Shown here: positions 1 to 64,000 of the stretch, piece after piece
Layout of the letters: the number at the start of each line of letters is the position of its first letter
How positions within the stretch are numbered: the first letter of the stretch is position 1
Origin: Limnochorda sp. LNt
GTDB taxonomy: Bacteria > Bacillota > Limnochordia > Limnochordales > Geochordaceae
Reading direction: 5' to 3'
Assembly (NCBI RefSeq): GCF_035593265.1
Contig: NZ_CP141614.1
Span: forward strand, 1,922,001-1,986,000
DNA length: 64,000 nucleotides
Notes under the pieces: generated by a model
The model's database searches: none
The model's input: the letters and a program-made list of their open reading frames with translations, nothing else
Told to the model about the DNA's origin: nothing
Made by a program: the position numbers and the translations under genes

Positions 1-685
1 CGGCGGCCAGCGCCTCGTTCACGTGCACGTCCACCCCGTGGCGGCGCAGCTCCGCCTCCACGTGGGCGGCCAGATCCGGGTGGTAGCCGGGCAGCACCTG
101 CCCGGCCATCTCCACCAGGCTCACCGACAGGCCCCGGGCCGTCAGTGCCTCGGCCACCTCCAGGCCGATGGGACCGGCCCCCACCAGCACGGCCCGGGGC
201 CGACCGCCGTCCGTCCGGTCGGGCCCGGTCAGCACGTCGACGTGCCGACGCATCGCGATGCCGTCCTCGAGGGTGCGCAGCACGAAGACGCCGGGGCGCC
301 CGACCCCGGGCACCGGCGGCCGCACGGCCGACGCGCCGGTGGCCAGCACCAGGACGTCGTAAGCCACCTCGCGCACCTCGCCGTCGGCCAGCCCCCTCAC
401 CTGCACCCGGCGGGACGACGGGTCGAGCGCCGTCACCTCGTGGCCGACGAAGACGTCGATGTCCCGCCGCTCCTTGAAGAAGGCAGGGGAGTAGACCACC
501 AGATCCTCCGAGCGCCCCACCAGGCCGGCGAGGTAGTAGGGCAAGCCGCACGAACCATACGAGACGAAGCCGGTCCGCTCGAAGACGAGGATCTCCAGGC
601 TCGGATCCATGCGCCGCGCCCGCGAGGCGGCGCTCATGCCTGCGGCCACGCCCCCTACCACGATCAGCCTGCGCCGCGCCGGCAT
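1..685 (-). CDS. CoA-disulfide-reductase-like FAD/NAD(P)H oxidoreductase (3' end outside window)
   Basis: The N-terminal 228 residues of a two-dinucleotide-binding flavoprotein are present; the C-terminus lies beyond base 1. The start has an N-terminal FAD fold (LIVVGGVAAGMSAASRARR), then SYGSCGLPYY, the redox-active single-cysteine motif of the CoA-disulfide reductase/NADH oxidase family, then a second fold with VLVGAGPIGLEVAE for NAD(P)H. Members reduce CoA disulfide or CoA persulfide, some with a C-terminal rhodanese domain that would lie outside this window. The ATG is preceded by TGAGGAG. The gene begins 15 bases after the disulfide oxidoreductase stop, so the two are probably cotranscribed. 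Family assignment is firm; substrate is not. Confidence 0.85.
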   Translation of the reverse strand, partial: MPARRRLIVVGGVAAGMSAASRARRMDPSLEILVFERTGFVSYGSCGLPYYLAGLVGRSEDLVVYSPAFFKERRDIDVFVGHEVTALDPSSRRVQVRGLADGEVREVAYDVLVLATGASAVRPPVPGVGRPGVFVLRTLEDGIAMRRHVDVLTGPDRTDGGRPRAVLVGAGPIGLEVAEALTARGLSVSLVEMAGQVLPGYHPDLAAHVEAELRRHGVDVHVNEALAA

Positions 686-700
686 GGCCCGTGACGCTCC

Positions 701-1489
701 TCAGGCCTCTCGGTGCCCGTGGGAGCCGTGGTCGTGGTGGTGGTCATGATCGTGATGATGGTGGTGATGGGCATGGTCAGGATGGTGGTCGTCACCGGCA
801 TCCGCCTCGCCCCACGGATCGCCGGGCTCCTCGGCCAGCCCCACCGCCGCCAGCACGTACTGCAGCATCACCGCCTCGGGCACGGCGCCCTCCACCTCCT
901 GGCGGTCGTTGATGACGGTCTTGGGCACCCCGTAGACCCCGTAGCGGTCGGCCAGCTCCGGAAACTCCAGGGCCTCCACCATGTCGGCCCTCACGAAGGG
1001 GCTCTCCATGGCGAACTGGTGGGCCAGCCGCACGGCCTTGGGGCAGTACGGGCAGGTGGGCGTCACGAAGACCTGGATGTGCACGGGCTGGGTGATGCGG
1101 CTCAGCTTCTGCCGCGTCGCCGCCGACAGCCGCGTCGTCCCGTTGGAGACGTCCACCAGGTCCTCGACCAGGCTGCCGAACTCGTAGCCCGCCGGGATGC
1201 CGAAGTAGCGGACGCGCGTGTCGGTGCCGTCCTCCCGCAGGAGCACCAGGGCCGGCACCTTGTCGACGTCGTAGCCCTGTGCGCGCTCGGGCTGCTGGCC
1301 GATCTCGACCACCTCGTAGGCGACGCGGTCGCTGAGGCCGGCCAGCTCCGCCACCAGCTCGGCGGTCTGGCCGCAGTACTGGCAACGTCCCGACTCGGAG
1401 TCGACGAAGAGCAGCACCTTGACCTTGCCGGGCACCTTGGCGAACAGGTCCTGCAGGTACGATCGATCCCTGGCCGAAAGCAACGGCAC
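701..1489 (-). CDS. Protein disulfide oxidoreductase (tandem thioredoxin folds) with His-rich tail
   Basis: The 262-residue protein has two thioredoxin/glutaredoxin-like halves, each with a CxxC centre: CQYC at residues 36-39 and CPYC at 146-149. This is the architecture of the PDO family of thermophiles, cytosolic enzymes that make, break or shuffle disulfides. The C-terminal 30 residues (about 233-260) are an unusual tail of mostly His and Asp, probably metal-binding, that is not part of the fold. The start is GTG, preceded by AGGGGGA; an ATG seven bases upstream is in another frame. A sigma-A type promoter and a palindromic operator lie directly upstream, and the flavoprotein gene follows. 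The pairing suggests thiol, persulfide or copper stress handling (inference). Confidence 0.88.
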   Translation of the reverse strand: MPLLSARDRSYLQDLFAKVPGKVKVLLFVDSESGRCQYCGQTAELVAELAGLSDRVAYEVVEIGQQPERAQGYDVDKVPALVLLREDGTDTRVRYFGIPAGYEFGSLVEDLVDVSNGTTRLSAATRQKLSRITQPVHIQVFVTPTCPYCPKAVRLAHQFAMESPFVRADMVEALEFPELADRYGVYGVPKTVINDRQEVEGAVPEAVMLQYVLAAVGLAEEPGDPWGEADAGDDHHPDHAHHHHHHDHDHHHDHGSHGHREA

Positions 1490-1512
1490 GGTCCATTCCC
1501 CCTAAAGGCTAC

Positions 1513-1530
1513 GATACCCGGTAGGGTATC
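1513..1530 (-). promoter_or_regulatory. CsoR/CstR-like palindromic operator
   Basis: A perfect inverted repeat, GATACCC-GGTA-GGGTATC, lies about 24 bases upstream of the disulfide oxidoreductase start and just downstream of its -10 box, about where transcription begins. The ATACCC...GGGTAT form resembles published operators of the CsoR/CstR repressor family (copper or persulfide sensors). A repressor bound here would block transcription. No CsoR-family gene is in the window. Confidence 0.6.
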
Positions 1531-1539
1531 TTCACATGC

Positions 1540-1568
1540 ACTATAGCCGGCCCGATCGGGCCGGTCAA
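1540..1568 (-). promoter_or_regulatory. Sigma-A type promoter of the disulfide oxidoreductase operon
   Basis: On the minus strand, -35 TTGACC (1563-1568) and -10 TATAGT (1540-1545) are separated by exactly 17 bases. An 18-bp perfect palindrome, CCGGCCCGATCGGGCCGG (1547-1564), fills the spacer and could be a second regulatory site, though GC-rich palindromes arise easily at this base composition. Confidence 0.7.
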
Positions 1569-1590
1569 TACCCCGGCAGTCCGGGGCGGA

Positions 1591-2928
1591 CTAACGCCCC
1601 CGGGTGGCCGCCACGATCCGCTGCTCCAGCACCTCGGCCAGCGTCGGACGGGTGCGCTCCCGCAGGTCGTAGCGCACGCGCACGGCCGGCTTCTCCATCG
1701 CCATGATGCGGCGCAGGTCGATGGGCGTGCCGATGACGACCACGTCGGCGGGCGTCGCCCGGATGGTCTGCTCCAGCTCGCGGATCTGCTCGGCGCCGTA
1801 GCCCATGGCGGGCAGCACGTCGTGCAGGTGCGGGTAGCGGGCGAAGGTCTCCCGGATGGAGCCCACCGCGTACGGCCGAGGGTCGACCAGGGTGGCCCCG
1901 TGCCGGCGGGCCGCCAGCGCCCCGGCGCCGTAGCGCATCTCCCCGTGGGTCAGCGTGGGGCCATCTTCGATGACCAGGGCCCGGCGCCCAGCCAGCCGGT
2001 CGGGCTCGTCGACCGTGATGGGCGACTCGGCCTCGATGACCAGGGCGTGGGGATTGAGGGCGGCGATGCTGGCGCGCAGCGCCTCCACCGCCTCGGGCGG
2101 GGCCGTGTCGACCTTGTTGATGACCGCCACGTGGGCCATGCGGGCGTTGGTCTCGCCCGGGTGGTAGGTGCGCTCGTGGTCCAGCCGGTGCGGGTCGAAG
2201 ACCGTGATTTGCAGGTCGGGCCGGTAGAAGGGGAAGTCGTTGTTGCCGCCGTCCCAGATGAGCACGTCGGCCTCGGCCTGGGCCCGGTCCAGGATGGCCC
2301 CGTAGTCGACGCCGGCGTAGACCACGTTGCCGCGGTCCAGGTGGGGCTCGTACTCCTCCCGCTCCTCGATGGTGCAGTCGTAGCGGTCCAGGTCGTCGTA
2401 GGAGGCGAAGCGCTGCACCGCCTGCTGCTCCAGCCGCCCGTACGGCATGGGATGGCGCACCACCGCCACCCTGAGCCCCCGGGCGGTGAGCGCCTCCGCC
2501 ACCCGCCGGGTGGTCTGGCTCTTGCCGGCCCCGGTGCGCACCGCCGTCACCGCCACCACCGGCACCCGCGCCCGCAGCATGGTGCTGCGCGGGCCCATGA
2601 GGCGGAAGTCCGCGCCCGCCGCCAGCACGGCCGACGCGTGGTGCATCACGTAGGTGTGGGGCACGTCGCTGTACGCGAAGACGACCTCGTCGGCCTCCAG
2701 GTCCCGCACCAGGCGCACGAGCTCCGTCTCGGGGTAGATGGGGATGCCCTGCGGGTAGCGGGCGCCGGCCAGGGCCGGCGGGTAGGTGCGGCCCTCGATG
2801 TTGGGGATCTGGGTGGCGGTGAAGGCCACCACCTCGTAGTCGGGGTTGTCGCGGAAGAAGACGTTGAAGTTGTGGAAGTCTCGCCCCGCGGCGCCCATGA
2901 TGATGACGCGGGTCGGTCGGGTGCCCAT
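1591..2928 (-). CDS. Cyclic 2,3-diphosphoglycerate synthetase-like P-loop GTPase
   Basis: The 445-residue protein matches the cyclic 2,3-diphosphoglycerate synthetase/GTPase family. It has an N-terminal Rossmann-like region (VIIMGAAGRDFHNFNV), a P-loop at residues 131-140 (RTGAGKSQTT) and an NKVD-type guanine motif (VINKVDTAPP) near residue 275. Archaeal members cyclise 2,3-diphosphoglycerate; the bacterial homologues have no settled role. The gene starts 25 bases after the ornithine carbamoyltransferase stop and is the last gene of that run, so a link to carbamoyl-phosphate or arginine metabolism is possible but unproven. Confidence 0.75.
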   Translation of the reverse strand: MGTRPTRVIIMGAAGRDFHNFNVFFRDNPDYEVVAFTATQIPNIEGRTYPPALAGARYPQGIPIYPETELVRLVRDLEADEVVFAYSDVPHTYVMHHASAVLAAGADFRLMGPRSTMLRARVPVVAVTAVRTGAGKSQTTRRVAEALTARGLRVAVVRHPMPYGRLEQQAVQRFASYDDLDRYDCTIEEREEYEPHLDRGNVVYAGVDYGAILDRAQAEADVLIWDGGNNDFPFYRPDLQITVFDPHRLDHERTYHPGETNARMAHVAVINKVDTAPPEAVEALRASIAALNPHALVIEAESPITVDEPDRLAGRRALVIEDGPTLTHGEMRYGAGALAARRHGATLVDPRPYAVGSIRETFARYPHLHDVLPAMGYGAEQIRELEQTIRATPADVVVIGTPIDLRRIMAMEKPAVRVRYDLRERTRPTLAEVLEQRIVAATRGR

Positions 2929-2953
2929 CGGATGCCCTCCTCGCTGCCCCTTC

Positions 2954-3982
2954 CTACAGGTTGCCCCCCAGCAGGAGCAGTAGCAGCGCTTTCTGGCTAT
3001 GCAGGCGGTTCTCCGCCTGGTCCCAGACGACCGAGTGGGGGCCGTCGATGACCTCGTCGGTGATCTCCTCGCCCCGGTGGGCCGGCAGGCAGTGCATGAC
3101 CAGCACGTGGGGCGCGGCCTCCGCCACCAGGCGCGCGTCGACCCGGTAGGCCGCCAGGTCCTTGACCCGTCGCTCGTGCTCGGCCTCCTGCCCCATGCTG
3201 GCCCACACGTCGGTGTAGATGACGTCCGCCCCCCGTACGGCCCGGTGCGGATCGCCGGTCAGCTCCACGCTGCCGCCCGACGCCTCGGCCTCGATGCGGG
3301 CCAGTGCGACCGCCTGCTCCTCCAACTGGTAGCCGGGAGGGCTGGCCACCACCACGTGCATCCCCAGCCGCGCGCCTCCCCACATCAGCGCCCGCGCGAC
3401 GTTATTGCCGTCGCCTACGTAGGCGAGACGCACGCCCGCCAGCCGGCCGAGGCGCTCCTGAATGGTCATGAAGTCCGCCAGGGCCTGCACGGGGTGCAGG
3501 TAGTCGGTCAACCCGTTGATGACCGGCACCGTGGCCGCCTGCGCCAGCGCCTCGACCTCCTGATGGGCGTAGGTGCGGATCATGATGGCATCGACGTAAC
3601 GCGACAGCACCCGCCCCGTATCCTGGATGGTCTCGCCCCGCCCGAGCTGCAGCTCCTGGGCGCTCAGCGTCAGGGCATGGCCCCCGAGCTGCGCCATGGC
3701 CACGTCGAACGAGACGCGCGTGCGGGTCGACGGCTTCTGGAAGATGAGGGCCAGGCTGCGCCCCGCCAGCGGGGCGATGCGCACCCCTGCCCGCTGCCAC
3801 GCCTTGAGCCGATGCCCCAGCTCCAGCACCCGCTCCGTCTCCACCCGGGAGAGGTCCAGCGGCGAGAGCAGGTCCCGCCCCCGCATGCCCGCTCCCACTT
3901 CATCCTCCACGAGACGCCGCAGCGCGCCCAGCCCGTCCAGTGCGAACTGCACGATCTGGTCCCACCTCCTGTCGGGCACCAT
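2954..3982 (-). CDS. argF: Ornithine carbamoyltransferase
   Basis: This enzyme joins carbamoyl phosphate and ornithine to give citrulline (arginine synthesis), or runs in reverse in arginine breakdown. It carries the carbamoyl-phosphate loop STRTR, the HPVQALAD motif and the ornithine-binding HCLPAHRGEE segment near the C-terminus. The usual family start aligns with MRGRDLLSPLDLS. The true start is therefore uncertain among ATG at 3982, GTG at 3952 behind a clear AGGAGG, and ATG at 3886. The gene lies three bases after lgt and 25 bases before the cDPG-synthetase-like gene. No other arg or arc gene is present, so an anabolic or catabolic role cannot be decided. Confidence 0.92.
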   Translation of the reverse strand: MVPDRRWDQIVQFALDGLGALRRLVEDEVGAGMRGRDLLSPLDLSRVETERVLELGHRLKAWQRAGVRIAPLAGRSLALIFQKPSTRTRVSFDVAMAQLGGHALTLSAQELQLGRGETIQDTGRVLSRYVDAIMIRTYAHQEVEALAQAATVPVINGLTDYLHPVQALADFMTIQERLGRLAGVRLAYVGDGNNVARALMWGGARLGMHVVVASPPGYQLEEQAVALARIEAEASGGSVELTGDPHRAVRGADVIYTDVWASMGQEAEHERRVKDLAAYRVDARLVAEAAPHVLVMHCLPAHRGEEITDEVIDGPHSVVWDQAENRLHSQKALLLLLLGGNL

Positions 3983-3985
3983 CCC

Positions 3986-4915
3986 TCATTCTACCATCGC
4001 GGGCCTCCCCCGCCATCGCAGCCAGGCCCACCACGCGGCCCCCACCGCCAACCCGCCCAGGCTCACCCACTGGGCCAGGCTCATCCCCAGCGCGAGCGCC
4101 TCTCCGATGCGCACCCACTCCACGCCCCACCGCACCGCCGAGTAGGCGACCAGGTAGAGCGCCGCCAGCTCGCCCGGCCGGCGGCGGGCCCGGCGCCGGT
4201 AGGCCAGCAGGCCCGCCACGGCCAGGGCCGCCAGGATGGACTCGTACAGGAAGGCCGGGTGGAAATAGGCCGCCATCTCGTAGCCGGGCGGGCGCATCGG
4301 CTCGGGGACGTAGAGCCCCCAGGGCAGCTCCGTCGGGTAGCCGAGCACCTCCCGGTTGAAGAAGTTGCCCCAGCGCCCGATGGCCTGCGCCAGGAGCACC
4401 GAGGGCGCCACCACGTCGGCCAGCGCCGCCGCGTCGAGCCGGCGCCGCCGCGCCAGCCACAGGATGGCCAGCACCGCGCCGGCCAGGGCCCCGTGGATGG
4501 AGAGCCCTCCCATGCGCGTGCGCAGCGCGTCCAGGGGATGCAGGACGAAGTAGTCCAGGTTTTGCAGCACGTAGACCAGCCGGGCGCCGACCAGGCCCAT
4601 CGGGATCCCCAGGAGGGCCAGGTCCACCAGGTCGTCCGGGGCCAATCCCGCTCGCACGCGCTCGGGCTGCGCCACCAGCCAGGCCGGCACGAAGGAGAGG
4701 GCGATGACCAGACCGTACCAGCGCACCCCGACGGGCCCGATCCAGAAGGCCACGGGGTCGAGCGGTCGCCTGCCCCGCCACGCCTCGGCCAACGAGCCAC
4801 CGGCGACGACGGCGACGAGGGTGGCCACGAGCACCCCGGCCACGGCCCAGGCGGCCACCCTCGGACCGTGGTGGGCGGCTGCGGGCCGGTCTCGTCTCAG
4901 GCGGGCTCCGGCCAC
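3986..4915 (-). CDS. lgt: Prolipoprotein diacylglyceryl transferase
   Basis: This integral membrane enzyme moves diacylglycerol from phosphatidylglycerol onto the lipobox cysteine of prolipoproteins, the first step of lipoprotein maturation. The 309-residue sequence shows several hydrophobic spans and the family signatures GGLSIHGAL and [13 protein letters not shown]. The N-terminal 35 residues form an extra hydrophobic segment before the usual start. The gene overlaps the end of lonA by 19 bases and is followed three bases later by argF. Confidence 0.93.
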
Positions 4916-7425
4916 GCCTGCTCGCCGCCCATGTCGGTCTCGTCGGCCGGCAGCTCGTCTACGCCCGCGTACGGCACCGGGGTCTGCGGCAGGCTGGAGG
5001 CCACCATGTCGGCGAAGGCGAGGCGCAGCACCTCGTCCATGTGAGCGACGGGGTGCACCTCCAGCTGCCGGCGCACCGCCACGGGCACCTCGTCGAGGTC
5101 CTGGAGGTTGTCCCGTGGCAGCACCAGGTGACGGATGCCATAGCGATGGGCGGCCAGCACCTTCTCCTTGAGCCCGCCCACGGGCAGCACCCGCCCCTGC
5201 AGCGTGATCTCGCCCGTCATGGCCACGTCACGGCGCACCGGCCGCCCCAGCAACGCCGATACCAGCGCCACCGCCATGGTGATGCCCGCCGAGGGGCCGT
5301 CCTTGGGGATGGCACCCTCGGGGACGTGCACGTGGATGTCGACCCGCTCGTAGAAGCCGGGATCGACGCCCAGCTGCCGGGCCCTGGAGCGGACGTAGCT
5401 GTAGGAGGCCTGGGCCGACTCCCGCATCACCTCGCCCAGCTTGCCCGTCAGCCACAGCTTGCCCCGGCCCGGCACCACCGCCACCTCGATGGCCAGCAGA
5501 TCGCCACCCCACTCGGTGTAGGCCAGGCCCAGGGCCAGGCCCACGCGGTCCTCCCCCTCGGTGTGGGAGTCGTGGTAGCGGGGAGGCCCCAGCCACCGCG
5601 CCAGGCTCGACGCGCTCACCCGCACCCGCGTCTCGGGCTCCTTGACCACCCGGCGGGCCGTCTTGCGGCACAGGGTGGCGATCTGGCGCTCCAGCTCCCG
5701 CACCCCCGCCTCCCGCGTGTAGCCGCGGATGATGGCCGCCACGGCACCCGGCGCCACCGACAGGTGGGCCTCCGACAGCCCGTGAGCCTGGCGCTGGCGG
5801 GGGATGAGGTGGCGCACCGCGATCTGCACCTTCTCGGCCTCGGTGTAGCCGGGGATGGTGATGGTCTCCATGCGGTCGCGCAACGGCCGCGGGATGGCCT
5901 GCAGCACGTTGCCGGTGGTGATGAACAGCACGTCCGACAGGTCGAAGGGCACCTCGAGGTAGTGATCGGCGAAGGCGTGATTCTGCTCCGGGTCCAGCAC
6001 CTCGAGCAGCGCGGCGGCAGGGTCGCCCCTGAAGTCGGAGCTGAGCTTGTCGACCTCGTCGAGCAGCAGCACCGGGTTGCGCACACCGGCCTGGCGCATG
6101 GCCTGCACGATCTTGCCCGGCATGGCGCCCACGTAGGTGCGCCGGTGCCCCCGGATCTCGGCCTCGTCGCGCACCCCACCCAGGCTGATCCGCACCAACC
6201 GCCGCTCCAGCGCCCGCGCCACCGACCGCGCCAGCGACGTCTTGCCGACGCCCGGTGGCCCGATGAGGCAGAGGATGGTGGCGCGAGCCCGCTCCCGCGC
6301 CAGCTGCCGCACCGCCAAAAACTCCAGCACCCGCTCCTTGACCTGCTCGAGCCCGTAGTGGTCCTCGTCCAGGACGCGCTCGGCCGCCTCGAGGTCCAGC
6401 CGGTCCGTGGTGCGGGCGCTCCACGGCAGGGCCAGCAGCCAGTCGAGGTAAGTGCGCACCACCACGGCCTCGGCGGCCAGCGGTGGCATCTTCTCCAGGC
6501 GTGCCACCTCGTGCTCCGCCCTGGCCTGCACGCCCTCGGGCAGCCCCGCCTGGCGGATGCGCCGGCGCAGCTCCTCCAACTCGGAGCCGCGCTCGCCCTC
6601 TCCCTCCCGCTCCACCGCTTCCCGGGCGACCGCCCTGACGGCGGCACGGCCCGCCGGCTCCCGGCCGGGCTCGCCCGGCGCCCGCCCACGCCCGCCACGG
6701 GGTTGCGCCAGCAGCAGCTCGATCTCGCGGTGCAGCAGCGCCAGCAGCCGCTCCAGGCTCTCGACGCCCCCCGACGACTCCAGCAGCATCTGCTTCTCCT
6801 CGAAGGGCAACGCGAGCTGGGCGGCCACCACGTCGCACAGCCGCTCCGGCGAGGCGGCCCGCGCCAGCGACAGGGCCAGCTCGGGCCAGGGCTGGCCGCC
6901 GAGGCGCGAGTACTCCTCCAGGGAGGTCAGCAGCGCATCGACCAGCGAGCGCCGGTGGGCCGCGGCCTGCGGCTGGCTCGCCCACGGGGCGGCACCGTCC
7001 GCGTCCAGCGGCACGGCCCTCACCCGCATGCGCGGCTCCACCCCGGCGAAGGCGGTGATGCGCGCCCGAAAGAGTCCCTCGACCGTCACCCGCAGGCGTC
7101 CGCCGGCCACCCGCAGCACCTGGTCGACCCGGGCCACGGTGCCCACCTCGTAGATGTCGGCTGGCGAAGGCTCCACCAGGTGGGGGTCGCGCTGAGCGGT
7201 CAGCATCAAAAGCGGCGGTGACTGGCCGGCGGCCTCCTCGACGGCGGCCACCGACCGGGGCCGTCCGATCTCCAGGGACGCCGCCATGTGAGGGAAGACG
7301 ACCATCCCCCGCAACGCGAGCAGGGGCAGGTGCAACACCCGCCCGGGCTCCTCCCCCACCGGCCACACCCCCTGCCTCCCGTCGGGCGTCGCCTCGTCGT
7401 CGATGCCCGGCGGAGTCGCCCTCAT
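4897..7425 (-). CDS. lon: ATP-dependent protease LonA
   Basis: This cytosolic hexameric AAA+ protease degrades misfolded and regulatory proteins. In the 842 residues the order is an N-terminal LON substrate domain (about 30-230), a helical linker, an AAA+ module with Walker [10 protein letters not shown] and Walker B LLLDEVDK, and a protease domain. The Ser-Lys dyad is at Ser712 (GPSAG) and Lys755 (GLKEK), with the 43-residue spacing seen in E. coli Lon. The linker between LON and AAA+ domains carries an unusual Gly/Arg/Pro-rich insert near residues 240-265. The ATG follows the lonB stop by one base. Confidence 0.96.
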
Positions 7426-7426
7426 C

Positions 7427-9109
7427 TTACCCCGTGCCGGAGCAGGCCGTCAAAACGCCGTCCCGACGGGCCTCCACCGGCTCGGGCACGGCGGCCTCCA
7501 CCGCCCGCTCGACCACCTCCCGCAGGTGCTCGACCGCCACCACCTCGATGCCCTCGAGCTGCTGCAGGATGGCCAGGTGGTTTTCCCGGGGAATGAGGAT
7601 GGTGCGGATGCCGTTGCGACGGGCCGCCTCCACCTTGGGGACGATGCCGCCGACGGGCCGGATGAGCCCCCGCACCGACAGCTCCCCGGTGATGGCGATG
7701 CCGGGCCGCACGGGTCGCCCCGCCACGGCCGAGTAGGCGGCCACCGCCATGGCCGCCCCCGCCGACGGCCCGTCGACGGGCGCGCCGCCAGGGAAGTTGA
7801 TGTGCACGTCGTGCGCCCGCACCGGCACGCCGAACTGGTGCTCCAACACCGTCTGGAGCACCTCGACGGAGCTTCTGGCCAGGCTCTTGCGGCGCAGCGT
7901 GTGGCCCGGGCCTCCCAGCTCCTCCTCCTCGGTCACGCCCGTCACCGTCAGCCGGCCGCCGCCGGGCGTGGCCGCCGGGCGTGCCGTCGCCTCGATCTCC
8001 ACCACCATCCCCGAGTTGGGGCCCCAGACCGCCAACCCGTAGACCAGTCCCACCGCCGGCTCCCGCCGCACGGTCACGTGGGGCCGCGGCGAGTACTGCC
8101 CGTTGTTGACCACCCACTCGAGATCCGCGGCGGTGATGGCCTTGCGCCCCTCGGAGATGACCAGCCCCGCCGCCACCTGCACCATGTTGACCGCTTCCCG
8201 GCCGTTGGCGGCGTAGCGCTGGACCACCTCGACCGCCGCCTCGTCCATGGGCAGCCCCACCTTCTCGGCGGCGCCCCGGGCGATGCGGCCGATCTGCTCG
8301 GGCGTCAGCGGCTTGAAGAAGACCTCGAGGCAGCGGGAGCGGATGGCCGGCGAGATCTCCTCGGGCAGCCGGGTGGTGGCCCCCACCAGCCGGAAGTCGG
8401 CCGGCAGCCCGTTTTGGAAGATGTCGTGGATGTGGGCCGGGATGTTGGTATCCTCGCTGGAGTAGTAGGCGCTCTCGAAGTAGACCCGCCGGTCCTCCAG
8501 CACCTTGAGCAGGCGGTTGAGCTGGATGGGGTGCAGCTCGCCGAGCTCGTCGATGAAGAGGATGCCGCCGTGCGCCTTGGTGACGGCCCCCGGCTTGGGC
8601 TGCGGGATGCCGGCGATGCCCATGGGGCCCGCCCCCTGGTAGATGGGGTCGTGCACCGAGCCCAACAGGGGGTCGGCGATGCCCCGGTCGTCGAAGCGCG
8701 ACGCGGTGGCGTCCACCTCCACGAAGCGGGCGTCGGCCTTGAAGGGGGAGAGGGGGTTGCGCTTGGCCTCCTCCAGCACCAGCCGCGCCGCCGCGGTCTT
8801 GCCCACGCCCGGCGGCCCGTAGATGATGACGTGCTGCGGGTTGGGCCCACACAGGGCCGCCCGCAGGGCCCGGACGCCCTCCTCCTGCCCCACGATCTCC
8901 TCGAAGGAGCTGGGGCGTGTCTTGGCGGCCAGCGGCTCGGTCAGCGAGATGGACCGCAACCGGCGCAGGCGCTCCATCTCCCGCCGCGACTCGCGCTCGA
9001 TGGCCGAGCGGTTGACCTGCTGGGCCCGCAGCAGGTTGAAGAAGTACAGCCCGACGACGGCGGCGAAGAAGAAGTTGAGCAGGGCGAAGACCGCCAGGAG
9101 ATCCGACAT
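7427..9109 (-). CDS. lonB: Membrane-anchored ATP-dependent protease LonB
   Basis: This is a Lon-family protease with a single N-terminal membrane span (about residues 5-27) in place of the LON domain. That form is found in spore-forming Firmicutes, where Bacillus LonB acts in the forespore. The 560 residues contain Walker [12 protein letters not shown], Walker [11 protein letters not shown] and a catalytic dyad at Ser449 (DGPSAG) and Lys492 (IVPKVEAA). It lies between clpX and lonA, as in the tig-clpX-lonB-lonA arrangement of Bacillus, and is probably translated together with lonA. A possible promoter of its own lies upstream. Confidence 0.94.
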
Positions 9110-9127
9110 GCGCGACCCTTCCCCCGC

Positions 9128-9165
9128 GGCCGGCGCCCGGGGGCTGGCCCCTGGGGCGCCGGGCC
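9128..9165. other. GC-rich hairpin in the clpX-lonB spacer
   Basis: The arms GGCGCCC (9132-9138) and GGGCGCC (9154-9160) are extended by GGCC pairs across a one-base bulge, giving a strong stem just upstream of lonB. It lacks a T-tract, so it may be a weak terminator after clpX, an mRNA processing or stability element, or chance pairing in GC-rich DNA. Confidence 0.4.
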
Positions 9166-9181
9166 GGCTTCCAGCCTGTGG

Positions 9182-9209
9182 CTAGTATGCCGCGGGACGG
9201 AAGGTCTAA
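9182..9209 (-). promoter_or_regulatory. Possible lonB promoter
   Basis: In the 135-base clpX-lonB spacer the minus strand shows TTAGAC (9204-9209) and TACTAG (9182-9187) separated by 16 bases, an acceptable vegetative promoter about 75 bases upstream of the lonB start. The -35 box departs from consensus at its third base. Confidence 0.4.
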
Positions 9210-9244
9210 CACATCGGGGCGTCGGACGGACCTGGGGGAGAGCC

Positions 9245-10531
9245 TCAGGCGCTCTCCTCTCGTTTGCGGGCGCGAGGGGCACTGGCGGCCGGGCGGTCCA
9301 CCCGGATCAGGCGGGGCGCCACCCCCCGCTCCACCACCTCGGCCGTCACGGTGCACTTCTTGACGTCGCCGGCCGAGGGCACGTCGAACATGACGTCGAG
9401 CATGATCTCCTCGATGATGGAGCGCAGACCCCGGGCGCCGCTCTTGCGCTCCATGGCCTTGCGGGCGATGGCGCGGATGGCATCCTCGGTGAACTCCAGC
9501 TCCACCCCGTCCATCTCCAGCAGCTTCTTGTACTGCTTGATGAGGGCGTTCTTGGGCTCCGTCAGGATGCGCATCATGTCGTCCTCGGCCAGCGCATCGA
9601 GAGCCACCACGATGGGGAGCCGGCCGATGAACTCGGGGATCATGCCGAACTTGAGCAGGTCCTCCGGCATCACCTGGCGCAGGATGTCGCCGATCTGGCG
9701 CTCCTGCTTGCGCTGGATGGTGGCGCCGAAGCCCATGGTCTTCTGGCGGATGCGGTTCTCGATGATCTTCTCCAGGCTCTCGAAGGCCCCGCCGCAGATG
9801 AACAGGATGTTGGTGGTGTCGATCTGGATGAACTCCTGGTGAGGGTGCTTGCGCCCGCCCTGCGGCGGCACGCTGGCCACCGTGCCCTCCAGGATCTTGA
9901 GCAGGGCCTGCTGCACGCCCTCGCCCGAGACGTCCCGGGTGATGGAGGGGTTCTCCGACTTGCGGGCGATCTTGTCGACCTCGTCGATGTAGATGATGCC
10001 GCGCTCGGCCCGCTCCACGTCGTAGTCGGCGTTCTGGACGAGGCGCAGCAGGACGTTCTCCACGTCCTCGCCCACGTAGCCGGCCTCGGTCAGCGACGTG
10101 GCGTCGGCGATGGCGAAGGGCACGTTGAGGATGCGAGCCAGCGTCTGGGCCAGCAGCGTCTTGCCCGAGCCCGTGGGGCCCAGGAGGAGGATGTTGCTCT
10201 TCTGCAGCTCCACGTCATCGGCCCGCATGCCGGAGTTGATGCGCTTGTAGTGGTTGTAGACGGCCACCGAGAGCACCTTCTTGGCGTGCTCCTGGCCGAT
10301 GACGTACTGATCCAGGATGCCCTTGATCTCGGCCGGCTTGGGCAACGTGCCGAGCTGGGCGTCGATCTCCTCGGCTCCCTGGTCGTCGATGATCTCGTTG
10401 CACAGCTCCACGCACTCGTCGCAGATGTAGACGCCCGGGCCCGCGATGAGCTTCTTGACCTGCTCCTGCGACTTGCCGCAAAACGAACACTTCAGCTGCG
10501 CCTTCTCGTCGGTGAACTTCATCATGCCCAC
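9245..10531 (-). CDS. clpX: ClpX ATPase and unfoldase subunit of ClpXP
   Basis: This AAA+ unfoldase recognises tagged substrates and feeds them to ClpP. The 428-residue protein begins with the C4 zinc-binding domain (Cys15, Cys18, Cys37, Cys40), followed by Walker [13 protein letters not shown], Walker [12 protein letters not shown] and the sensor and RSGARGLR region. Its length is normal for ClpX. Initiation may use the first ATG or Met4. It lies 30 bases after clpP and is probably cotranscribed with it. Confidence 0.97.
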
Positions 10532-10561
10532 TATGCCGCCCCCCGCGGGCCCGGATCGGTC

Positions 10562-11167
10562 CTAGCGCTTGGCGGGCCGAGCCGGCTCCTTGAGGATCTC
10601 GTCCACGATCCCGTACTCCCGGGCCTCCTCGGCCGACATGTAGAAGTTGCGGTCGGTGTCCTTCTCGATACGCTCCATGGGCTGACCGGTGTGCCTGCTC
10701 AGGATCTCGTTGCCGATCTGCTTGAGGCGCAGGATCTCCCGGGCCTCGATCTCGATCTCGGTGGCCTGCCCCCGCACACCGCCCATCGGCTGGTGGATCA
10801 TGACCCGCGAGTAGGGCAGCGCGTAGCGCTTGCCCTTCTGGCCCGCCGCCAGCAGCAGGGCCGCCATGCTGGCCGCCATGCCGATGCAGATGGTGGAGAC
10901 GTTCTTGACGTACTGCATGGTGTCGTAGATGGCCAGCCCCGCGTAGACCAGCCCGCCGGGGCTGTTGATGTACAGCGAGATGTCCTTCTCCGGGTCCTCC
11001 GACTGCAAGAAGAGCATCTGGGCGATGACCAGGTTGGCCACGTAGTCGTCGATGGGGCCGCCGATGAAGATGATGCGCTCCTTGAGCAGGCGCGAGTAGA
11101 TGTCGTAGGCCCGTTCGCCCCGAGGCGTCTGCTCCACGACGATGGGTACCAGCTGGTTGGTCACCAT
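10562..11167 (-). CDS. clpP: ClpP protease subunit with Asn in place of the triad Asp
   Basis: This is the tetradecameric serine protease chamber of ClpXP. The sequence matches ClpP end to end: INSPGG, nucleophile Ser100 in GMAASMA, and His125 in MIHQP. Counting 49 residues on from the histidine, the spacing in E. coli ClpP, gives residue 174. The codon there is AAC (complement of 10646-10648), so the usual acidic member is Asn (DTDRNFYMS). Listeria ClpP1 carries the same Asp-to-Asn change and is a specialised subunit. No second clpP is in the window. The gene lies about 50 bases downstream of tig. Confidence 0.95.
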
Positions 11168-11218
11168 GTCGGTCCTCCCACCTTCCGTGATGGGGTCGCC
11201 TGCAGCGTCACCGCTCCA

Positions 11219-12667
11219 TTATCCCTCATGCAGCTCGGCGTGGGCCTCGGAGGGCACCGGCTCGCTCCTGGCCGGCTGCTGCACCTCCAGCACGGCCGCC
11301 AGCTCGGCGGACTCGTCCTCACCGAGCCCCTCCTCCTCGCGCTCGGTCACCTCGGCCTGCTCCACCAGCCAGGCCACCGTGCGATCCCGGCGCAGGCCGA
11401 TGCGCACCGACTCTCGCAGCTCCTCCGCCAGCTGCTGCTGGCGGGCCCGCTCCTGTCGGCGGCGCCGCTCCGAGACGGGCCCGGCGTCGCCGCCGCCCCG
11501 GATGGCCCCCATCATCTCCTCGACGCGCCGCTCCACCTCGTCGGGATCCGGCTCGATGGACTCCTGGCGGGCGACCGCGTCGAGCACCAGCTCCTCGGTC
11601 AGCTGCCGGCGCGCCTCGGGCTCCAGGCTCTGCACCAGCTCGGCGGCGCTGCGCCCCGTCAGCTCCAGGTAGCGCTCCACCGTCAGGCCCTGGGCCGCGA
11701 GGCGCTCGGCCAGGTCCCGCAGCAGCCGGTCGGTCCTCCGCCGTAGCATGGGCTCGGGCACTTCGACCCTGGCCTCCTGCGCCACCCGCTCGACCACCCG
11801 CCGGCTCAGCTCGGCCCGCCCCTTGCGGTCGGCCGAGGCCTCCAGGCTGCGGCGGATGGCCGCCTTGAGCTCGCCCAGGTCGGCGTACCCGCCCACCTGC
11901 TGCGCCAGCTCGTCGACGGCCGGCAGGCGCTTGGCCTTGACCGCCTGGACGGTGACGGTGAAGGCCAGGCGCTTGCCCGCCAGGTCCTTGACCGGGTAAT
12001 CGGCGGGTACGTCGAGCTCGAACTGGCGCTGCTCGCCGGGGCGCATCCCCTCGATGGCGGCGTCGAAGCCCGGCAGCACCTGCTCGGAGCCCACCTCCAG
12101 CGTCCGCCCCCGAGCCGCCCCGCCCCTGAAGGGTCGCCCGTCGAGGAGAGCGTCGTAGTCCACCTCGACGTAGAGCCCCCGCTGGACGGGCCGGTCCACC
12201 GGCTCCAGCACGGCCAGTTGCTCCTGCAGCCGGCGCAGCACCCGGTCGACGTCGCCGTCGCTGACCCGGCGGACGACCCGCTCGACCTTCACCCCTCTAT
12301 ACGTACCCAGGGTGACCTCGGGCTTAACCGTCACCTCGGCCTTGAAGACGAGGGGTTTGTCCTCTTCCATCTGCACGATGTCGACCCGGGGGTCCTCGAC
12401 GGGCTCGAGGCCGCTTTGCTGCACGGCCTCACGGTAGGCCTGGGGGAGCAGGATGTCCAGGGCCTCGTCGTAGACGGGCTGCAGCCCCAGCCGCGCCCGC
12501 AGCACCTCGGGCGGCACCCGACCCGGGCGAAAGCCAGGCACCCGGACCCGTTGCGCCAGGCGCCGGTAGGCCTCGCCCATGCTGCGGCGCACCTCGTCAG
12601 CCGACACCTCCACCTCGAGGGAGACCTTGCTGCCTTCCAGGGGATGGATCGTTGCCTTGACGCTCAC
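11219..12667 (-). CDS. tig: Trigger factor chaperone and peptidyl-prolyl isomerase
   Basis: This ribosome-associated chaperone binds nascent chains at the exit tunnel. The ribosome-binding signature GFRPGRVP is near residue 45. A PPIase (FKBP-like) domain lies at about 160-245 and a helical C-terminal domain follows, ending in an acidic tail. I chose GTG at 12667 because AGGAG lies eight bases upstream and the family begins with this beta strand (VSVKATIHPLEGSKVSLEV). The open frame continues upstream only into the tRNA-Gly region. It is the first gene of the protease and chaperone run. Confidence 0.95.
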   Translation of the reverse strand: MSVKATIHPLEGSKVSLEVEVSADEVRRSMGEAYRRLAQRVRVPGFRPGRVPPEVLRARLGLQPVYDEALDILLPQAYREAVQQSGLEPVEDPRVDIVQMEEDKPLVFKAEVTVKPEVTLGTYRGVKVERVVRRVSDGDVDRVLRRLQEQLAVLEPVDRPVQRGLYVEVDYDALLDGRPFRGGAARGRTLEVGSEQVLPGFDAAIEGMRPGEQRQFELDVPADYPVKDLAGKRLAFTVTVQAVKAKRLPAVDELAQQVGGYADLGELKAAIRRSLEASADRKGRAELSRRVVERVAQEARVEVPEPMLRRRTDRLLRDLAERLAAQGLTVERYLELTGRSAAELVQSLEPEARRQLTEELVLDAVARQESIEPDPDEVERRVEEMMGAIRGGGDAGPVSERRRRQERARQQQLAEELRESVRIGLRRDRTVAWLVEQAEVTEREEEGLGEDESAELAAVLEVQQPARSEPVPSEAHAELHEG

Positions 12668-12716
12668 CGGCGCGGCTCCTTCCGCGGGTCGTGGCCATCC
12701 GGCCCCAGACGCAAAA

Positions 12717-15700
12717 TCAGCCTGATCGACCTCGGGCCGACCAGGCCGCCACTTGCGACGGGGAGGAGATGGAGCGGATGACGGGATTCGAACCCGCGAC
12801 CCTCGCCATGGCAAGGCGATGCTCTACCAGCTGAGCTACATCCGCTCGCGGGGCCGGCCCTGCGTCGGCCGGCTCCAAGGCGCAGTCTACACAGCCCGGG
12901 GGGCGGCTGTCAAGGCGAGCCTCGCTCATCACGACCTCTCGTGCACTGAGTCGTCTGGGAAACGCCGCGTCCCCGTGGCTCACCAGGGCCGCCCCCAGGG
13001 CCAGATAGGCCGCGACGGCCATCACGGCCAGGCCTCGGGCCGCAGCGGACACGCCTCGCCGGATGAGGCCCAAGTATAACACGATGCCGGCCGTGAATAC
13101 GGAGAGGAAGGCTTGTGCCAGCGGGCGGAGATGGGCCGTCTCACTCGGCAAGGGCAGCCACGGTAGGGCCAGCCCCGCCAGGGCTAGCGGGGCGAGAAGC
13201 GCGAGGGTCATGATGTGCCCCGTCCGCTCCCATCGTGACCGAGGCACCGGGCGCGCGCTGGACGCCGCCGGCGTGGGCTTCCGCTCCTCCTCCAGGGCTT
13301 CTGCGACCAGCAAGGCCATCGGCGGCAGGATGGGCAGCAAGTATCGGATGACCCTCCAGGCGATGGCATGCAACGCCAGGAAGCCCATCACCGCCCATAC
13401 GATGACAAATGTACGCGTCGTCGCGGCCTGGTGAGCCGACGGGCCCTCCTGCCTCACCTTGCGCAACGCTTGCGTCAGCGCTCCCGGAAGCCATCCGCTC
13501 CAGGGAAGGAAGGCGGCTGCCAGGAGCGGTACGTAGCCGAGGACGAGCGCAAGTCCTTGGGCGGCGGGGGCGCCGGCGAAGAACCGCGCCGTCCCTCCTG
13601 TGAAGAAAACCTCCACGAAAGACGGACCCAGTCGCCACGCCTCCACCACGAACCACGACAGCCCGAGCACGCCAAAGAGTAACGCACCGCCGAGCGTGTG
13701 CGCCACGGCACGCGCAGTCGAGCCCACGAATTGCGCAGGGCTTCTCCGCCCCAGCAGGGCATAGGCAGCCACGATGACCGCGGTCAGTGCGACGCCAAAG
13801 GGGCCACGGCTCAGCATCTCCCCGGCCAGGGCCACCCAGGCCAGGTAAACGAACGCGACGTGCCGCCTGGCCTCGAACTGCAGGACCGCCCAGAAGGCCA
13901 GCGTCGCGAAGAAGGCGGTCGCGACGTCTTGCTGCGGGACCAGGACCGCGTACCAGAAGAGGGTGGACGTCAGCAGCACCCACCCTGCCCGGACGGCGAC
14001 CCGCTCCGGCAGGTACAGTCGTCCGACGTCGACCGTCAACCACAGCAGACCGAGCCCCATGAGCACCTGCCACAGCCTGGCAGCCAGTTCGTTGACGCCC
14101 AAGAGTTTGAAGCTCAAGGCCAGCATCCAGAGGGTCAGGGGCGGCTTGTCGACGATCGCATCCGGGGCAGCCGGGTGGCGGGGCGTCACCCAATCACGGC
14201 TTTGCAGCATCTGCTGCGCGATCTCGGCGTAGTAGTGAGAGTCTCCGTCCGTCAGGGGGGCTGCCAGGGGCACCACGAACAAGACGAGTGCACTGACCCA
14301 TAGCAGGCGGCGCATCGTTGCAGGGTGCCGAAGCCCCTGCCTCCCGATCAGGCGGAGGTACTCCAGCACCGTGGGGATGATCCGGATCTTGCTCGTCCCC
14401 CGTTTTCGGTCGTAGCGCAAGACCAGGGGGATCTCGCTGACTCGTGCACCCAGGCTGCCCAGGTGCAGAAGCAGTTGGGCTGTGCAGGCAAACGTCCTTC
14501 CGTCGACGAGGGCGTCGCCGTATCGCGCGAAGGCCTCCTGCAACACGGCAGCTCGATATGCTCGGTAGCCCGACGTGTAGTCACGGACTCCACGGATCGG
14601 CACCGCGACACGCAGCAACCCGTTGACAACCCGGCTCATCAAGCGGCGGAGCCACGGAACCCCAATCTCCCTCGCGCCGGCCCGGTACCGGGACGCGATG
14701 ACGACGTCGTATCCCCGGAAGACCTGATCCAGCATGGCGGGAGCCTGTGCCGGATCCTGCGTGTCGTCCGCGTCGAGACAGAGGATGACGTCAGAGGGAT
14801 GCGCCCGCTGGGCGGCCCACTGCAAACCATCGCGCAGCGTCGGGGCAAGCCCCTGGTTGGTGGGATGCCGGAGGATGGTGGCAGGGCATCCATGCCGCTC
14901 GGCAGCTTCACGGGCAGCGTCTCCCGTCCCGTCCACGCTGCCGTCGTCGACCACCACCACGTGATGGCGCGTACCAGCGAGGGCTAGCGCTATCCGGCCG
15001 ATGAGGGGGCCGATGTTGGACGCCTCGTTGTAAGCGGGCAGTACCACCCACGCGGAGCCCCCGCCTTCACCGCTCCCGGAAACGGCCCTTGCCGCTTGCG
15101 GGCGGGTCGCGACCGCTGACGATTGCACCGCGGTCTCTCGGCGCCGAAAGAGGGTGCTCCACGTGGCCATCAGGATACCTCCAGCGATGGAAGGTAGATA
15201 GTAGGCGAGGAGGCGGTCCAGCACAACGACACCAGCTGCATCGGGGGAAATGCCACCGGCGGGGTCAAGTGCGTGGCTCAGCAGCAACCCCGACGACCAT
15301 TCAGAGATGCCCATGCCCCCTGGCACCATGGACGCGACCCCCGTGAGCGAGCCGAGCATGAACGCGACGGAGGCATCTCCGACGCCGCCACGCCACCCGA
15401 GGGCCGCGGCTGCCAGCTCCGCCCGCAGGGCCTCAAGGCCGAGGGCGAGGATGGACAGACCGGCTACTCCCGCTCGAAGCTCGGCGCTCGGTGCAGGCAG
15501 ACTGCCGAGGAGACGCCGGCTCCATGGCCCAAGTGGACCGGGCAGGTAGATGAGGGCGCCCATGCCCATGGCGCCCGCCGCGGCTGCCGCGTAAGACAGC
15601 CAGCGCAGCAAAGCCAGGCCTGCATCGGGGCGGCCGTCCGTCCACACACTGCCCGCGATACCAGCCAGGAGCATCAAGGCCGCCAGATCGTAGAGCCGCT

Positions 15701-16103
15701 CCCAAAGCGTCAGGCCCAGGGCCTGTCCGAAGCGTACGCCCTCTCCAGTAGCCATGAGCGCCGGCTTGCCGAGGTCGACCGCACGCCCCGGCGCGACGGC
15801 CCCGGCAGCCACCCCCACCGGTACCATGGCCAGGGCCTTGCCCCACGACAGCGAGCGACCGAGGGCCCACTTGAGCATCTGCCGCCAGCGCAAGGCCTTG
15901 AGGACCAGGTTGGCCAGCCCCGCGAGCGCGGCTGTCGCCACCACGGGCGGGGACGCGTCGCGGATGACGCGGGCGACGCCGGCAGACCAGGACGAGTAGA
16001 CGAACCATCCCAACAAGGCCACCCCGACCAACGCCAGGGCAATCGGCGCCCAACGCCGATGGCGTCGCAGGTGAGGGGTGCTGCCGGCCTCCTGGCTCAG
16101 CAC
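12717..16103 (-). CDS. Three-module membrane glycosylation protein: flippase-like domain, GT2, GT39/ArnT-like
   Basis: A single frame of about 1,128 codons encodes three parts. Residues about 15-315 are a multi-span LPG-synthase/AglD-type membrane domain with MVPGGMGISEW. Residues about 351-580 are a GT2 polyisoprenyl-phosphate sugar synthase with PAYNE, VVDDGSVDGT and LCLDADDTQDP. Residues about 590-1080 are a multi-span PMT/ArnT-like GT39/GT83 transferase. Together they could make a lipid-linked sugar inside, move it across the membrane, and transfer it to an outer acceptor. The GTG start overlaps the aldehyde dehydrogenase stop, so it is probably translationally coupled, but a later start is possible. 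There is no stop before the tRNA-Gly: codons from about 1087 on translate the tRNA, so the real C-terminus is unclear. Confidence 0.75.
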   Translation of the reverse strand: MLSQEAGSTPHLRRHRRWAPIALALVGVALLGWFVYSSWSAGVARVIRDASPPVVATAALAGLANLVLKALRWRQMLKWALGRSLSWGKALAMVPVGVAAGAVAPGRAVDLGKPALMATGEGVRFGQALGLTLWERLYDLAALMLLAGIAGSVWTDGRPDAGLALLRWLSYAAAAAGAMGMGALIYLPGPLGPWSRRLLGSLPAPSAELRAGVAGLSILALGLEALRAELAAAALGWRGGVGDASVAFMLGSLTGVASMVPGGMGISEWSSGLLLSHALDPAGGISPDAAGVVVLDRLLAYYLPSIAGGILMATWSTLFRRRETAVQSSAVATRPQAARAVSGSGEGGGSAWVVLPAYNEASNIGPLIGRIALALAGTRHHVVVVDDGSVDGTGDAAREAAERHGCPATILRHPTNQGLAPTLRDGLQWAAQRAHPSDVILCLDADDTQDPAQAPAMLDQVFRGYDVVIASRYRAGAREIGVPWLRRLMSRVVNGLLRVAVPIRGVRDYTSGYRAYRAAVLQEAFARYGDALVDGRTFACTAQLLLHLGSLGARVSEIPLVLRYDRKRGTSKIRIIPTVLEYLRLIGRQGLRHPATMRRLLWVSALVLFVVPLAAPLTDGDSHYYAEIAQQMLQSRDWVTPRHPAAPDAIVDKPPLTLWMLALSFKLLGVNELAARLWQVLMGLGLLWLTVDVGRLYLPERVAVRAGWVLLTSTLFWYAVLVPQQDVATAFFATLAFWAVLQFEARRHVAFVYLAWVALAGEMLSRGPFGVALTAVIVAAYALLGRRSPAQFVGSTARAVAHTLGGALLFGVLGLSWFVVEAWRLGPSFVEVFFTGGTARFFAGAPAAQGLALVLGYVPLLAAAFLPWSGWLPGALTQALRKVRQEGPSAHQAATTRTFVIVWAVMGFLALHAIAWRVIRYLLPILPPMALLVAEALEEERKPTPAASSARPVPRSRWERTGHIMTLALLAPLALAGLALPWLPLPSETAHLRPLAQAFLSVFTAGIVLYLGLIRRGVSAAARGLAVMAVAAYLALGAALVSHGDAAFPRRLSAREVVMSEARLDSRPPGCVDCALEPADAGPAPRADVAQLVEHRLAMARVAGSNPVIRSISSPSQVAAWSARGRSG
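12770..12845 (-). tRNA. tRNA-Gly (GCC)
   Basis: A complete cloverleaf on the minus strand: acceptor GCGGATG paired with CATCCGC, D-arm AGCTCAGCTGGTAGAGC, anticodon loop TTGCCAT (GCC), T-arm GGGTTCGAATCCC and an encoded CCA. It lies inside the 3' part of the long glycosylation open frame, on the same strand. Confidence 0.97.
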
Positions 16104-17542
16104 ACGCCATCCGGACAGCGGATGCTGACCATCTGCACGTTGGTCATCTCCTCGATGGCGAAGCGCACGCCCTCGCGGCCGAGGCCACTTTGGCGGTTGC
16201 CACCGTAGGGCATGTGGTCGGCCCGGAAGGTGGGCGCGTCGTTGACGACGATGCCGCCGAAGTCCAGCGCCCGGATAGCCCGCAGGACGGCGCCCAGGTC
16301 TCGGGTGAAGATCCCGGCCTGCAGCCCGTACTCGGTGGCATTGGCCATGGCCAGGCCCTCGTCGAGCTGGTCGAAGGGGATGACCGACGCCACCGGGCCG
16401 AAGGCCTCCTGCGCCACCACGCGCAGCTCCGGTCGCACGTCGGTCAAGAGCGTCGGCCAGACGACGGGGCCCTCTCGCCGCCCGCCGGCCACCACCCGGG
16501 CCCCCGCCTCGGTCGCCTCGCGCACCCACGTCTCGATGCGCCGGGCCTCGGCGACGTCGATCATGGGCCCCACGTCGACGCCCTCCTGCAGCGGGTCGCC
16601 CACCGCCATGGCGCGCGTGGCCTCGGCCAGCCGCTCCAGGAAGGGCTCGTAGACGGCGCGCTGCACGTAGATCCGCTGCACCGAGAGGCAGACCTGGCCG
16701 GAGTTGTAGAAGGCGCCCACGGCCGAGCGCCGGGCCGCCAGATCCAGGTCGGCGTCGGATGCCACCACCACGGGTGAGGTGTTGCCCAGCTCGAGGGTCA
16801 CCTTTTTGATGCCGGCCTTCTGGGTGATGGCGCGGCCCACCGCGCTGCTGCCGGTGAAGGTGACCATCCCCACCCGGGGGTCCGTCACCAGCAGGTCTCC
16901 CACCGTCGCGCCCGGCCCCACCACGAGCTCGATGGCCCCCTCCGGCAGCCCCGCCTCCTCCATCGCCTCGCACAGCATGACGGCCGTCAGCGGCGTGTAG
17001 CTGGCAGGCTTGAGCACCACGGCGTTGCCGGCCGCCAGCGCCGGGGCCACCTTGTGGGCCACCAGGTTGAGGGGGAAGTTGAAGGGGGTGATGGCCGCCA
17101 CCACCCCCACCGGACGCCGCACGAAGAAGCCGAAGTACCCCTCGCCCGCCGGCACGGCGTCGAGCGGCACCGTCTCGCCGTGGATGCGGCGTGCCTCTTC
17201 GGCGGCGATGGTGAAGGTGGTGATGCCCCGCTCCACCTCGACCCGCGCGTACTTGAGCGCCTTGCCGGCCTCCGCGGCGATGGTGCGGGCGAAGGTCTCC
17301 TTGCGCTCCTGCAGGATGGCCGCGATCCGGGCCAGGATGGCGGCCCGCCGGTGGGCCGGCAGGGCCGCCATGACCGGCGCCGCCCGGGCGGCCGCCTCGA
17401 CGGCTCGGGCGACCAGCCCGGCATCGGCCTGCCCGACGACGCCGATGGCCTCGCCCGTGTACTTGTGTCGCACCGTCAGGGTCTGCCGGGTCGGGACCCA
17501 CCGGCCGCCGACGTACAGCTGGCCCTGGTGCACCGGGCCCAT
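16097..17542 (-). CDS. NAD(P)-dependent aldehyde dehydrogenase
   Basis: This 481-residue aldehyde dehydrogenase oxidises an aldehyde to the acid. It shows TPFNFPLNLVAHK (cofactor fold), FTGSSAVGRA, general base Glu251 in LELGN and catalytic nucleophile Cys285 in NSGQVCLSVQ. The overall sequence is closest in feel to the lactaldehyde/glyceraldehyde-3-phosphate/succinate-semialdehyde group, but the substrate cannot be fixed. It follows the MoeB-rhodanese gene by 46 bases on the same strand and overlaps the start of the three-module glycosylation gene. Confidence 0.88.
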   Translation of the reverse strand: MGPVHQGQLYVGGRWVPTRQTLTVRHKYTGEAIGVVGQADAGLVARAVEAAARAAPVMAALPAHRRAAILARIAAILQERKETFARTIAAEAGKALKYARVEVERGITTFTIAAEEARRIHGETVPLDAVPAGEGYFGFFVRRPVGVVAAITPFNFPLNLVAHKVAPALAAGNAVVLKPASYTPLTAVMLCEAMEEAGLPEGAIELVVGPGATVGDLLVTDPRVGMVTFTGSSAVGRAITQKAGIKKVTLELGNTSPVVVASDADLDLAARRSAVGAFYNSGQVCLSVQRIYVQRAVYEPFLERLAEATRAMAVGDPLQEGVDVGPMIDVAEARRIETWVREATEAGARVVAGGRREGPVVWPTLLTDVRPELRVVAQEAFGPVASVIPFDQLDEGLAMANATEYGLQAGIFTRDLGAVLRAIRALDFGGIVVNDAPTFRADHMPYGGNRQSGLGREGVRFAIEEMTNVQMVSIRCPDGVC

Positions 17543-17588
17543 CGGGGGCGCCTCCTCTCCTCGGCCCCGCCCGCCGGCCCGTCCCCCA

Positions 17589-18779
17589 TCAGGGCTCGGT
17601 CGGCAGGCGATGGTTGAGCCAGGCGATGATGCCGCCCTTGAGGTTGATCACCCGGCTGAAGCCCTGCTGCCGCAGCGCCTGGGCGCCCCGGGCGCTGCGC
17701 TCGCCCACCGCGCAGTAGAGGATCAGCTCCCGATCCCGGGGGAGCTCCGCCGAGCGCTCGGTCAGCTGCCCGAGCGGGATGAACAGCGAGTCGGGAATCC
17801 GCATGATGGCCCGCTCGGCCGGCTCCCGGACGTCCACCAGCACGGCCTGGCCGGACCGGAGCCGCTCCCACGCCTCGGGAGGTTCGACCTCGGCAGGGTG
17901 TCCGTCCTGCCCAGCATGCCCGCCCGCGGCGTCCGGCGTGCCGGCCGCGGCGGCGCTGCGCCGGGCGTGCTGCGGCACCCCGCAGAACTCCTCGTAGTCG
18001 ATGAGCTCCCGGATGGTGGGATGGTCGCCGCAGACCGGGCAGTGGGGATCCCGCTGCCAGCGGACGGTGCGGATCTCACCGGTCAGCGCGTCCCACAGCA
18101 GCAGCCGATTGGCCAGCGTCTCGCCCACGCCCAGGATGATCTTGACCGCCTCCAGGGCCTGCAGCGTGCCGAAGAGTCCCGCCACCGCCCCGATGATGCC
18201 CGCCTCGGCGCAGCTCGGCACGCTGCCCGGTGGCGGCGGGCTCGGGAAGAGGCAGCGATAGCAGCCGCGCCCCGGCAGGTAGGTGGTGGCCTGCCCCTCC
18301 CAGCGCAGGATGCTGGCGTCGACCAGGGGCTTGCCCAGCATGACGCAAGCGTCGTTGACCAGGTAGCGGGTGGGGAAGTTGTCGCAGCCGTTGACGATCA
18401 CGTCGTAGTCCCGCAGGATCTCGAGCGCGTTGTCGGAGGTGAGCACGGTCTGGTAGGTGCGCACCTCGACGTCGGGGTTGATGTCCTCCAGGGTGCGTCG
18501 GGCCGACTGCGTCTTGGGCCGGCCCACGTCGTGGGTGTAGTGGAGGATCTGGCGCTGCAGGTTGGTCAGGTCGACCCGGTCGCCGTCGACGATGCCGATG
18601 GCGCCGACGCCCGCCGCCGCGAGGTAGAGGGCGGCGGGGGAGCCCAGGCCGCCGGCCCCGACGATGAGCACCCTGGCGTCGAGCAGCTTGCGCTGGCCGG
18701 CGACGCCCACCTCCTGCAGGAGCACCTGGCGGCTGTAGCGCTCCATCTGCTCCGAGCTCAAAAGGGTCTGGGGGCTCAT
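17589..18779 (-). CDS. moeB: MoeB/ThiF-type adenylyltransferase fused to rhodanese
   Basis: This E1-like enzyme adenylates the C-terminal glycine of a MoaD/ThiS-type carrier; the C-terminal rhodanese domain supplies the sulfur, as in MOCS3. In 396 residues it has GAGGLG at 41-46, structural zinc cysteines Cys173/Cys176 and Cys247/Cys250, a candidate transfer cysteine Cys190 (PSCAEAG), and rhodanese Cys356 in YCAVGERS. It overlaps the TusA gene by four bases. Its carrier partner is probably the MoaD-like protein encoded upstream in this operon. Confidence 0.92.
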   Translation of the reverse strand: MSPQTLLSSEQMERYSRQVLLQEVGVAGQRKLLDARVLIVGAGGLGSPAALYLAAAGVGAIGIVDGDRVDLTNLQRQILHYTHDVGRPKTQSARRTLEDINPDVEVRTYQTVLTSDNALEILRDYDVIVNGCDNFPTRYLVNDACVMLGKPLVDASILRWEGQATTYLPGRGCYRCLFPSPPPPGSVPSCAEAGIIGAVAGLFGTLQALEAVKIILGVGETLANRLLLWDALTGEIRTVRWQRDPHCPVCGDHPTIRELIDYEEFCGVPQHARRSAAAAGTPDAAGGHAGQDGHPAEVEPPEAWERLRSGQAVLVDVREPAERAIMRIPDSLFIPLGQLTERSAELPRDRELILYCAVGERSARGAQALRQQGFSRVINLKGGIIAWLNHRLPTEP

Positions 18780-19042
18780 GCCGGTTCCTCCCCACGGGCC
18801 TCCGGCGCGCCCTTGGCCGTGGCCGGCTCGGGCCGGTAGACCACGACCTTCCAGGTGCCGGGGCTCACCTCCTCGATGCGGGTCTGATAGCCCAACCGCC
18901 CGGTGTAGGCGGGGATGGTCTGCAGGGCGGGGGCATGGTCGGTCAGCACCTCCAGCGCCTCGCCGTCACGGAGGCGAGGCAGAGCCTCGACGGCCTTGAG
19001 CATGGGATAAGGGCAGATCTCGCCCCGCACGTCCAGCAACAT
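18776..19042 (-). CDS. tusA: TusA-type sulfur carrier protein
   Basis: This is a small SirA/TusA-fold protein that carries persulfide sulfur between a sulfurtransferase and an acceptor. The CPYP motif has its active cysteine at residue 10 (VRGEICPYPMLKAVEAL), exactly where TusA has it. I chose ATG at 19042; a GTG 27 bases further upstream lacks a visible ribosome site. The C-terminus has an extra 15-residue polar tail. It lies between the YeeE transporter and MoeB-rhodanese, fitting a relay from imported sulfur to the carrier-activating enzyme. Confidence 0.88.
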   Translation of the reverse strand: MLLDVRGEICPYPMLKAVEALPRLRDGEALEVLTDHAPALQTIPAYTGRLGYQTRIEEVSPGTWKVVVYRPEPATAKGAPEARGEEPA

Positions 19043-19123
19043 CGATCCCGGTCGCCCCTTTCCGTGCACCGCGATTGTATCCGACGCCGGGGTCCACCGT
19101 CGGCGGTAGCCCCCACGGCCACG

Positions 19124-20410
19124 TCACGCCAGGCGCCGCACCAGGCGGGTGCCCAGGGCCGCTCCGGCCAGCAGCGCCACGCCAAAGAGCCACCCGTTGA
19201 GCCCCAGCGACGGGATGGCCGAGAAGAGCGCCCCGATGGTGCACCCGCCGGCGATGGCCGCGCCGTACCCCATCAACACCCCGCCGACCGCGGACTGCGC
19301 CCAGCGGCGGCGCTGCCTCGGCAGCCGCCAGCGAAACTCCCCGGCCAGCGAGGCCGCCAGCAGGCTGCCCACGACGATGCCCCCGTCCAGCATCAGCGAG
19401 TGGCTCAAGAGGGTGCTGCCGCCCAGGGTCAGCGTGCAGCCGGGGAGCTGGTCCGCGCCCGGCAGCGGCCCCGGCTCGAGGCCCACCAGGGCGTACAGCT
19501 TGACGGCCCAGCGCGACAGCTCGCCCGTCACCCCCCACGGCATGTGAGCGGTGTAGAGGTAGACGTTGAGGACCCCCAGCAGCAGCCCGCCGACCAGCAC
19601 CGGCCAGCCGTCCCGAAACAGCCGCCGGCCCAGCTCGGCCGTGCGCTGCCGCAGCACCTCGCCCACCGGCGCCGGCCCCGACAGAGCACCGGACGACGGC
19701 CCGCCCTGGCCGCCCGCACCCAGCACCGCCGCGGTCGGGAAGGCCGGCGCACCGAAGCCCCGCCGGGCCTCGAACACCTCGAGGGCGATCCAGATGGCGG
19801 CCAGGGCTCCGAGCGTCACGGCCAGCGCGCCGCCGTAGCCCAGGTAGGCCGGCAGCCAGACCACCGGCCCGGTGGAGATGGTGCGCTCCCACCAGAAGCC
19901 CCAGGTGTGGGCGGCCAGGCCCAGCCCCACCAGGATGCCCAGCAGGGCGACGTAGGAGGCCGCGTAGCCCTCCCCGAGGCGGTAGAGCGTCCCCGACACG
20001 CATCCCCCGGCCAGCGACATGCCGATGCCGAAGAGCACGCCGCCCACCACCAGGTGCAACCCCAGCGGGAAGAGGTGCGCCTCCGGCGGCAGCAGCCCGA
20101 AGCCCGGCAGCGCCACCATCTTGGACTCCAGCAGTGCGAAGCCCACCGACGCCACCGCCATGCCCGCCAGGATGCCCTTGAGCGTGGCTGACCCGCCGAA
20201 GAGGAAGAGATCCCGGAAGGCCGATGCGAAGCAGAAGCGGCTGCGCTGCAGCACGAAGCCGAAGGCCAGCCCGAACGCCCAGAACAGCGGGAAGTCTCGG
20301 CCGAGGGGGGCGGTGGCGACCCCCACGGCCAGGGCTCCCACCGCCACCAGCGCACCCACCACGACGCCGGCGCCCCGGACGGCCGGGCGGGTGCTTGCGA
20401 TCACGGCCAT
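19124..20410 (-). CDS. YeeE/YedE (TsuA) family sulfur-compound transporter
   Basis: This 428-residue inner-membrane protein has about ten hydrophobic spans and the cysteine-containing family motifs RSRFCFASAF, SLAGGCVSGTLYRLGEG, PGCTLTLGG and AGGCTIGALF. Characterised TsuA proteins import thiosulfate by passing it between such cysteines, with TusA-like partners. Here tusA follows directly downstream and an exported rhodanese precedes it. A thiosulfate or related zero-valent sulfur substrate is therefore likely (inference from family and context). Confidence 0.92.
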   Translation of the reverse strand: MAVIASTRPAVRGAGVVVGALVAVGALAVGVATAPLGRDFPLFWAFGLAFGFVLQRSRFCFASAFRDLFLFGGSATLKGILAGMAVASVGFALLESKMVALPGFGLLPPEAHLFPLGLHLVVGGVLFGIGMSLAGGCVSGTLYRLGEGYAASYVALLGILVGLGLAAHTWGFWWERTISTGPVVWLPAYLGYGGALAVTLGALAAIWIALEVFEARRGFGAPAFPTAAVLGAGGQGGPSSGALSGPAPVGEVLRQRTAELGRRLFRDGWPVLVGGLLLGVLNVYLYTAHMPWGVTGELSRWAVKLYALVGLEPGPLPGADQLPGCTLTLGGSTLLSHSLMLDGGIVVGSLLAASLAGEFRWRLPRQRRRWAQSAVGGVLMGYGAAIAGGCTIGALFSAIPSLGLNGWLFGVALLAGAALGTRLVRRLA

Positions 20411-20453
20411 GCTTCGCTCACCTCACTCTCTGGCCCGAGCGGCCGGCGCGGTC

Positions 20454-21413
20454 TCAGCGCTCGATCGGCAGGTCGGGCCGGTTGCCCCACTCCGCCCACG
20501 AGCCGTCGTAGACCCGCACGGCCGGATAGCCCAGCAGCTCCTTGAGCACGAACCAGGTGTGCGCGGCGCGCACCCCCGTCTGGCAGTAGACGATGATCTC
20601 GCGATCGCCTTGCGGCACCACGCCGAACCGGGCGTACAGGGCCCGCAGCTCGTCTCGGGACTTGAAGGTGCCGTCGGCGTTGGTGGCCAGCAGCCACTCG
20701 ACGTTGACCGCGCCGGGCACGTGGCCGCCCCGGGCGGCTCGCACGTCCAGTCCTGCGTACTCCCGCGCGGAGCGCACGTCGCAGACGGCGCCCTCTGCGA
20801 TGGCGCGCTGGACGTCTTGGTATCCCGCCACCAGCGCGGGGTCCGGCGGCGTCGCCCGGTAGGCCGCCTGGCCCGACGCGACCGCCGCGACCTGCGCCGT
20901 GGCCCCCTTCTCCAGCGGGCGGCGCTCCCGCTCCCAGCGGGTGATGCCGCCGTCCAGCACGGCCACCGAGGGATGCCCGTACAGCTTGAAGACCCAGTAG
21001 GCCCGGGTCGCCCACAGGCTGCGCTGGTCGTCGTAGAGGACGACCGTGTCGGTGCGGCGGATCCCGAGGCGGGTCATCAGCGCCTCGAACTGGGCCTGCC
21101 CGATGGCCATCCCCTCGACCGGGTGCTCCTGGTCGATGAGATCCCGGCCGGGGTTGACGTAGACGGCACCCGGGATGTGGCCTCGCTCGAAGAGGCCGTC
21201 CTCGGTGCGCACGTCGAGCACGAACAGACCCGGCGTCCCCAGGTGACGGGCCAGCCAGGCACCGTCGACCAGCGGCCCGGGCAGCGCCACCGACGGCTGG
21301 GCGTCAGCGGCCGCCCAAGCGACCGGCCCGATCCCCGCCAGGGCCATCAGCGCCACCGTCACGCCCCAGACCAGCCGTCGCCGGCCCGAGCGTTCACCTT
21401 GGCCAAGGTACAC
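20454..21413 (-). CDS. Exported two-domain rhodanese (thiosulfate sulfurtransferase)
   Basis: The protein has tandem rhodanese domains behind a signal peptide (RRRLVWGVTVALMALAGIGPVAWA). The N-terminal domain is structural, with Asp where the cysteine would be (LYDDQRS). The C-terminal domain keeps the active cysteine in VYCQTGVRAAH, about residue 277. I chose GTG at 21413 behind GGAGG because the signal peptide follows it at the right distance; the frame is open further upstream without a ribosome site. Acting outside the membrane, it could process thiosulfate before uptake by the adjacent YeeE transporter. Confidence 0.88.
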   Translation of the reverse strand: MYLGQGERSGRRRLVWGVTVALMALAGIGPVAWAAADAQPSVALPGPLVDGAWLARHLGTPGLFVLDVRTEDGLFERGHIPGAVYVNPGRDLIDQEHPVEGMAIGQAQFEALMTRLGIRRTDTVVLYDDQRSLWATRAYWVFKLYGHPSVAVLDGGITRWERERRPLEKGATAQVAAVASGQAAYRATPPDPALVAGYQDVQRAIAEGAVCDVRSAREYAGLDVRAARGGHVPGAVNVEWLLATNADGTFKSRDELRALYARFGVVPQGDREIIVYCQTGVRAAHTWFVLKELLGYPAVRVYDGSWAEWGNRPDLPIER

Positions 21414-21531
21414 GAAGACCACCCCTCCCGTGTCACGGGCATCGACGATGCGACTCAGCGGGGGGAAGCGGGGGCGGCCGGTCGGCGGGCCCCGCACGGG
21501 GAGGGTCGCCGCGGCCGCCGAGGAGGTAGGG

Positions 21532-21810
21532 TCAACACCCGCCGGCCATGGCGGGCACGATGGCGACCTCCGCCCCCTGGGCGAGCGGGGTGTCGAGGCC
21601 GGAGAGCAGGCGGGCGTCCTGGTCGTCGACGAAGAGGTTGACGTAGCGCAGCAGCTGGCCGTCGCTGTCCAGCAGGCGCTGGCGCAGGCCGGGGTAGCGA
21701 GCGTTCAGGGCCTCGATGGCCTCGCGCAGCGTCGTGGCCTCCACCTGCACCTCCCGCTCGCCGTTGGTCAGATTGCGCAGCAATTGGGGAATCCTCACCG
21801 TCACGGCCAT
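21532..21810 (-). CDS. MoaD/ThiS-family sulfur carrier protein ending in Gly-Gly-Cys
   Basis: This 92-residue ubiquitin-like beta-grasp protein has a family-typical hydrophobic core (VRIPQLLRNLTNG, LLRYVNLFVDDQDAR) and ends AMAGGC. Active carriers need a free C-terminal Gly-Gly for adenylation and thiocarboxylation. This one has an extra cysteine (codon TGT before the TGA), so it would need trimming, as in the QbsE type, or works differently. It lies between the threonine-synthase-like gene and the exported rhodanese, in the operon that also encodes a MoeB-rhodanese. Length and sequence are closer to CysO/TtuB-type carriers than to classical MoaD. Confidence 0.9.
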   Translation of the reverse strand: MAVTVRIPQLLRNLTNGEREVQVEATTLREAIEALNARYPGLRQRLLDSDGQLLRYVNLFVDDQDARLLSGLDTPLAQGAEVAIVPAMAGGC

Positions 21811-21853
21811 GGATGTCGATGCCTCCCGTCGTCTGCAGTCTACCGCCGTTCCT

Positions 21854-23122
21854 TCAGCCGGTGACCACGCTGGGGGCCCGTTGTGGCGTGCCGCCCCGGT
21901 GGTCGGCCAGCACCGCCGTCTCGAAGGCCCGCAAGCTGGCGGGGATCCGGACCGACGAGACGGCCGCCTCCTCCGCCGCCTCCGGGGTCTTGAGCCCCAT
22001 GCCGGTCACGTAGGCCACCACGACCTCGTCGGGGCCGATGACCCCCTCCTGCGCCAGTCGGCGCAGCACGGCGATGGTGGTGCCACCGGCCGTCTCGGTG
22101 AAGATGCCCTCGGTACGGGCCAGCAGACCGATGGCATCCACGATCTCCTCGTCGGTGGCCTCTCCCACCGCGCCCCCCGAGGCTCGGACGACGTCCAGCA
22201 CGTACTTGCCGTCGGCCGGATTGCCGATGGCCAGGCTCCTGGCGATGGTCTGGGGGCGCACCGGGTCCACCCAGGCCTGCCCGGCCCGGTAGGCCCTCGC
22301 CACCGGGTTGCAGCCGGCGGGCTGGGCGCCGGAGATGCGCACGGGACGGCGCTCGACGAGCCCCAGCGAGGCCAGCTCCTCGAAGCCCTTGGCGATCTTG
22401 ACCAGCAAGTTGCCGGAGGCGATGGGCACCACCACGTGGTCCGGCAGGCGCCACCCGAGCTGCTCGGCCACCTCGAAGCCCAGCGTCTTGGCCCCCTCGG
22501 AGTAGAAGGGCCGCAGGTTGACGTTGACGAAGGCCCACCGGTACTCGTCGGCGATCTGCGCGCACAGCCGGTTGACGTCGTCGTACGTGCCCTCCACCTC
22601 CACCACCGTCGGGTGGTAGATGGCCGAGTTGACCACCTTGGCCCGCTCCAGTCCTGCGGGGATGAAGACGTACGCCTCCATGCCGGCCCGGGCGGCGTGG
22701 GCGGCGACGGAGTTGGCCAGGTTGCCCGTCGAGGCGCAGGCGGCCACCTCGAAGCCGAAGCGGCGCGCCGCGGCCAGGGCCACCGAGACGACCCGGTCCT
22801 TGAAGGACCAGGTGGGGTTGAGGGCGTCGTTCTTGATGTAGAGCCGGCGCAGCCCCAGCGCCTCGCCCAGGCGCCGGGCGGGGAGCAGCGGCGTCAAGCC
22901 GGCCTGCAGGTCGGCGTCGGGGTCGTAGGGCGCGGGCAGGAGATCCGCGTAGCGCCAGATGCTCCTGGGGCCTGCCTCGATGCGAGCCTTGAGCGCCGCC
23001 GCGTCGACACCCGCGTGGTCGTAGACCGCTTCGAGAGGACCCAGGCACTCGTCGCACGCATAGCTGGGGGATACAGCAAAAGCCTTGCCGCATTCGCGAC
23101 AGCGCAGGCCCACCACACCCAT
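21854..23122 (-). CDS. thrC: Threonine-synthase-like PLP enzyme
   Basis: This fold-type II PLP enzyme has 422 residues: an N-terminal zinc ribbon (Cys8, Cys11, Cys23, Cys26), Lys108 in TWSFKDR as the likely PLP Schiff base, the STGN substrate loop, and ASGN and ETAGGTT phosphate/PLP motifs. Sequence alone says threonine synthase (O-phosphohomoserine to threonine). The ATG at 23122 is preceded by a G-run. It is the first gene behind a SAM-I riboswitch and is followed by a sulfur carrier gene, so it may instead act on O-phosphohomoserine or O-phosphoserine with carrier-bound sulfide, giving homocysteine or cysteine (inference). Confidence 0.85.
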   Translation of the reverse strand: MGVVGLRCRECGKAFAVSPSYACDECLGPLEAVYDHAGVDAAALKARIEAGPRSIWRYADLLPAPYDPDADLQAGLTPLLPARRLGEALGLRRLYIKNDALNPTWSFKDRVVSVALAAARRFGFEVAACASTGNLANSVAAHAARAGMEAYVFIPAGLERAKVVNSAIYHPTVVEVEGTYDDVNRLCAQIADEYRWAFVNVNLRPFYSEGAKTLGFEVAEQLGWRLPDHVVVPIASGNLLVKIAKGFEELASLGLVERRPVRISGAQPAGCNPVARAYRAGQAWVDPVRPQTIARSLAIGNPADGKYVLDVVRASGGAVGEATDEEIVDAIGLLARTEGIFTETAGGTTIAVLRRLAQEGVIGPDEVVVAYVTGMGLKTPEAAEEAAVSSVRIPASLRAFETAVLADHRGGTPQRAPSVVTG

Positions 23123-23280
23123 GGCAGACAACCCCCCGTTGCACGGCGGGCGTGCCCGGCGCATCGACAGCCCCGGCGGGACAGGGGCAGACCCGCGGAT
23201 GGCAATCGGGTACCACCCATGGCCTTACGTGCCGGCCGGAGGGGCGTCCGCGAATGGGCAGACCGCTTCAGAGGGACGGA

Positions 23281-23381
23281 CCACAAAAGACCTCTCCCTG
23301 CGCTCGGCGGCGCTAGGCGTCGCCGCGAAGCCCGCAGCCGTGACGTCACCGACTGCCGGCCCGGCGGTCGGCCGGGAGAGG
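23281..23381 (-). terminator. Riboswitch-controlled terminator (expression platform)
   Basis: On the minus strand CCTCTCCC (complement of 23374-23381) can pair with GGGAGAGG (complement of 23291-23298), which is followed by TCTTTTGTGG. The loop is long and GC-rich. A competing stem pairs AGAGGACG (complement of 23393-23400, overlapping the riboswitch P1 3' arm) with CGTCCTCT (complement of 23377-23384). SAM binding would hold P1 and allow the terminator. Confidence 0.6.
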
Positions 23382-23393
23382 ACGGTCGCGCAC

Positions 23394-23487
23394 GTCCTCT
23401 TATCCTCCGGGATTGGCACCTTGCCGCCCGATGGGCTGCAGGTTGCCGGGGGTCATCGAGCCGGTCTCTCGCCCGCTCTTGATAAGG
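23394..23487 (-). promoter_or_regulatory. SAM-I (S-box) riboswitch
   Basis: The minus strand carries the conserved S-box order: CTTATCAAGAGC, then GAGAGACCGGC, GACCCCCGGCAACCTGC, AAGGTGCCAATCCC and closing GGATAAG. P1 is formed by CTTATC and GATAAG, extended by partial pairs. It sits between a good promoter and the thrC-like gene, so excess SAM should reduce transcription of the whole sulfur operon. Confidence 0.92.
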
Positions 23488-23513
23488 GACCTCGGTATCG
23501 GTTGTTGGCAAGG

Positions 23514-23542
23514 ATGGTAGCACGGCCCGACGGAGGTGTCAA
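23514..23542 (-). promoter_or_regulatory. Promoter of the SAM-regulated sulfur operon
   Basis: TTGACA (23537-23542) and TACCAT (23514-23519) on the minus strand are spaced 17 bases apart. The predicted transcript start is about 20 bases before the first base of the riboswitch P1 stem. The 585-base stretch between the thrC-like gene and the vapB-like gene holds only this promoter, the riboswitch and its expression platform. Confidence 0.8.
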
Positions 23543-23707
23543 TAGCATGTAGCTCGGTCTGTCGCGAAGGGGTGGGATGCTCACCCACCAGCACCCGGCT
23601 CCCGTGCTGGCGAGGCTCACCGACCGGCAGCACCGGCTGCATCGCGACCCGCGCCCGTTGACGTCATGCCGTTATGCCGTTACTCTGGCTTGCAGAAGGT
23701 GACGCCG

Positions 23708-23941
23708 ATGGCCCGCAAAATCACGGTCTACGTCGACGAAGAGCTCCACCGCCGCCTCAAGGCCGCGGCAAGTCTGCGGGGGCAGGCGTTATCCGACTTC
23801 ATGCTGGAGGCGGCTCGCCGCGTCCTGGAGGCTCCTGACCGCCGGCGGGCAGCTGCCCACATGGATCGGGTACGCCGCCGCATCCAGGCGACGTTCACGG
23901 CCGAAGAGCTCCGGTCGATGAGAGAAGAAGGGCGGACATGA
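23708..23941 (+). CDS. Ribbon-helix-helix antitoxin (VapB-like)
   Basis: This 77-residue protein begins MARKITVYVDEELHRRLKAAA, a ribbon-helix-helix DNA-binding strand and helix of the CopG/VapB kind, followed by a basic helix and a C-terminal segment that would wrap the toxin. ATG at 23708 has AGAAGGTGA upstream. The stop overlaps the start of the PIN-domain gene (ATGA), the usual antitoxin-toxin coupling. It should repress its own promoter. Confidence 0.85.
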   Translation: MARKITVYVDEELHRRLKAAASLRGQALSDFMLEAARRVLEAPDRRRAAAHMDRVRRRIQATFTAEELRSMREEGRT

Positions 23942-24360
23942 TCCACGGCGCCGTGGTGGATGCCTCGGCCGCCCTGTCCTGGATCCTGCCCGGAGAGCAG
24001 ACGGGACCGTCGCTCGCCTTGCGGGACCGGGCGGTGGCTGAGCCCGCCTTTGCCCTACTCGTCCCACCGACCTTCTGGTACGAGGTGGGCAACGTGTTGT
24101 GGGTGGCTACTCGGCGCAGCAGGATCGACCGGGCAGTAGCGCTCGACGCCCTCGAGGCGCTCCAGGCCTTCGCCTTCGAGACGTGGGAGGTGGAGCCGCG
24201 AAGCTGCTTGGAGATGGCCCTGGGGGAGGGCCTCTCGGTGTACGACGCAGCCTATTTGCAACTCGCGACGGTGGCCGGCGGCGCGCTCTGGACCCTCGAC
24301 CGCTCCCTGGCTTACGCCGCTCACGCGAAGGGGCTCCGGGTGGAGCCAGCCGTTACGTAG
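23938..24360 (+). CDS. PIN-domain ribonuclease toxin (VapC-like)
   Basis: This 140-residue PIN domain carries the acidic metal-binding set Asp8 (VVDASAALSW), Glu49 (WYEVGNVL), Asp103 (VYDAAYLQLA) and Asp121 (TLDRSLA). Such toxins cut tRNA or rRNA and are held inactive by the antitoxin encoded just upstream. All expected acidic residues are present, so it should be active. Base composition resembles the surrounding genome. Confidence 0.9.
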   Translation: MIHGAVVDASAALSWILPGEQTGPSLALRDRAVAEPAFALLVPPTFWYEVGNVLWVATRRSRIDRAVALDALEALQAFAFETWEVEPRSCLEMALGEGLSVYDAAYLQLATVAGGALWTLDRSLAYAAHAKGLRVEPAVT

Positions 24361-24398
24361 GGCACGGCAACGCGTGCTTCCCCCTGGCCCCGCGCCCC

Positions 24399-24407
24399 TG
24401 CTATACT
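24399..24407 (+). promoter_or_regulatory. Extended -10 promoter element of tRNA-Leu
   Basis: TGCTATACT is an extended -10 box about 38 bases upstream of the mature tRNA 5' end. No good -35 box is seen at 17-18 bases. Confidence 0.55.
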
Positions 24408-24444
24408 CGCGGGTAGCCACAAGGCCCCCTGGACCTCTGGCCGT

Positions 24445-24529
24445 GCGGACGTGGCGGAACCGGCAGACGCGACGGACTTAGGATCCGTTGGGGCGACCCG
24501 TGGGGGTTCGACTCCCCCCGTCCGCACCA
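24445..24529 (+). tRNA. tRNA-Leu (TAG)
   Basis: A class II tRNA of 85 bases: acceptor GCGGACG with CGTCCGC, anticodon loop CTTAGGA (TAG), a long variable arm, T-arm GGGGGTTCGACTCCCCC and encoded CCA. It ends 31 bases before the PIG-L deacetylase gene. Confidence 0.97.
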
Positions 24530-24560
24530 CTCCAGTTTGCCCCTCGAGGAGAGAGCGCCG

Positions 24561-25340
24561 ATGGCCTCCACGCTCGAGCTGCTCCGGCAGATGGTGCCTC
24601 CGCCCCGCATCGACGACTGCCGACGGGTGCTGTGCGTGCAGCCCCACCCGGACGACACCGACATCGGGGCCGGGGCCACCGTCGCCCGGCTGGCCCGCCT
24701 CGGCGCGGAGGTCCACTACCTCACCGTGACCGACGGCAGTGCCGGTGCGCTTGACCCGGGCCTCGACCGTACCCGCCTGACGGCGCTGCGCCGGCAGGAG
24801 CAGGAGCAGGCCGCTCGGATCCTGGGCGTGCGGGAGCTTCGCTGGCTCGACTACCCCGACGCCGGCGACTACTCCGAGTACCGGGTCCGTCTCGACGTCA
24901 TCCGCGCCATCCGGGAGCTGCGGCCGGACCTGCTCCTCACGGTCGACCCCTGGACGCCCTACGAGTCGCACCCCGACCACCTGATCTGCGGGCGGGCGGT
25001 GGCCGCGGCGGCTCTGCTGCACGGCTTCGCCTCCGTCGGCAACGCCGACGCTGCCGTCGACCGGGGGGCCCAGCCCCGTCCCCTGGTCGCCATCGCCTTC
25101 TACCATACGGCCCACCCCAACCAGTACGTAGCGGTCGACGAGGAGGACTGGCGGCGCAAGTGGGAGGCCGTTGCCTGCCACCGGAGCCAGCTCGATCTCG
25201 CCACGCTGGAGTCCTATCGCCTCTACTTCGACACGCGCGCCCGGGAGCACGGCCAGGCGGTAGGCGTGGCCAGGGCCGAGGCCTTCAAGGTGCTGCCCGT
25301 GGCCCTGCTGCACTGCGTAGCGGAGGCCATGTACCTCTGA
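24561..25340 (+). CDS. PIG-L/LmbE family zinc-dependent deacetylase
   Basis: This family removes N-acetyl groups from GlcNAc-like substrates (bacillithiol or mycothiol precursors, GlcNAc or GlcNAc-lipid). The 259-residue protein has the zinc motif PHPDD (His29, Asp31, Asp32) and SHPDHLICG. ATG at 24561 sits behind GAGGAGAG. Bacillithiol synthesis (BshB) is one possible role, but no other bsh gene is nearby. It is convergent with the MFS gene, leaving a 24-base gap. Confidence 0.88.
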   Translation: MASTLELLRQMVPPPRIDDCRRVLCVQPHPDDTDIGAGATVARLARLGAEVHYLTVTDGSAGALDPGLDRTRLTALRRQEQEQAARILGVRELRWLDYPDAGDYSEYRVRLDVIRAIRELRPDLLLTVDPWTPYESHPDHLICGRAVAAAALLHGFASVGNADAAVDRGAQPRPLVAIAFYHTAHPNQYVAVDEEDWRRKWEAVACHRSQLDLATLESYRLYFDTRAREHGQAVGVARAEAFKVLPVALLHCVAEAMYL

Positions 25341-25364
25341 GCCCCGTCAGCTGAGCCGACCCCG

Positions 25365-26660
25365 TCAGCCCGGATCGGGCTGCGCCGGCGCGCCCTGCGG
25401 CTCCGGGGTCGGGCCGCCTCCCGTAGCCTGCGCATCCGTCTCCTCGGATCGGGCTCGGGTCGACTCACCCACGCCAGGAGGGCGGATGATCGCCATCGCG
25501 CACGCCAGGCCGGCGGCGGCCAGGGCGGTGAGTCCCAGGATGACCAGCCTCGGCCCCGGCTCCACCGCCAGCCCGAAGAGTGGCGGCCCCAGCGCCACCC
25601 CGCCGAACCGCACGGTCCCGTAGAGAGCCGTCACGGCACCCCGCTGCTGCCGAGCGGCGGCGCTGGTCACCAGCACGTTGACCGCGGGCAGCGTCAGGCC
25701 TGTCCCCAGGCCCAGCACGGCCGACAGGGCGACCACGGCCCATAGGGGCTGCCGCACCAGCGCCAGCGTCCCCAGTGCCACGGCCCCCAGCACCAGGCCC
25801 ACCACCGCCACCGCCTTGAGGTGGACCGGCCGTCGCTGCAGGTACAGCCCGCCTGCGAAGGCCACGGCGGCCATGACCCCCACCGGGATGGCGATGATCC
25901 CGCCCCGCGCCAGTTGACCCAGCGCGAAGCGGCTCTCCAGCTCGTCGCTGACCAGGCTCAAGACGCCGAAGAGAGCCGAGAGAGCCAGCATCCCGGCGCC
26001 GTAGCCCGCCGCCAGGGCCGCGCCGCGCTGGCGGGCGATGGCCCCGAGGCTGGCCAGGTACTCTCGCAGCCCCTGCGCCTTGCGCTGCCGCTTCGGCTCG
26101 GGCACCACCGCCAGGACGCCGAGGGCGGCCGGGATGGCGACGGCGCCGTAGACGAAGAAGGGCAGGAACCAGACCACCATGGCCGCCAGCGCCCCCAGGA
26201 GCGGACTGGCCACCTTGCCGATGCCGTTGCTGGCCTCCAGGTAGCCGACGGCCCGGGCCCGCTCCGCGCTCTGGAAGACGTCACCCGCCAGGGCCAGGGC
26301 CAGCTGGTAGGTCCCCCCTGCCCCGATGCCCTGCAGGATGCGGGCGCCGATGAGCGGCCAGAAGCGGCCGGGCAAAAGCCATGTCCCCAGCCCGGCCAGG
26401 ATGCCGCCCAGCCCGTAGAGCAGCAGGGCCGGCACCATGACGACCTTGCGGCCGACACGATCCGACAGCGCGCCGGCGAAGGGGATGGTGACGGCCGCGG
26501 GCAGCGAGAAGGCGGTGATGACGAGCCCCGTCTGCACCGGCGTCAGGTCGAGGTGAGACTTGATGGCGGGCAGCACCGGGATCAGCATGGAGTTGCCCAG
26601 CACCATCACGAACGGGACCAGGCTCAAGACCACGAACCACCGGAAGGTCTCGCCGCGCAA
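25365..26660 (-). CDS. Major facilitator superfamily transporter
   Basis: This 431-residue membrane protein has about 12 spans and the MFS loop motif GALSDRVGRK between spans 2 and 3. The first-half charge pattern suggests a drug or small-molecule exporter. A polar 40-residue C-terminal tail rich in Pro, Gly and acidic residues follows. Translation starts at TTG behind GGGAGGCAGGGG. It lies 177 bases downstream of galK on the same strand and may belong to the gal transcript; the substrate is unknown. Confidence 0.85.
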   Translation of the reverse strand: MRGETFRWFVVLSLVPFVMVLGNSMLIPVLPAIKSHLDLTPVQTGLVITAFSLPAAVTIPFAGALSDRVGRKVVMVPALLLYGLGGILAGLGTWLLPGRFWPLIGARILQGIGAGGTYQLALALAGDVFQSAERARAVGYLEASNGIGKVASPLLGALAAMVVWFLPFFVYGAVAIPAALGVLAVVPEPKRQRKAQGLREYLASLGAIARQRGAALAAGYGAGMLALSALFGVLSLVSDELESRFALGQLARGGIIAIPVGVMAAVAFAGGLYLQRRPVHLKAVAVVGLVLGAVALGTLALVRQPLWAVVALSAVLGLGTGLTLPAVNVLVTSAAARQQRGAVTALYGTVRFGGVALGPPLFGLAVEPGPRLVILGLTALAAAGLACAMAIIRPPGVGESTRARSEETDAQATGGGPTPEPQGAPAQPDPG

Positions 26661-26837
26661 GCGCCCCTGCCTCCCGCTCCACCGCCCGCCCGTCGCCAGG
26701 GACCGCGAAGCGCAGCTGCCCGCGCCGCGGCGGCCGGCCGGAGGTAAGTTGCCCTTCGCGGGCCGGCGTCAGGGATGGGGGTTGCTGGAGCGTGGCAGCC
26801 ACGGGGAGCCGGGAGGCGCGGCCGGTCGCAGGTGCGG

Positions 26838-28034
26838 CTAGAGGGCGTGCCAGTCGGCGCCCTGGGCCGCACGCAGCACGAAGATCTGGGGGGTCTTGCC
26901 CGTGCGCCGCGGATACTCCGCCTCGAGCGCGGCCAGCAGCGCCGGCACGGCATCCGGCCTGGCCAGGGTCACGGTGCACCCGCCGAAGCCCGCGCCCGTC
27001 ATGCGGGCGCCGTAGACACCGGGCACGGCTCGGGCGATCTCGACGGCCGCATCCAGCTCCGGGCAGCTCACCTCGAAGAGATCCCGCAGGCTGGCGTGAG
27101 AGGCCGCCATCAGCTCGCCCAACCGGCCCAGGTCGCCGTCCCTCAGCGCCCGGACGGCCTCCAGCACCCGGGCGTTCTCCTCGACCAGGTGCCGCAACCG
27201 GCGCATCAGCACCGGGGCCGCGACGTCGTGCAGCGCCGGCAGCTGCTCGGCCCGGATCTCCCGGACGAGTCGCCAGCCGCTCACGTGGCGACGCGCGATG
27301 GCCAGCGCCTCCTCGCACTGCTGGCGGCGCCGGTTGTACTCGGAGCCGACGAGACGGCGCCGCACGCGGGTGTCGGTTACCACGATGGCCACGTCCGGCG
27401 GTAGCGGGACGTGCTCGTAGCGCAGGCTGTCGGTGTCGACCAGCAGGGCGGCGTCGCGCCGGGCTAGCCGGGAGACGAACTGATCCATGATCCCGCAGGC
27501 GACGCCGACGAACTCGTTCTCGGCGCGGCGGGCCAGGAGGGCCGCGCGCACCGGCTCGACCTCGAAGCGCCCCGTCACCTGCGCGAAGAGCAGCGTCGCC
27601 ACCTCGAGCGCCGCCGACGAGGAGAGCCCCGCCCCCTGGGGAACGTCGCCGGCGATGGCCAGATCTGCCCCCGTCACGGGCAGGCCCTCGGCCCGCAGCA
27701 CCGCGTAGACGCCCCGGACATAGTCGCTCCACGGGTGACGGGAGTCCTTGCGCACGTCGTCGAGGCGGGCCTCGTCGAGCTCGAAGCAGGTCGACTGGTC
27801 GAAGTCCGCGGAGTAGACGCAGACCCTGTCGTCGGGGCGGGCGCGCCCGGCGACCACCACGTCACGGTCGATGGCCACGGGCAGCACGAAGCCACCGGTG
27901 TAGTCGGTGTGCTCCCCGATGAGGTTGACCCGGCCCGGGGCGCGGGCCAGCACGGCGGGCGGCGTGCCCCAGCGCCGCTCGAATCCCTCGACGGCCCGCC
28001 GGGCGGCTTGGAAACCTCGCTCGTGCTCGCTCAT
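26838..28034 (-). CDS. galK: Galactokinase
   Basis: This GHMP kinase phosphorylates galactose to galactose-1-phosphate. The galactokinase signature RVNLIGEHTDYTGGFVLPVAI is near residue 35, the ATP loop DVPQGAGLSSSAALEVA near 125, and the C-terminal motif GARMTGAGFGGCTV near 345. The 398-residue length is normal. The start at 28034 (MSEHERGF) overlaps the galT stop by four bases, so translation is coupled. Confidence 0.95.
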   Translation of the reverse strand: MSEHERGFQAARRAVEGFERRWGTPPAVLARAPGRVNLIGEHTDYTGGFVLPVAIDRDVVVAGRARPDDRVCVYSADFDQSTCFELDEARLDDVRKDSRHPWSDYVRGVYAVLRAEGLPVTGADLAIAGDVPQGAGLSSSAALEVATLLFAQVTGRFEVEPVRAALLARRAENEFVGVACGIMDQFVSRLARRDAALLVDTDSLRYEHVPLPPDVAIVVTDTRVRRRLVGSEYNRRRQQCEEALAIARRHVSGWRLVREIRAEQLPALHDVAAPVLMRRLRHLVEENARVLEAVRALRDGDLGRLGELMAASHASLRDLFEVSCPELDAAVEIARAVPGVYGARMTGAGFGGCTVTLARPDAVPALLAALEAEYPRRTGKTPQIFVLRAAQGADWHAL

Positions 28035-29071
28035 CGTGCCACGCCTCCCACACCTCCGAGCCTCTCGCCGGCTCGACGCAGCTGCCGGGCCATCTCCTCG
28101 GGGGTGGCGTCGGTGATGAAGGTGCCGGCGCCCGACTCGCTGCCGGCCAGGTACTTGAGCTTGGATGGCGCCCGCTGGATGGGCAGGAACTCGATGTGGA
28201 AGTGGCACTCCGGATACCCGCCGACCGGCCGGTCCATGGGCGCCTGGTGCATCACCATCATGTAAGGCATGCGCAGTCCGAAGAGGGCGTCGTAGCGGGC
28301 CAGGATACCCTTAAGGGCCTCGGCCAGGTGCCAGCGCTCGGCGTCGCCGAGCTCCAGCAGGCTGCCGACGTGACGGCGCGGCAACAGCATGGTCTCGTAC
28401 GGGAACCGCGCGAAGAACGGCACGAAGACGACGAAGTCGTCGTTCTCCACCACGATCCGGCCCGGCCGGCGGTCGCCACCGGGGGCCGAGGCCGCGGCCG
28501 CGGCGCGCTCCTCGGCCAGCACGTCGCAGAGCAGGCAGCGCCCCGTCCGCTCGTGGTGCTCACGAGCATGGGCCAGCTCCTGCTGCGGGATGGGTGGGAC
28601 GAAGGGGAAGGCGTAGATCTGCCCGTGGGGGTGGTGAAGCGTGACGCCGACGGCCTCCCCCCGGTTCTCGAAGATCATGACGTACCGCACGAAGGGCCGC
28701 CGCCCCAGCTCCTCGTAGCGATGGGCCCACACCTCCACCAGCTTGCGGATGTGCTCGACGCTCTGCTCGGCCAGGGTGCGGTCGTGGTCGGGCGAGTAGA
28801 CCACCACCTCGCAGATGCCCTGGGCAGGTGCCACGGGCGACAGGGCCGTGCCCGCCACCTGGGGCGGCGGAGGCGTCTCGACGAAGGAGGGGAAGCGGTT
28901 CTCGAAGACGGCGATGTCCCAGTCTTCGTCGGGGATCTCGGTGGGATGGGCAGGGTCGCGCGTCGGGCAGAGCGGACAGAACTCCGCCGGGGGCTTGTAA
29001 GTGCGCTCCTGGCGGTGGGAGGCCACCACCACCCACTGCCCCAAGAGCGGATGCCAGCGAAGTTCACCCAT
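28031..29071 (-). CDS. galT: Galactose-1-phosphate uridylyltransferase
   Basis: This enzyme exchanges UMP between UDP-glucose and galactose-1-phosphate in the Leloir pathway. The 346-residue protein has the active-site histidine motif HHPHGQIYAFPFVPP, zinc-binding CPLC near residue 33, and a second CLLC pair. ATG at 29071 (MGELRWHPLLGQWVVVA) matches the family start. galE is not in the window. The gene is overlapped by eight bases at its start by a possible small leader gene. Confidence 0.95.
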   Translation of the reverse strand: MGELRWHPLLGQWVVVASHRQERTYKPPAEFCPLCPTRDPAHPTEIPDEDWDIAVFENRFPSFVETPPPPQVAGTALSPVAPAQGICEVVVYSPDHDRTLAEQSVEHIRKLVEVWAHRYEELGRRPFVRYVMIFENRGEAVGVTLHHPHGQIYAFPFVPPIPQQELAHAREHHERTGRCLLCDVLAEERAAAAASAPGGDRRPGRIVVENDDFVVFVPFFARFPYETMLLPRRHVGSLLELGDAERWHLAEALKGILARYDALFGLRMPYMMVMHQAPMDRPVGGYPECHFHIEFLPIQRAPSKLKYLAGSESGAGTFITDATPEEMARQLRRAGERLGGVGGVAR

Positions 29072-29303
29072 CGGCTCTCGTTCCGATCCTCGTGCGGGAG
29101 GCCGGGCTCGTGACCGGCGCAGCCGGCTCCCCCGTTTCGCCGGCGCTGACTCCATCGCTCGAAGCCGCCGCACCCGTCTCGTCGCCATGCGTCATCGTAA
29201 CGCGGTAGAGCAGCAGGGCACGGCCGTCGGGCTCCTGCAACCGGCGCACTTCCAGTTTCAACGACGGGTTCGCCCCCAGGCGGGTGCATCTCGACGCTCC
29301 CAT
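29064..29303 (-). CDS. Small hypothetical protein in the gal leader
   Basis: I do not recognise this 79-residue frame. It lies between the predicted gal transcript start (about 29356) and galT and overlaps the galT start by eight bases, which suggests coupling. Its first half (SLKLEVRRLQEPDGRALLLYRV) looks like a real beta-rich segment; the second half is low-complexity Ala/Gly/Ser/Thr. No strong ribosome site precedes the ATG, so it may not be translated. Confidence 0.4.
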   Translation of the reverse strand: MGASRCTRLGANPSLKLEVRRLQEPDGRALLLYRVTMTHGDETGAAASSDGVSAGETGEPAAPVTSPASRTRIGTRADG

Positions 29304-29362
29304 GTCGTCACCGGCTTCGTGTCACGTCAGCTGATTCCCGCGAAGCGGGCCCTTTCGGTTGC

Positions 29363-29391
29363 ATCCTAACATCGTCGCATTGCGCAGTCAA
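29363..29391 (-). promoter_or_regulatory. gal operon promoter
   Basis: On the minus strand TTGACT (29386-29391) and TAGGAT (29363-29368) are 17 bases apart. A small hairpin, CCCGC-TTC-GCGGG, follows in the leader. It is divergent from the DeoR-family gene, whose promoter is about 105 bases away, so joint control from this region is likely. Confidence 0.7.
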
Positions 29392-29495
29392 ACGCAAGCC
29401 AGGGCGAAGAGAGTCGCAAGCATCGCTAGGCGCTCCTCCTCGACCATACGGAAGGCGCTCACGCCTTCTGATCGCCGCTGGGTGCCTAATGGGCT

Positions 29496-29524
29496 TTGAC
29501 GAGGACCGTCGAGCGCGGTACCCT
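29496..29524 (+). promoter_or_regulatory. Promoter of the DeoR-family regulator gene
   Basis: TTGACG (29496-29501) and TACCCT (29519-29524) are separated by 17 bases, about 50 bases upstream of the regulator's ATG. Confidence 0.6.
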
Positions 29525-29574
29525 GTGGTGGCACGAGCCGTCACCACACTCATCCGAAAGGAGGCTACCCGGCC

Positions 29575-30363
29575 ATGGGTGCCTCATCCGAAAGCGACCA
29601 TCTCCTGCCAGCCGAGCGTCTCGACCGGATCCGCCAGATCCTCCTGACGCAGGGTTCGGTCCGCGTGGCCGCCCTGAGCCGGGAGCTGGACGTCTCCGAG
29701 GTGACCATCCGCAGCGACCTGGCCCGCCTGGAGCAGGAGGGCTTCGCCCGGCGAACCCACGGCGGCGCGGTGCTGGCCCGGGGCACCCGTTTCGAGCGTC
29801 CTTTCGCCGAGCAAGAGGCTCGCTTCCGGGAGGAGAAGCAGCGGATCGGAGCTGCAGCAGCCGCCCTGGTCGAAGACGGCGACACCATCATCCTCGACGT
29901 CGGCACCACCACCACCGAGATCGCCCGCCACCTGCCGCCGGTGAGCAACCTGGTGGTAGTGACCAGCGCCCTCAACATCGCGCTGGAGCTGGAGCGCCAT
30001 CCGGGCGTGACGGTGGTGGTGACCGGCGGCACCCTGCGGCCGATGCAGCACTCCCTCGTCAATCCCCTGGCCACCATCCTGCTGGCCCAGATCAACGCCG
30101 ACAAGCTCTTCTTGGGCTGCAACGGCGTCTCGGCCGACAAGGGCATCACCAACTCCAATCTGCAAGAGGCCGAGGTAAAGCGGGCCATGATCGCCGCCGC
30201 CAAGCGGGTCATCGTGGTGGCCGACTCGAGCAAGATCGGCGCGGTGGCCGCCGCCCACGTGGCCCCCATCTCCGTGGTGCACCAGCTCATCACCGACGAC
30301 CATGCCGACGAGGTGGAGCTGGATCGCCTGCGGCAGAAAGGCATCGAAGTGTCAACTGTGTGA
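29575..30363 (+). CDS. DeoR/GlpR-family transcriptional regulator
   Basis: This 262-residue repressor has an N-terminal winged helix-turn-helix (ERLDRIRQILLTQGSVRVAALSRELDVSEVTIRSDLARLEQEG with RRTHGGA), then the DeoRC sensor domain with DVGTTTTEIA and the GCNGVSADKGITNSN motif that binds a phosphorylated sugar. The ATG follows AAAGGAGG. It is transcribed away from the galT-galK operon and probably controls it, with a sugar phosphate as inducer (inference). Confidence 0.92.
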   Translation: MGASSESDHLLPAERLDRIRQILLTQGSVRVAALSRELDVSEVTIRSDLARLEQEGFARRTHGGAVLARGTRFERPFAEQEARFREEKQRIGAAAAALVEDGDTIILDVGTTTTEIARHLPPVSNLVVVTSALNIALELERHPGVTVVVTGGTLRPMQHSLVNPLATILLAQINADKLFLGCNGVSADKGITNSNLQEAEVKRAMIAAAKRVIVVADSSKIGAVAAAHVAPISVVHQLITDDHADEVELDRLRQKGIEVSTV

Positions 30364-30752
30364 CTCGCTCGTCTTTCGCCATGCCCGATAGCCGTGCCCT
30401 AAGCCATGGGCATTCGCAAGCCGGCGTAAGCTTCCGAAATCCCGCGATTGAGCCTCATACCACCCCCTGGGCCTTTATAGGCGGCCTTTAGCTAACTTCC
30501 CTCGCCTTGCGTTTCCATACGGAATCGGTTACGGTAAAAGTGCAGAGGCGCTCTTCCCCGGGGGGCGTAGCCATTTCAGGACCGTGAGCGACAACGGCGA
30601 GGGTATACGCAGTGGGCATGGCACCTTTGCCTTCTGCCGGAGCTGCCTCTGCCACCTCGTTAGCGGGGGACCGGACTCCAGGGTCGCAGAACTGGCTAGC
30701 TGTGGGTAGGCCCTGTTATCGATAATGGATAATCGAGGGGATAAGTCCTGAA
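30364..30752 (+). other. Intergenic stretch without a recognisable gene
   Basis: I see no coding signal in these 389 bases. Base composition falls here from the GC-rich backbone to the lower-GC catabolic island, so the island's left border probably lies within it. No direct repeat, tRNA or integrase marks the border. Confidence 0.6.
30716..30725. promoter_or_regulatory. AT-rich palindrome upstream of the GntR-type gene
   Basis: TTATCGATAA is a perfect 10-bp palindrome, followed by GGATAATCGAGGGGATAAG with related ATAA repeats. It lies 28 bases before the GTG of the broken GntR gene and is a plausible autoregulatory operator. No firm promoter boxes were found around it. Confidence 0.4.
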
Positions 30753-31468
30753 GTGCGCACGGTCCAGGCCCGTCTACTGAGAACCCAGGTTTTCGAGGCG
30801 CTGCGAGAAGCCATCGTCACCGGCCAACTTTCCCCAGGGCAGCGGATCACCGAGCTTCGTATTGCCCGAGAGATGGGTACGAGTCAAGCCCCCTAGAAGA
30901 AGAAGGTCTTGTTGAGAGTATACCCCATGTTTGGTCCTTTGTCTCGAACTGGGATATCAGAGAAATGCGCGAAGTATACGAAATCCGGGCAACCATCGAG
31001 GGCTTGAGCGCTGCTCGTACCGTGTCGAGGCTTGTACCGGCGGATTTCGTCGAGCTTGAGAGATTGCTCGATGCACTAGTCGAAGCGGCCACAAAGGACG
31101 ATCCCAAAGCAATAGCCGAAGCTGACCTGGCTTTCCACGCATACGTGAATCGTCGTTCAGAGCATAGAGTTCTGGTCCGCCTCTTCCAGCTGCTCGAAGC
31201 CCAAATTCTTCGCTGCGCTCACATGACTCGCAACCTCACTGGCGCCTACCCACCCGCCAGAGCTCGAGCCGAGCACCAAGCACTTATTGACGCGTTAAGG
31301 ACTGGGCACCCCAAAGCGGCGTCAGAGGCCTTTCGAAACCACGTTAGCTGGGACATTATCGAAGGGAGGTTAGGCCGGGACGCGAGTCCGCACCAAGGCA
31401 CTCCTACCGTGGGTGCCAGAGTCGCCGACCAGTCGTCTGACCGACCTTTGGGGGGAGGACTGACATGA
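30753..31468 (+). pseudogene. GntR/FadR-family regulator broken by a small deletion in the DNA-binding domain
   Basis: Codons from GTG at 30753 give a typical GntR winged-helix start (VFEALREAIVTGQLSPGQRITELRIAREMGTSQAP) and then hit TAG at 30894. The family continuation appears two bases out of frame from 30893 (LEEEGLVESIPHVWSFV) and runs through a complete FCD ligand-binding domain to 31468. The expected VREALRR-type stretch between the halves, part of the recognition helix region, is missing. A deletion of about 20 bases therefore explains both the shift and the loss. An ATG at 30965 could still express the FCD domain alone. It directly precedes the importer genes it should have controlled. 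Confidence 0.8.
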
Positions 31469-32754
31469 ACCCGAGTCGCTACCAAGCCACGGTGTTAACT
31501 GTGTGCCTCGTTTCGCTAGCTCTCGTCGGGTCGCTAGCCACACTTGCCGCGGCAGCGCCTGTAACGTTGCGCTTTCAAAGCTGGCGGCTGGCCGATCCGG
31601 TGTCCGGACCTTTGTACATGAAGTGGATTGCGGAGTACCAGCAGCTTCATCCAAATGTTAGGATTGAACCAGAGCCTGTTCCGCACGCTCAGCGATTGGA
31701 GAAGTTTATCGCACAGGTGCTGGCAGGCGACCCGCCAGACGTGGTGGGACTAACTACCGGTGATGTGGTGCAGTTCGCGGCCCTGGGTCAGGTTGAGAAT
31801 CTTGACCGGTTCTATCAGGCTGAGGGGCCGGAGTTCATTCGCAGCTTTACACCGGTAACCCTTGCCTTGTCGGAGCATGAAGGGTCCTACTACGCGCTGT
31901 CGCATGAAGTAGTAACCACTGACGGCATGTGGTACAATGTGGACCTCCTTGCTAAGGCAGGTCTCGACCCCGAGGAGGCCCTGAGCACGTGGGATGCTTT
32001 CGTAGCTGCTTCCAAGAAGTTGACAGGCGCCGGAACGTACGCCATGGCGTTGCGTGGCAAGGACACCACCGGCTCCATGGCCAATCTGTGGAGCTTTCTC
32101 TCCCAGCTGAGTGGGCCGCTCGTCACTGAGGACGACATACGCAAGAATCTTGATTCTCCTGGCGCCCTGAAAGTGTTCAAGGAATACGTGGAATTGTACA
32201 CCGTACACAAGGTAACGCCGAATCCCCTCGACATTGACTTCACGGCAATGAGCACCCTCTTTGCCCAGGGGCGGACCGCCTTCATGCACAACGGCTCGTG
32301 GATGAAGCCCATTATTGAGCAGCAAAACCCTGCCATGAAGGGTCGCTTCCTACCTTATTCAATTCCCACCTTCGCCGGTGGGAACCGTATCGCCCTCGCG
32401 GACGGCATGGCGTTTATGATTGGAAAGGGTTCCCGGCACGCCAGCGAAGCGTGGGAGTTCATGAAGTTCATGGTTAGCCGCAAAAAGCAGATGGAGAATC
32501 TGGAGGTAGCCGGGTTCCTTCCGTCGCTGACCGAACTGGCGGGGGCCGACCGCATACTAAACGACCCGTACCTCGCGGTGTTCGCGCGTGAACTGGCTGA
32601 ACGTGGAGTACCGCGTCCACGGACGGCGAAGCTTAACGAAATCTGGACTGAGGTGCAACAAGCGTTCCAGGCGGTATTGCTTGGCCAGAAGACGCCGGAG
32701 GAGGCACTCCGGTCCGCAGCGAATCGCATTCGATCGGACATTCTCCGTCCGTAA
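31465..32754 (+). CDS. ABC sugar-importer substrate-binding protein
   Basis: This 429-residue family 1 solute-binding protein has a signal peptide (about residues 1-31, cleaved after LAAAA) without a lipobox cysteine. The mature fold shows WIAEYQQLHPNVRIEPEPVP, DPPDVVGLT, GMWYNVDLLAKAGLDP and WEFMKFMVS. Its ATG overlaps the end of the GntR remnant (ATGA). Codon use and base content are lower in GC than the backbone. Neighbouring enzymes suggest a sugar acid or acidic glycoside as cargo (inference). Confidence 0.92.
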   Translation: MNPSRYQATVLTVCLVSLALVGSLATLAAAAPVTLRFQSWRLADPVSGPLYMKWIAEYQQLHPNVRIEPEPVPHAQRLEKFIAQVLAGDPPDVVGLTTGDVVQFAALGQVENLDRFYQAEGPEFIRSFTPVTLALSEHEGSYYALSHEVVTTDGMWYNVDLLAKAGLDPEEALSTWDAFVAASKKLTGAGTYAMALRGKDTTGSMANLWSFLSQLSGPLVTEDDIRKNLDSPGALKVFKEYVELYTVHKVTPNPLDIDFTAMSTLFAQGRTAFMHNGSWMKPIIEQQNPAMKGRFLPYSIPTFAGGNRIALADGMAFMIGKGSRHASEAWEFMKFMVSRKKQMENLEVAGFLPSLTELAGADRILNDPYLAVFARELAERGVPRPRTAKLNEIWTEVQQAFQAVLLGQKTPEEALRSAANRIRSDILRP

Positions 32755-32767
32755 AGCTGGAAGAGCG

Positions 32768-32814
32768 CGGGCAGGCGACGCACCAAACTTGGGCGTCGTC
32801 TGCCCGATTTTCTT
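32768..32814 (+). terminator. Strong intrinsic terminator inside the importer operon
   Basis: A 14-bp stem pairs CGGGCAGGCGACGC with GCGTCGTCTGCCCG, has an 11-base loop and is followed by ATTTTCTT. It lies between the binding-protein gene and the first permease gene, so most transcripts should stop after the binding protein, giving it higher expression than the permeases. Confidence 0.88.
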
Positions 32815-32848
32815 GACAAGCCTTTGGAGGGGTTTCGGAGGGGTATAG

Positions 32849-33763
32849 ATGCAAGTTACGGCTCGGGTAGCCCCCGCCCAGCCCGTTGGTCGTTCACATC
32901 GATGGCGTCTTAATCCAGTACTTCCATGGATCTTGCCAACGCTTATCATTCTGGCGCTGGTACAGCTGTTCCCGTTGCTATACTCATTCTACTTGAGTCT
33001 CTCTCGGATTTCACTTGATCTCCGAACGGAGCTCATCGGGTTGGCAAATTACCACCGTATCGTCCGGGACCCCACGGTAAGGGCCGCCCTTTGGCACAGT
33101 GTCGTATTCACTGTGGGCGGCGTCGCAGGACAGCTGGTTGTTGGTCTAGTCAGTGCCCTGCTTCTCAACTATGGACTGCGCGGTCAGCGTTGGATGCGGT
33201 TGGCGATGCTCATACCCTGGGTGATCCCTACGGTCATTACCGCCCTAGTGTGGCGATGGATGCTAGACAGTCACTTCGGTGTCATGAATGACTGGCTCGT
33301 TCGTGCGGGTATCCTGGACAGCTTCCGTTCGTGGCTTGGAATGCCAGACACGGCCCTCGCGGCAACGGTGCTCGTAAATGTTTGGAGAGGCAGCCCGTTC
33401 GTCGCGGTGATGCTGCTTGCAGCGCTGCAGCTGATCCCGAAGGAACACTACGAGGCCGCTCAAGTAGATGGTGCGGGCTCCTTCCAGCAGTTTCGGTATA
33501 TTACTCTCCCAGGCGTCATGTACACAATGGCCTTGGCCGGAACGATGAGCGGAATTTGGTCGTTTAAAGAGTTCGCGCTCATTCAGCTGCTTACCGAAGG
33601 AGGTCCGGCAGGAGCAACAGAAGTTGTCGGAACGCTGGTCTACCGCATGTTCTTCCAATACGCCAGGTTCGGCGAGGCTGCGGCCCTCGGGGTTCTTGTT
33701 TTCCTTGTGCTCTTCGTCGCGAGCACGTACTACTTGCGACTGGCGACCAGGATTGAAGACTAG
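32849..33763 (+). CDS. ABC sugar-importer permease, MalF-like
   Basis: This 304-residue permease has six predicted membrane spans and the cytoplasmic EAA loop (HYEAAQVDGAGSFQQFRYITLPG) that docks the ATPase. The start has GGAGGGGT upstream. It forms a heterodimer with the second permease encoded beyond the insertion sequence. The gene ends 17 bases before the element. Confidence 0.92.
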   Translation: MQVTARVAPAQPVGRSHRWRLNPVLPWILPTLIILALVQLFPLLYSFYLSLSRISLDLRTELIGLANYHRIVRDPTVRAALWHSVVFTVGGVAGQLVVGLVSALLLNYGLRGQRWMRLAMLIPWVIPTVITALVWRWMLDSHFGVMNDWLVRAGILDSFRSWLGMPDTALAATVLVNVWRGSPFVAVMLLAALQLIPKEHYEAAQVDGAGSFQQFRYITLPGVMYTMALAGTMSGIWSFKEFALIQLLTEGGPAGATEVVGTLVYRMFFQYARFGEAAALGVLVFLVLFVASTYYLRLATRIED

Positions 33764-33776
33764 CGCGCAACAGTAG

Positions 33777-33780
33777 CTAG
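33777..33780. repeat. Left target-site duplication, CTAG
   Basis: CTAG directly abuts the left end of the insertion sequence and is repeated at 35393-35396 on the right. Confidence 0.7.
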
Positions 33781-35392
33781 TGCCTCCTGACAAAATCGCC
33801 GTCCGTCGTTAGAGGGGAGTCTGGACCTTTGGCAACCCCAGCTCGTCATGCCGCCCTGTCCGGTCCTGCCCCGGCGGGGGTCTGCTCAGGCGCCTGCCGG
33901 GGCCAGGGCCAGCAGCCGGCGGGCCGCCCGGGTCAGGTTGTGGGCAAAGAGGCCCTCCCCGCTCCAGGTCGCTGCCCGCTCGGCGCCCCGATAGCGGCTG
34001 CGGTCGAGTTCAAAGGCGTCTTTGAGATGCGCAATGCGCCCCTCCTGGCCGCTGCGCCAGCGCAGCAACCGCCGAAAGGCCCGGCGTCGCTCGAAAAGTC
34101 GACGAGCCCGACCGCCTCGGGCTGGCAGGGCCACGTGCGCGATGCCCATCGCCCGCAGCGCCGCGTCGTTGGCCCGGCTGCTCATGCCCCGGTCGGCGGC
34201 CACGGCTCGGGGCGTGGCTCCGACCGCGTGGATGTGGCCCGCCACGGCGTCCACCAGCAAGCTGTCGTCGCTGGGATTGCCGACATGCAGCCGCCAGTGG
34301 CTGATGAAGCCCTCCTGGGTCTCCACCAGGGTCAGCTTGTAGCCGAACTCAACGGGCTTCGAAAGCTTCCCCCGCCGGATGGGCCGCGCATCCGGGTCGA
34401 AGAGGCTGACCAGCCGGTCCGGGATGGCCCGGAGGCCCTGCAGCCGAAGCTGGGTTTGCTCCAGTACCCGGCGCAGGCGCTGGGTGTACGTGACCAGGCC
34501 CTGCGCCAGGGCCCGGTAGCGCGCCCCCACGGCTGGGCCGAGCTTTCGGATGCGGCGCTGGACGGCCCGGGCCATGCGCTGCGCCTCTTGAAGCGTCTGC
34601 TCGGCCCGCCGAGCCACTTCGGCGGTAAGCCGGTCCACCTCGGCCTGGGCCTTCTCCCCTCCCCGGCGAAGCATCTGGCCGATGCGGCGCAGCCGGCGGC
34701 GGACCGAGCGCAGGCGGTCTCGAACCGAAAGGCGGACCCCGATGCCGGCTTCCTTGGCCCGGCGCATCAGCCGCGTCAGCACCCGCACCCCGTCGGCCAG
34801 CAGGCCCGCGTCGGTGGGGTGATGGATGTTCGCTTCCATCACCGTGGTGTCCACCCGGATCCGCTGGCCGTGGCGCTTCATCAGCCGCGCCTCCACCAGC
34901 TGGGCCATCAGGGCGTCGTTGAGTTGCTCGATGACTTCCGGACCCAGCCGGTGGGTCAGCTTGATGAGGGTGGTGGCATCGGGCACCTTGTCGGTGAGGC
35001 GCAACCGGCAGAAGCTCCGCCAGACCAGGCTATCGGCCACTTCCTTGACCAGCGCTTCGAAGCCCAGCCGGTAGCGGCGCTTCAGGTACATCATGCGCAG
35101 GTACGTCTCCAGGGGGATGGTGGGCCGACCCCGCCGAGCCGTGAGCTTGCGCCGGATGGGCGAAAGTCTGCGCTCGTCGTCCAGCAGCCGGTCGATGATG
35201 GCCAGCTCCTTGGGCAGCTCGAAGAGCTGGGGGTCGATGAGGCTTTCGAACAGGTCCGCCTTGAAAGCCACGTTGCGCTCCCGACGCACGATGCCATGCC
35301 TCCTGGGGCCGATTTTAGCATCGGTCGGTCTCGGGGAGGAGAGGGGTCACCCCGTCACGACGGGCTTTTCTCGGCGACTTTATCAGGGGCAA
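33781..35392 (-). mobile_element. 1.6-kb insertion sequence (ISNCY/IS5-like, DDE transposase)
   Basis: The element spans 1,612 bases. Its ends form an imperfect 21-bp inverted repeat: TGCCTCCTGACAAAATCGCC at the left and TTGCCCCTGATAAAGTCGCC (complement) at the right, best matched in the CCTGAyAAArTCGCCG core. CTAG flanks both ends. It lies exactly between the two permease genes. Removing it with one CTAG leaves a 36-base spacer that keeps the second permease's ribosome site. Its high GC (72% in one sampled line) contrasts with the island around it. Confidence 0.85.
33886..35289 (-). CDS. DDE transposase of the insertion sequence
   Basis: This 467-residue transposase has an N-terminal DUF772-type domain (IPLETYLRMMYLKRRYRLGFEALVKEVADS), a first catalytic Asp in RIRVDTTVMEANIHHPTD, an Arg-rich insertion (about 185-260), a second region with AADRGMSS and a C-terminal Glu-containing segment near RSGQEGRIAHLKDAFELDR. 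The frame is intact, so the element may still move. It is transcribed against the surrounding operon. Confidence 0.9.
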   Translation of the reverse strand: MRRERNVAFKADLFESLIDPQLFELPKELAIIDRLLDDERRLSPIRRKLTARRGRPTIPLETYLRMMYLKRRYRLGFEALVKEVADSLVWRSFCRLRLTDKVPDATTLIKLTHRLGPEVIEQLNDALMAQLVEARLMKRHGQRIRVDTTVMEANIHHPTDAGLLADGVRVLTRLMRRAKEAGIGVRLSVRDRLRSVRRRLRRIGQMLRRGGEKAQAEVDRLTAEVARRAEQTLQEAQRMARAVQRRIRKLGPAVGARYRALAQGLVTYTQRLRRVLEQTQLRLQGLRAIPDRLVSLFDPDARPIRRGKLSKPVEFGYKLTLVETQEGFISHWRLHVGNPSDDSLLVDAVAGHIHAVGATPRAVAADRGMSSRANDAALRAMGIAHVALPARGGRARRLFERRRAFRRLLRWRSGQEGRIAHLKDAFELDRSRYRGAERAATWSGEGLFAHNLTRAARRLLALAPAGA

Positions 35393-35396
35393 CTAG
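35393..35396. repeat. Right target-site duplication, CTAG
   Basis: This is the second copy of the 4-bp direct repeat flanking the insertion sequence. AAGGGGGG, the ribosome site of the next gene, begins three bases later. Confidence 0.7.
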
Positions 35397-35413
35397 CTAA
35401 GGGGGGCGGCGGC

Positions 35414-36229
35414 TTGAGGCGTCTCACGGTGTATCTCTTGCTTGCTGCGATGGTGATTGTATCTCTTGGCCCTGTGGCTTGGATGGTGTCTACGGCCTTC
35501 AAGCCGAAGTCCGAGACATTCGCGTTACCCACGTACTGGCTACCGAAGTCTCCGACCCTAGACAACTTTGTGGAGGCGTGGCGAACCCAGCCGATTGGAC
35601 GCCAGTTCTTCAACAGCCTTATAGTGGCCAGTTCAACCACCGGCCTTGCTACCGCTCTGGCCATCCTAGCCGGGTACGGCGTCTCCCGCTTCTCGTTCGG
35701 GCAGCGGGACCTGTTCCTTCGCCTCATTCTCGTTGGCCAGATGTTCCCGGGAGTCCTACTGGTTCTTCCCTACTTTATCCTCATGCGGAGGCTGGGCCTC
35801 ATCAATACCTATTGGGCGTTGGTTCTCGCCTACACCTCGTTCGCGCTGCCCTTAGCCACCTGGATGATGCGCGGGTACATGATGGCTGTTCCCCGAGAGC
35901 TGGATGATGCGGCCATGGTCGATGGATGTACTCGCCTGCAAAGCCTTGTCCGTGTGGTGCTACCCGTTGCCAAGCCGGGCATTGTAGCCACCATGATCTA
36001 CACGTTCATGGTGGCGTGGTCGGAGTACCTGTTTGCTCTCGTGCTAACTACGACAAAGCATATGCAGCTACTTACTGTCGGGGTAGGCTCGCTCCTGCTT
36101 CAATACGGGATTGAGTGGAACCAGCTGATGGCCATCGGCTCAATCGCAGTGGTGCCGATTCTAGCCATTTTTGCATTCATGGAGCGCTACCTTGTGGCCG
36201 GGCTCACTGCCGGAGCAGTCAAGGGTTAG
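35414..36229 (+). CDS. ABC sugar-importer permease, MalG-like
   Basis: This 271-residue six-span permease has the EAA loop ELDDAAMVDGCTRLQSLVRVVLPVAKPG and the conserved C-terminus GLTAGAVKG. The likely start is TTG at 35414, eight bases after AAGGGGGG; no ATG fits before the first span. Because the insertion sequence separates it from the first permease, expression depends on read-through or a promoter in the element's end. It partners the permease at 32849-33763. No ATPase gene accompanies the pair. Confidence 0.9.
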   Translation: MRRLTVYLLLAAMVIVSLGPVAWMVSTAFKPKSETFALPTYWLPKSPTLDNFVEAWRTQPIGRQFFNSLIVASSTTGLATALAILAGYGVSRFSFGQRDLFLRLILVGQMFPGVLLVLPYFILMRRLGLINTYWALVLAYTSFALPLATWMMRGYMMAVPRELDDAAMVDGCTRLQSLVRVVLPVAKPGIVATMIYTFMVAWSEYLFALVLTTTKHMQLLTVGVGSLLLQYGIEWNQLMAIGSIAVVPILAIFAFMERYLVAGLTAGAVKG

Positions 36230-36260
36230 CAGTCATCGCCCTGGGTATTGGAGGGGGACC

Positions 36261-37163
36261 GTGTACTCTATCGCAGGCGTTGTTGCTGTGTTGCAGATCC
36301 CATTTCTTCCAGACGGGGAAGTTGACTGGGAAGGACTGAAGAAAATTGCGGTGTTTGCGACCGAGAACGGCGCGTCGGCAGTGGCATTTGGCTACGCCAG
36401 TGAATTTCCGAAGCTAGACACAGCCGAACGGGAGCAGGCTTTACTGACGGCCGTCCAAGCTTGTGAGGGAAGGGTCCCCGTGGTAGCGTGGTGCGCCGCA
36501 GAAAGCACGAGGGTAGCAAGTCGGCTAGTGCGACGCTCCCGGGAACTAGGTGCTTCGATGGCTGTCGTGACACCTCCGCCGGGGGCCGAAAGCTTCGCCC
36601 AGGTGCGGCGCCACCTTCACGAGCTTACACAGGAGGGGCTTCCTCTCGTGCTCCAGGATGCGCCGGAATGGTCGAGGGTGCATCTCTCGGTAGAGCAGCT
36701 TTGCGAGTTGTGCACGACACCTGGGGTAATTGGACTTAAGGTCGAATCTCAACCTACGTGGGTGAGGGTGCGCGCAGTACGCCAACAGCTTGGGAAGCAC
36801 GTCACCGTCCTTGGAGGCTTCGGTGGCCTATACCTATGCGCCGAGCTAGCTGCAGGCAGCGATGGGGTGATGCCCGGCTCAGCGCATCCCTGGGTGTTTG
36901 CCAACGTGATCCGGGCTTTTCGACAGGGTCGTGAAGAAAGTGCGTTGGAACAGTACCGCAACCTGTTGCCGTACCTAGTTGTTAGTTCCCATCGGTTAGA
37001 CGACTTCATTTGGATTCAGAAGGAGATCCTCCGCCGCTTGGGGGTGATTCAGTCGTCGTCGCTTCGACAACCCGGCGAGGCGCCCGATGATTTCACCCTT
37101 CGGCTCGCCTTGAGTCTGGCTGAGCGACTGGGGCTACTGGCTGGAGCTCAGGGTGTGGGCTAA
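36261..37163 (+). CDS. DapA/NAL-superfamily lyase, divergent member
   Basis: This 300-residue TIM-barrel enzyme of the dihydrodipicolinate-synthase/N-acetylneuraminate-lyase family has Schiff-base Lys160 in GVIGLKVES. The usual GSTGE substrate loop is replaced by FGYASEF, and the YNYP tyrosine motif is not evident (LQDAPEW lies there), so its chemistry may differ from the second family member in this operon. The GTG start follows GGAGGGGGA. The substrate is probably a keto sugar acid (inference). Confidence 0.78.
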   Translation: MYSIAGVVAVLQIPFLPDGEVDWEGLKKIAVFATENGASAVAFGYASEFPKLDTAEREQALLTAVQACEGRVPVVAWCAAESTRVASRLVRRSRELGASMAVVTPPPGAESFAQVRRHLHELTQEGLPLVLQDAPEWSRVHLSVEQLCELCTTPGVIGLKVESQPTWVRVRAVRQQLGKHVTVLGGFGGLYLCAELAAGSDGVMPGSAHPWVFANVIRAFRQGREESALEQYRNLLPYLVVSSHRLDDFIWIQKEILRRLGVIQSSSLRQPGEAPDDFTLRLALSLAERLGLLAGAQGVG

Positions 37164-37206
37164 CGGCCGCAGCTACGTCACTATCTGCCGAAGAGGAGAG
37201 GACAGC

Positions 37207-38367
37207 ATGCGCATCGAAAAGGTGGAGCTCATTCGACTCACCTATCGCTACTCGCCGGACCAAGCCTGGGGCTGGCCAGGTGGAACCTATCGGGGATGGA
37301 CAGCCGCCTTCGTCCGGGTCACGGACGACGAAGGGTGTTATGGCATTGGCGAGATTGGCGATGGGTTGCCCGCCCCTCAACTCCTTCCGCCGATCATCGA
37401 GCGGGTGAGACAGATGCTCGTGGGCAAGGACCCTCGCTGCGTCCGTGGCCTCTTAGACCGCCTATATCGCAGCGCCCCCGGTTGGGGCCGCAGAGGGATC
37501 CACATTTCCGTCCTGTCCGGGGTCGAAAGCGCCCTGTTCGACCTGCTTGGCAAGCGTCTCGGCGTTCCAGTGCACGTATTGCTGGGGGGAGCCGTTCGAA
37601 CGCGACTGCCCGTTTACGCAAGCGGGGGCGTTGACTCATCTCTCGATCAGCTCGTTCGAGAGCTAAGAAGTTACGTGGAGCGCGGCTTCACGGCTGTCAA
37701 GGTTCGCATCGGCTATGGGTACGCACGTGATATTGCTATCGTGGAAGCAGCCCGCCATGCGGTCGGGAAAGACGTCCGTCTACTGCTTGACTTTGGGGCA
37801 AGCTACCTACCCTGTCCTCCCAATCTTGTCGACGTGGCGCGGCTTGCGCGAGAGCTGGAGAAGTTCGATCCTTACTGGCTCGAAGAACCGCTGTTTCCCG
37901 ACGATGTCTCCGGTCACCGTCGTCTGCGCCAAATGACGCATATTCCTATTGCCCTCGGGGAAAACACGCGAACACACCACGAGGTGTTGCCTTTCCTGGA
38001 ACAGGGAGCTGTCGATATTCTACAGACCGATGCCGTGTACGCCGGAGGGATGCTTGAACAGCTTCGGATCGCGTCACTGGCCGCTCAGTACGGGGTTATG
38101 ATGGCCCCCCACACGTGGGGCAGCGCGCCTGGCTTGATGGCAAATCTGCACGCATTCGCATGCATGCCAAATGGCTTGATAGCTGAATACTCGCAAATGC
38201 ATAATCCGTTGCGCGAACGGCTTCTCCTGGCACCGCTGCAGCTCGAGCATGGTGAGCTTGTGCTCCCGGAACATGCCGGCCTTGGGATTGACTTACCGGA
38301 ATCATTGGTGTCCGATTACCCTTACGATCCGGATGCTGGTGCTGTCCTGAAGATTGAGTCTGAGTAG
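37207..38367 (+). CDS. Enolase-superfamily (mandelate racemase-type) sugar-acid dehydratase
   Basis: Enzymes of this family abstract a proton alpha to a carboxylate; many dehydrate sugar acids to 2-keto-3-deoxy acids. The 386-residue protein has an N-terminal capping domain and a barrel with Lys165 (VKVRIG), metal ligands Asp195, Glu226 and Glu252, and an Asp275/His302 pair (LQTDAV, APHTWG), the mandelate-racemase subgroup pattern. The ATG sits behind GAGGAGAG. It is flanked by two DapA-family lyases that could cleave its product. Confidence 0.88.
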   Translation: MRIEKVELIRLTYRYSPDQAWGWPGGTYRGWTAAFVRVTDDEGCYGIGEIGDGLPAPQLLPPIIERVRQMLVGKDPRCVRGLLDRLYRSAPGWGRRGIHISVLSGVESALFDLLGKRLGVPVHVLLGGAVRTRLPVYASGGVDSSLDQLVRELRSYVERGFTAVKVRIGYGYARDIAIVEAARHAVGKDVRLLLDFGASYLPCPPNLVDVARLARELEKFDPYWLEEPLFPDDVSGHRRLRQMTHIPIALGENTRTHHEVLPFLEQGAVDILQTDAVYAGGMLEQLRIASLAAQYGVMMAPHTWGSAPGLMANLHAFACMPNGLIAEYSQMHNPLRERLLLAPLQLEHGELVLPEHAGLGIDLPESLVSDYPYDPDAGAVLKIESE

Positions 38368-38380
38368 AGGGGTTGTGACC

Positions 38381-39340
38381 GTGGGCAACACGAGTCTCAC
38401 CGGTATTGTGGTCCCGGTAGTAACGCCGTTGGTCGAGGGGGAGTATGTCGATGTGTCCGCCCTAGGTGCGGAAGTTGACCGCCTCGTTGCTGCAGGGGTA
38501 CACGGCATTTTCGTGTTGGGGTCCACGGGCGAGTTTCCAGCCCTTCGAGAAGGGGAAAAAGAGCGAGCCATCCGGGCCGCTGTCGAGGCCGCCGGCGGGC
38601 GCGTACCAGTGCTCGCTGGAGCCACAGAACCTGGCACCGAGCGCGCCGTCGCCTGGGCGAAGGCCGCAGCACAGTTGGGTGCTGACGCAGTTGTGGTGGC
38701 ACCCCCGTATTACTACCGGATGGACCGCCGGGCTCTTCTTCGTCATTTCAGTGCCGTTGCTAAAGCTTCCCCGATCCCTCTTGTGCTGTACAACTACCCA
38801 CAGACGACGGGTAACGTGATCGACGTCGAGACGGTAAGTGAGCTTGCCCACGCAGCGCTAGTCATTGGCATCAAGGACAGCGGAGGCGACCTCATCTACC
38901 TTCAGTCCCTGACCAGCCGAATGCCAGAATCGTGCACCCGGCTCATCGGTCATGAAGGGCTGGCAGCGGCGGCACTGCTGTGCGGCTACGCGACAGGGGT
39001 CGTTCCCGCTATGGCGGCTGTTGTTCCCGAGTTGTTCGTGAGTCTGTGGGAGGCGTACCGGCGGTCTGACGTTCAAGCCGTCCGCAGATTGCAAGCGGAG
39101 ATAGACCGATGGATTGCTCTATACAGCTTGGGACCCGTCCCGGTGGTGGTAAAGGCATGCCTGTGGTTGCTCGGCCGTCTGCAGAGCCCGCTGGCGACGT
39201 TGCCTTTGGGGCAGCTCGACGTGCAACTCGTTGAGCGCCTTCGGGAGTGGCTTGACTCCCACGGCCTGCCGGTTCGCGAACGGGAGGAGGTAGAGCGATG
39301 GTTCGGCACATTATCGACGTACACGCGCACTTGGGAGTAA
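38381..39340 (+). CDS. DapA-superfamily aldolase (2-keto-3-deoxy acid aldolase or dehydratase-like)
   Basis: A canonical member of the family: GSTGEFPAL loop, Tyr139 in YNYPQTTG and Schiff-base Lys165 in IGIKDSGGD, in 319 residues. It most likely cleaves or dehydrates the 2-keto-3-deoxy acid made by the dehydratase encoded just upstream, giving pyruvate and an aldehyde. A role in lysine synthesis is unlikely in this operon. GTG at 38381 lies eight bases after AGAGGGG; GTG at 38375 and TTG at 38354 are alternatives. Confidence 0.88.
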   Translation: MGNTSLTGIVVPVVTPLVEGEYVDVSALGAEVDRLVAAGVHGIFVLGSTGEFPALREGEKERAIRAAVEAAGGRVPVLAGATEPGTERAVAWAKAAAQLGADAVVVAPPYYYRMDRRALLRHFSAVAKASPIPLVLYNYPQTTGNVIDVETVSELAHAALVIGIKDSGGDLIYLQSLTSRMPESCTRLIGHEGLAAAALLCGYATGVVPAMAAVVPELFVSLWEAYRRSDVQAVRRLQAEIDRWIALYSLGPVPVVVKACLWLLGRLQSPLATLPLGQLDVQLVERLREWLDSHGLPVREREEVERWFGTLSTYTRTWE

Positions 39341-40080
39341 GTGAGACTCTCCAAGTCGGAGTCAACGTCGACGGTTTGCTCCGTCTCATGGACGCCAACG
39401 CGATCGAGATGGCCATCTTGTCACCGATTCCCGGATACGCCGATCCTGACGGTATCCGCGACACGATGGCTCAGAATGACGCTATCGCTGCGGCAGTCAG
39501 GCGGCACCCAGACCGATTCCCGACAGGGTTTGGCACTGTCGAGCCAAGGCACGGAGCTTGTGCTCTAGACGAAGTGAAGCGCATCAGGGAAGAACTGGAG
39601 CTACGTGGGTTAGCCTTTCACTGCGACTACCAGGGAGTACCCATCGACCACCCGATCATGTACCAAATTCTCGAGCGCGCGGCGGCGTACCCAGGTACGG
39701 TGGTACTCATGCATACGGCGCAGCACTCGGTGTTGGAACCGCCGTTCATGCTTGCAAAGGTTGCAGAAGCGTTTCCGGACATCGTCTTTATCAATGGTCA
39801 TCCCGCTATGAACGGGACACATCTCGCCAGTTCGCTCTACGTCAGCCAGAAGTGCTCGAACGTATATCTGGATCTCGCTGTGTGGTATACTACGCGGGAT
39901 CCTGTTCGCTTGGCTGTGACTACGTTGGGCCCTGACCGCATCTTGTTTGGCTCTGACTTACCATATTACCGCTACTCTTTCGATAAGCTCCTAGTCGAAT
40001 ACGCTGAGATACCTGCCGAGGTGAAAGAAGCCATCTTCTGGAAGAACGCAGCCCGACTGTTTGGTATCGGTCGCTCGTAG
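39298..40080 (+). CDS. Amidohydrolase-superfamily (amidohydro-rel 2) metal-dependent hydrolase
   Basis: This 260-residue TIM-barrel hydrolase has metal-binding HAH (His9, His11), a barrel His in GLAFHCDYQG, MHTAQHS, INGHPAMNG and Asp in LFGSDLPYY. Family members include lactonases that open sugar lactones, and decarboxylases; a lactonase would fit between an oxidised sugar and the dehydratase. It overlaps the preceding aldolase gene by 43 bases and begins behind GGGAGGAGG. Confidence 0.85.
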   Translation: MVRHIIDVHAHLGVSETLQVGVNVDGLLRLMDANAIEMAILSPIPGYADPDGIRDTMAQNDAIAAAVRRHPDRFPTGFGTVEPRHGACALDEVKRIREELELRGLAFHCDYQGVPIDHPIMYQILERAAAYPGTVVLMHTAQHSVLEPPFMLAKVAEAFPDIVFINGHPAMNGTHLASSLYVSQKCSNVYLDLAVWYTTRDPVRLAVTTLGPDRILFGSDLPYYRYSFDKLLVEYAEIPAEVKEAIFWKNAARLFGIGRS

Positions 40081-40166
40081 TGGTGGTGTCGCCCCATTAC
40101 CTGGCGTGAGAGACAGCGGATTCGGTGGGCGTCGGCAAGGCACTGACCCAGAAGGGAAGTGAGCGG

Positions 40167-41516
40167 ATGCGCCAGTTTCCGCAGGGCTTCTTGTGGGGAT
40201 GCGCCACCGCCTCCTATCAGATCGAGGGCTCGCCTCTGTCAGACGGCGCTGGACCCTCCATATGGCACCGGTTCAGTCATACGCCGGGTAACGTGTTGGG
40301 CGGCGATACCGGAGACGTAGCCTGCGATCACTACCGCCGATGGCGGGACGACGTGGTCCTCATGCGCGAACTTGGAATTAGAGCTTACCGATTCTCCATC
40401 GCCTGGCCTCGGGTCCTCCCGGAAGGCCGCGGTGCGGTGAACGAGAACGGCCTAGCCTTCTACGGCCGCTTAGTGGACGCGCTCCTCGAAGCAGATATCA
40501 TCCCATTCGTTACACTTTACCACTGGGACTTGCCCGGTTCGCTCCAGGACTTGGGCGGGTGGGCTAACCGGGACGTTGCTGGGTGGTTCGCTGACTACGC
40601 CGATGTGCTTTTTGGTCGGTTGGGTGACCGTGTCCATCACTGGATTACGCTCAACGAGCCCTGGTGCGTGGCTCATCTCGGGTACATCCTCGGCCAGCAC
40701 GCGCCCGGGATGCGTGACCTGTGGGCAGGGTTGCGGGCTGTTCACAACCTCCTGTTGGCTCACGGCCGTGCAGTGCTAGCCTTTCGTCAGAGGAACATGC
40801 CGGAAGGCCGAATCGGCATCACATTAAACTTCCGCCCCCCGCATCCAGGGAGCCAATCAGAACAGGACCGGGCTGCCGCGCGACGCGCGCATGCCTACCA
40901 CAATCGCCTCTTCCTGGATCCCATCTTCACTGGACGCTATCCCGATCCGATCGTCCAATGGTTCAAGGACAGCTGGCCCGAAACACTACAGAGCGACCAG
41001 GACGTTATCAGGGCGCCTATCGACTTCCTCGGCGTAAACTACTACACCCGAAACGTCGTGGTCCACGCACCCGGGACCGGGCTGTTACACACACGCGTCA
41101 TCCGCCAACCGGGACCGCACACCGCGATGGGATGGGAGATTTATCCAGAGGGGCTATTCGAGCTCTTGCTTTGGATCCATCAGGCGTACGGGAGCCCCGT
41201 CCTCTACATTACGGAAAACGGTGCCGCATTCGAAGACCGTCCTGACCCGTCGGGAACGGTACGCGACACCGACCGTCTCGACTACCTTCGCCAGCACTTT
41301 GTGCAAGCTCACCGGGCCATTCAGGAAGGGGTTCGCTTGCAGGGATATTTCGTATGGTCGCTGATGGACAACTTTGAGTGGGCTCATGGTTACTCCAAGC
41401 GCTTTGGGATCGTCTACGTAGATTTCGGCTCGCAAAAGCGCACCATCAAGCAAAGCGGACACTGGTATTGCGGGGTAATCGCCCGCAACGGCTTGGAGAA
41501 TGACGACTTAGGATAA
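40167..41516 (+). CDS. Glycoside hydrolase family 1 beta-glycosidase
   Basis: This 449-residue retaining beta-glycosidase has general acid Glu164 in TLNEPW and nucleophile Glu350 in YITENG. FLWGCATASYQIEG is at the N-terminus and the binding motif GYFVWSLMDNFEWAHGYSKRFG near the C-terminus. There is no signal peptide, so it acts on imported oligosaccharides or glycosides, including 6-phosphate forms if such are made. It is the last gene of the low-GC island. Confidence 0.93.
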   Translation: MRQFPQGFLWGCATASYQIEGSPLSDGAGPSIWHRFSHTPGNVLGGDTGDVACDHYRRWRDDVVLMRELGIRAYRFSIAWPRVLPEGRGAVNENGLAFYGRLVDALLEADIIPFVTLYHWDLPGSLQDLGGWANRDVAGWFADYADVLFGRLGDRVHHWITLNEPWCVAHLGYILGQHAPGMRDLWAGLRAVHNLLLAHGRAVLAFRQRNMPEGRIGITLNFRPPHPGSQSEQDRAAARRAHAYHNRLFLDPIFTGRYPDPIVQWFKDSWPETLQSDQDVIRAPIDFLGVNYYTRNVVVHAPGTGLLHTRVIRQPGPHTAMGWEIYPEGLFELLLWIHQAYGSPVLYITENGAAFEDRPDPSGTVRDTDRLDYLRQHFVQAHRAIQEGVRLQGYFVWSLMDNFEWAHGYSKRFGIVYVDFGSQKRTIKQSGHWYCGVIARNGLENDDLG

Positions 41517-41904
41517 TGCCCCTGGTTGCCGTCACGCGCGGTAGGTCAGGAGAGCCAGGCGTCAGGCAACGAGGTCCCTGAGGTAACCGGCGAACGTGGC
41601 TCGAGGCCCACCTCTACAAGGTGTCCTTCCTCCTGCCGGCGCTGGCGACGGTCGGTCAAGCACAAGGCGTGGTGGCCGCAGCATTGGATGGTCCGTTGAG
41701 GGAAGACGCACATGGCTCCTCCGATCCGCCGGGGCCGGGCGACACGATAGCCCGAGGGGGCAGAAGAGCGGGGCCTCGTCGACTTCCTGACGAGGGAGTG
41801 GCCTGCGCGGGCGCGGGCAGCTCTTGGCCTGGAACATGCAGGTGCTGGTGGCGGGGTGGCGGAGGGCGGCGCCGGCGCCGCCCTCCGGTTTCACACCACG
41901 TGCT
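41517..41904. other. Intergenic stretch between the catabolic island and the chemoreceptor
   Basis: I see no supported gene in these 388 bases. Base composition returns to backbone GC, so the island's right border lies near 41.5 kb. No integrase, tRNA or direct repeat was seen. Confidence 0.6.
41861..41886. terminator. Perfect 26-bp palindrome after the chemoreceptor gene
   Basis: The sequence reads the same on both strands, with arms GGAGGGCGGCGCC and GGCGCCGCCCTCC, and lies 19 bases after the chemoreceptor stop. It could act as a bidirectional stem-loop terminator but has no T-tract in either direction. Confidence 0.45.
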
Positions 41905-43911
41905 TCACTGCACCTTGAAGGCCCCGACCGCCTCCAGCAGCTCCTGGGCCATGCGGGCCAGGCGCTGGGCGGAGCTCGCGATCTGCTCCACGGCCGAGGA
42001 CTGTTCCTCGGTGCTGGAGGCCACCTCTTCGGCGGCGGCCGCGTTCTCCTCGGTGATGGCGGCGATCTCGTCCACCGCCCGGATCGCCGCCTCGCTGGCG
42101 GCCGCCATGGCCTGAGCGGCGGCGTGCACCTCGTTGATTTGCGACACGGACGCCTCCACCGCCCGTGTGATGGCCGTGAAGGTCTGCTCGGAGGCGTCCA
42201 CCGCCTCGACGCCCTCGCCGACGGCGGCGCGCACCGCCTCGGTGTTGCGCACGGCCCGCTCCACCTCCTGGCGAATCTCGCCGATGAGCCCGGCGATCTC
42301 GGAGGCGGCCTGGCGGGACTGCTCGGCCAGCTTGCGCACCTCCTCGGCCACCACGGCGAAGCCCCGGCCCTGTTCGCCGGCCCGGGCCGCCTCGATGGCC
42401 GCGTTGAGGGCCAGCAGGTTGGTCTGCTCGGCGATGCCCGTGATGACGTCGACGATCTGGCCGATGCGCTGCGAGCGCCGGCCCAGGTCCTCCACCGCCC
42501 GGCCTGACTCGCCGGCCGTCTGCTCGATCTGGGTCATGCGCTGGGTGATGTTGGCCAGGGCCGAGCCGCCCTCCCGGGCCAGGGCCGCCACCTCGTGGCT
42601 GCCCTGGGCGATGCGCTCGATGGCCCCCGAGACCTTGCGCACCGTCTCCCCCATCTGCCGCACGCTGTCGGAGGCGTTGGTGGCGGCCGCCGACTGGCGC
42701 TCGCCGCCCTTGGCCATCTGGTCGACGGTGGAGGCCACCTGCTGCACCGACTGCCCCACCTGCTCCGACGACGAGGCCAGCTCCTGGCTGGAGGCGGCCA
42801 GCTGCTCGGCGCCCCGCCTCACCTGCAGGGCGAGCTGGCGCAGCCGGCCGACCGTCGCGTTGAAGGCCTCGGCCAGTCGCCCCACCTCGGTGCGATCCCG
42901 CACCGTCACCGTCCGGGTGAGGTCGCCCTCGGCCAGCGCCGCCATCGCCCGAGCCACCGCCACGACGCCCCGCGCCTGCGTGCGTCCGAGCGCATAGGCG
43001 GCCAGCAGGGCGATGACGGCCATGACGGCGCCGCTCAGCAGGGTCTGCTGCATCAGGGTGTCGAGCGCCCGGGTCAGCTCCGCCCGTGGCGCGCTGACGA
43101 CCAGCCGCCACGCCGTGCCCTCGACGGGCTGCACCCCCAAGAGCCGCGACTCACCCCCCACCCGGGCATAGCGGATGGTGGCGCGCTCCTGGGAGAGGAG
43201 CTCACGATAGACCGCGCGCTCCGCCGGATCCGTCGTGCCCTGCAGCAGGTCGGCCGACAGCGCCTGACGGGCATCGGGGTGAGCCAGCACCCGCCCATTC
43301 TGGTGCACCAGCATCGCGTACCCCGTCTCGCCCACCTGCAGGCTGGCCACCTGCTGGTTGAGGGAGTCGGCGGGCACGACCCCGATGAAGATGCCCCCCA
43401 CCTCGCCCCGCTGCTCGTTGACGAGGGGGATGCCGATGGCCACGGCCGGGCGACCCTGTTCGCCGTAGCGGAAGGGCTCGCCCACCGTCACCCCGCCCGC
43501 CAGGGTCGCCTTGAAGACGGGATCGGTGCCGACCGTCGTCGGTCGCATGTCACCGGTCCCGGTGAGCAGCATGGCGTTGCCGGTGACGTCGGCCACGGTC
43601 ACCTCCAGGACGGCGTCGCTGCGGGTGACGTCGCTGTAGAGGGTGCCGGCGTAGGAGGGCAGGTCCTGGAAACCCGTCAGCTGCGCCTGGCGGGCCAGCT
43701 TGGAGGCCAACGACTCCACCTGCTGGATGCTGTTGGCCCGCCACGCCTCGATCAGGCGGGCGTTGAGTCGCAACTCCCCGCGAGCCGACGCCTCGATCTG
43801 AGCCAGGATGATCTGGCTCGAACTCCGATACATCAAGAAGCCGGCCACCGCCACGGAGAGCACCACGAAGAGAAAGAGGATGGCCATCAGCTGCTGGCTG
43901 AAGCTCCGCAT
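41905..43911 (-). CDS. Methyl-accepting chemotaxis protein with extracellular dCACHE sensor
   Basis: This 668-residue transmembrane receptor signals to CheA/CheW. The first membrane span is at about 10-30, the external double-CACHE sensor at about 35-290 ([37 protein letters not shown]), the second span at about 305-325 ([15 protein letters not shown]), then HAMP, then a cytoplasmic coiled coil with the hairpin tip [18 protein letters not shown] chose ATG at 43911; an ATG at 44016 would add 35 residues but has no ribosome site. No other che gene is in the window. Confidence 0.92.
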
Positions 43912-44083
43912 CACGCCGCCCCGGGAGGCGCCCTCGACCGGCCGTCGCCCCAGGGCGTTCCCCCTTTCCTGCTGCGGTCCGCGCGCGATCGAAAGGCGAG
44001 GATGAGCCCTCTCCATGCTTCGGCGCCGGACCGGCCGGGCTGAAGCCCTGACGCCAGGCCGGGCACGGGCGTCCGGGCCTCTG

Positions 44084-44746
44084 TCAGCGCGACCGGTAGG
44101 TCTCCACCACCCGGCGCACGTAGTTGCGGGTCTCCCGGATGGCCGGCACCGAGTTCCGCACCCGGGACGGGCCGGCGTTGTAGGCGGCCAGGGCCAGTTG
44201 CACGTCACCCCGGTAGCGCGCCAGCAGCTCGGCCAGGTAGCGGACGCCGACCTCGATGTTTTGGATGGTGTCGTACGGATCGACCCCGTACGCCCGGGCC
44301 GTGGCGGGCATGACCTGCATGACGCCCACGGCACCGCGCGGGCTGACGGCGTCCTGGCGCAGCCCCGACTCCGTCACCGCCACGCTCATGACCAGCTCGG
44401 GATCGACCCCCCACCGGTGCGAGGCTCGCAGCAGCAGAAGCACGAGCCACTGCCGGTGCGCCACGTCCAGATCCGGCCGTATCGACGCCGCCCACCGGTC
44501 CAGCCGCTCCAGGGTCTCCACCCACGACGCCGAGGCCGTCACCTCGACAGGCCGCAGCTCGGCCGCCAGCGCCCGCGTCGACTCGGACTCCTGATAGCCA
44601 TGGATGAAGCCGATGGTCCAGCCGGCCACCGCCCCCAGCACGCCGGCCATCATCAGGATCACGGTCAAGACGCTGAGCTGGCGCACCTGTCCTGCGGCCA
44701 CCGAGGCGTCCCCCCCGGTCCACGTGACGACGGCAGGCTCGTCCAT
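44084..44746 (-). CDS. Lytic transglycosylase, SLT domain, membrane-anchored
   Basis: This 220-residue protein has an N-terminal membrane anchor ([22 protein letters not shown]) and a C-terminal SLT domain that cleaves peptidoglycan between MurNAc and GlcNAc. The catalytic Glu is in VTESGL, with [31 protein letters not shown] and ETRNYVRRV following in order. ATG at 44746 follows GGGGGTGA; the open frame upstream lacks a ribosome site. It is divergent from the EamA transporter. Confidence 0.92.
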
Positions 44747-45008
44747 GCGTTCACCCCCACGATATGCGGAGACCGTCCGCGACTTGCCGGTGTGCGAGAG
44801 GAGAAGTCGGGCCAGCGGCGTACTTCCCATCGACAGGATCATTCAAATGTCGTCCGGCTCCGCCACGGTTTGGAGACAGGCGGGGCTTAACTTATCACAG
44901 GTCGAGAGGCATTTCAATAAGGCGGGTTGGACGCGGTTCCGGGGGCTCCATTCCTTCGTCAATTTGAACATTGCCTCGAAACCTGTCGCCGAGGTCGAGG
45001 ATGTCGCC

Positions 45009-45866
45009 GTGAGCGCGCTGGCGCTGGGCCTGTTGCTGGTGGCCGCCTTCGGCCACGCCACGTGGAACTTCCTCGCCAAGCGGGCGGCCGGCGGAACAGC
45101 CTTCGTCTGGCTCTTCTCCGCGCTGGCCGCGTTGCTCTACGCGCCGGTGGCCGTCGGCGTCTACGCCATCCAGCGCCCGGCCCTGGGATGGGTCGCCGTC
45201 GCCTTCATGGTGGGCACGGCGGTGCTTCACACGGCCTATTTCGTCACGCTGCAGCGGGGCTACGACGTGGGGGAGCTCTCCGTCGTCTATCCCCTCGCCC
45301 GCAGCACGGGCCCCGTGCTGGCCATGGCGGCCGCGGTGGCGCTGATGGGAGAGCGGCCCTCCGTCGTGGCCTCGATGGGCGCCGGGCTGGTGGTGGCGGG
45401 TGCCCTGGCGATCTCCTGGCGAGCGGGAGCCCGGAGCCGGGGCCTGCGCCGCAGCGTGACAGCGGGGCTGCTGGTGGGGGCCTTGATCGCCGGCTACACC
45501 CTCTGGGACAAGCACGCCGTCAGCGCGGTAGGGGTGCCGCCGGTGCTGCTGGACTGGGCGGGCAACCTGGGACGGGCGGTGCTGTTGAGCCCTTACGTGC
45601 TGGGGCGACGGGACCGGGTGCGTGAGCAGTGGCGAGCCCATCGGGCCGAGGCGCTGGCCATCGCGCTGCTGGCGCCCCTCTCCTACATCCTGGTCCTGAC
45701 GGCCATGGCCTTCACGCCCGTCAGCTACGTGGCGCCGGCACGGGAGGTGAGCGTGCTGGTCGGCACCTTTCTCGGCAGCCGCCTGCTGGGCGAGGGCGAC
45801 CTCCGCCGCCGCCTGGCGGCCGCCGCGCTCATGCTGGCCGGGCTGGCCGCCCTGACGCGGGGCTAG
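45009..45866 (+). CDS. EamA/DMT-family transporter
   Basis: This 285-residue membrane protein has ten predicted spans in two EamA repeats (ALGLLLVAAFGHATWNFLAKRA in the first; MAFTPVSYVAPAREVSVLVGTFLG in the second). Such proteins move metabolites or amino acids, usually outward; the substrate is unknown. GTG at 45009 follows GAGGATG. Its 3' end overlaps the convergent thymidine kinase gene by 38 bases. Confidence 0.85.
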   Translation: MSALALGLLLVAAFGHATWNFLAKRAAGGTAFVWLFSALAALLYAPVAVGVYAIQRPALGWVAVAFMVGTAVLHTAYFVTLQRGYDVGELSVVYPLARSTGPVLAMAAAVALMGERPSVVASMGAGLVVAGALAISWRAGARSRGLRRSVTAGLLVGALIAGYTLWDKHAVSAVGVPPVLLDWAGNLGRAVLLSPYVLGRRDRVREQWRAHRAEALAIALLAPLSYILVLTAMAFTPVSYVAPAREVSVLVGTFLGSRLLGEGDLRRRLAAAALMLAGLAALTRG

Positions 45867-46473
45867 ACGCCGCCGACCGGGCGACCTCCTCGGGGCTCAC
45901 CCAGCATGCCGCGCACCGGGGCTCGTACGTCTCGCTCGCGCCCACCAGCACCTGCGGGCCAGGCCCCGCCGGCCGGCCGTCGACGAGGCGCTGGGTGCGG
46001 TTGGCGTCGCGCCCGCACTGCACGCAGACGGCCGACAGCTTCTCCACCTCGTCCGCGTAGCAGAGCAATGTCGGCATGGGGCCGAAGGGCGCCCCCGCGT
46101 AGTCGAGGTCCAGCCCCGCCACCACCACGTCGTCGCCGTCCGCCACCAGGGCCAGCACCGCCTCGACGAAGCCCGGCCACGATGCGAACTGCGCCTCGTC
46201 GATCGCGATGAGGCGACGACCGGTCGGCGTGGCCCGTGCGACGTGACGTCGCAGCTCCTCGGCCGAGGCGAAGGTGACGGCCCCGAGCTCGTCGCCGTCG
46301 TGGCTGCGAACGGAGGCGACCGTGCGGGTGTCGACGGCGGGCTTGAGCACCAGCACCTCGATGCGGGCCCGCCGGGCGCGCTTGACCCGGCGCAGCAGCT
46401 CCGTGGACTTGCCGGCGAACATGGGGCCGCAGATGACGACGAGACGTCCGGGACGGTGCGACGCGGGCGTCAT
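45829..46473 (-). CDS. tdk: Thymidine kinase
   Basis: This TK1-type enzyme phosphorylates thymidine for salvage. The 214-residue protein has Walker A GPMFAGKST near residue 16, DEAQF, GLDLDYAG and two zinc cysteine pairs (CVQC and CAAC), with a short Ala/Ser/Pro-rich C-terminal tail beyond the usual end. ATG at 46473 has GGAGAGG upstream. It is convergent with, and overlaps, the EamA gene. Confidence 0.94.
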   Translation of the reverse strand: MTPASHRPGRLVVICGPMFAGKSTELLRRVKRARRARIEVLVLKPAVDTRTVASVRSHDGDELGAVTFASAEELRRHVARATPTGRRLIAIDEAQFASWPGFVEAVLALVADGDDVVVAGLDLDYAGAPFGPMPTLLCYADEVEKLSAVCVQCGRDANRTQRLVDGRPAGPGPQVLVGASETYEPRCAACWVSPEEVARSAASSPASGRPARPA

Positions 46474-46666
46474 GCCATTCGCCTCTCCGACGGGTGTGGG
46501 TGGGCGCGGCGGCCAGACCAGCGTTCGTCTCCCGGGTACGCCTTTCCTCTCCGTTCGACACCCTGCAGGAGGCCGGCGGATGAGCCCCGACAGGGGAGTC
46601 GCCGGCCCGCCTCGAAGCACCCACGCGGGTCGGCCCGCTCCGGCCGGCCGAGGAGGGATGGCCCCC

Positions 46667-47854
46667 ATGTCGACACGGCTTCCGGCCCGCCTCGCTCCCG
46701 CTGAGTGGGAGACGGGCGAGACCTTCGAGCGCTTCGTCGAGGAGGCGCCGCCGGCCGCGGCCCGCCACCTGCGACGCCGCTACGATGCCACCACCCCATC
46801 GGAGCAGCAGCGAGCCCGGTGGCGAGCCTTCGCCGAGGCAGGGGGACGGGTCTACGCCCTGGCCGAGGACTGGTGCGGCGACTGCCTGGCCACGGTGCCG
46901 GTGCTGGCACGCCTGGCCGACGAGGGCGGGGTGCCGCTTCGGCTCTGGCGGCGCGACGCGTGGCCCGACCTCCGGGACCGGCACCTCACCGGCGGCCGCC
47001 CCAAGATCCCTCTGGCGGTCGCCGTTCGGCCCGGGCTCGACGGCTCGTGGGAGGAGTGCGGGCGGTTCGTCGAGCGGCCCGCCATGTGCAACGCCGCCAT
47101 GCGGGCCGCCGGGCCCGAGCAGGCCAGAGCCGAGTTGCAGCGCCTGTACGCGTCCGGCGCCTACCGGCCAGCGGCCGTCCAGGAGCTGACCGCGATGCTG
47201 GATGACGACCCCGAGCCCGTGGCGGTGCCGGGGTCGAGCGGGACCCTCCTGCAGGTCTACGTCCACCTCCCGGTCGAGGTGCCGCCGACGGGGCTCGCGG
47301 TGGTCGCCCACGGCGCCAACCACGACGCCTCCCACCCGCTGAGCCGCCACCTCTGCCAGCGCCTGGCCCAGCGGGGCGTGGGGGCGGTGCGGTTCGACTT
47401 CGGCTACCGGGTGCGGGGCAAGACGTACTCACCGGACCTGGCCGACGAGACGGCCGACATGCTCGCGGTCGCGCAGGCGACGGCGGCGCGGCTCGGGCTT
47501 CCCCTGGAGCGGGTCGTGCTGGCCGGCAAGTCGCTGGGCGCCGCCGTGTCGGTGGCTCTGGCCGAGCGGCACCCGGTGGCGGCCGTCGTGGCCTTCGGCT
47601 ACCCGCTCCACCGGCCCGGCGAGACCCCGCACGACCCGCCGGACCGCTTCGCCCGGCTCGGGGCTCCCATGATGTGGCTGGCCGGCACGCACGACGACCT
47701 GGCCGAGCGCCGCCACGTCGAGCGGTACGCATCGGCGGCCGGCCCGTCGGTCACCCTGCGCTGGCTCGAGGGGGCCGACCACTCCCTGGCGACGCACCTG
47801 CACGAGGCCCTGGACGCAGCGGTGGAGTGGATCCTGGCGCGGCTGGCTTCCTGA
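46667..47854 (+). CDS. Thioredoxin-like / alpha-beta hydrolase fusion protein
   Basis: This 395-residue protein has two folds. Residues about 1-185 are a thioredoxin-family domain with the redox motif WCGDC. Residues about 190-395 are an alpha/beta hydrolase of the dienelactone-hydrolase/Tex30-like group, with oxyanion GANHD, nucleophile Ser in LAGKSLGAA, acid in GTHDDLAE and His in GADHSLA. All catalytic residues look intact. I know each part as a stand-alone protein but not this fusion. ATG at 46667 follows AGGAGGG by about ten bases. The role is unknown; both parts are cytosolic. Confidence 0.82.
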   Translation: MSTRLPARLAPAEWETGETFERFVEEAPPAAARHLRRRYDATTPSEQQRARWRAFAEAGGRVYALAEDWCGDCLATVPVLARLADEGGVPLRLWRRDAWPDLRDRHLTGGRPKIPLAVAVRPGLDGSWEECGRFVERPAMCNAAMRAAGPEQARAELQRLYASGAYRPAAVQELTAMLDDDPEPVAVPGSSGTLLQVYVHLPVEVPPTGLAVVAHGANHDASHPLSRHLCQRLAQRGVGAVRFDFGYRVRGKTYSPDLADETADMLAVAQATAARLGLPLERVVLAGKSLGAAVSVALAERHPVAAVVAFGYPLHRPGETPHDPPDRFARLGAPMMWLAGTHDDLAERRHVERYASAAGPSVTLRWLEGADHSLATHLHEALDAAVEWILARLAS

Positions 47855-47858
47855 CCCG

Positions 47859-49544
47859 TCAGCGGAGAGCGCCCACGCGCACCATCCGCCTGGCCAGCCC
47901 GTTGGCCAGGAGCACCAGGGTGGTGGAGATGGCGACCATGATCAGCCCCAACGCCGCCACCCTCCCCCACAGGGCGTCCGCCACCGCCCGAAACACTTGC
48001 ACCGAGAGCACCTCCGTGCCAGGCCGAGCCAGGACGGTGGAGACGTCCAGTTCGCGGACGAACATGACCGCCATCAGCGTCCAGCCCGACAGCACCCCGG
48101 GTAGCGCCAGCGGGGTCACGATGCGGCGAAACGTGCGGAAGAACCCGGCGCCGCTCACCGCGGAGGCATCCTCCAGATCCTTGCTGATCTGAATGAACGT
48201 GCTGGTGAGCGGACGGATCGCATAAGGCAGGTAGGTCGCCACGTAGGCGATGAGAAGCGCCCACAGCGTGCCGTATAGCTCGGTGCGGGCGAACAGCCAC
48301 ATGAAGCCGATGCCGATGATGAGCCCCGGAAACGAGAAGGAGAGGAACGTGAGGGTCTCGAGGATGCCGCTCGTACGCGTGCGCATCCGGACGATGACGT
48401 AGGAGGCGAACGTCGACAGCACGATGCCAGCCGTGGCACCGACGATCGCGAGGGTCACGCTGTTTCGCAGGGCACGCAGGGTCAGGGGGTCGCGAAGGAC
48501 GTAGTTCCAGTGGCGCAGCGTCAACTGTGACAAAGCCTCGGCGCCGGGCGCCATCAGGTAGGGCACCAGGGACGTGTAAAGCAGCACGATCACCGGCAGC
48601 CCGATCAGCACCACGCCCAACGCCAGGACCAACACCCCCAGGGGATAGCGCCACCGTCCCAGATCGGCGATGGTCGGTCTGTACCCCTTCCCGGAGATGG
48701 TGACGAACCGCTCGCTCCGGGCCGTCAGGTAGCGGTAGAGGTAGACCAACACCACCGCCGCGGCCAGCACACTGACGCCCACGGCGGCCGCTCGCCCGTA
48801 GTCGGGCAGAAAGCCGACGCTGATCAGCCGGTAGATGAAGGTGGTCAGCACCTCCACCCTCCCCGGCATGCCCAGCACCGAGGGCACCGCGAACGCACTC
48901 AGGCTCCGGATCAGCACCAGGGTGATCGCGGCGAGGATCGCCGGCCGCAGCACGGGGAGCACGATGCGCCACCACGTAGCGGCCCTGGAGCGGCCGCTGA
49001 CCCAGGAAGCCTCCTCCAGAGACGAGTCGAAGGTGGACATGGCCGCCACGATGACCAGGTAGGCGACGGGCAGGTCCAGCAGGCCCTCCACGAAGATCAT
49101 GCCGGGCAAGGTGTAGATGTTGATGGGGCCCAGGCCCAGCTGGCCCAGGATCAGGTTCATCATGCCGTTGGTGGGGTTGAGCAAGAGCGCCCAGCTGACG
49201 GCGAAGGAGAGGTGGGGGATCATCATGGAGACCACCGGCAGCAAGTGCAGGACGCCGCGGAAGGGGATGTCGGTGCGCAGGTTGAGGTAGGCCAGTACCA
49301 GGGCGAGCGCCGTGGCCAGCAGGGCCGAGCCGAACGAGAAGATGATGGTGTTGACGACCACTTGCGCCAGGCGCGGATCGCCGTACACCCGCGCATACTT
49401 CTCCAGCGTGAAAGTCCCCACGGCCCCCAGACCTTTGGAGAAGCTGCCGACGACCAGCATCGCCGCCGGACCAAGGGTGAGGCCCCCTACGATGACGACC
49501 AGGATGCCGATGGCGAGGGATGCACGCAGGCTGTGACTGGCCAT
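47859..49544 (-). CDS. Iron-type ABC importer permease (FbpB-like, two fused halves)
   Basis: This long permease has about 12 membrane spans from two fused BPD-transporter domains, each with an EAA-like loop (SSLEEASWVSGRSRAATWWRIVLP and KDLEDASAVSGAGFFRTFRRIVTP). The arrangement is typical of ferric-iron, thiamine or 2-aminoethylphosphonate importers. ATG at 49544 has GGAG eight bases upstream and starts five bases after the ATPase stop. Its binding protein gene upstream is truncated, so the importer may be dead or rely on another binding protein. Confidence 0.88.
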   Translation of the reverse strand: MASHSLRASLAIGILVVIVGGLTLGPAAMLVVGSFSKGLGAVGTFTLEKYARVYGDPRLAQVVVNTIIFSFGSALLATALALVLAYLNLRTDIPFRGVLHLLPVVSMMIPHLSFAVSWALLLNPTNGMMNLILGQLGLGPINIYTLPGMIFVEGLLDLPVAYLVIVAAMSTFDSSLEEASWVSGRSRAATWWRIVLPVLRPAILAAITLVLIRSLSAFAVPSVLGMPGRVEVLTTFIYRLISVGFLPDYGRAAAVGVSVLAAAVVLVYLYRYLTARSERFVTISGKGYRPTIADLGRWRYPLGVLVLALGVVLIGLPVIVLLYTSLVPYLMAPGAEALSQLTLRHWNYVLRDPLTLRALRNSVTLAIVGATAGIVLSTFASYVIVRMRTRTSGILETLTFLSFSFPGLIIGIGFMWLFARTELYGTLWALLIAYVATYLPYAIRPLTSTFIQISKDLEDASAVSGAGFFRTFRRIVTPLALPGVLSGWTLMAVMFVRELDVSTVLARPGTEVLSVQVFRAVADALWGRVAALGLIMVAISTTLVLLANGLARRMVRVGALR

Positions 49545-49549
49545 CTTGT

Positions 49550-50647
49550 TCACTCCAGGATGCGGCAACCTGCAGGCTCGATGACCAGCGTCAACTGCTG
49601 GCCCTCTTGCGCCGGAGGGGTGGTGCTGCCGAGCCGCATGGTGAGCCGAGTCTCTTGGACCGCCACCTCAGCGTCGTAGTGCTCGCCCACGAAGATGAGC
49701 GACTGGAGTCGGCCTCGCACCACGTTGGGCCGACCCTCATCGCCGGGCGCAGCAGGTCGGATGGCTTCGGTACGAATATAGACGGTCACCCGGGAGCCCG
49801 GAGACGCACTGGCCTGGCCTTCGCAAAGCAGCAGGCCCAGCGGCGTCTCCACCCGCACGCGATCGCCGTCCCGCCCGGCCACCGTGCCGTCGACGAAGTT
49901 GGACCCTCCCAGGAACTCCACCACGAACCGCGACCGAGGCCGGAAGTAGATCTCCTGGGGAGTACCCATCTCGACCACCGATCCATCTTTCATGACCACG
50001 ACCAGGTCGGACAGCGCGAGGGCCTCCAGGCGATCGTGGGTCACGTAGAGGGCGGTGATCCCCAGTTGCGTCAGGAGCTTGCGCAGATCCCGCCGGGTCT
50101 CCTCCCTTAGCTTGGCGTCGAGGTTGCTCAACGGCTCGTCGAACAGGATGATGCGCGGCTGCGAGACCAGGGCGCGGGCCAGCGCGACGCGTTGCTGCTG
50201 GCCTCCGCTGAGGGCGGTCGCCGGGCGCCGCTCGAAGCCGCTCAGCTGGACGAACTCCAGCGCCTCCCGCACCCGCCGCGCGATCTCCGCGCGCGACAGC
50301 CCGCGCGCCTCCAGGGGATACGCGACGTTTTGAAACACCGTCATGTGGGGCCAAATGGCGTACGTTTGAAATACCATGCTGACGCCCCGTCTGTCCGGCG
50401 GGACGGACTTAGGGAGACCGCCGTCGCCCCTCGACCAGACCACCTGCTCCCCAAACGCGATCTCGCCGGCGTCGGGCGACTCCAACCCGGCGATGCACCG
50501 CAACAGCGTCGTCTTGCCACAGCCGCTGGGCCCCAGCAAGGTGGTCACCTGGTGAGCGGGGACGGTGAGGGTGACGTCCCGCAAGGCGGCGACGTCCCCC
50601 TCGGCAGTACGAAAGGTCTTGCGCAGTTGGTGGATCCGGATCTCCAT
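49550..50647 (-). CDS. ABC importer ATPase (FbpC/PotA-like)
   Basis: This 365-residue ATPase energises the adjacent permease. It has Walker A GPSGCGKTTLL, Q-loop, signature LSGGQQQRVALA, Walker B IILFDEPLSNLDA, the switch His in YVTHDRLEA, and a C-terminal TOBE regulatory domain (about 270-365). It is the only ABC importer ATPase in the window, but its class matches iron or polyamine-type systems rather than the sugar importers. Confidence 0.93.
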   Translation of the reverse strand: MEIRIHQLRKTFRTAEGDVAALRDVTLTVPAHQVTTLLGPSGCGKTTLLRCIAGLESPDAGEIAFGEQVVWSRGDGGLPKSVPPDRRGVSMVFQTYAIWPHMTVFQNVAYPLEARGLSRAEIARRVREALEFVQLSGFERRPATALSGGQQQRVALARALVSQPRIILFDEPLSNLDAKLREETRRDLRKLLTQLGITALYVTHDRLEALALSDLVVVMKDGSVVEMGTPQEIYFRPRSRFVVEFLGGSNFVDGTVAGRDGDRVRVETPLGLLLCEGQASASPGSRVTVYIRTEAIRPAAPGDEGRPNVVRGRLQSLIFVGEHYDAEVAVQETRLTMRLGSTTPPAQEGQQLTLVIEPAGCRILE

Positions 50648-50722
50648 GGATGCCTCCCACTCTGACGTCCACGCGTGCTTGGCGCCGCGGCTCGCCAGGC
50701 GGGCGGCCGGACCGCGACCTCA

Positions 50723-50755
50723 CACGAAGAGGACCCGCCACCGACGAGCGGGTCC
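50723..50755 (-). terminator. Stem-loop between binding protein and ATPase genes
   Basis: On the minus strand GGACCCGC-TCGTCGGTG-GCGGGTCC is followed by TCTTCGTG. It is a GC-rich stem with a weak T-tail, suited to partial termination between the binding protein and the transport genes. Confidence 0.6.
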
Positions 50756-50795
50756 CTCCTCAGAGTCGGGCAACGGTACGGCGCCTGGCGAGGAT

Positions 50796-51691
50796 CTAGC
50801 GGAAGATGCGAGCGAACTCCTCCGCCCACTGCTCCAGCTCCAGATCGGACATGGTGCGAAGCGGCAACACCCGCGCCTGATCGATGCCGTCGATGGGCGG
50901 GTAGACACCCTCGTGAAGCACGTACTCGCCCACGTCTCGAGCCAGGATCTCCTGGGCCGAGCGACTCAGCCAGTAATCGATGAAGAGCCTGGCGGCGTTG
51001 GGATGGGGTGCCCTGGCGGCCAGAGCGATCCCCCGTGGGGTCCCGAACATGGGCTCCTTGACCCTCGCCCAGTCGAGCGGTGCCGGGGCCAGCGTGACGA
51101 TGTACTTGGGCATGGAGATCCCGATGAGAGCCTCACCGGAGGCGATGGGCCCGGGGGTCGGCCCGAAGGAGGCGACGAACATCGGCTCGTTGGCGGCCAG
51201 GCCCCGTATGAACTGCCACCAGGCCTCCTCCGACCCGAATACGTTGTGCTCCTTGAGGCCGACCAGCCACTGGACGGTCGTCGCGTGCGCGCTCGGATCG
51301 GGCATGACGATGCGGCGCCGCCACTTGGGATCGGTCAGGTCCATGTAGCTGGTGGGCACGTCCCCCGGCGCCACCAGTTGCTTGTTGTAGATGAGAGCGA
51401 CGTACTCGATGCCGAAGACCTGGATGACTCCGTCTGGGTCGCGGCTCCACTCGGGGTACGCCTCAGCGGCCGGTGACCGGTAGGGCGCCAGCACGCCCGC
51501 GTCCTTGAGGATCTCGAGCAGCGGTACGGGCGCTTGCAGCACGGAGCCCTGGGATCGGCCAGTCTGGTGCTCGGTCAGCACCGTGGGAGCGAAGCCGGCG
51601 GTGGACATCCGCGTATAAAGAGCCTTGACGCCGTACTCCCGCTGGAAGGCCTCCAGGATCGGCTCGATGGACGGCCACCGCAGGAGCCTGG
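50796..51691 (-). pseudogene. Iron-type ABC substrate-binding protein, 5'-truncated at tRNA-Lys
   Basis: The frame encodes most of a periplasmic-type binding protein (VFGIEYVALIYNKQLV, AARLFIDYWLSRSAQEILARDVGEYV). Homologous coding continues upstream of the first ATG at 51608 (WPSIEPILEAFQREYGVKALYTR) to about 51683. It then runs straight into the tRNA-Lys 3' end with no start codon, ribosome site or signal peptide. Roughly the first 30-40 residues, including the export signal, are lost. It is therefore probably nonfunctional, although the frame remains open. Confidence 0.8.
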
Positions 51692-51699
51692 AACCTGAC

Positions 51700-51774
51700 T
51701 GGTGCCGCCGGTGGGAGTCGAACCCACAACCATCGGATTAAAAGTCCGCTGCGCTGCCGTTGCGCCACGGCGGC
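51700..51774 (-). tRNA. tRNA-Lys (TTT)
   Basis: Complete cloverleaf of 75 bases: acceptor GCCGCCG with CGGCGGC, anticodon loop CTTTTAA (TTT), T-arm GTGGGTTCGACTCCCAC and encoded CCA. A truncated gene begins within ten bases of its 3' end, the position used by many site-specific integrases. Confidence 0.97.
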
Positions 51775-51783
51775 CCGTCGGCA

Positions 51784-52080
51784 TTATACGAACGGTCGGG
51801 CCCCCCGATCAACCGGCGCTCCTGTGCTCCCCCCGCCGGCGCTCCTGTGCTCCCCCGCGCCGTGAGCCGCCAGGGTGGCGAGGATGCTCCGGGTGTGCTC
51901 CCGCTCGTGCTCGATGGTGCGCCGCAGCGCCTTGCGACCGGTCCAGCGTTCCGTCGTGATGTCGCAGTACCAGGAGGGCTGGACCACCCGGTTGAGGCGC
52001 TCCAGCGGCGTCGTGCGGAAATACCAGGTCTCTGCCAGGCGAGGCAACGGCCGCCAACCGGCCTTCCGCCCACGGATCCG
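51784..52080 (-). pseudogene. DinB-like protein fragment (C-terminal part)
   Basis: The minus strand encodes RLAETWYFRTTPLERLNRVVQPSWYCDITTERWTGRKALRRTIEHEREHTRSILATLAA. It resembles the last third of DinB-family proteins, where WTxRKxLRRxxEHEREHT is the characteristic helix. The rest of a four-helix DinB protein is not found upstream, where the frame turns basic and meets the divergent cupredoxin gene. Low certainty: it may be a remnant of a gene lost in rearrangement next to tRNA-Lys. Confidence 0.4.
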
Positions 52081-52141
52081 CGCGCCCCCGCGGCTCGTAT
52101 CACCCAGCGAGAGCAAGCCGCGAGGAGGTGCGGTCTGCGAG

Positions 52142-52540
52142 ATGAAAGGCTGGCGACGGCGACAGGCGCGCAGGCGGGCAGCGTCGGCCCTGGCGGTGGG
52201 GCTCCTGCTGGTCATGGCGACCGTGGCCCTGGCCGCTCAGCAGGAGCAGGTGCTGCGGGTCGACCTGCAGGAGTGGCAGCTGGGCTTCCGCACGGTGGAG
52301 GTCCAGGGCGGGCGGCTCCGGGTGGAGGTGGTCAACGGCGGCCGCTTGCACCACGCCTTCGAGATCCGGGGGCCGGTGGGCGGCGCGGGCTTCACCGTGG
52401 CCACCGAGACGCTGCAACCGGGGCAGCGAGCCGTGCTGGTGCTGGAGCTGCCGGCGGGGGAGTACGAGGTCTTCTGCCCCGTGCCGGGCCACGCGCAGGC
52501 CGGGATGACGGGGCGCCTGGTGGTGAGGGCGGGCGGCTGA
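52142..52540 (+). CDS. Exported cupredoxin (type 1 copper protein)
   Basis: This 132-residue secreted protein has a signal peptide with an Arg-rich start (RRRQARRRAASALAVGLLLVMATVALA) and a plastocyanin-like beta barrel. The expected type 1 copper ligands are present: His71 (LHHAFEI), Cys112, His117 and Met122 (FCPVPGHAQAGM). It probably carries electrons at the outer face of the membrane; its partners are not visible here. AGGAGGT lies about 13 bases before the ATG. Confidence 0.85.
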   Translation: MKGWRRRQARRRAASALAVGLLLVMATVALAAQQEQVLRVDLQEWQLGFRTVEVQGGRLRVEVVNGGRLHHAFEIRGPVGGAGFTVATETLQPGQRAVLVLELPAGEYEVFCPVPGHAQAGMTGRLVVRAGG

Positions 52541-52635
52541 GCGGCACGGCGGCCTGGCGGCCTGCCCCCCTTGCCACCCTCGGGGCGGGGGCTTATGGTA
52601 GAAGTAACCGTTTCCACTTGAGGAGGGCGGCAGCC

Positions 52636-52998
52636 ATGCGCCGGCTGCACGGTCTGGTCTTCGTGACCGACATGACACGCTCGGTAGCCTTCTACCGCAC
52701 GCTGTTCCAGCGGGAGCCCACGTATCAGTCCGAGCACTGGACCGAGTTCGAGGTGGGCGGGGCCCGCCTGGGCCTGCACACGTGGGATGGCCAGGGGTCC
52801 CCCGCGGGAGCCGGTACCGTGCGTCTTTTCTTCGAGGTGGAGGACATCGAGGCGGAGAAGGCGCGCCTGGAGCAGGCCGGTGTCCGCCTTCGCGGCCAGA
52901 TCGTGGACCTCGAGGGCGCCGGCCGCGACCTCCTCTTCGAGGACCCCGACGGCCACGTGCTCGAGCTCTGGCAACCGCCCGAGAAGGTCTCGCGCTAG
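52636..52998 (+). CDS. VOC (glyoxalase/bleomycin-resistance) family protein
   Basis: This 120-residue protein has a paired beta-alpha-beta-beta-beta fold: MRRLHGLVFVTDMTRSVAFYRTLF at the start and RDLLFEDPDGHVLELWQ at the end, where the Glu/His metal ligands of this superfamily fall. Members include glyoxalases, dioxygenases and antibiotic-binding proteins; function cannot be named. ATG follows GAGGAGGG. Confidence 0.85.
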   Translation: MRRLHGLVFVTDMTRSVAFYRTLFQREPTYQSEHWTEFEVGGARLGLHTWDGQGSPAGAGTVRLFFEVEDIEAEKARLEQAGVRLRGQIVDLEGAGRDLLFEDPDGHVLELWQPPEKVSR

Positions 52999-53043
52999 AC
53001 CCGCCCCCGGGGCTACAATGCCTTCGGGCAGGGGGCACCAACC

Positions 53044-53775
53044 GTGGCCGACGACGGGCCCGAGGCCGCTGGACGGCTGCTGGTGGCCGACGACGAGCCT
53101 GAGGTCGTCGAGCTGGTGCGCATCTTCTTCGAGCAGCAGGGCTGGCAGGTCGACGGAGCGTCCGACGGGACGTCGGCGCTGGAGGCCGCTCGGCGCCGTC
53201 CCTACGACGCCATCCTGCTGGACGTGGCCATGCCGGGGCTCGACGGCCGCACGGCGTGCCGGATGCTGCGGGACGAGGGCGTCGACGTCCCCATCCTGAT
53301 GCTGACGGCTCGCGACAGCGACGCCGACAAGCTGCGGGGCTTCGGGGCCGGTGCGGACGACTACGTGACCAAGCCCTTCAGCCCCGTCGAGCTGGTGGCG
53401 CGGGTCGGAGCCCACGTGCGCCGCTACCGCCGCTTCCGGCGCCAGGACCGTGGCCCCCTCCGCTTCCCCGGGCTGGTCATCGACCCGGCCTCCCGCCAGG
53501 TGTGGAGAGACGGCCGGGAGCTGGCGCTGACTCCCAAGGAGTTCGACCTGCTGCTCTTCCTCGCCCGGCACCCCCATCAGGTCTTCACCCGCGAGCAGCT
53601 CTTCGAGGCCGTCTGGGGCGAGCGCTACCTGGACGTCGATGCCAATACGGTGACGGTGCACATCCGCCGGCTGCGCCTGCGACTGGGCGACGACCCGGCC
53701 CGGGGCGGTCTCATCCGCACCGTCTGGGGCGTCGGCTACCGGTTCGAGCCGCCGCGCGACGCCCGCGACGCCTGA
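53044..53775 (+). CDS. OmpR/PhoB-family response regulator, orphan
   Basis: This 243-residue regulator has a receiver domain with acidic pair ADDEP, phospho-acceptor Asp in ILLDVAMPGLDG and Lys in DYVTKPFSP, then an OmpR-type winged helix (LTPKEFDLLLFLARHPHQVFTREQLFEAVWG, TVTVHIRRLRLRLG). No sensor kinase is adjacent, so its partner is elsewhere. The likely start is GTG at 53044 behind AGGGGG. Confidence 0.92.
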   Translation: MADDGPEAAGRLLVADDEPEVVELVRIFFEQQGWQVDGASDGTSALEAARRRPYDAILLDVAMPGLDGRTACRMLRDEGVDVPILMLTARDSDADKLRGFGAGADDYVTKPFSPVELVARVGAHVRRYRRFRRQDRGPLRFPGLVIDPASRQVWRDGRELALTPKEFDLLLFLARHPHQVFTREQLFEAVWGERYLDVDANTVTVHIRRLRLRLGDDPARGGLIRTVWGVGYRFEPPRDARDA

Positions 53776-53878
53776 GACGACGGCCTCGCCAGGCCCTCCC
53801 GCTCCTCCCGCCGTCCGCCGCGGCTTTCGTCCGCGATCTTTTGCAGGCAACAGAGCAGGAAACGTCCCGTAACCTGTC

Positions 53879-53890
53879 GAAACCCGTTTC
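53879..53890 (+). promoter_or_regulatory. LacI-type operator before the LacI regulator gene
   Basis: GAAAC-CC-GTTTC is an imperfect palindrome 20 bases upstream of the regulator's start, with a related GGAAACG about 20 bases further upstream. It suits autoregulation by a LacI-family repressor. Confidence 0.5.
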
Positions 53891-53910
53891 CCACGACAGG
53901 AGACGGTTTC

Positions 53911-54894
53911 ATGCCAGGCGTGCGCGACATAGCCAGGATTGCAGGCGTCAGCCCGGCAACTGTTTCACGGGTCCTCAACGGCAACCCGCGGGTCAGCCCC
54001 GAGCTCCGCCGCCAGGTGGAGCGGGCGGCCGCCCAGCTCGGCTATCGGACGTCCCGGCTGCGGCGCCCGCCCTCCCGCTCCCGGGTGGTGGCCTTGCTGG
54101 TGCCGCACGTCAGCTCGCCCTTCTACGCCGCGGTCATCGGCGGGGTCGAGGGCGAGGCCTTCGCCAACGGCTACGATCTGATGCTCTACACCACCGAGGG
54201 GCGCTCTCACCAAGACGTCGTCGAGCGGGTGCTGATGGCCGACCACGCCTGCGGGCTGGTGGTGATCACGCCCCGGCACGGCGAGGACGTGGCCCTGGCC
54301 GATCGCAGCCCGCGCCTGCCCGTCGTGGTGGTGGACCATCGCAACACCGGCAGCCGCCATCCCCACGTGGGCGTCGACAACCTGCGCGGCGCCTACAACG
54401 CCGTGCGCTACCTGCTCTCGCGCGGCTACGAGCGCGTCGCCATGATCACCGGCCCCACCAACATCCAGTCCGCGGTCGACCGCATCCGGGGCTACCGCCT
54501 GGCACTGGAGGAGGCCGGCATCGCCTTCGACCCCGAGCTGGTCTGGCAGGGCGACTTCAACCAGCCCTCGGGCTACGATGCGGTGGCGCGCTGGCTCGAC
54601 GCCGGCAAGGAGCCACCCCGGGCCATCTTCTGCTCCAACGACCTGATGGCGCTGGGGGCCATGACGGCCCTGCACGAACGGGGCATCGCCGTGCCCGAGC
54701 GGGTGGCGGTGATGGGCTACGATGACCTCTACTTCGCCGCGACGTCCGTGCCGCCGCTGACCACGGTGCGCCAGCCCATCGCCGAGATGGGGGCCATCGC
54801 CTTCCGCATGGTGACGCGCCTGGCGCGGGGCGAGCGGCTCGACACCGAGCGGGTGCTGCTGGAGACCGAGCTCGTGGTGAGGGGGTCGGCGTGA
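53911..54894 (+). CDS. LacI-family transcriptional regulator
   Basis: This 327-residue repressor has the N-terminal LacI helix-turn-helix and hinge (VRDIARIAGVSPATVSRVLNGNPRVSPELRRQVERAAAQLGY), then a periplasmic-binding-protein-like sugar sensor (VALLVPHVSSPFYAAVIGGVE, GYDDLYFAATSVPPLTTVRQP). Its stop overlaps the GTG of the following permease gene, so it is part of the operon it probably controls. Confidence 0.94.
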   Translation: MPGVRDIARIAGVSPATVSRVLNGNPRVSPELRRQVERAAAQLGYRTSRLRRPPSRSRVVALLVPHVSSPFYAAVIGGVEGEAFANGYDLMLYTTEGRSHQDVVERVLMADHACGLVVITPRHGEDVALADRSPRLPVVVVDHRNTGSRHPHVGVDNLRGAYNAVRYLLSRGYERVAMITGPTNIQSAVDRIRGYRLALEEAGIAFDPELVWQGDFNQPSGYDAVARWLDAGKEPPRAIFCSNDLMALGAMTALHERGIAVPERVAVMGYDDLYFAATSVPPLTTVRQPIAEMGAIAFRMVTRLARGERLDTERVLLETELVVRGSA

Positions 54895-55874
54895 CCATGC
54901 GGGCCAACGCGGCGCTCGCGCAGGCCGTCCGTGCCCGGCCGTCGGGCGCCCTGGGGAGCCTGTGGCGGCGCATCCGGGCCAACCGGATCGCCTACGCGCT
55001 CATCCTGCCGGCCGTCCTGGGGATGATCTTCGTCCACTACCTGCCCATGCTCTGGGGCCTGCTGGTCAGCCTCAAGGAGGTCAACATGTACACGGTGGCC
55101 GACTGGATGCACGCCCCGTGGCTCGGCCTCCAAAACTACGCGACCGGATTCGACCCCGCCACCCGGGTCGGCGCCCGCTTCTGGCGCTCCTTGCTCAACG
55201 TCACCTTCTTCGGGGCGGTCACCATCACTGCCGGTTACGTCATCGGCATGGCCGTCGCCCTGCTGCTCAACCGGCCCTTCCCAGGGCAGAGCCTGGTGAG
55301 GGGCCTGGTGCTGCTGCCCTACATCACGCCCGACTCGGTCGCCTACAGCGTCTGGCGCTTCATCTTCCAGGCTCGCATCGGGCTGGTCAACAAGTGGCTG
55401 CTGGCCCTGGGTCTCGTCGAGGAGCCGCCCATCTGGCTGGTGGGGTGGCGCTCCATCTACGCCGTCATGGTGGCCGCCATCTGGAAGGGGTGGCCTTTCG
55501 CGTCGCTGGTGCTGCTGGCCGGGCTGCAGAGCATCCCCGCCGAGATCCACGAGGCCGCCATGATCGACGGGGCCAGCCCGTGGCAACGCTTCTGGCGCGT
55601 CACGCTGCCTTTGCTGGCGCCGGTCAGCCGCACGCTCATCCTGATGTCCATCCTGTGGAACTACAACGCCTTCAACCAGTTCTTCATCATGCTGGGCCGG
55701 GACCCGGGCGAGGCGGCGGACGTGCCGTCGACCCTCATCCTGCGGGAGACCTTCACCAGCTTCAACTTCGGCGTGGGGTCGGCCATGTCGGTGGCCCTCA
55801 TGATCATCATGCTGGTCTTCACGGTGCTCTACCTGAGGGCCCTGCGCTCCCCCGCCCCGCTCAAGGAGATGTGA
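54891..55874 (+). CDS. ABC sugar-importer permease, MalF-like (LacI operon)
   Basis: This 327-residue permease has six spans after a basic N-terminus and the EAA loop EIHEAAMIDGASPWQRFWRVTLPLLAP. GTG start overlaps the LacI stop (GTGA). It pairs with the next gene's product, which begins three bases after this stop. Confidence 0.93.
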   Translation: MTMRANAALAQAVRARPSGALGSLWRRIRANRIAYALILPAVLGMIFVHYLPMLWGLLVSLKEVNMYTVADWMHAPWLGLQNYATGFDPATRVGARFWRSLLNVTFFGAVTITAGYVIGMAVALLLNRPFPGQSLVRGLVLLPYITPDSVAYSVWRFIFQARIGLVNKWLLALGLVEEPPIWLVGWRSIYAVMVAAIWKGWPFASLVLLAGLQSIPAEIHEAAMIDGASPWQRFWRVTLPLLAPVSRTLILMSILWNYNAFNQFFIMLGRDPGEAADVPSTLILRETFTSFNFGVGSAMSVALMIIMLVFTVLYLRALRSPAPLKEM

Positions 55875-55877
55875 GCG

Positions 55878-56765
55878 ATGCGAGCCACCTCCGCCCGCCG
55901 CCTCCGCCGACTGCTGGGGCAGGTGCTGTTCTGGGCCGCCATCGCGGCGGTGCTGGCCTTCGTGCTCATCCCCTACGGGTGGATGGTGTCGGGCTCCTTC
56001 AAGTCGACGCTGGAGCTGCAGTCGGCCGACGTGACCCGGCCCGGGCTCGAGCCCTCCTGGATCCCCCGCCAGCCCACCCTCGACAACTACCGCAACGTCA
56101 ACCGCACCGTGCGCATCTTCGACTACTTCCGCAACAGCCTCATCATCAGCGGGGGCACCATGGTGCTGGCGACGAGCCTGGCCTTCTTCGCGGGCTACGC
56201 GCTGAGCCGCTTCGCCTTCCCGGGGCGCCAGCCCTACGTGGTCTCGGTGCTGGCCACCCAGATGCTGCCCGGCATCCTCTTCCTCATCCCCTACTTCATC
56301 CTCTTCACCTGGATGGACCGCCACCTGGGCGTGCGGCTGCGCGATACCTACCCGGGCCTCATCTTCACCTACACCTCCTTCGCATTGCCCTTCTCCATCG
56401 TCATGCTGCGCAGCTTCCTCGACACCATCCCCACCGAGCTCGACGAGCAGGCCCAGATCGACGGGGCGGGCCGGCTGCGCACCCTCTTCTCGGTCATCCT
56501 GCCGCTGGCCACCCCGGCGCTGGCCGCCGTCGCCATCTACTCGTTCATCATGGGGTGGAACGAGGTGCTCTTCGCCTCGGTGCTGACGGGGCGCCGCACC
56601 AAGACCATCGCCATCGGGCTGCTGGAGTACATCACCGCGCAGGAGGCCCGCTGGACCGGCATGATGGCCGCCTGCATCGTCACCACGCTGCCGGTCGTCG
56701 TGCTGTTTACCCTCATGCAGCGCTACATCGTCTCCGGCCTCGTGGCAGGCGCCACGAAGGGTTAG
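55878..56765 (+). CDS. ABC sugar-importer permease, MalG-like (LacI operon)
   Basis: This 295-residue permease has six spans, the EAA loop ELDEQAQIDGAGRLRTLFSVILPLATP and the conserved C-terminus GLVAGATKG. ATG follows GGAGATGTGAGCG. Its gene is followed by the binding-protein gene; no ATPase gene accompanies them. Confidence 0.93.
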   Translation: MRATSARRLRRLLGQVLFWAAIAAVLAFVLIPYGWMVSGSFKSTLELQSADVTRPGLEPSWIPRQPTLDNYRNVNRTVRIFDYFRNSLIISGGTMVLATSLAFFAGYALSRFAFPGRQPYVVSVLATQMLPGILFLIPYFILFTWMDRHLGVRLRDTYPGLIFTYTSFALPFSIVMLRSFLDTIPTELDEQAQIDGAGRLRTLFSVILPLATPALAAVAIYSFIMGWNEVLFASVLTGRRTKTIAIGLLEYITAQEARWTGMMAACIVTTLPVVVLFTLMQRYIVSGLVAGATKG

Positions 56766-56911
56766 CGGGAGCCGGCACCCGGCCAGCCACGCGGGACGCT
56801 GGCGGAGCCGGCGCGTCGGGAGAGGGGGTCGAGCACGGGTTCGATGTCGGGGCGGGATCGAGGGTTCGTGGTATCGGGAGCGATTTCGTAACGGGCAAAG
56901 GAGGCGCCGAG

Positions 56912-58201
56912 ATGATGGCGAAGTCCCATCGGAGTCCAACCGCCGCCGCCATCCTGACCACGCTGGCGGTGGTGGCGATCCTGATAGCGGTGACGGTGCC
57001 CGGGCAGGCCCGCACCGAGATCACCTTCTGGGTGATGCCCAACGCGCCCGACGAGATCCACATTCCCTGGCTCGAGCGCAAGGCACAGGAGTTCGAGCGG
57101 GAGACGGGCGTGCGCGTCAACTTCGAGATCGTCGGGTGGGACGTGGCCTGGACCCGCATCTCCACCGCCCTGATCACGGGCGAGGGCGTCGACGTCTTCC
57201 AGGCCGGCACCACGTGGAACCCGCAGTTCGCCGCGACCGGCGGCGTCAGCGAGATCGACATCGGCGCCTTCGGCGGCGCATCGGCCTTCATGGCGGCCAA
57301 TCTGGCCTCCACCACCTACAAGGGCCGCTACTACGGGGTGCCCTGGTTCGCCGAGACCCGGGCCCTCTTCTACAACCGGGAGATGTTCGCGGCAGCCGGC
57401 GTACAGCCCCCCGGTACCTACGACGAGCTGTTGCAGGTGGGCCAGCGCATCACCGCCCGCTACGGGCCGGGGCGGGCCATCGCGCTGGCCGGCACCAACG
57501 CCTGGGACCTGATCCATAACTGGGCCATCATCCTGTGGGCCTACGGCGGCGATCTCGTCGACGTCCAGGCGCGGCGCGCCACCTTCAACGGGCCCGAGGG
57601 CGTGGCGGCCATGGAGTACTACGTGGAGCTGCTGCGCCGGGGGTTGTGCTCGCCGGCCTGCGCCGAGTACAACCAGCCGCAGGCGGACGCCGCGTTCATC
57701 AGCGGCAACGTGGCCATGGCCTTCATGGGCCCGTGGAACATCGCCGGCATCGAGGTCGAGAACCCCACGTTGCCCTACGACGTGGCCGAGCCCCCGGCCG
57801 GCCCCGTCAAGCGCGCGGCCTTCTCGGGCGGTAGCAACCTGGTCATCCTCCGCAACAGCCCCAACCAGGAGGCGGCGCGCCGGTGGGTGCAGTTCCTGCT
57901 GCGCACCGACAACCTGGTGGAGTACACCCGCGACCTGACCCACATGCTGCCGGCCAAGCTGGAGGCCTTCGACGACCCGTACTACAACAGCGGCGTCTGG
58001 CAGGTCTTCAAGAAGACGCTGGGCTACGCCACGGCCTATCCGCCGCTGGGGGTCTGGGGCGACATCGAAAACGCCATCGTGGGTGAGTTCCGCAACGTGC
58101 TGACGGCCTACGTCGAAGGCCGCCTGGATCGGGTGGGCGTCAAGTCGTTCCTGGATGCGGCCGCACGACAGGTGGACGCTGCTTTGGCACGCGAGCGCTG
58201 A
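56912..58201 (+). CDS. ABC sugar-importer substrate-binding protein (LacI operon)
   Basis: This 429-residue family 1 binding protein has a signal peptide (AAAILTTLAVVAILIAVTVPGQA) and no lipobox. Mature motifs include KAQEFERETGVRVNFEIVGWD, DVFQAGTTWNP, ALFYNREMFAAAGVQPPGTYDEL and FISGNVAMAFMGPWN. ATG at 56912 follows AAAGGAGG. An ABC importer with a LacI regulator suggests a plant- or storage-derived oligosaccharide (inference). Confidence 0.93.
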   Translation: MMAKSHRSPTAAAILTTLAVVAILIAVTVPGQARTEITFWVMPNAPDEIHIPWLERKAQEFERETGVRVNFEIVGWDVAWTRISTALITGEGVDVFQAGTTWNPQFAATGGVSEIDIGAFGGASAFMAANLASTTYKGRYYGVPWFAETRALFYNREMFAAAGVQPPGTYDELLQVGQRITARYGPGRAIALAGTNAWDLIHNWAIILWAYGGDLVDVQARRATFNGPEGVAAMEYYVELLRRGLCSPACAEYNQPQADAAFISGNVAMAFMGPWNIAGIEVENPTLPYDVAEPPAGPVKRAAFSGGSNLVILRNSPNQEAARRWVQFLLRTDNLVEYTRDLTHMLPAKLEAFDDPYYNSGVWQVFKKTLGYATAYPPLGVWGDIENAIVGEFRNVLTAYVEGRLDRVGVKSFLDAAARQVDAALARER

Positions 58202-58271
58202 CCTCGGGCGGCTACGTCGACGAGCCCGGGGTCGACCGTCCACGCGAGCGACCGCACCGGGTGACGAGGCC

Positions 58272-58300
58272 GGGGCCCGGTCGACGACCGGGCCCCTTTC
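58272..58300 (+). terminator. Intrinsic terminator after the LacI sugar-importer operon
   Basis: An 11-bp perfect stem, GGGGCCCGGTC-GAC-GACCGGGCCCC, is followed by TTTC. It closes the operon before the SDR gene. The 360-base spacer holds only this and the SDR promoter region. Confidence 0.75.
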
Positions 58301-58422
58301 GGATCTCCTGACGCCACCGGCCGGGCACGACCCCCACCTCCCCACCGTCCGTCACCGCAGCCATGCGGCCCGACATCGGACGGGCCGGGAGGGCCGCTTT
58401 CGCGTCTTGGCACCCTTGCTAG

Positions 58423-58453
58423 CGTTTGCAAAACGTGGCAGCTGTGTTAGCCT
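58423..58453 (+). promoter_or_regulatory. Promoter with LacI-like palindrome before the SDR gene
   Basis: TTGCAA (58426-58431) and TAGCCT (58448-58453) are 16 bases apart. The -35 box lies inside CGTTT-GCA-AAACG (58423-58435), a palindrome resembling LacI-family operators, so the SDR gene may be co-regulated with the neighbouring operon. Confidence 0.5.
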
Positions 58454-58561
58454 CGGGATGAGCTCCGCCTCCGGACGGGATCGGCATCCCACCAGTCACC
58501 CGTAGGGCTCCCGGCACCGCAGCCAGGGAGGCGGCACCGACTGGAGAGAGGAGGGCGTCCA

Positions 58562-59389
58562 TTGACGCGTACCCCATCGGCCGCACCAGCGCCACAGCCC
58601 CCGCACGGCGGCCCGACCCACGTCTCATCCCTCTTCGACCTGACCGGGCGGGTCGCGCTGATCACCGGCGGCTCCCGGGGGCTGGGCCTCGCCATCGCCC
58701 GGGCCCTGGGTCAGGCCGGGGCCCGGCTCTGCGTGGCGGCCCGGCGGCGGGAGTGGCTGGACCCGGCCCTCGAGCAGCTCGCCGGCGGGGGCAACGAGGC
58801 GACGGCGGTCGCCTGCGACGTGACCGACCCCGATGCCGTGGCAGCCCTGGTGCGGCACTGCCGCGACTGGGCCGGCCGCCTCGACATCGCCGTCTGCGCG
58901 GCGGGCGTGGCGTGGGGGGCGCCATCGGAGGCCATGCCAGTGGATCGCTTCCGCTGGGTGCTGGACGTCAACGTGACGGGCACCTACCTGGTAGCCCGCG
59001 AGGCCGCCGCCGTCATGCGGGCGACGGGCTACGGTAAGATCGTGGCGGTCAGCTCGGTGGTGGCCCGCGTCGGCCAGCCGCCCGAGGTGCTCGACGCCGT
59101 CGGCTACACCGCCAGCAAGGGCGCCCTCGAAGCCCTGGTGCGGGACCTGGCCGTCAAGTGGGCCCCCTGGGGCATCCGGGTCAACGCCCTGGCCCCCGGC
59201 TTCGTGCCGACCCGGCTCTCGGGCGCCGTCATCGCCCGAGCCCGCGAGCGCCTCGAGGCCATGACCCCTCTCGGGCGCGTCGGTCGGGAGGAGGACGTCC
59301 AGGGCGCGGCGCTCTTCCTGGCTTCGCCGGCATCCGACTACGTCACCGGGCAGGTGCTGGTGGTGGACGGGGGCCTGACGGCGTGGTGA
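58562..59389 (+). CDS. Short-chain dehydrogenase/reductase
   Basis: This 275-residue NAD(P)-dependent oxidoreductase has the cofactor motif TGGSRGLGLAIA, CDVTDP, NNAG-equivalent CAAG, catalytic Ser in AVSSVVA and YTASK, and the C-terminal VLVVDGGLTAW. Translation starts at TTG behind GAGGAGGG. The neighbouring sugar importer suggests a sugar or polyol substrate (inference). Confidence 0.92.
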   Translation: MTRTPSAAPAPQPPHGGPTHVSSLFDLTGRVALITGGSRGLGLAIARALGQAGARLCVAARRREWLDPALEQLAGGGNEATAVACDVTDPDAVAALVRHCRDWAGRLDIAVCAAGVAWGAPSEAMPVDRFRWVLDVNVTGTYLVAREAAAVMRATGYGKIVAVSSVVARVGQPPEVLDAVGYTASKGALEALVRDLAVKWAPWGIRVNALAPGFVPTRLSGAVIARARERLEAMTPLGRVGREEDVQGAALFLASPASDYVTGQVLVVDGGLTAW

Positions 59390-59519
59390 TGCACGCCTCC
59401 ATCTGCTAGGATCCCCAGGGCAGCCCACCCCACGTCGGGCGCGGCCCGACCCGGCCGCCACGCCAGGCTGACGGGGTTGCGGTCGCATCCTGGTGAGGAG
59501 ATGGAGGGGTCCCGTCTCG

Positions 59520-59852
59520 ATGAGCAACGGCACGGCATGGGCGTACCTGGTGGTCGCAGGACTGCTGGAAGTGGCCTGGGCCACCAGCATGAAGCACTCC
59601 GAGGGCTTTCGCCACCTGTGGCCGTCGGTGGCCACCATCGTCCTGATGATGCTCAGCTTTGCCCTGCTGAGCTTGGCGATGAGGACGCTCCCGCTCGGCA
59701 CCGCCTATGCCGTCTGGACCGGCATCGGCGCCGTGGGCTCCGTGCTGGTCGGCATGCTGCTGATGGGCGAGTCACGGGAACCCTTGCGCCTGGCCTCGAT
59801 TGCGCTGATCCTCCTGGGGATCACCGGGCTACGGCTCTTGGATGGGCGGTGA
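59520..59852 (+). CDS. Small multidrug resistance family exporter, Gdx/SugE-like
   Basis: This 110-residue protein has four membrane spans, the essential Glu in span 1 (VVAGLLEVAWATSMKHSEGF) and GTAYAVWTGIGAVG in span 3. The WATSMKHSEGF segment is typical of the SugE/Gdx subgroup, which exports guanidinium. A single gene, not a pair, also fits Gdx homodimers. GGAGGGG lies upstream. I looked for a guanidine riboswitch in the 130-base spacer and could not support one. Confidence 0.88.
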   Translation: MSNGTAWAYLVVAGLLEVAWATSMKHSEGFRHLWPSVATIVLMMLSFALLSLAMRTLPLGTAYAVWTGIGAVGSVLVGMLLMGESREPLRLASIALILLGITGLRLLDGR

Positions 59853-59909
59853 GGCCGGTACCTGAGGAGTGTGCCCAACACAGCTCCCCCCCGGCCCCCG
59901 TCCTCACCA

Positions 59910-60785
59910 TCACCCCTTGATGGCCGCGGCCGTCAGCCCCTGCACGATGTAGCGCTGCACCGCGACGAACAGCGCCACCGGGATGGCCGCGGCCACCGTC
60001 GAGGCGGCCATCAGCTCCGGCCACCGCACCGAGCTTCTCGAGAAGAACTGGTACAGCCCCTGGGTGATGGGCATCAGGTCAGGGCTCTGGATGAGCACCA
60101 GGCTCAAGACGAACTGCTGGCTCCACCCCGTGATGAAGGCGTAGATCCCCACGGCCACCACCGCAGGGGCCACCAGCGGGAGCACCACCCGCACCAGCGC
60201 TCCCGGTCGCGAGCAGCCGTCCACCAGCGCGGCCTCGTCGATCTCCCGGGGCACCGTGCGGAAGTAGGTCGAGAGCAACAAGGTCGACAGCGGCAGCGTG
60301 AAGATGGACCCGGCCACGACCATGGCCAGGTGCGTGTCGAGCAGCCCCAGCCGCCGCATGATGGAGTAGAGCGGCACCACCAGCATGATGGGCGCGAACA
60401 TGTTGGCGTAGGTCAGCCCGAAGACGATGGCCGCCTCGCCGGGCACCCGAAAGCGCGACAGCCCGTAGGCGGCGGGCAGGGCGATGAGCAGCGACAGCAG
60501 GCTGACGCCGAGCCCGTAGACGAAGCTGTTGAGCAGGTGCACGGGCAGTCGGGGCACGATCTGCAGCATCGCGACGAAGTTGGACAGCGTCGGCTCCCGG
60601 GCGTAGAGGGTCGGCGGCGAGTACCAGATCTCCGGCTCCGCCTTGAGCGCCGTCACCGCCATCTGGTAGATGGGCAGTAGCAAGAAGAGGGAGAAGCTCC
60701 ACGTCAGGGCGTGCGTCACGACGCCCTGCCAGCGGATGCGCCGCCGGCGCCTCGCGGCCCCGGGTTGCAGCGACCTTCGCACCAT
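59910..60785 (-). CDS. ABC sugar-importer permease, MalG-like (ROK-linked operon)
   Basis: This 291-residue six-span permease has the EAA loop EIDEAALVDGCSRPGALVRVVLPLVAP and C-terminus GLTAAAIKG. The start may be ATG at 60785 or GTG at 60791. It follows its partner permease by about 20 bases. No ATPase gene follows; the gene ends the operon, convergent with the SMR exporter. Confidence 0.92.
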   Translation of the reverse strand: MVRRSLQPGAARRRRRIRWQGVVTHALTWSFSLFLLLPIYQMAVTALKAEPEIWYSPPTLYAREPTLSNFVAMLQIVPRLPVHLLNSFVYGLGVSLLSLLIALPAAYGLSRFRVPGEAAIVFGLTYANMFAPIMLVVPLYSIMRRLGLLDTHLAMVVAGSIFTLPLSTLLLSTYFRTVPREIDEAALVDGCSRPGALVRVVLPLVAPAVVAVGIYAFITGWSQQFVLSLVLIQSPDLMPITQGLYQFFSRSSVRWPELMAASTVAAAIPVALFVAVQRYIVQGLTAAAIKG

Positions 60786-60808
60786 CGCCACGGCCCCGCC
60801 CCCCTTGT

Positions 60809-61804
60809 CTAGCCCGCCTGCTGCTGGCTGCGCCTCAGCATCCGCAGGTAGAGCCACGCGATGATCGAGACCAGCAGCACCTGCATCACCGTCATCGCTG
60901 CGGCCCTGCCGATGCCGCCGATGCGCAGCTGCCGGAAGCCGACGTTGTAGACGGCGATGGGCAGCGTCTCGGTCGCCCCCAGCGGGCCGCCCCGCGTCAT
61001 CACCCAGATGGGGTCGTACGAGTTGAAGGTCCAGACCGTGGAGAGAAGCGCTGTGGTCAGGATGACCGGCAGCACCAGGGGGAGCGTCACCCGCACCCAC
61101 CGCTGCCACGGCGACGCTCCGTCCACCAGGGCGGCGTCCAGCACCTCCGGCGGCACCGACCGGAGCCCGGCCAGGATCATGACCACCATGAAGGGCAGAC
61201 CGATCCAGGCGTCCGCCACCGCGGTGGAGACGAAGGCCGAGACCGGGGTCCCGAGGAAGGCGACCGGCTGCTCGACGAGCCCGGCCAGGCGCAGGATGCC
61301 GTTGACGAAGCCGAACTGCGTGTTGTAGCTCCAGGCCCAGATCATGGCCGCAATGGCCCACGGCAGGCCCCAGGGGAGGATGGTCACGGCCTGGTAGAGC
61401 CGGCCCAGCCGTGTCGGCTGCGAGAGCAGCACAGCCCCGGCCAGCCCCAGGCTCACCTTGAGCGACAGGCTGAGCGCCACCCAGCCCAGGCTCCGCAACA
61501 GACTGGTGGTGAAGTAGACCCCCCGCGAGCCGGGCATCTCGAACTCGAACGCCCACCGGTAGTTGTCGAGCCCGACCCACCGGCTCGCCATGCTGAGCAG
61601 GTTGACGTCGTGCAGCGAGAGGTAGACGACGTACCCGAGCGGGTACAAGAGGAGGACGCCCAGGTAGAGCAGCAGGGGCAGCACGTACGGCACGCCGTAC
61701 CACTCCCGGCGGCGTGCCAGGCGCACCGCGGCGCGCAGGTGAGCCAGCCACGGCAGGGCCCGCTCGGGCGGATCGGCCCGGGGCCTCGAGTACGTCGGCG
61801 CCAT
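60809..61804 (-). CDS. ABC sugar-importer permease, MalF-like (ROK-linked operon)
   Basis: This 332-residue permease has six spans after a basic N-terminal region and the EAA loop EVLDAALVDGASPWQRWVRVTLPLVLP. ATG at 61804 is about 13 bases after GGAGAGG, a long spacing, so an upstream GTG is possible. Its gene follows the binding-protein gene by about 120 bases. Confidence 0.92.
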   Translation of the reverse strand: MAPTYSRPRADPPERALPWLAHLRAAVRLARRREWYGVPYVLPLLLYLGVLLLYPLGYVVYLSLHDVNLLSMASRWVGLDNYRWAFEFEMPGSRGVYFTTSLLRSLGWVALSLSLKVSLGLAGAVLLSQPTRLGRLYQAVTILPWGLPWAIAAMIWAWSYNTQFGFVNGILRLAGLVEQPVAFLGTPVSAFVSTAVADAWIGLPFMVVMILAGLRSVPPEVLDAALVDGASPWQRWVRVTLPLVLPVILTTALLSTVWTFNSYDPIWVMTRGGPLGATETLPIAVYNVGFRQLRIGGIGRAAAMTVMQVLLVSIIAWLYLRMLRRSQQQAG

Positions 61805-61922
61805 CGACGGTGATGTCACCTCTCCGCGGCGAGCCTCGTGGCACGCGGGGCGGCGGGAGCGAACCGGGAGCCCCCGCCGCCCCACCGATCTGCTCCCGAG
61901 GCCGCCGGCTCGCGGCCCCGGG

Positions 61923-63161
61923 CTACTGCCGGAAGCCCTGCAGGATGTTGATGATCTGGGCCGCCTCCCGCAGCGCGGCCTCGGGCGTGGCCTCCTTGAA
62001 CAGCACCTTCTGCATGGCCGTCAGGATGGCCTCCTGCGTGGCCTCCCAGTCCTTGATGTAGACGGCCTCCGGCACGCCGTAGCGGATGCCCTCGAGGAAC
62101 GGCCGCCAGTACCACTGCTGGAAGGTGGGCAACGACGCCTCCTGTGGCATGGGCGGCACGAAGCCCAGCAGCTCGTCCCACTTGCTCTGATTGTCGAAGC
62201 TGGTCATGAACAGGGCGAACTCCACCGCCAGATCCCGGTTGCGGGCCTGGGTCGGGATGGCGATGGAGTCCGTCACGAGCACGGTGGCGTAGGGCTGGAC
62301 GCCCCGCGGGCCCTTGGGGATCATGCTGATGCCCACGTCGATGCCCGAGCCGATGGCCTCGATGGCGCTGAAGACGTGGTCGGTGTACATGCCGATGGTC
62401 TGCGACTTGAAGAGCCGGATGAGATCCTCACGCCGCCACTCCACCGGCGACGGCTGGGCATACTGCCCGAGCCCGTTGATGTAGAAGTCGAGGGCCTCGA
62501 CGGCCTCGGGCTGGTCGATGGTGGCGCGCCCCTGCTCGTCGGTGATGCGGCCGTTGTTGGCGTACAGCCAGTTTTGAAACTCCGTCACCGTCGAGACGAA
62601 GCGGTTGCCGGGCAGGCCGAACCCGTAGAGGGTGGGCGGGTGATGCAGCTTGCGCGCGGCATCCAGCACCTCGTCCCAGTCGGTGGGCGGCTGCACGCCG
62701 TACCGCTCGAAGAGGCCGCGGTTGTAAAGCAGCGCCTTGGTCGACATGGCGCGCACGATGCCCCAGATCTTGCCCTCGTAGCGCACGGTGTCCCAGACGG
62801 TGGGGTAGTAGAGGTCGTACTTCTCCTGCGTGATGTACTCGTCGAGGGGGATGATGGCGCCCATGTCGGCCAGCGCCGGGATCCAGCGCGAGCCGATGTA
62901 GATGATGTCGGGGGCGTTGCCAGCCGCGATGGAGGTGATGATGCGATCCCACAGGGCGTCCCAGCCGACGAACTCCATGTCCACCCGTACGTCCGGACGC
63001 TGCCGCATGAACTCCGTCGCCAGCGCCTGCTGGTCCTCCTCGGTGTAGCCGCCGCCGATGGGCAGCAACACCCGCAACGTCGCCGGCGCGGCCGACGCCG
63101 CCACGGCGGCTCCGAGCAGGCAGGCCACGATGACCAACGCGGCGATACGGGCTCTCCTCAC
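61923..63161 (-). CDS. ABC sugar-importer substrate-binding protein (ROK-linked operon)
   Basis: This 412-residue family 1 binding protein has a signal peptide (RRARIAALVIVACLLGAAVAASA). Mature motifs include ATEFMRQRPDVRVDMEFVGWDALWDRI, APDIIYIGSRW, KALLYNRGLFERYGVQPPTDWDEVL and IGMYTDHVFSAIEAIG. GTG at 63161 lies after GGGGGGATC. It starts about 20 bases after the ROK gene and precedes two permease genes. Confidence 0.92.
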   Translation of the reverse strand: MRRARIAALVIVACLLGAAVAASAAPATLRVLLPIGGGYTEEDQQALATEFMRQRPDVRVDMEFVGWDALWDRIITSIAAGNAPDIIYIGSRWIPALADMGAIIPLDEYITQEKYDLYYPTVWDTVRYEGKIWGIVRAMSTKALLYNRGLFERYGVQPPTDWDEVLDAARKLHHPPTLYGFGLPGNRFVSTVTEFQNWLYANNGRITDEQGRATIDQPEAVEALDFYINGLGQYAQPSPVEWRREDLIRLFKSQTIGMYTDHVFSAIEAIGSGIDVGISMIPKGPRGVQPYATVLVTDSIAIPTQARNRDLAVEFALFMTSFDNQSKWDELLGFVPPMPQEASLPTFQQWYWRPFLEGIRYGVPEAVYIKDWEATQEAILTAMQKVLFKEATPEAALREAAQIINILQGFRQ

Positions 63162-63181
63162 GGCGATCCCCCCATCCCGGG

Positions 63182-64000
63182 TCACGCGTCTTGCTCGCAT
63201 CCAGCGCGACGCAATGCCAGCACGGCGGCTCCCGTCAGCCCCGACCAAGGGCCCAGGCGTGCCCGCACGACCCTCGCGTCGCGGGCGACCCAGGCGGGAG
63301 CCAGCCGCTGCAGCGCGTTGCAGGCGGCCTCCACCGGATAGGCCGGGTGGGTGCCGAGCCCCCCGCCCACCACGATCCGCTGGGGGTCCAAGACGGCGAC
63401 GACGGTGGCCAGGAAGAGGGCGAGGTAGCGCACGACGGACCGGTACAGCTCGTCGAGGCCGGGCGCTCCCTCCCGCCCCGCCAGCAGGGCCTCGCTGGCG
63501 CGCCAGCGACGACCGGTGGCGGCGTGTGCGGCCGCCTCGATGGCATAGCCCGAGAGCAGGGCCTCGACGTGCCCTGTCTGGCCGCAGCGGCAGGCCGCGC
63601 CACCAGCCGAGGCGTCCAGCACCATGTGGCCCAGCTCGCCGGCCGCGAAGCCGCTCCCCAAGCAGGGCCTCCCCCCGACGAAGACCGCGCCTCCCACCCC
63701 CGTCCCGATGCTCACGTACACGACGTCGTCCACATCCATGGCGGCACCGGCGCGAAGCTCGCCGTAGGCCCCCGCTCGCACGTCGTTGTCGACGGCGACG
63801 GGCCAGCCCAGGCTGGCCTCCAACGGGCCGGCAACCGGTCCCCCGCGCCAACCGCGGAGGTTGCCGGCTTGCACCGAGACGCCCCGCACCGGATCCAAGA
63901 CGCCCGGAAAACCCACCCCGACCGCTCGCACCTCGGCCGGCGCGAGGGCGTGGAGCTCCACAACCGCTCTCACCGCGTCGCAGACCGCGTCGAGCACCGC
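63182..64000 (-). CDS. ROK-family sugar kinase or regulator (5' end outside window)
   Basis: The C-terminal 272 residues of a ROK protein are present; the start lies beyond base 64000. It shows VDNDVRAGAYGELRAGA, the ATP-binding YVSIGTGVGGAVFVGG, the zinc-type motif CRCGQTGHVEALLSG (the third zinc Cys of the usual CGxxGC is His here) and IVVGGGLGTHP. Without the N-terminus I cannot tell a kinase from a DNA-binding repressor. It heads the sugar-importer operon. Confidence 0.88.
   Translation of the reverse strand, partial: AVLDAVCDAVRAVVELHALAPAEVRAVGVGFPGVLDPVRGVSVQAGNLRGWRGGPVAGPLEASLGWPVAVDNDVRAGAYGELRAGAAMDVDDVVYVSIGTGVGGAVFVGGRPCLGSGFAAGELGHMVLDASAGGAACRCGQTGHVEALLSGYAIEAAAHAATGRRWRASEALLAGREGAPGLDELYRSVVRYLALFLATVVAVLDPQRIVVGGGLGTHPAYPVEAACNALQRLAPAWVARDARVVRARLGPWSGLTGAAVLALRRAGCEQDA

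Follow-up and report, generated by a model that had tools for sequence, protein, structure and literature searches.

A three-domain fusion in Limnochorda sp. LNt as a probable single-polypeptide form of a three-component glycosylation system

The open frame and its surroundings

Positions in this account refer to the analysed stretch of DNA as a whole, a window of 64,000 nt that spans 1,922,001 to 1,986,000 of contig NZ_CP141614.1 from Limnochorda sp. LNt (GCF_035593265.1), a genome consisting of a single contig. On the minus strand of this window, an open frame for a protein of 1128 amino acids starts with GTG at 16103 and stops with TGA at 12719-12717; its features and immediate surroundings are listed in Table 1. 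Three Pfam domains are found above their curated cut-offs: LPG_synthase_TM (PF03706; residues 23-308; E 5e-23), Glycos_transf_2 (PF00535; residues 353-523; E 3e-22) and PMT_2 (PF13231; residues 652-790; E 1e-13). The same Pfam search returned no DUF2156 match. Against NCBIfam, the flippase-like family TIGR00374 scores above cut-off, with the polyprenyl-phosphate sugar synthases and ArnT below theirs.

Table 1. Coordinates of the fusion modules and adjoining features within the window
Feature	Position	Strand	Basis or remark
Aldehyde dehydrogenase gene	16097..17542	-	directly upstream; 7-nt overlap between its stop and the GTG start of the fusion
Module 1: LPG_synthase_TM / AglD2-YbhN (UPF0104) flippase-like membrane domain	15069..16103	-	residues 1-345; Pfam, TIGR00374, hydropathy
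Module 2: cytoplasmic GT2, polyprenyl-phosphate sugar synthase-like	14328..15068	-	residues 346-592; Pfam, structure match
Module 3: PMT_2/ArnT-like GT-C transferase	12939..14327	-	residues 593 to ~1055; Pfam, ArnT 5EZM match
Frame tail: short, extramembrane, entering the tRNA-Gly unit	12717..12938	-	residues ~1056-1128
tRNA-Gly promoter (TTGACA, 18 nt, TAGACT)	12884..12913	-	conserved in four genomes
tRNA-Gly, anticodon GCC, within the 3' end of the fusion frame	12770..12845	-	ARAGORN
Intrinsic-terminator-like stem past tRNA-Gly, overlapping the stop of the frame	12718..12748	-	sequence conserved in relatives

The frame contains no internal stop, compared with 10-31 stops in each of the other five frames, and the longest open run obtained in 300 shuffles was 731 codons against the 1128 observed. 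GC by codon position follows the frame from ~16100 to ~12876, remains steady through both module junctions and gives no sign of a frame shift in the main body of the gene. Upstream of 16103 this signal passes to the frame of the aldehyde dehydrogenase gene, into which the reading frame of the fusion is also open. The single frame with its three domains is confirmed as a real fusion by Pfam, by codon-position GC and by the lack of stops, and the order given for it in an earlier note (flippase-like, synthase, transferase) is borne out.

The neighbouring genes encode aldehyde dehydrogenase, MoeB-rhodanese, YeeE/YedE, sulfurtransferase and threonine synthase; these are not glycan genes and offer no hint of the sugar or the acceptor. 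Elsewhere in the window, at ~30500-41500, GC falls to about 0.60 with a flattened third-position signal, the genome being otherwise at 0.70-0.74 GC. Genes of that segment resemble, from their first residues, sugar ABC transporter, enolase-type, dihydrodipicolinate-synthase-like, amidohydrolase and GH1-like proteins, and the segment is probably an acquired sugar-use island.

Module identity and predicted topology

The first module is predicted to cross the membrane with ~8 helices, followed by a linker of ~30 residues (about residues 315-345). It has no relative by sequence among solved structures and is identified by Pfam and NCBIfam. The nearest solved structure to the GT2 module is the dolichol-phosphate mannose synthase of P. 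furiosus (5MLZ; E 7e-23), with ArnC second, and the domain is by sequence a putative GT-A polyprenyl-phosphate sugar synthase of the kind found in three-component systems. The third module, with ~13 transmembrane helices, matches the ArnT structure 5EZM (E 7e-17), and the frame ends shortly past the last of these helices. Hydropathy and the positive-inside rule place both termini of module 1, with its eight helices, on the inside; by hydropathy the GT2 module is predicted to be cytoplasmic, with a loop of 11 Lys/Arg residues ahead of the next helix, and the first loop of the ArnT-like module to lie outside. The PMT_2 match and the position of D621 in this first loop mark module 3, by sequence, as a GT-C enzyme with a predicted extracytoplasmic acidic active site, and the predicted topology thus puts the GT2 and transferase active sites on the sides where each is required. 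A single-sequence structure prediction of residues 1-1074 returned a mean pLDDT of 41 and a pTM of 0.27.

Alignment to 5EZM pairs ArnT D55, Y59, K85, D158, R270 and Y345 with D621, Y625, K653, D726, R840 and Y921 of the fusion, respectively; E56, R58 and Y82 of ArnT are not conserved. We take D55, D158, K85, R270 and Y345 to be catalytic and carrier-binding positions, as in the 5EZM work. In the Burkholderia ArnT, the key residues are Y43, K69 and R254, and Glu493 of the C-terminal domain is needed for activity (PMC5377068). The first three correspond to 5EZM Y59, K85 and R270 and are all kept in the fusion (Y625, K653 and R840), the two numberings being matched through the motifs RYA and YFEKP for Y43 and K69 and by assumption for R254. 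The C-terminal periplasmic domain of the ArnT type, which bears Glu493 in Burkholderia, is absent from module 3, and the ArnT equivalog of NCBIfam is matched at 82 bits, far from its cut-off of 567 bits.

A contiguous frame might nevertheless yield modules that act as separate proteins, through internal starts or proteolysis of the linker. The low complexity of residues 315-345 would suit such processing, and a GTG stands just ahead of the GT2 core and an ATG ahead of the ArnT module. Neither junction, however, carries a well-placed ribosome site: the GGAGG precedes the ATG by ~24 nt, and ~16 nt separate the GTG from the purine-rich stretch. The junction between the GT2 and ArnT modules has no spare linker. 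Separate products are accordingly regarded as improbable.

The 3' end and the tRNA-Gly unit

The low coordinate in the earlier note, 12717, needs correction. Codons ~1064-1128, that is the last ~65, coincide with a complete tRNA-Gly unit (promoter, body and terminator), with the TGA at the base of the terminator. Because these codons read through a conserved unit, 12717 is best understood as a chance stop and not as a normal gene end. Three genomes of the same family have this tRNA-Gly ahead of trigger factor, clpP, clpX and lonB; one of them is fragmented, and its tRNA-Gly/trigger factor neighbourhood is split over two contigs. The genes upstream of the tRNA-Gly in these relatives differ, appearing by eye to encode sugar ABC transporter, ROK and SIS-type proteins, and since they are unrelated to the fusion, the junction between fusion and tRNA-Gly is specific to the genome studied here. 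The overlapped tRNA is also the sole Gly tRNA with a GCC anticodon found in this genome by similarity search (an 88% match carries CCC), and the fusion therefore overlaps a probably essential gene.

No stop belonging to the fusion itself occurs in frame before the tRNA-Gly unit. A one-base shift within 12982-12931 would produce a TGATGA stop at 12931-12926, immediately ahead of the tRNA promoter, and the deposited sequence near the 3' tail may thus contain a small error, or ribosomes may truly read through.

These features could alternatively mark a decaying gene that lost its 3' end on reaching the tRNA-Gly and now encodes an inactive transferase or an unstable protein. The missing C-terminal domain of ArnT and the want of a stop before the tRNA unit are what such decay would leave, and a fusion/tRNA junction confined to this genome, in a family where the tRNA-Gly-trigger factor arrangement is conserved, fits it as well; in addition, RNase P cleavage of a read-through transcript would be expected to leave an mRNA devoid of a stop. 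Against this, more than 1000 codons are intact and of normal codon-position composition, the key residues are kept, and a homologue encoded elsewhere (genome G099) is naturally short, ending right after its last helix, so that ArnT-like forms without the C-terminal domain do exist. Decay of the fusion is on balance quite unlikely, although the truncated transferase and the unusual 3' end do lower confidence in its full activity. The description of the protein as a self-contained machine, given in the earlier note, is plausible but runs beyond the evidence, the flippase role being a predicted one and the C-terminal domain of ArnT missing; together with the tRNA-overlapped end, this leaves it unproved. 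In outline, the earlier interpretation is reasonable and partly supported.

Relatives, proposed function and known systems

The fusion of LPG_synthase_TM, GT2 and PMT_2 occurs in one of the 872 distinct genomes searched, namely the one described here. No further fused copy emerged from a peptide-pattern scan of 84,980 species, a method limited to close relatives, or from searches of plasmids and phages. As the sampling of genomes above class level is partial, the fusion is called rare and not unique.

Homologues of the modules are encoded as separate genes, in a tight operon with the order GT2, flippase-like, ArnT-like, in G009 (a member of the same order of bacteria), G108, G180, G431 and G140, and the trio of G009 is joined by 4-base ATGA overlaps. 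The GT2 and flippase-like genes of G099 are neighbours, with its ArnT-like gene in convergent orientation. Pfam confirmed the domain assignments of the flippase-like genes in G009 and G108, and those of the ArnT-like genes in the same two genomes and in G140 and G099. Identity between the fusion modules and their stand-alone homologues is 43-51% for GT2, 25-27% for the flippase-like and 22-33% for the ArnT-like proteins. The closest GT2 (51%) and ArnT-like (33%) genes lie next to each other in G197, with no flippase-like gene detected. The view that the three activities usually reside in separate proteins thus agrees with six Bacillota loci but is qualified by fusions of another kind, described below. 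Frameshifts or stops splitting the modules in relatives had been named as grounds for rejecting the fusion; the modules are indeed separate there, but they are genuinely independent genes whose order differs from that in the fusion, a pattern that speaks for a fusion event rather than for gene breakage. The recurrence of such clusters in other Bacillota supports the view that the modules belong together, as judged from sequence.

The same comparison bears on whether the fusion is an artefact of assembly or sequencing that links separate genes. The restriction of the fusion to one genome would be expected of such an error, and the potential natural stop a single base shift away means that the 3' tail could be affected. 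The clusters of the relatives, however, start with GT2, and neither the loss of a stop nor a miscalled base can convert their order into that of the fusion; moreover, both junctions are free of stops and steady in codon-position composition, and the genome is one contig. Error as the source of the fusion was set aside as extremely unlikely, given this module order and the clean frame.

Taken as a real fusion, the protein probably represents a known kind of system, three-component transmembrane glycosylation, carried on a single polypeptide. We infer all three activities, the coupling of the modules, the sugar and the acceptor. On the cytoplasmic side, the GT2 module would transfer one sugar from a nucleotide sugar to polyprenyl phosphate; the lipid-linked sugar would then reach the outer leaflet by way of the N-terminal flippase-like module, and there the ArnT-like GT-C module would pass the sugar to a surface acceptor outside the membrane. 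This acceptor is most likely lipid A or another part of LPS, with protein, an S-layer or another surface glycan as alternatives. This genome encodes LpxC, as do all 13 other genomes of the order that were searched, indicating that the cell makes lipid A and rendering an LPS-linked acceptor plausible. An argument that the absence of lipid A would preclude an ArnT-type acceptor was dropped, LpxC being present. Cultured Limnochordia are reported to be diderm (PMC11456536).

In archaea, proteins of the LPG_synthase_TM family have been connected with PMT/STT3-like and AglD-like genes, and a flippase activity was proposed for them (PMC5898192). In the fusion, this domain, a sugar-lipid synthase and a transferase are bound to a fixed 1:1:1 ratio, a strong case of guilt by association. 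More tentatively, and with less than even probability, the sugar-lipid may pass along the one chain (synthase, flippase, transferase) without release, by way of the LPG_synthase_TM module; were this true, the disputed flippase step could be tested with one purified protein. Direct proof of flipping is lacking for the GtrA, SMR and MATE candidates (PMC11127046 among sources), and with the identity of the polyprenyl-phosphate-sugar flippase unsettled in most systems, the fusion provides a single construct for a reconstitution assay.

It is also conceivable that the N-terminal module anchors the GT2 domain or handles another lipid, and that the lipid-linked sugar is flipped by another protein. 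The flippase role of UPF0104 is only a predicted one (PMC5898192), a Pseudomonas gpgF mutant still makes its lipid, with flipping unverified (PMC12713373), and related GT2 genes pair with a different type of transporter. On the other side, the trio of modules recurs as clusters in several genomes, and the homologous domain of MprF is reported, in work cited in PMC5898192, to be required for translocation of lysylphosphatidylglycerol. A flippase outside the fusion is therefore considered unlikely, and the N-terminal module is retained as the candidate. A locus of another class (L065:5179-7807) encodes a related GT2, then a 130-residue EamA/SMR-type protein and then a PMT_2 protein, and the pairing of the same GT2 clade with an EamA/SMR-type gene suggests that the presumed flippase is exchangeable.

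The three-component scheme is documented for teichoic acid, O-antigen and further surface glycans (PMC8035078; PMC11127046). GtrA-GtrB-Gtr, CsbB-GtcA-YfhO and GtlA-GtcA-GtlB have the same three predicted roles as the fusion, namely a GT-A synthase, a flippase and a GT-C transferase. Systems of the GtrA-GtrB-Gtr type, however, consist of separate proteins with GtrA as presumed flippase, whereas the Limnochorda protein is one polypeptide with LPG_synthase_TM and an ArnT/PMT_2-like transferase; across the documented systems, the flippase is GtrA, Wzx, MATE or SMR (PMC8035078; PMC11127046). The three modules of the fusion also occur side by side in Bacillota clusters (L026, L061, L063 and L064 among them) and in the archaeal arCOG00899/arCOG00563/arCOG00897 neighbourhood, but the Bacillota clusters are made up of separate genes with GT2 first, and their ArnT-like proteins mostly retain the C-terminal domain. 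ArnT (5EZM) itself resembles module 3 in its membrane part and key active-site positions, but has E56, R58, Y82 and a C-terminal periplasmic domain that module 3 is without. Two other families share the flippase-like domain in different architectures. AglD of Haloferax likewise fuses GT2 to LPG_synthase_TM (UPF0104), but with GT2 N-terminal and UPF0104 C-terminal, an order reversed in the fusion, which adds a third module. MprF combines LPG_synthase_TM with a DUF2156 lysyl transferase that is absent from the fusion.

A parallel in organization is found in four Bacillota genomes that encode GtrA-GT2-PMT_2 fusions of 902-958 amino acids (L068:4600-7473, L069:5122-7995, L070:4394-7108 and L071:3909-6614). 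These are likewise one chain with the same functional order, but their flippase-like domain is PF04138 and their GT2 and PMT_2 domains are only distantly similar to those of the Limnochorda protein. Fusing the logic of flippase, synthase and transferase is thus not unprecedented in principle, while the combination with LPG_synthase_TM is new. Together, these proteins exemplify the joining of the same three-step logic in one chain with two types of presumed flippase.

Follow-up and report, generated by a model that had tools for sequence, protein, structure and literature searches.

Tyrosine integrases insert genomic islands at tRNA genes, a behaviour already well known and set out in the description of the Islander database (PMC4383910). 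The tRNA-Lys locus analysed here is like the islands of that description in that the tRNA gene bounds variable DNA, the boundary falls at the tRNA 3' end in two related genomes (G002 and G003), and an integrase lies beside the same tRNA in a third (G001). It is unlike them in that our genome has no nearby integrase or displaced tRNA fragment, and in that its break comes 28 bases after the CCA rather than at the tRNA end. The genome belongs to the Limnochordales, an order for which one report gives three closed genomes from isolates (PMC11456536). Our window, the whole stretch of 64,000 bases that was analysed, spans positions 1922001–1986000 of a genome assembled as one contig of 3,019,339 bases. 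The family comparison covers this genome and the three just named, of which G001 is from the same genus.

Behind tRNA-Lys, on the minus strand, lie the genes for a solute-binding protein, an ATPase and a permease, in that order and in a single operon (Table 1). It resembles iron-type (FbpA/AfuA-like) ABC importer operons in combining a PF13343 binding protein, a PF00005/TOBE ATPase and a permease with two PF00528 stretches, and in that the closest solved structures of the binding protein by sequence are mainly called iron-binding (best E 1.2e-12); among these relatives are also proteins that bind aminoethylphosphonate and pyridoxal phosphate. It differs in that the binding protein here has no signal peptide or first strand. 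The importer is named iron-type by similarity, and its substrate is putative. The ATPase and permease share 75% and 84% amino acid identity, respectively, with those of G008, a Bacillota metagenome-assembled genome (locus L004); the permease has 569 residues, or fewer with a later start. Strong hairpins can form between the binding-protein and ATPase genes (50648–50795) here and in G007 and G008, and perhaps govern how much of each protein is made relative to the other.

Table 1. Features at the tRNA-Lys locus, in window coordinates.
Feature	Position	Strand	Evidence
Permease gene of the importer with two permease domains, seemingly intact	47859..49568	minus	PF00528, two stretches
ATPase gene of the importer, seemingly intact, 365 aa	49550..50647	minus	PF00005 E 6.1e-36, TOBE_2
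Binding-protein gene without 5' end, likely pseudogene	50796..51671	minus	PF13343 E 6.9e-20 and ortholog comparison
Spacer, 28 bases, CCA to binding-protein similarity	51672..51699	minus	sequence
tRNA-Lys(UUU), complete	51700..51774	minus	ARAGORN (anticodon TTT)
Predicted sigma-70-like promoter of tRNA-Lys (TTGATC, 18, TATAAT)	51783..51812	minus	sequence motif
DinB-like gene tail, 5' part missing	51829..52023	minus	G001 match, E 8e-22

The truncation of the binding-protein gene is real. Its frame lies on the same strand as tRNA-Lys, with a stop that ends at 50796, and similarity to other binding proteins starts only at 51671, beyond the CCA that is encoded in the DNA at 51702–51700. A sequence-only reading of this locus had carried the similarity to within about ten bases of the CCA; going upstream, the frame meets its first stop at 51740, within the tRNA gene, which explains that impression. 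The first ATG is at 51608, and upstream of it the frame contains no ATG, GTG or TTG. The open frame holds neither the signal peptide of an exported binding protein nor a start for one. What is missing, the signal peptide and the first conserved strand, amounts to some 43 codons of the closest ortholog. Of the 59 relatives searched in addition to this genome, 8 have a whole close homologue, and all of these align from query residue 10 or 11, which bears out the earlier view of a gene without signal peptide and start next to tRNA-Lys. A second collection returned 22 loci, and all eight with at least 56% identity align from residue 11. In each ortholog whose start was within the sequence read, that point is preceded by a signal peptide and by a conserved strand, FYANIT or YANMT. 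The closest ortholog (G008, 84% identical) and that of G007 (78% identical) are intact and come from genomes of the same taxonomic order as ours.

The importer is patchily distributed. Binding-protein matches of at least 61% identity, whole or partial, were found in 10 of the 59 relatives: whole in G007, G008, G043, G047, G053, G055, G056 and G057, and partial in G041 (68%, residues 11–161) and G032 (61%, residues 11–46). At that identity the protein is absent from G001, G002 and G003. Either transfer or vertical descent with losses would fit this pattern, and composition does not decide between them. The importer has a G+C content of 67.2%, against 69.3% for the window, and a third-position G+C of 0.85–0.91, so composition does not mark it clearly as foreign, although the patchy distribution suits gain or loss.

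The binding-protein gene is single copy: its sole match in the genome is itself. Using an N-terminal profile built from five rows and accepting E values up to 10, we did not detect the missing 5' part anywhere in the one-contig 3.02-Mb genome, a search that a decayed remnant could escape; the profile matched the retained part only (model positions 49–68, E 8.5e-6). This points to deletion rather than to a split gene. It also bears on the idea of an assembly join at tRNA-Lys. Although tRNA genes can mislead assemblers, this genome is one contig, its only repeat of the tRNA 3' end is a 22/25 match at tRNA-Leu, and a misjoin of two true loci should have left the 5' part elsewhere. We consider an assembly join very improbable.

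The tRNA-Lys 3' end is a variable site in this little-studied bacterial family: the DNA directly after it differs in all four family genomes, this one included. G001 is 92% identical to our genome over 51694–51794, and blastn matched nothing else of its 5.9-kb contig to the window. There a tyrosine integrase, broken into pieces and reading towards the tRNA, abuts tRNA-Lys (PF00589, E 4.0e-7 and E 6e-7, or E 7e-14 if two frame breaks are bridged). These breaks may be sequencing errors, since G001 is a draft in some 800 contigs. PF00589 matches are present in 14 of 14 genomes searched and in 14 of 14 control genomes; because tyrosine recombinases are this common elsewhere, it is the position alone that matters at tRNA-Lys.

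The sister pair G002 and G003 fixes the boundary. The two share 98.6% identity across 4.7 kb that ends at G002 780056, a single base beyond the CCA. Beyond it they carry unlike DNA, 11.1 kb in G002 (780057–791183) and 2.2 kb in G003 (456862–459096), after which they rejoin, collinear and 97.3% identical. The G002 segment includes relatives of two genes of our window, a family-1 glycosidase (73.6% DNA identity) and a LacI-type regulator, and the G003 segment includes a 5'-nucleotidase-like gene. Taken together, these comparisons support the idea of an integration site, with the tRNA-Lys 3' end as a switching point in the family. A tRNA search of loci L004–L011 (eight loci) and L026–L033 found none, so that of the loci read only the one in this genome has a tRNA next to the binding-protein gene.

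The sequence-only reading had seen in the truncated gene the scar of an element that integrated or was excised. For the site this view is supported by the G002/G003 boundary just past the CCA and the G001 integrase. For the present genome it does not fare as well, and two of the three Islander-type features that we tested are missing. An intact tRNA gene does lie at one end. The whole genome holds no second tRNA-Lys 3' end with up to three mismatches in 25 except the similar end of tRNA-Leu, although shorter or more diverged copies could escape such a search, and no displaced tRNA fragment marks another end; within the window the best further sites have three (tRNA-Leu) and four mismatches of 23. 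Nor is there an integrase within 400 kb of tRNA-Lys, the nearest of three PF00589 matches in this genome being about 429 kb away. In the relatives, too, a search of G002 (770001–790000 and 790001–810000), G003 (450001–470000) and L058 found no displaced tRNA 3' fragment apart from the tRNA itself; the only other site, in G002, has six mismatches of 23.

The upstream side of tRNA-Lys is also broken. The DinB-like tail aligns to residues 205–267 of a 267-residue frame in G001, a protein that matches DinB_2 (E 6.9e-12), and residues 1–204 of that frame have no convincing match in the window. The stretch upstream of tRNA-Lys in G002 matches our genome at 1211640 and 2795809, far from the window. 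Moreover, window positions 17.6–43.7 kb are collinear with G002 821–848.7 kb, yet in the opposite orientation with respect to clpX and tRNA-Lys. The surroundings of tRNA-Lys have been rearranged more than once, the upstream flank included.

A general rearrangement could explain both breaks. In such a case an inversion or translocation by illegitimate recombination, with the tRNA not an integrase target, would have truncated both neighbours of tRNA-Lys at their 5' ends, in keeping with the inverted block and with the displacement of the family's usual upstream neighbours. Against it, the G002/G003 boundary and the G001 integrase mark the tRNA end as special, and a balanced rearrangement is not sufficient by itself when the missing 5' part is absent. 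We regard a general rearrangement as possible though rather doubtful.

Two particular inversions were considered and rejected as the cause of the truncation. The 17.6–43.7 kb inversion relative to G002 is real, yet it does not account for the lost 5' part. A simple inversion between tRNA-Lys and tRNA-Leu(UAG) should have left the 5' part to the left of tRNA-Leu, where there is a PIN-domain gene. The two tRNA genes adjoin in seven of the ten genomes searched from other families of the order (G006, G007, G009, G010, G011, G012 and G013), while the short loci read from G004, G005 and G008 do not show the pair; in all three loci fetched more widely (L100, L101 and L102) the pair lies beside genes that match window 6–12.5 kb. 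In our genome tRNA-Leu(UAG) is at 24.4 kb of the window in the other orientation, contained in the inverted block (17600–43700). About 3 kb with little coding signal (12850–16000), beside tRNA-Gly, lies near where the other families keep the pair.

We think it probable that the binding-protein gene lost its start when DNA was deleted or rearranged at an integration hot spot, which left the importer behind the tRNA promoter. The tRNA-Lys(UUU) 3' end would be a family hot spot of DNA gain and loss, at which a tyrosine-integrase element had been active at least once in the family. A deletion, as we infer the event to have been, or a rearrangement would have fused a short flank past tRNA-Lys to the inside of the binding-protein gene; an integrase element may have taken part in this genome's break. 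The promoter, signal peptide and first strand of the binding protein would have been removed and the ATPase and permease genes left intact. The spacer was rejected both as a decayed gene start (p 0.25 and 0.87 against two ortholog starts) and as a flank in common with G001 (p 0.15), and gave no significant alignment with either.

The operon may now depend on its new neighbour. Since it begins 28 bases behind tRNA-Lys and runs in the same direction, read-through from the tRNA promoter, or else a weak internal start, would drive its transcription. The promoter-like site at 51812–51783 was found once, against 0.1 expected from shuffles, and by eye G001 has a similar TATAAT at the same position by tRNA-Lys. 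A terminator search of 50500–52200, spacer included, detected none. It is conceivable, if highly improbable, that recombination at the tRNA 3' end captured the importer, so that the ATPase, the permease and the signal-less binding protein are now made from a tRNA-Lys transcript that runs on through the operon, with the shortened protein still of use to the cell.

The retained body of the binding-protein gene shows little decay. Its 291 codons have no stop or frameshift, and compared with G008 they give a dN of 0.12 and a dS of 0.86. Lineage-specific replacements number 13 here, 17 in the intact G008 gene and 32 in that of G007. Decay no greater than that of an intact gene means that the break is young relative to the split from G008, or that the body is still used. 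A young pseudogene is most likely. The low replacement count could also reflect continued use, in which a shortened protein is made from the ATG at 51608 or from an unusual start (for example CTG 51683) and the importer is functional, perhaps relying on a different binding protein. The open frame and the replacement count agree with such use, but the protein has lost its signal peptide as well as the conserved YANIT strand, no second binding-protein match exists in the genome, and a young break would give the same pattern of replacements. We hold that the protein is most unlikely still to be made.

A gene scar next to a tRNA is ordinary in kind, and no general view is changed by this one. The locus records a break, likely recent, in one gene of an importer operon that is otherwise intact and now lies behind a tRNA promoter, and it is of use for annotation and for choosing loci in studies of gene gain and loss in the group.

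Positions 30364–41900 of the window are 11.5 kb at 60.7% G+C, against 69.3% for the window, with genes for a sugar-type binding protein, a permease, an enolase-superfamily protein, a DHDPS-like protein, an amidohydrolase and a family-1 glycosidase; the two genes that flank them lie only about 140 bases apart in G002, and the stretch is likely a gained island. In G003, about 20 bases past the CCA of tRNA-Lys (L060 9097–9060), there is a stretch like a tRNA 3' end (CCCCCGTCCGCACCA) that resembles the end of the window's tRNA-Leu and may be a displaced tRNA fragment. The same genome carries a 32-base tRNA-like 3' end without a tRNA gene (L053 1501–1532) and, at G003:C2:7419, a complete tRNA-Leu(CAA) some 230 bases from an integrase; these are possibly the two ends of an island.
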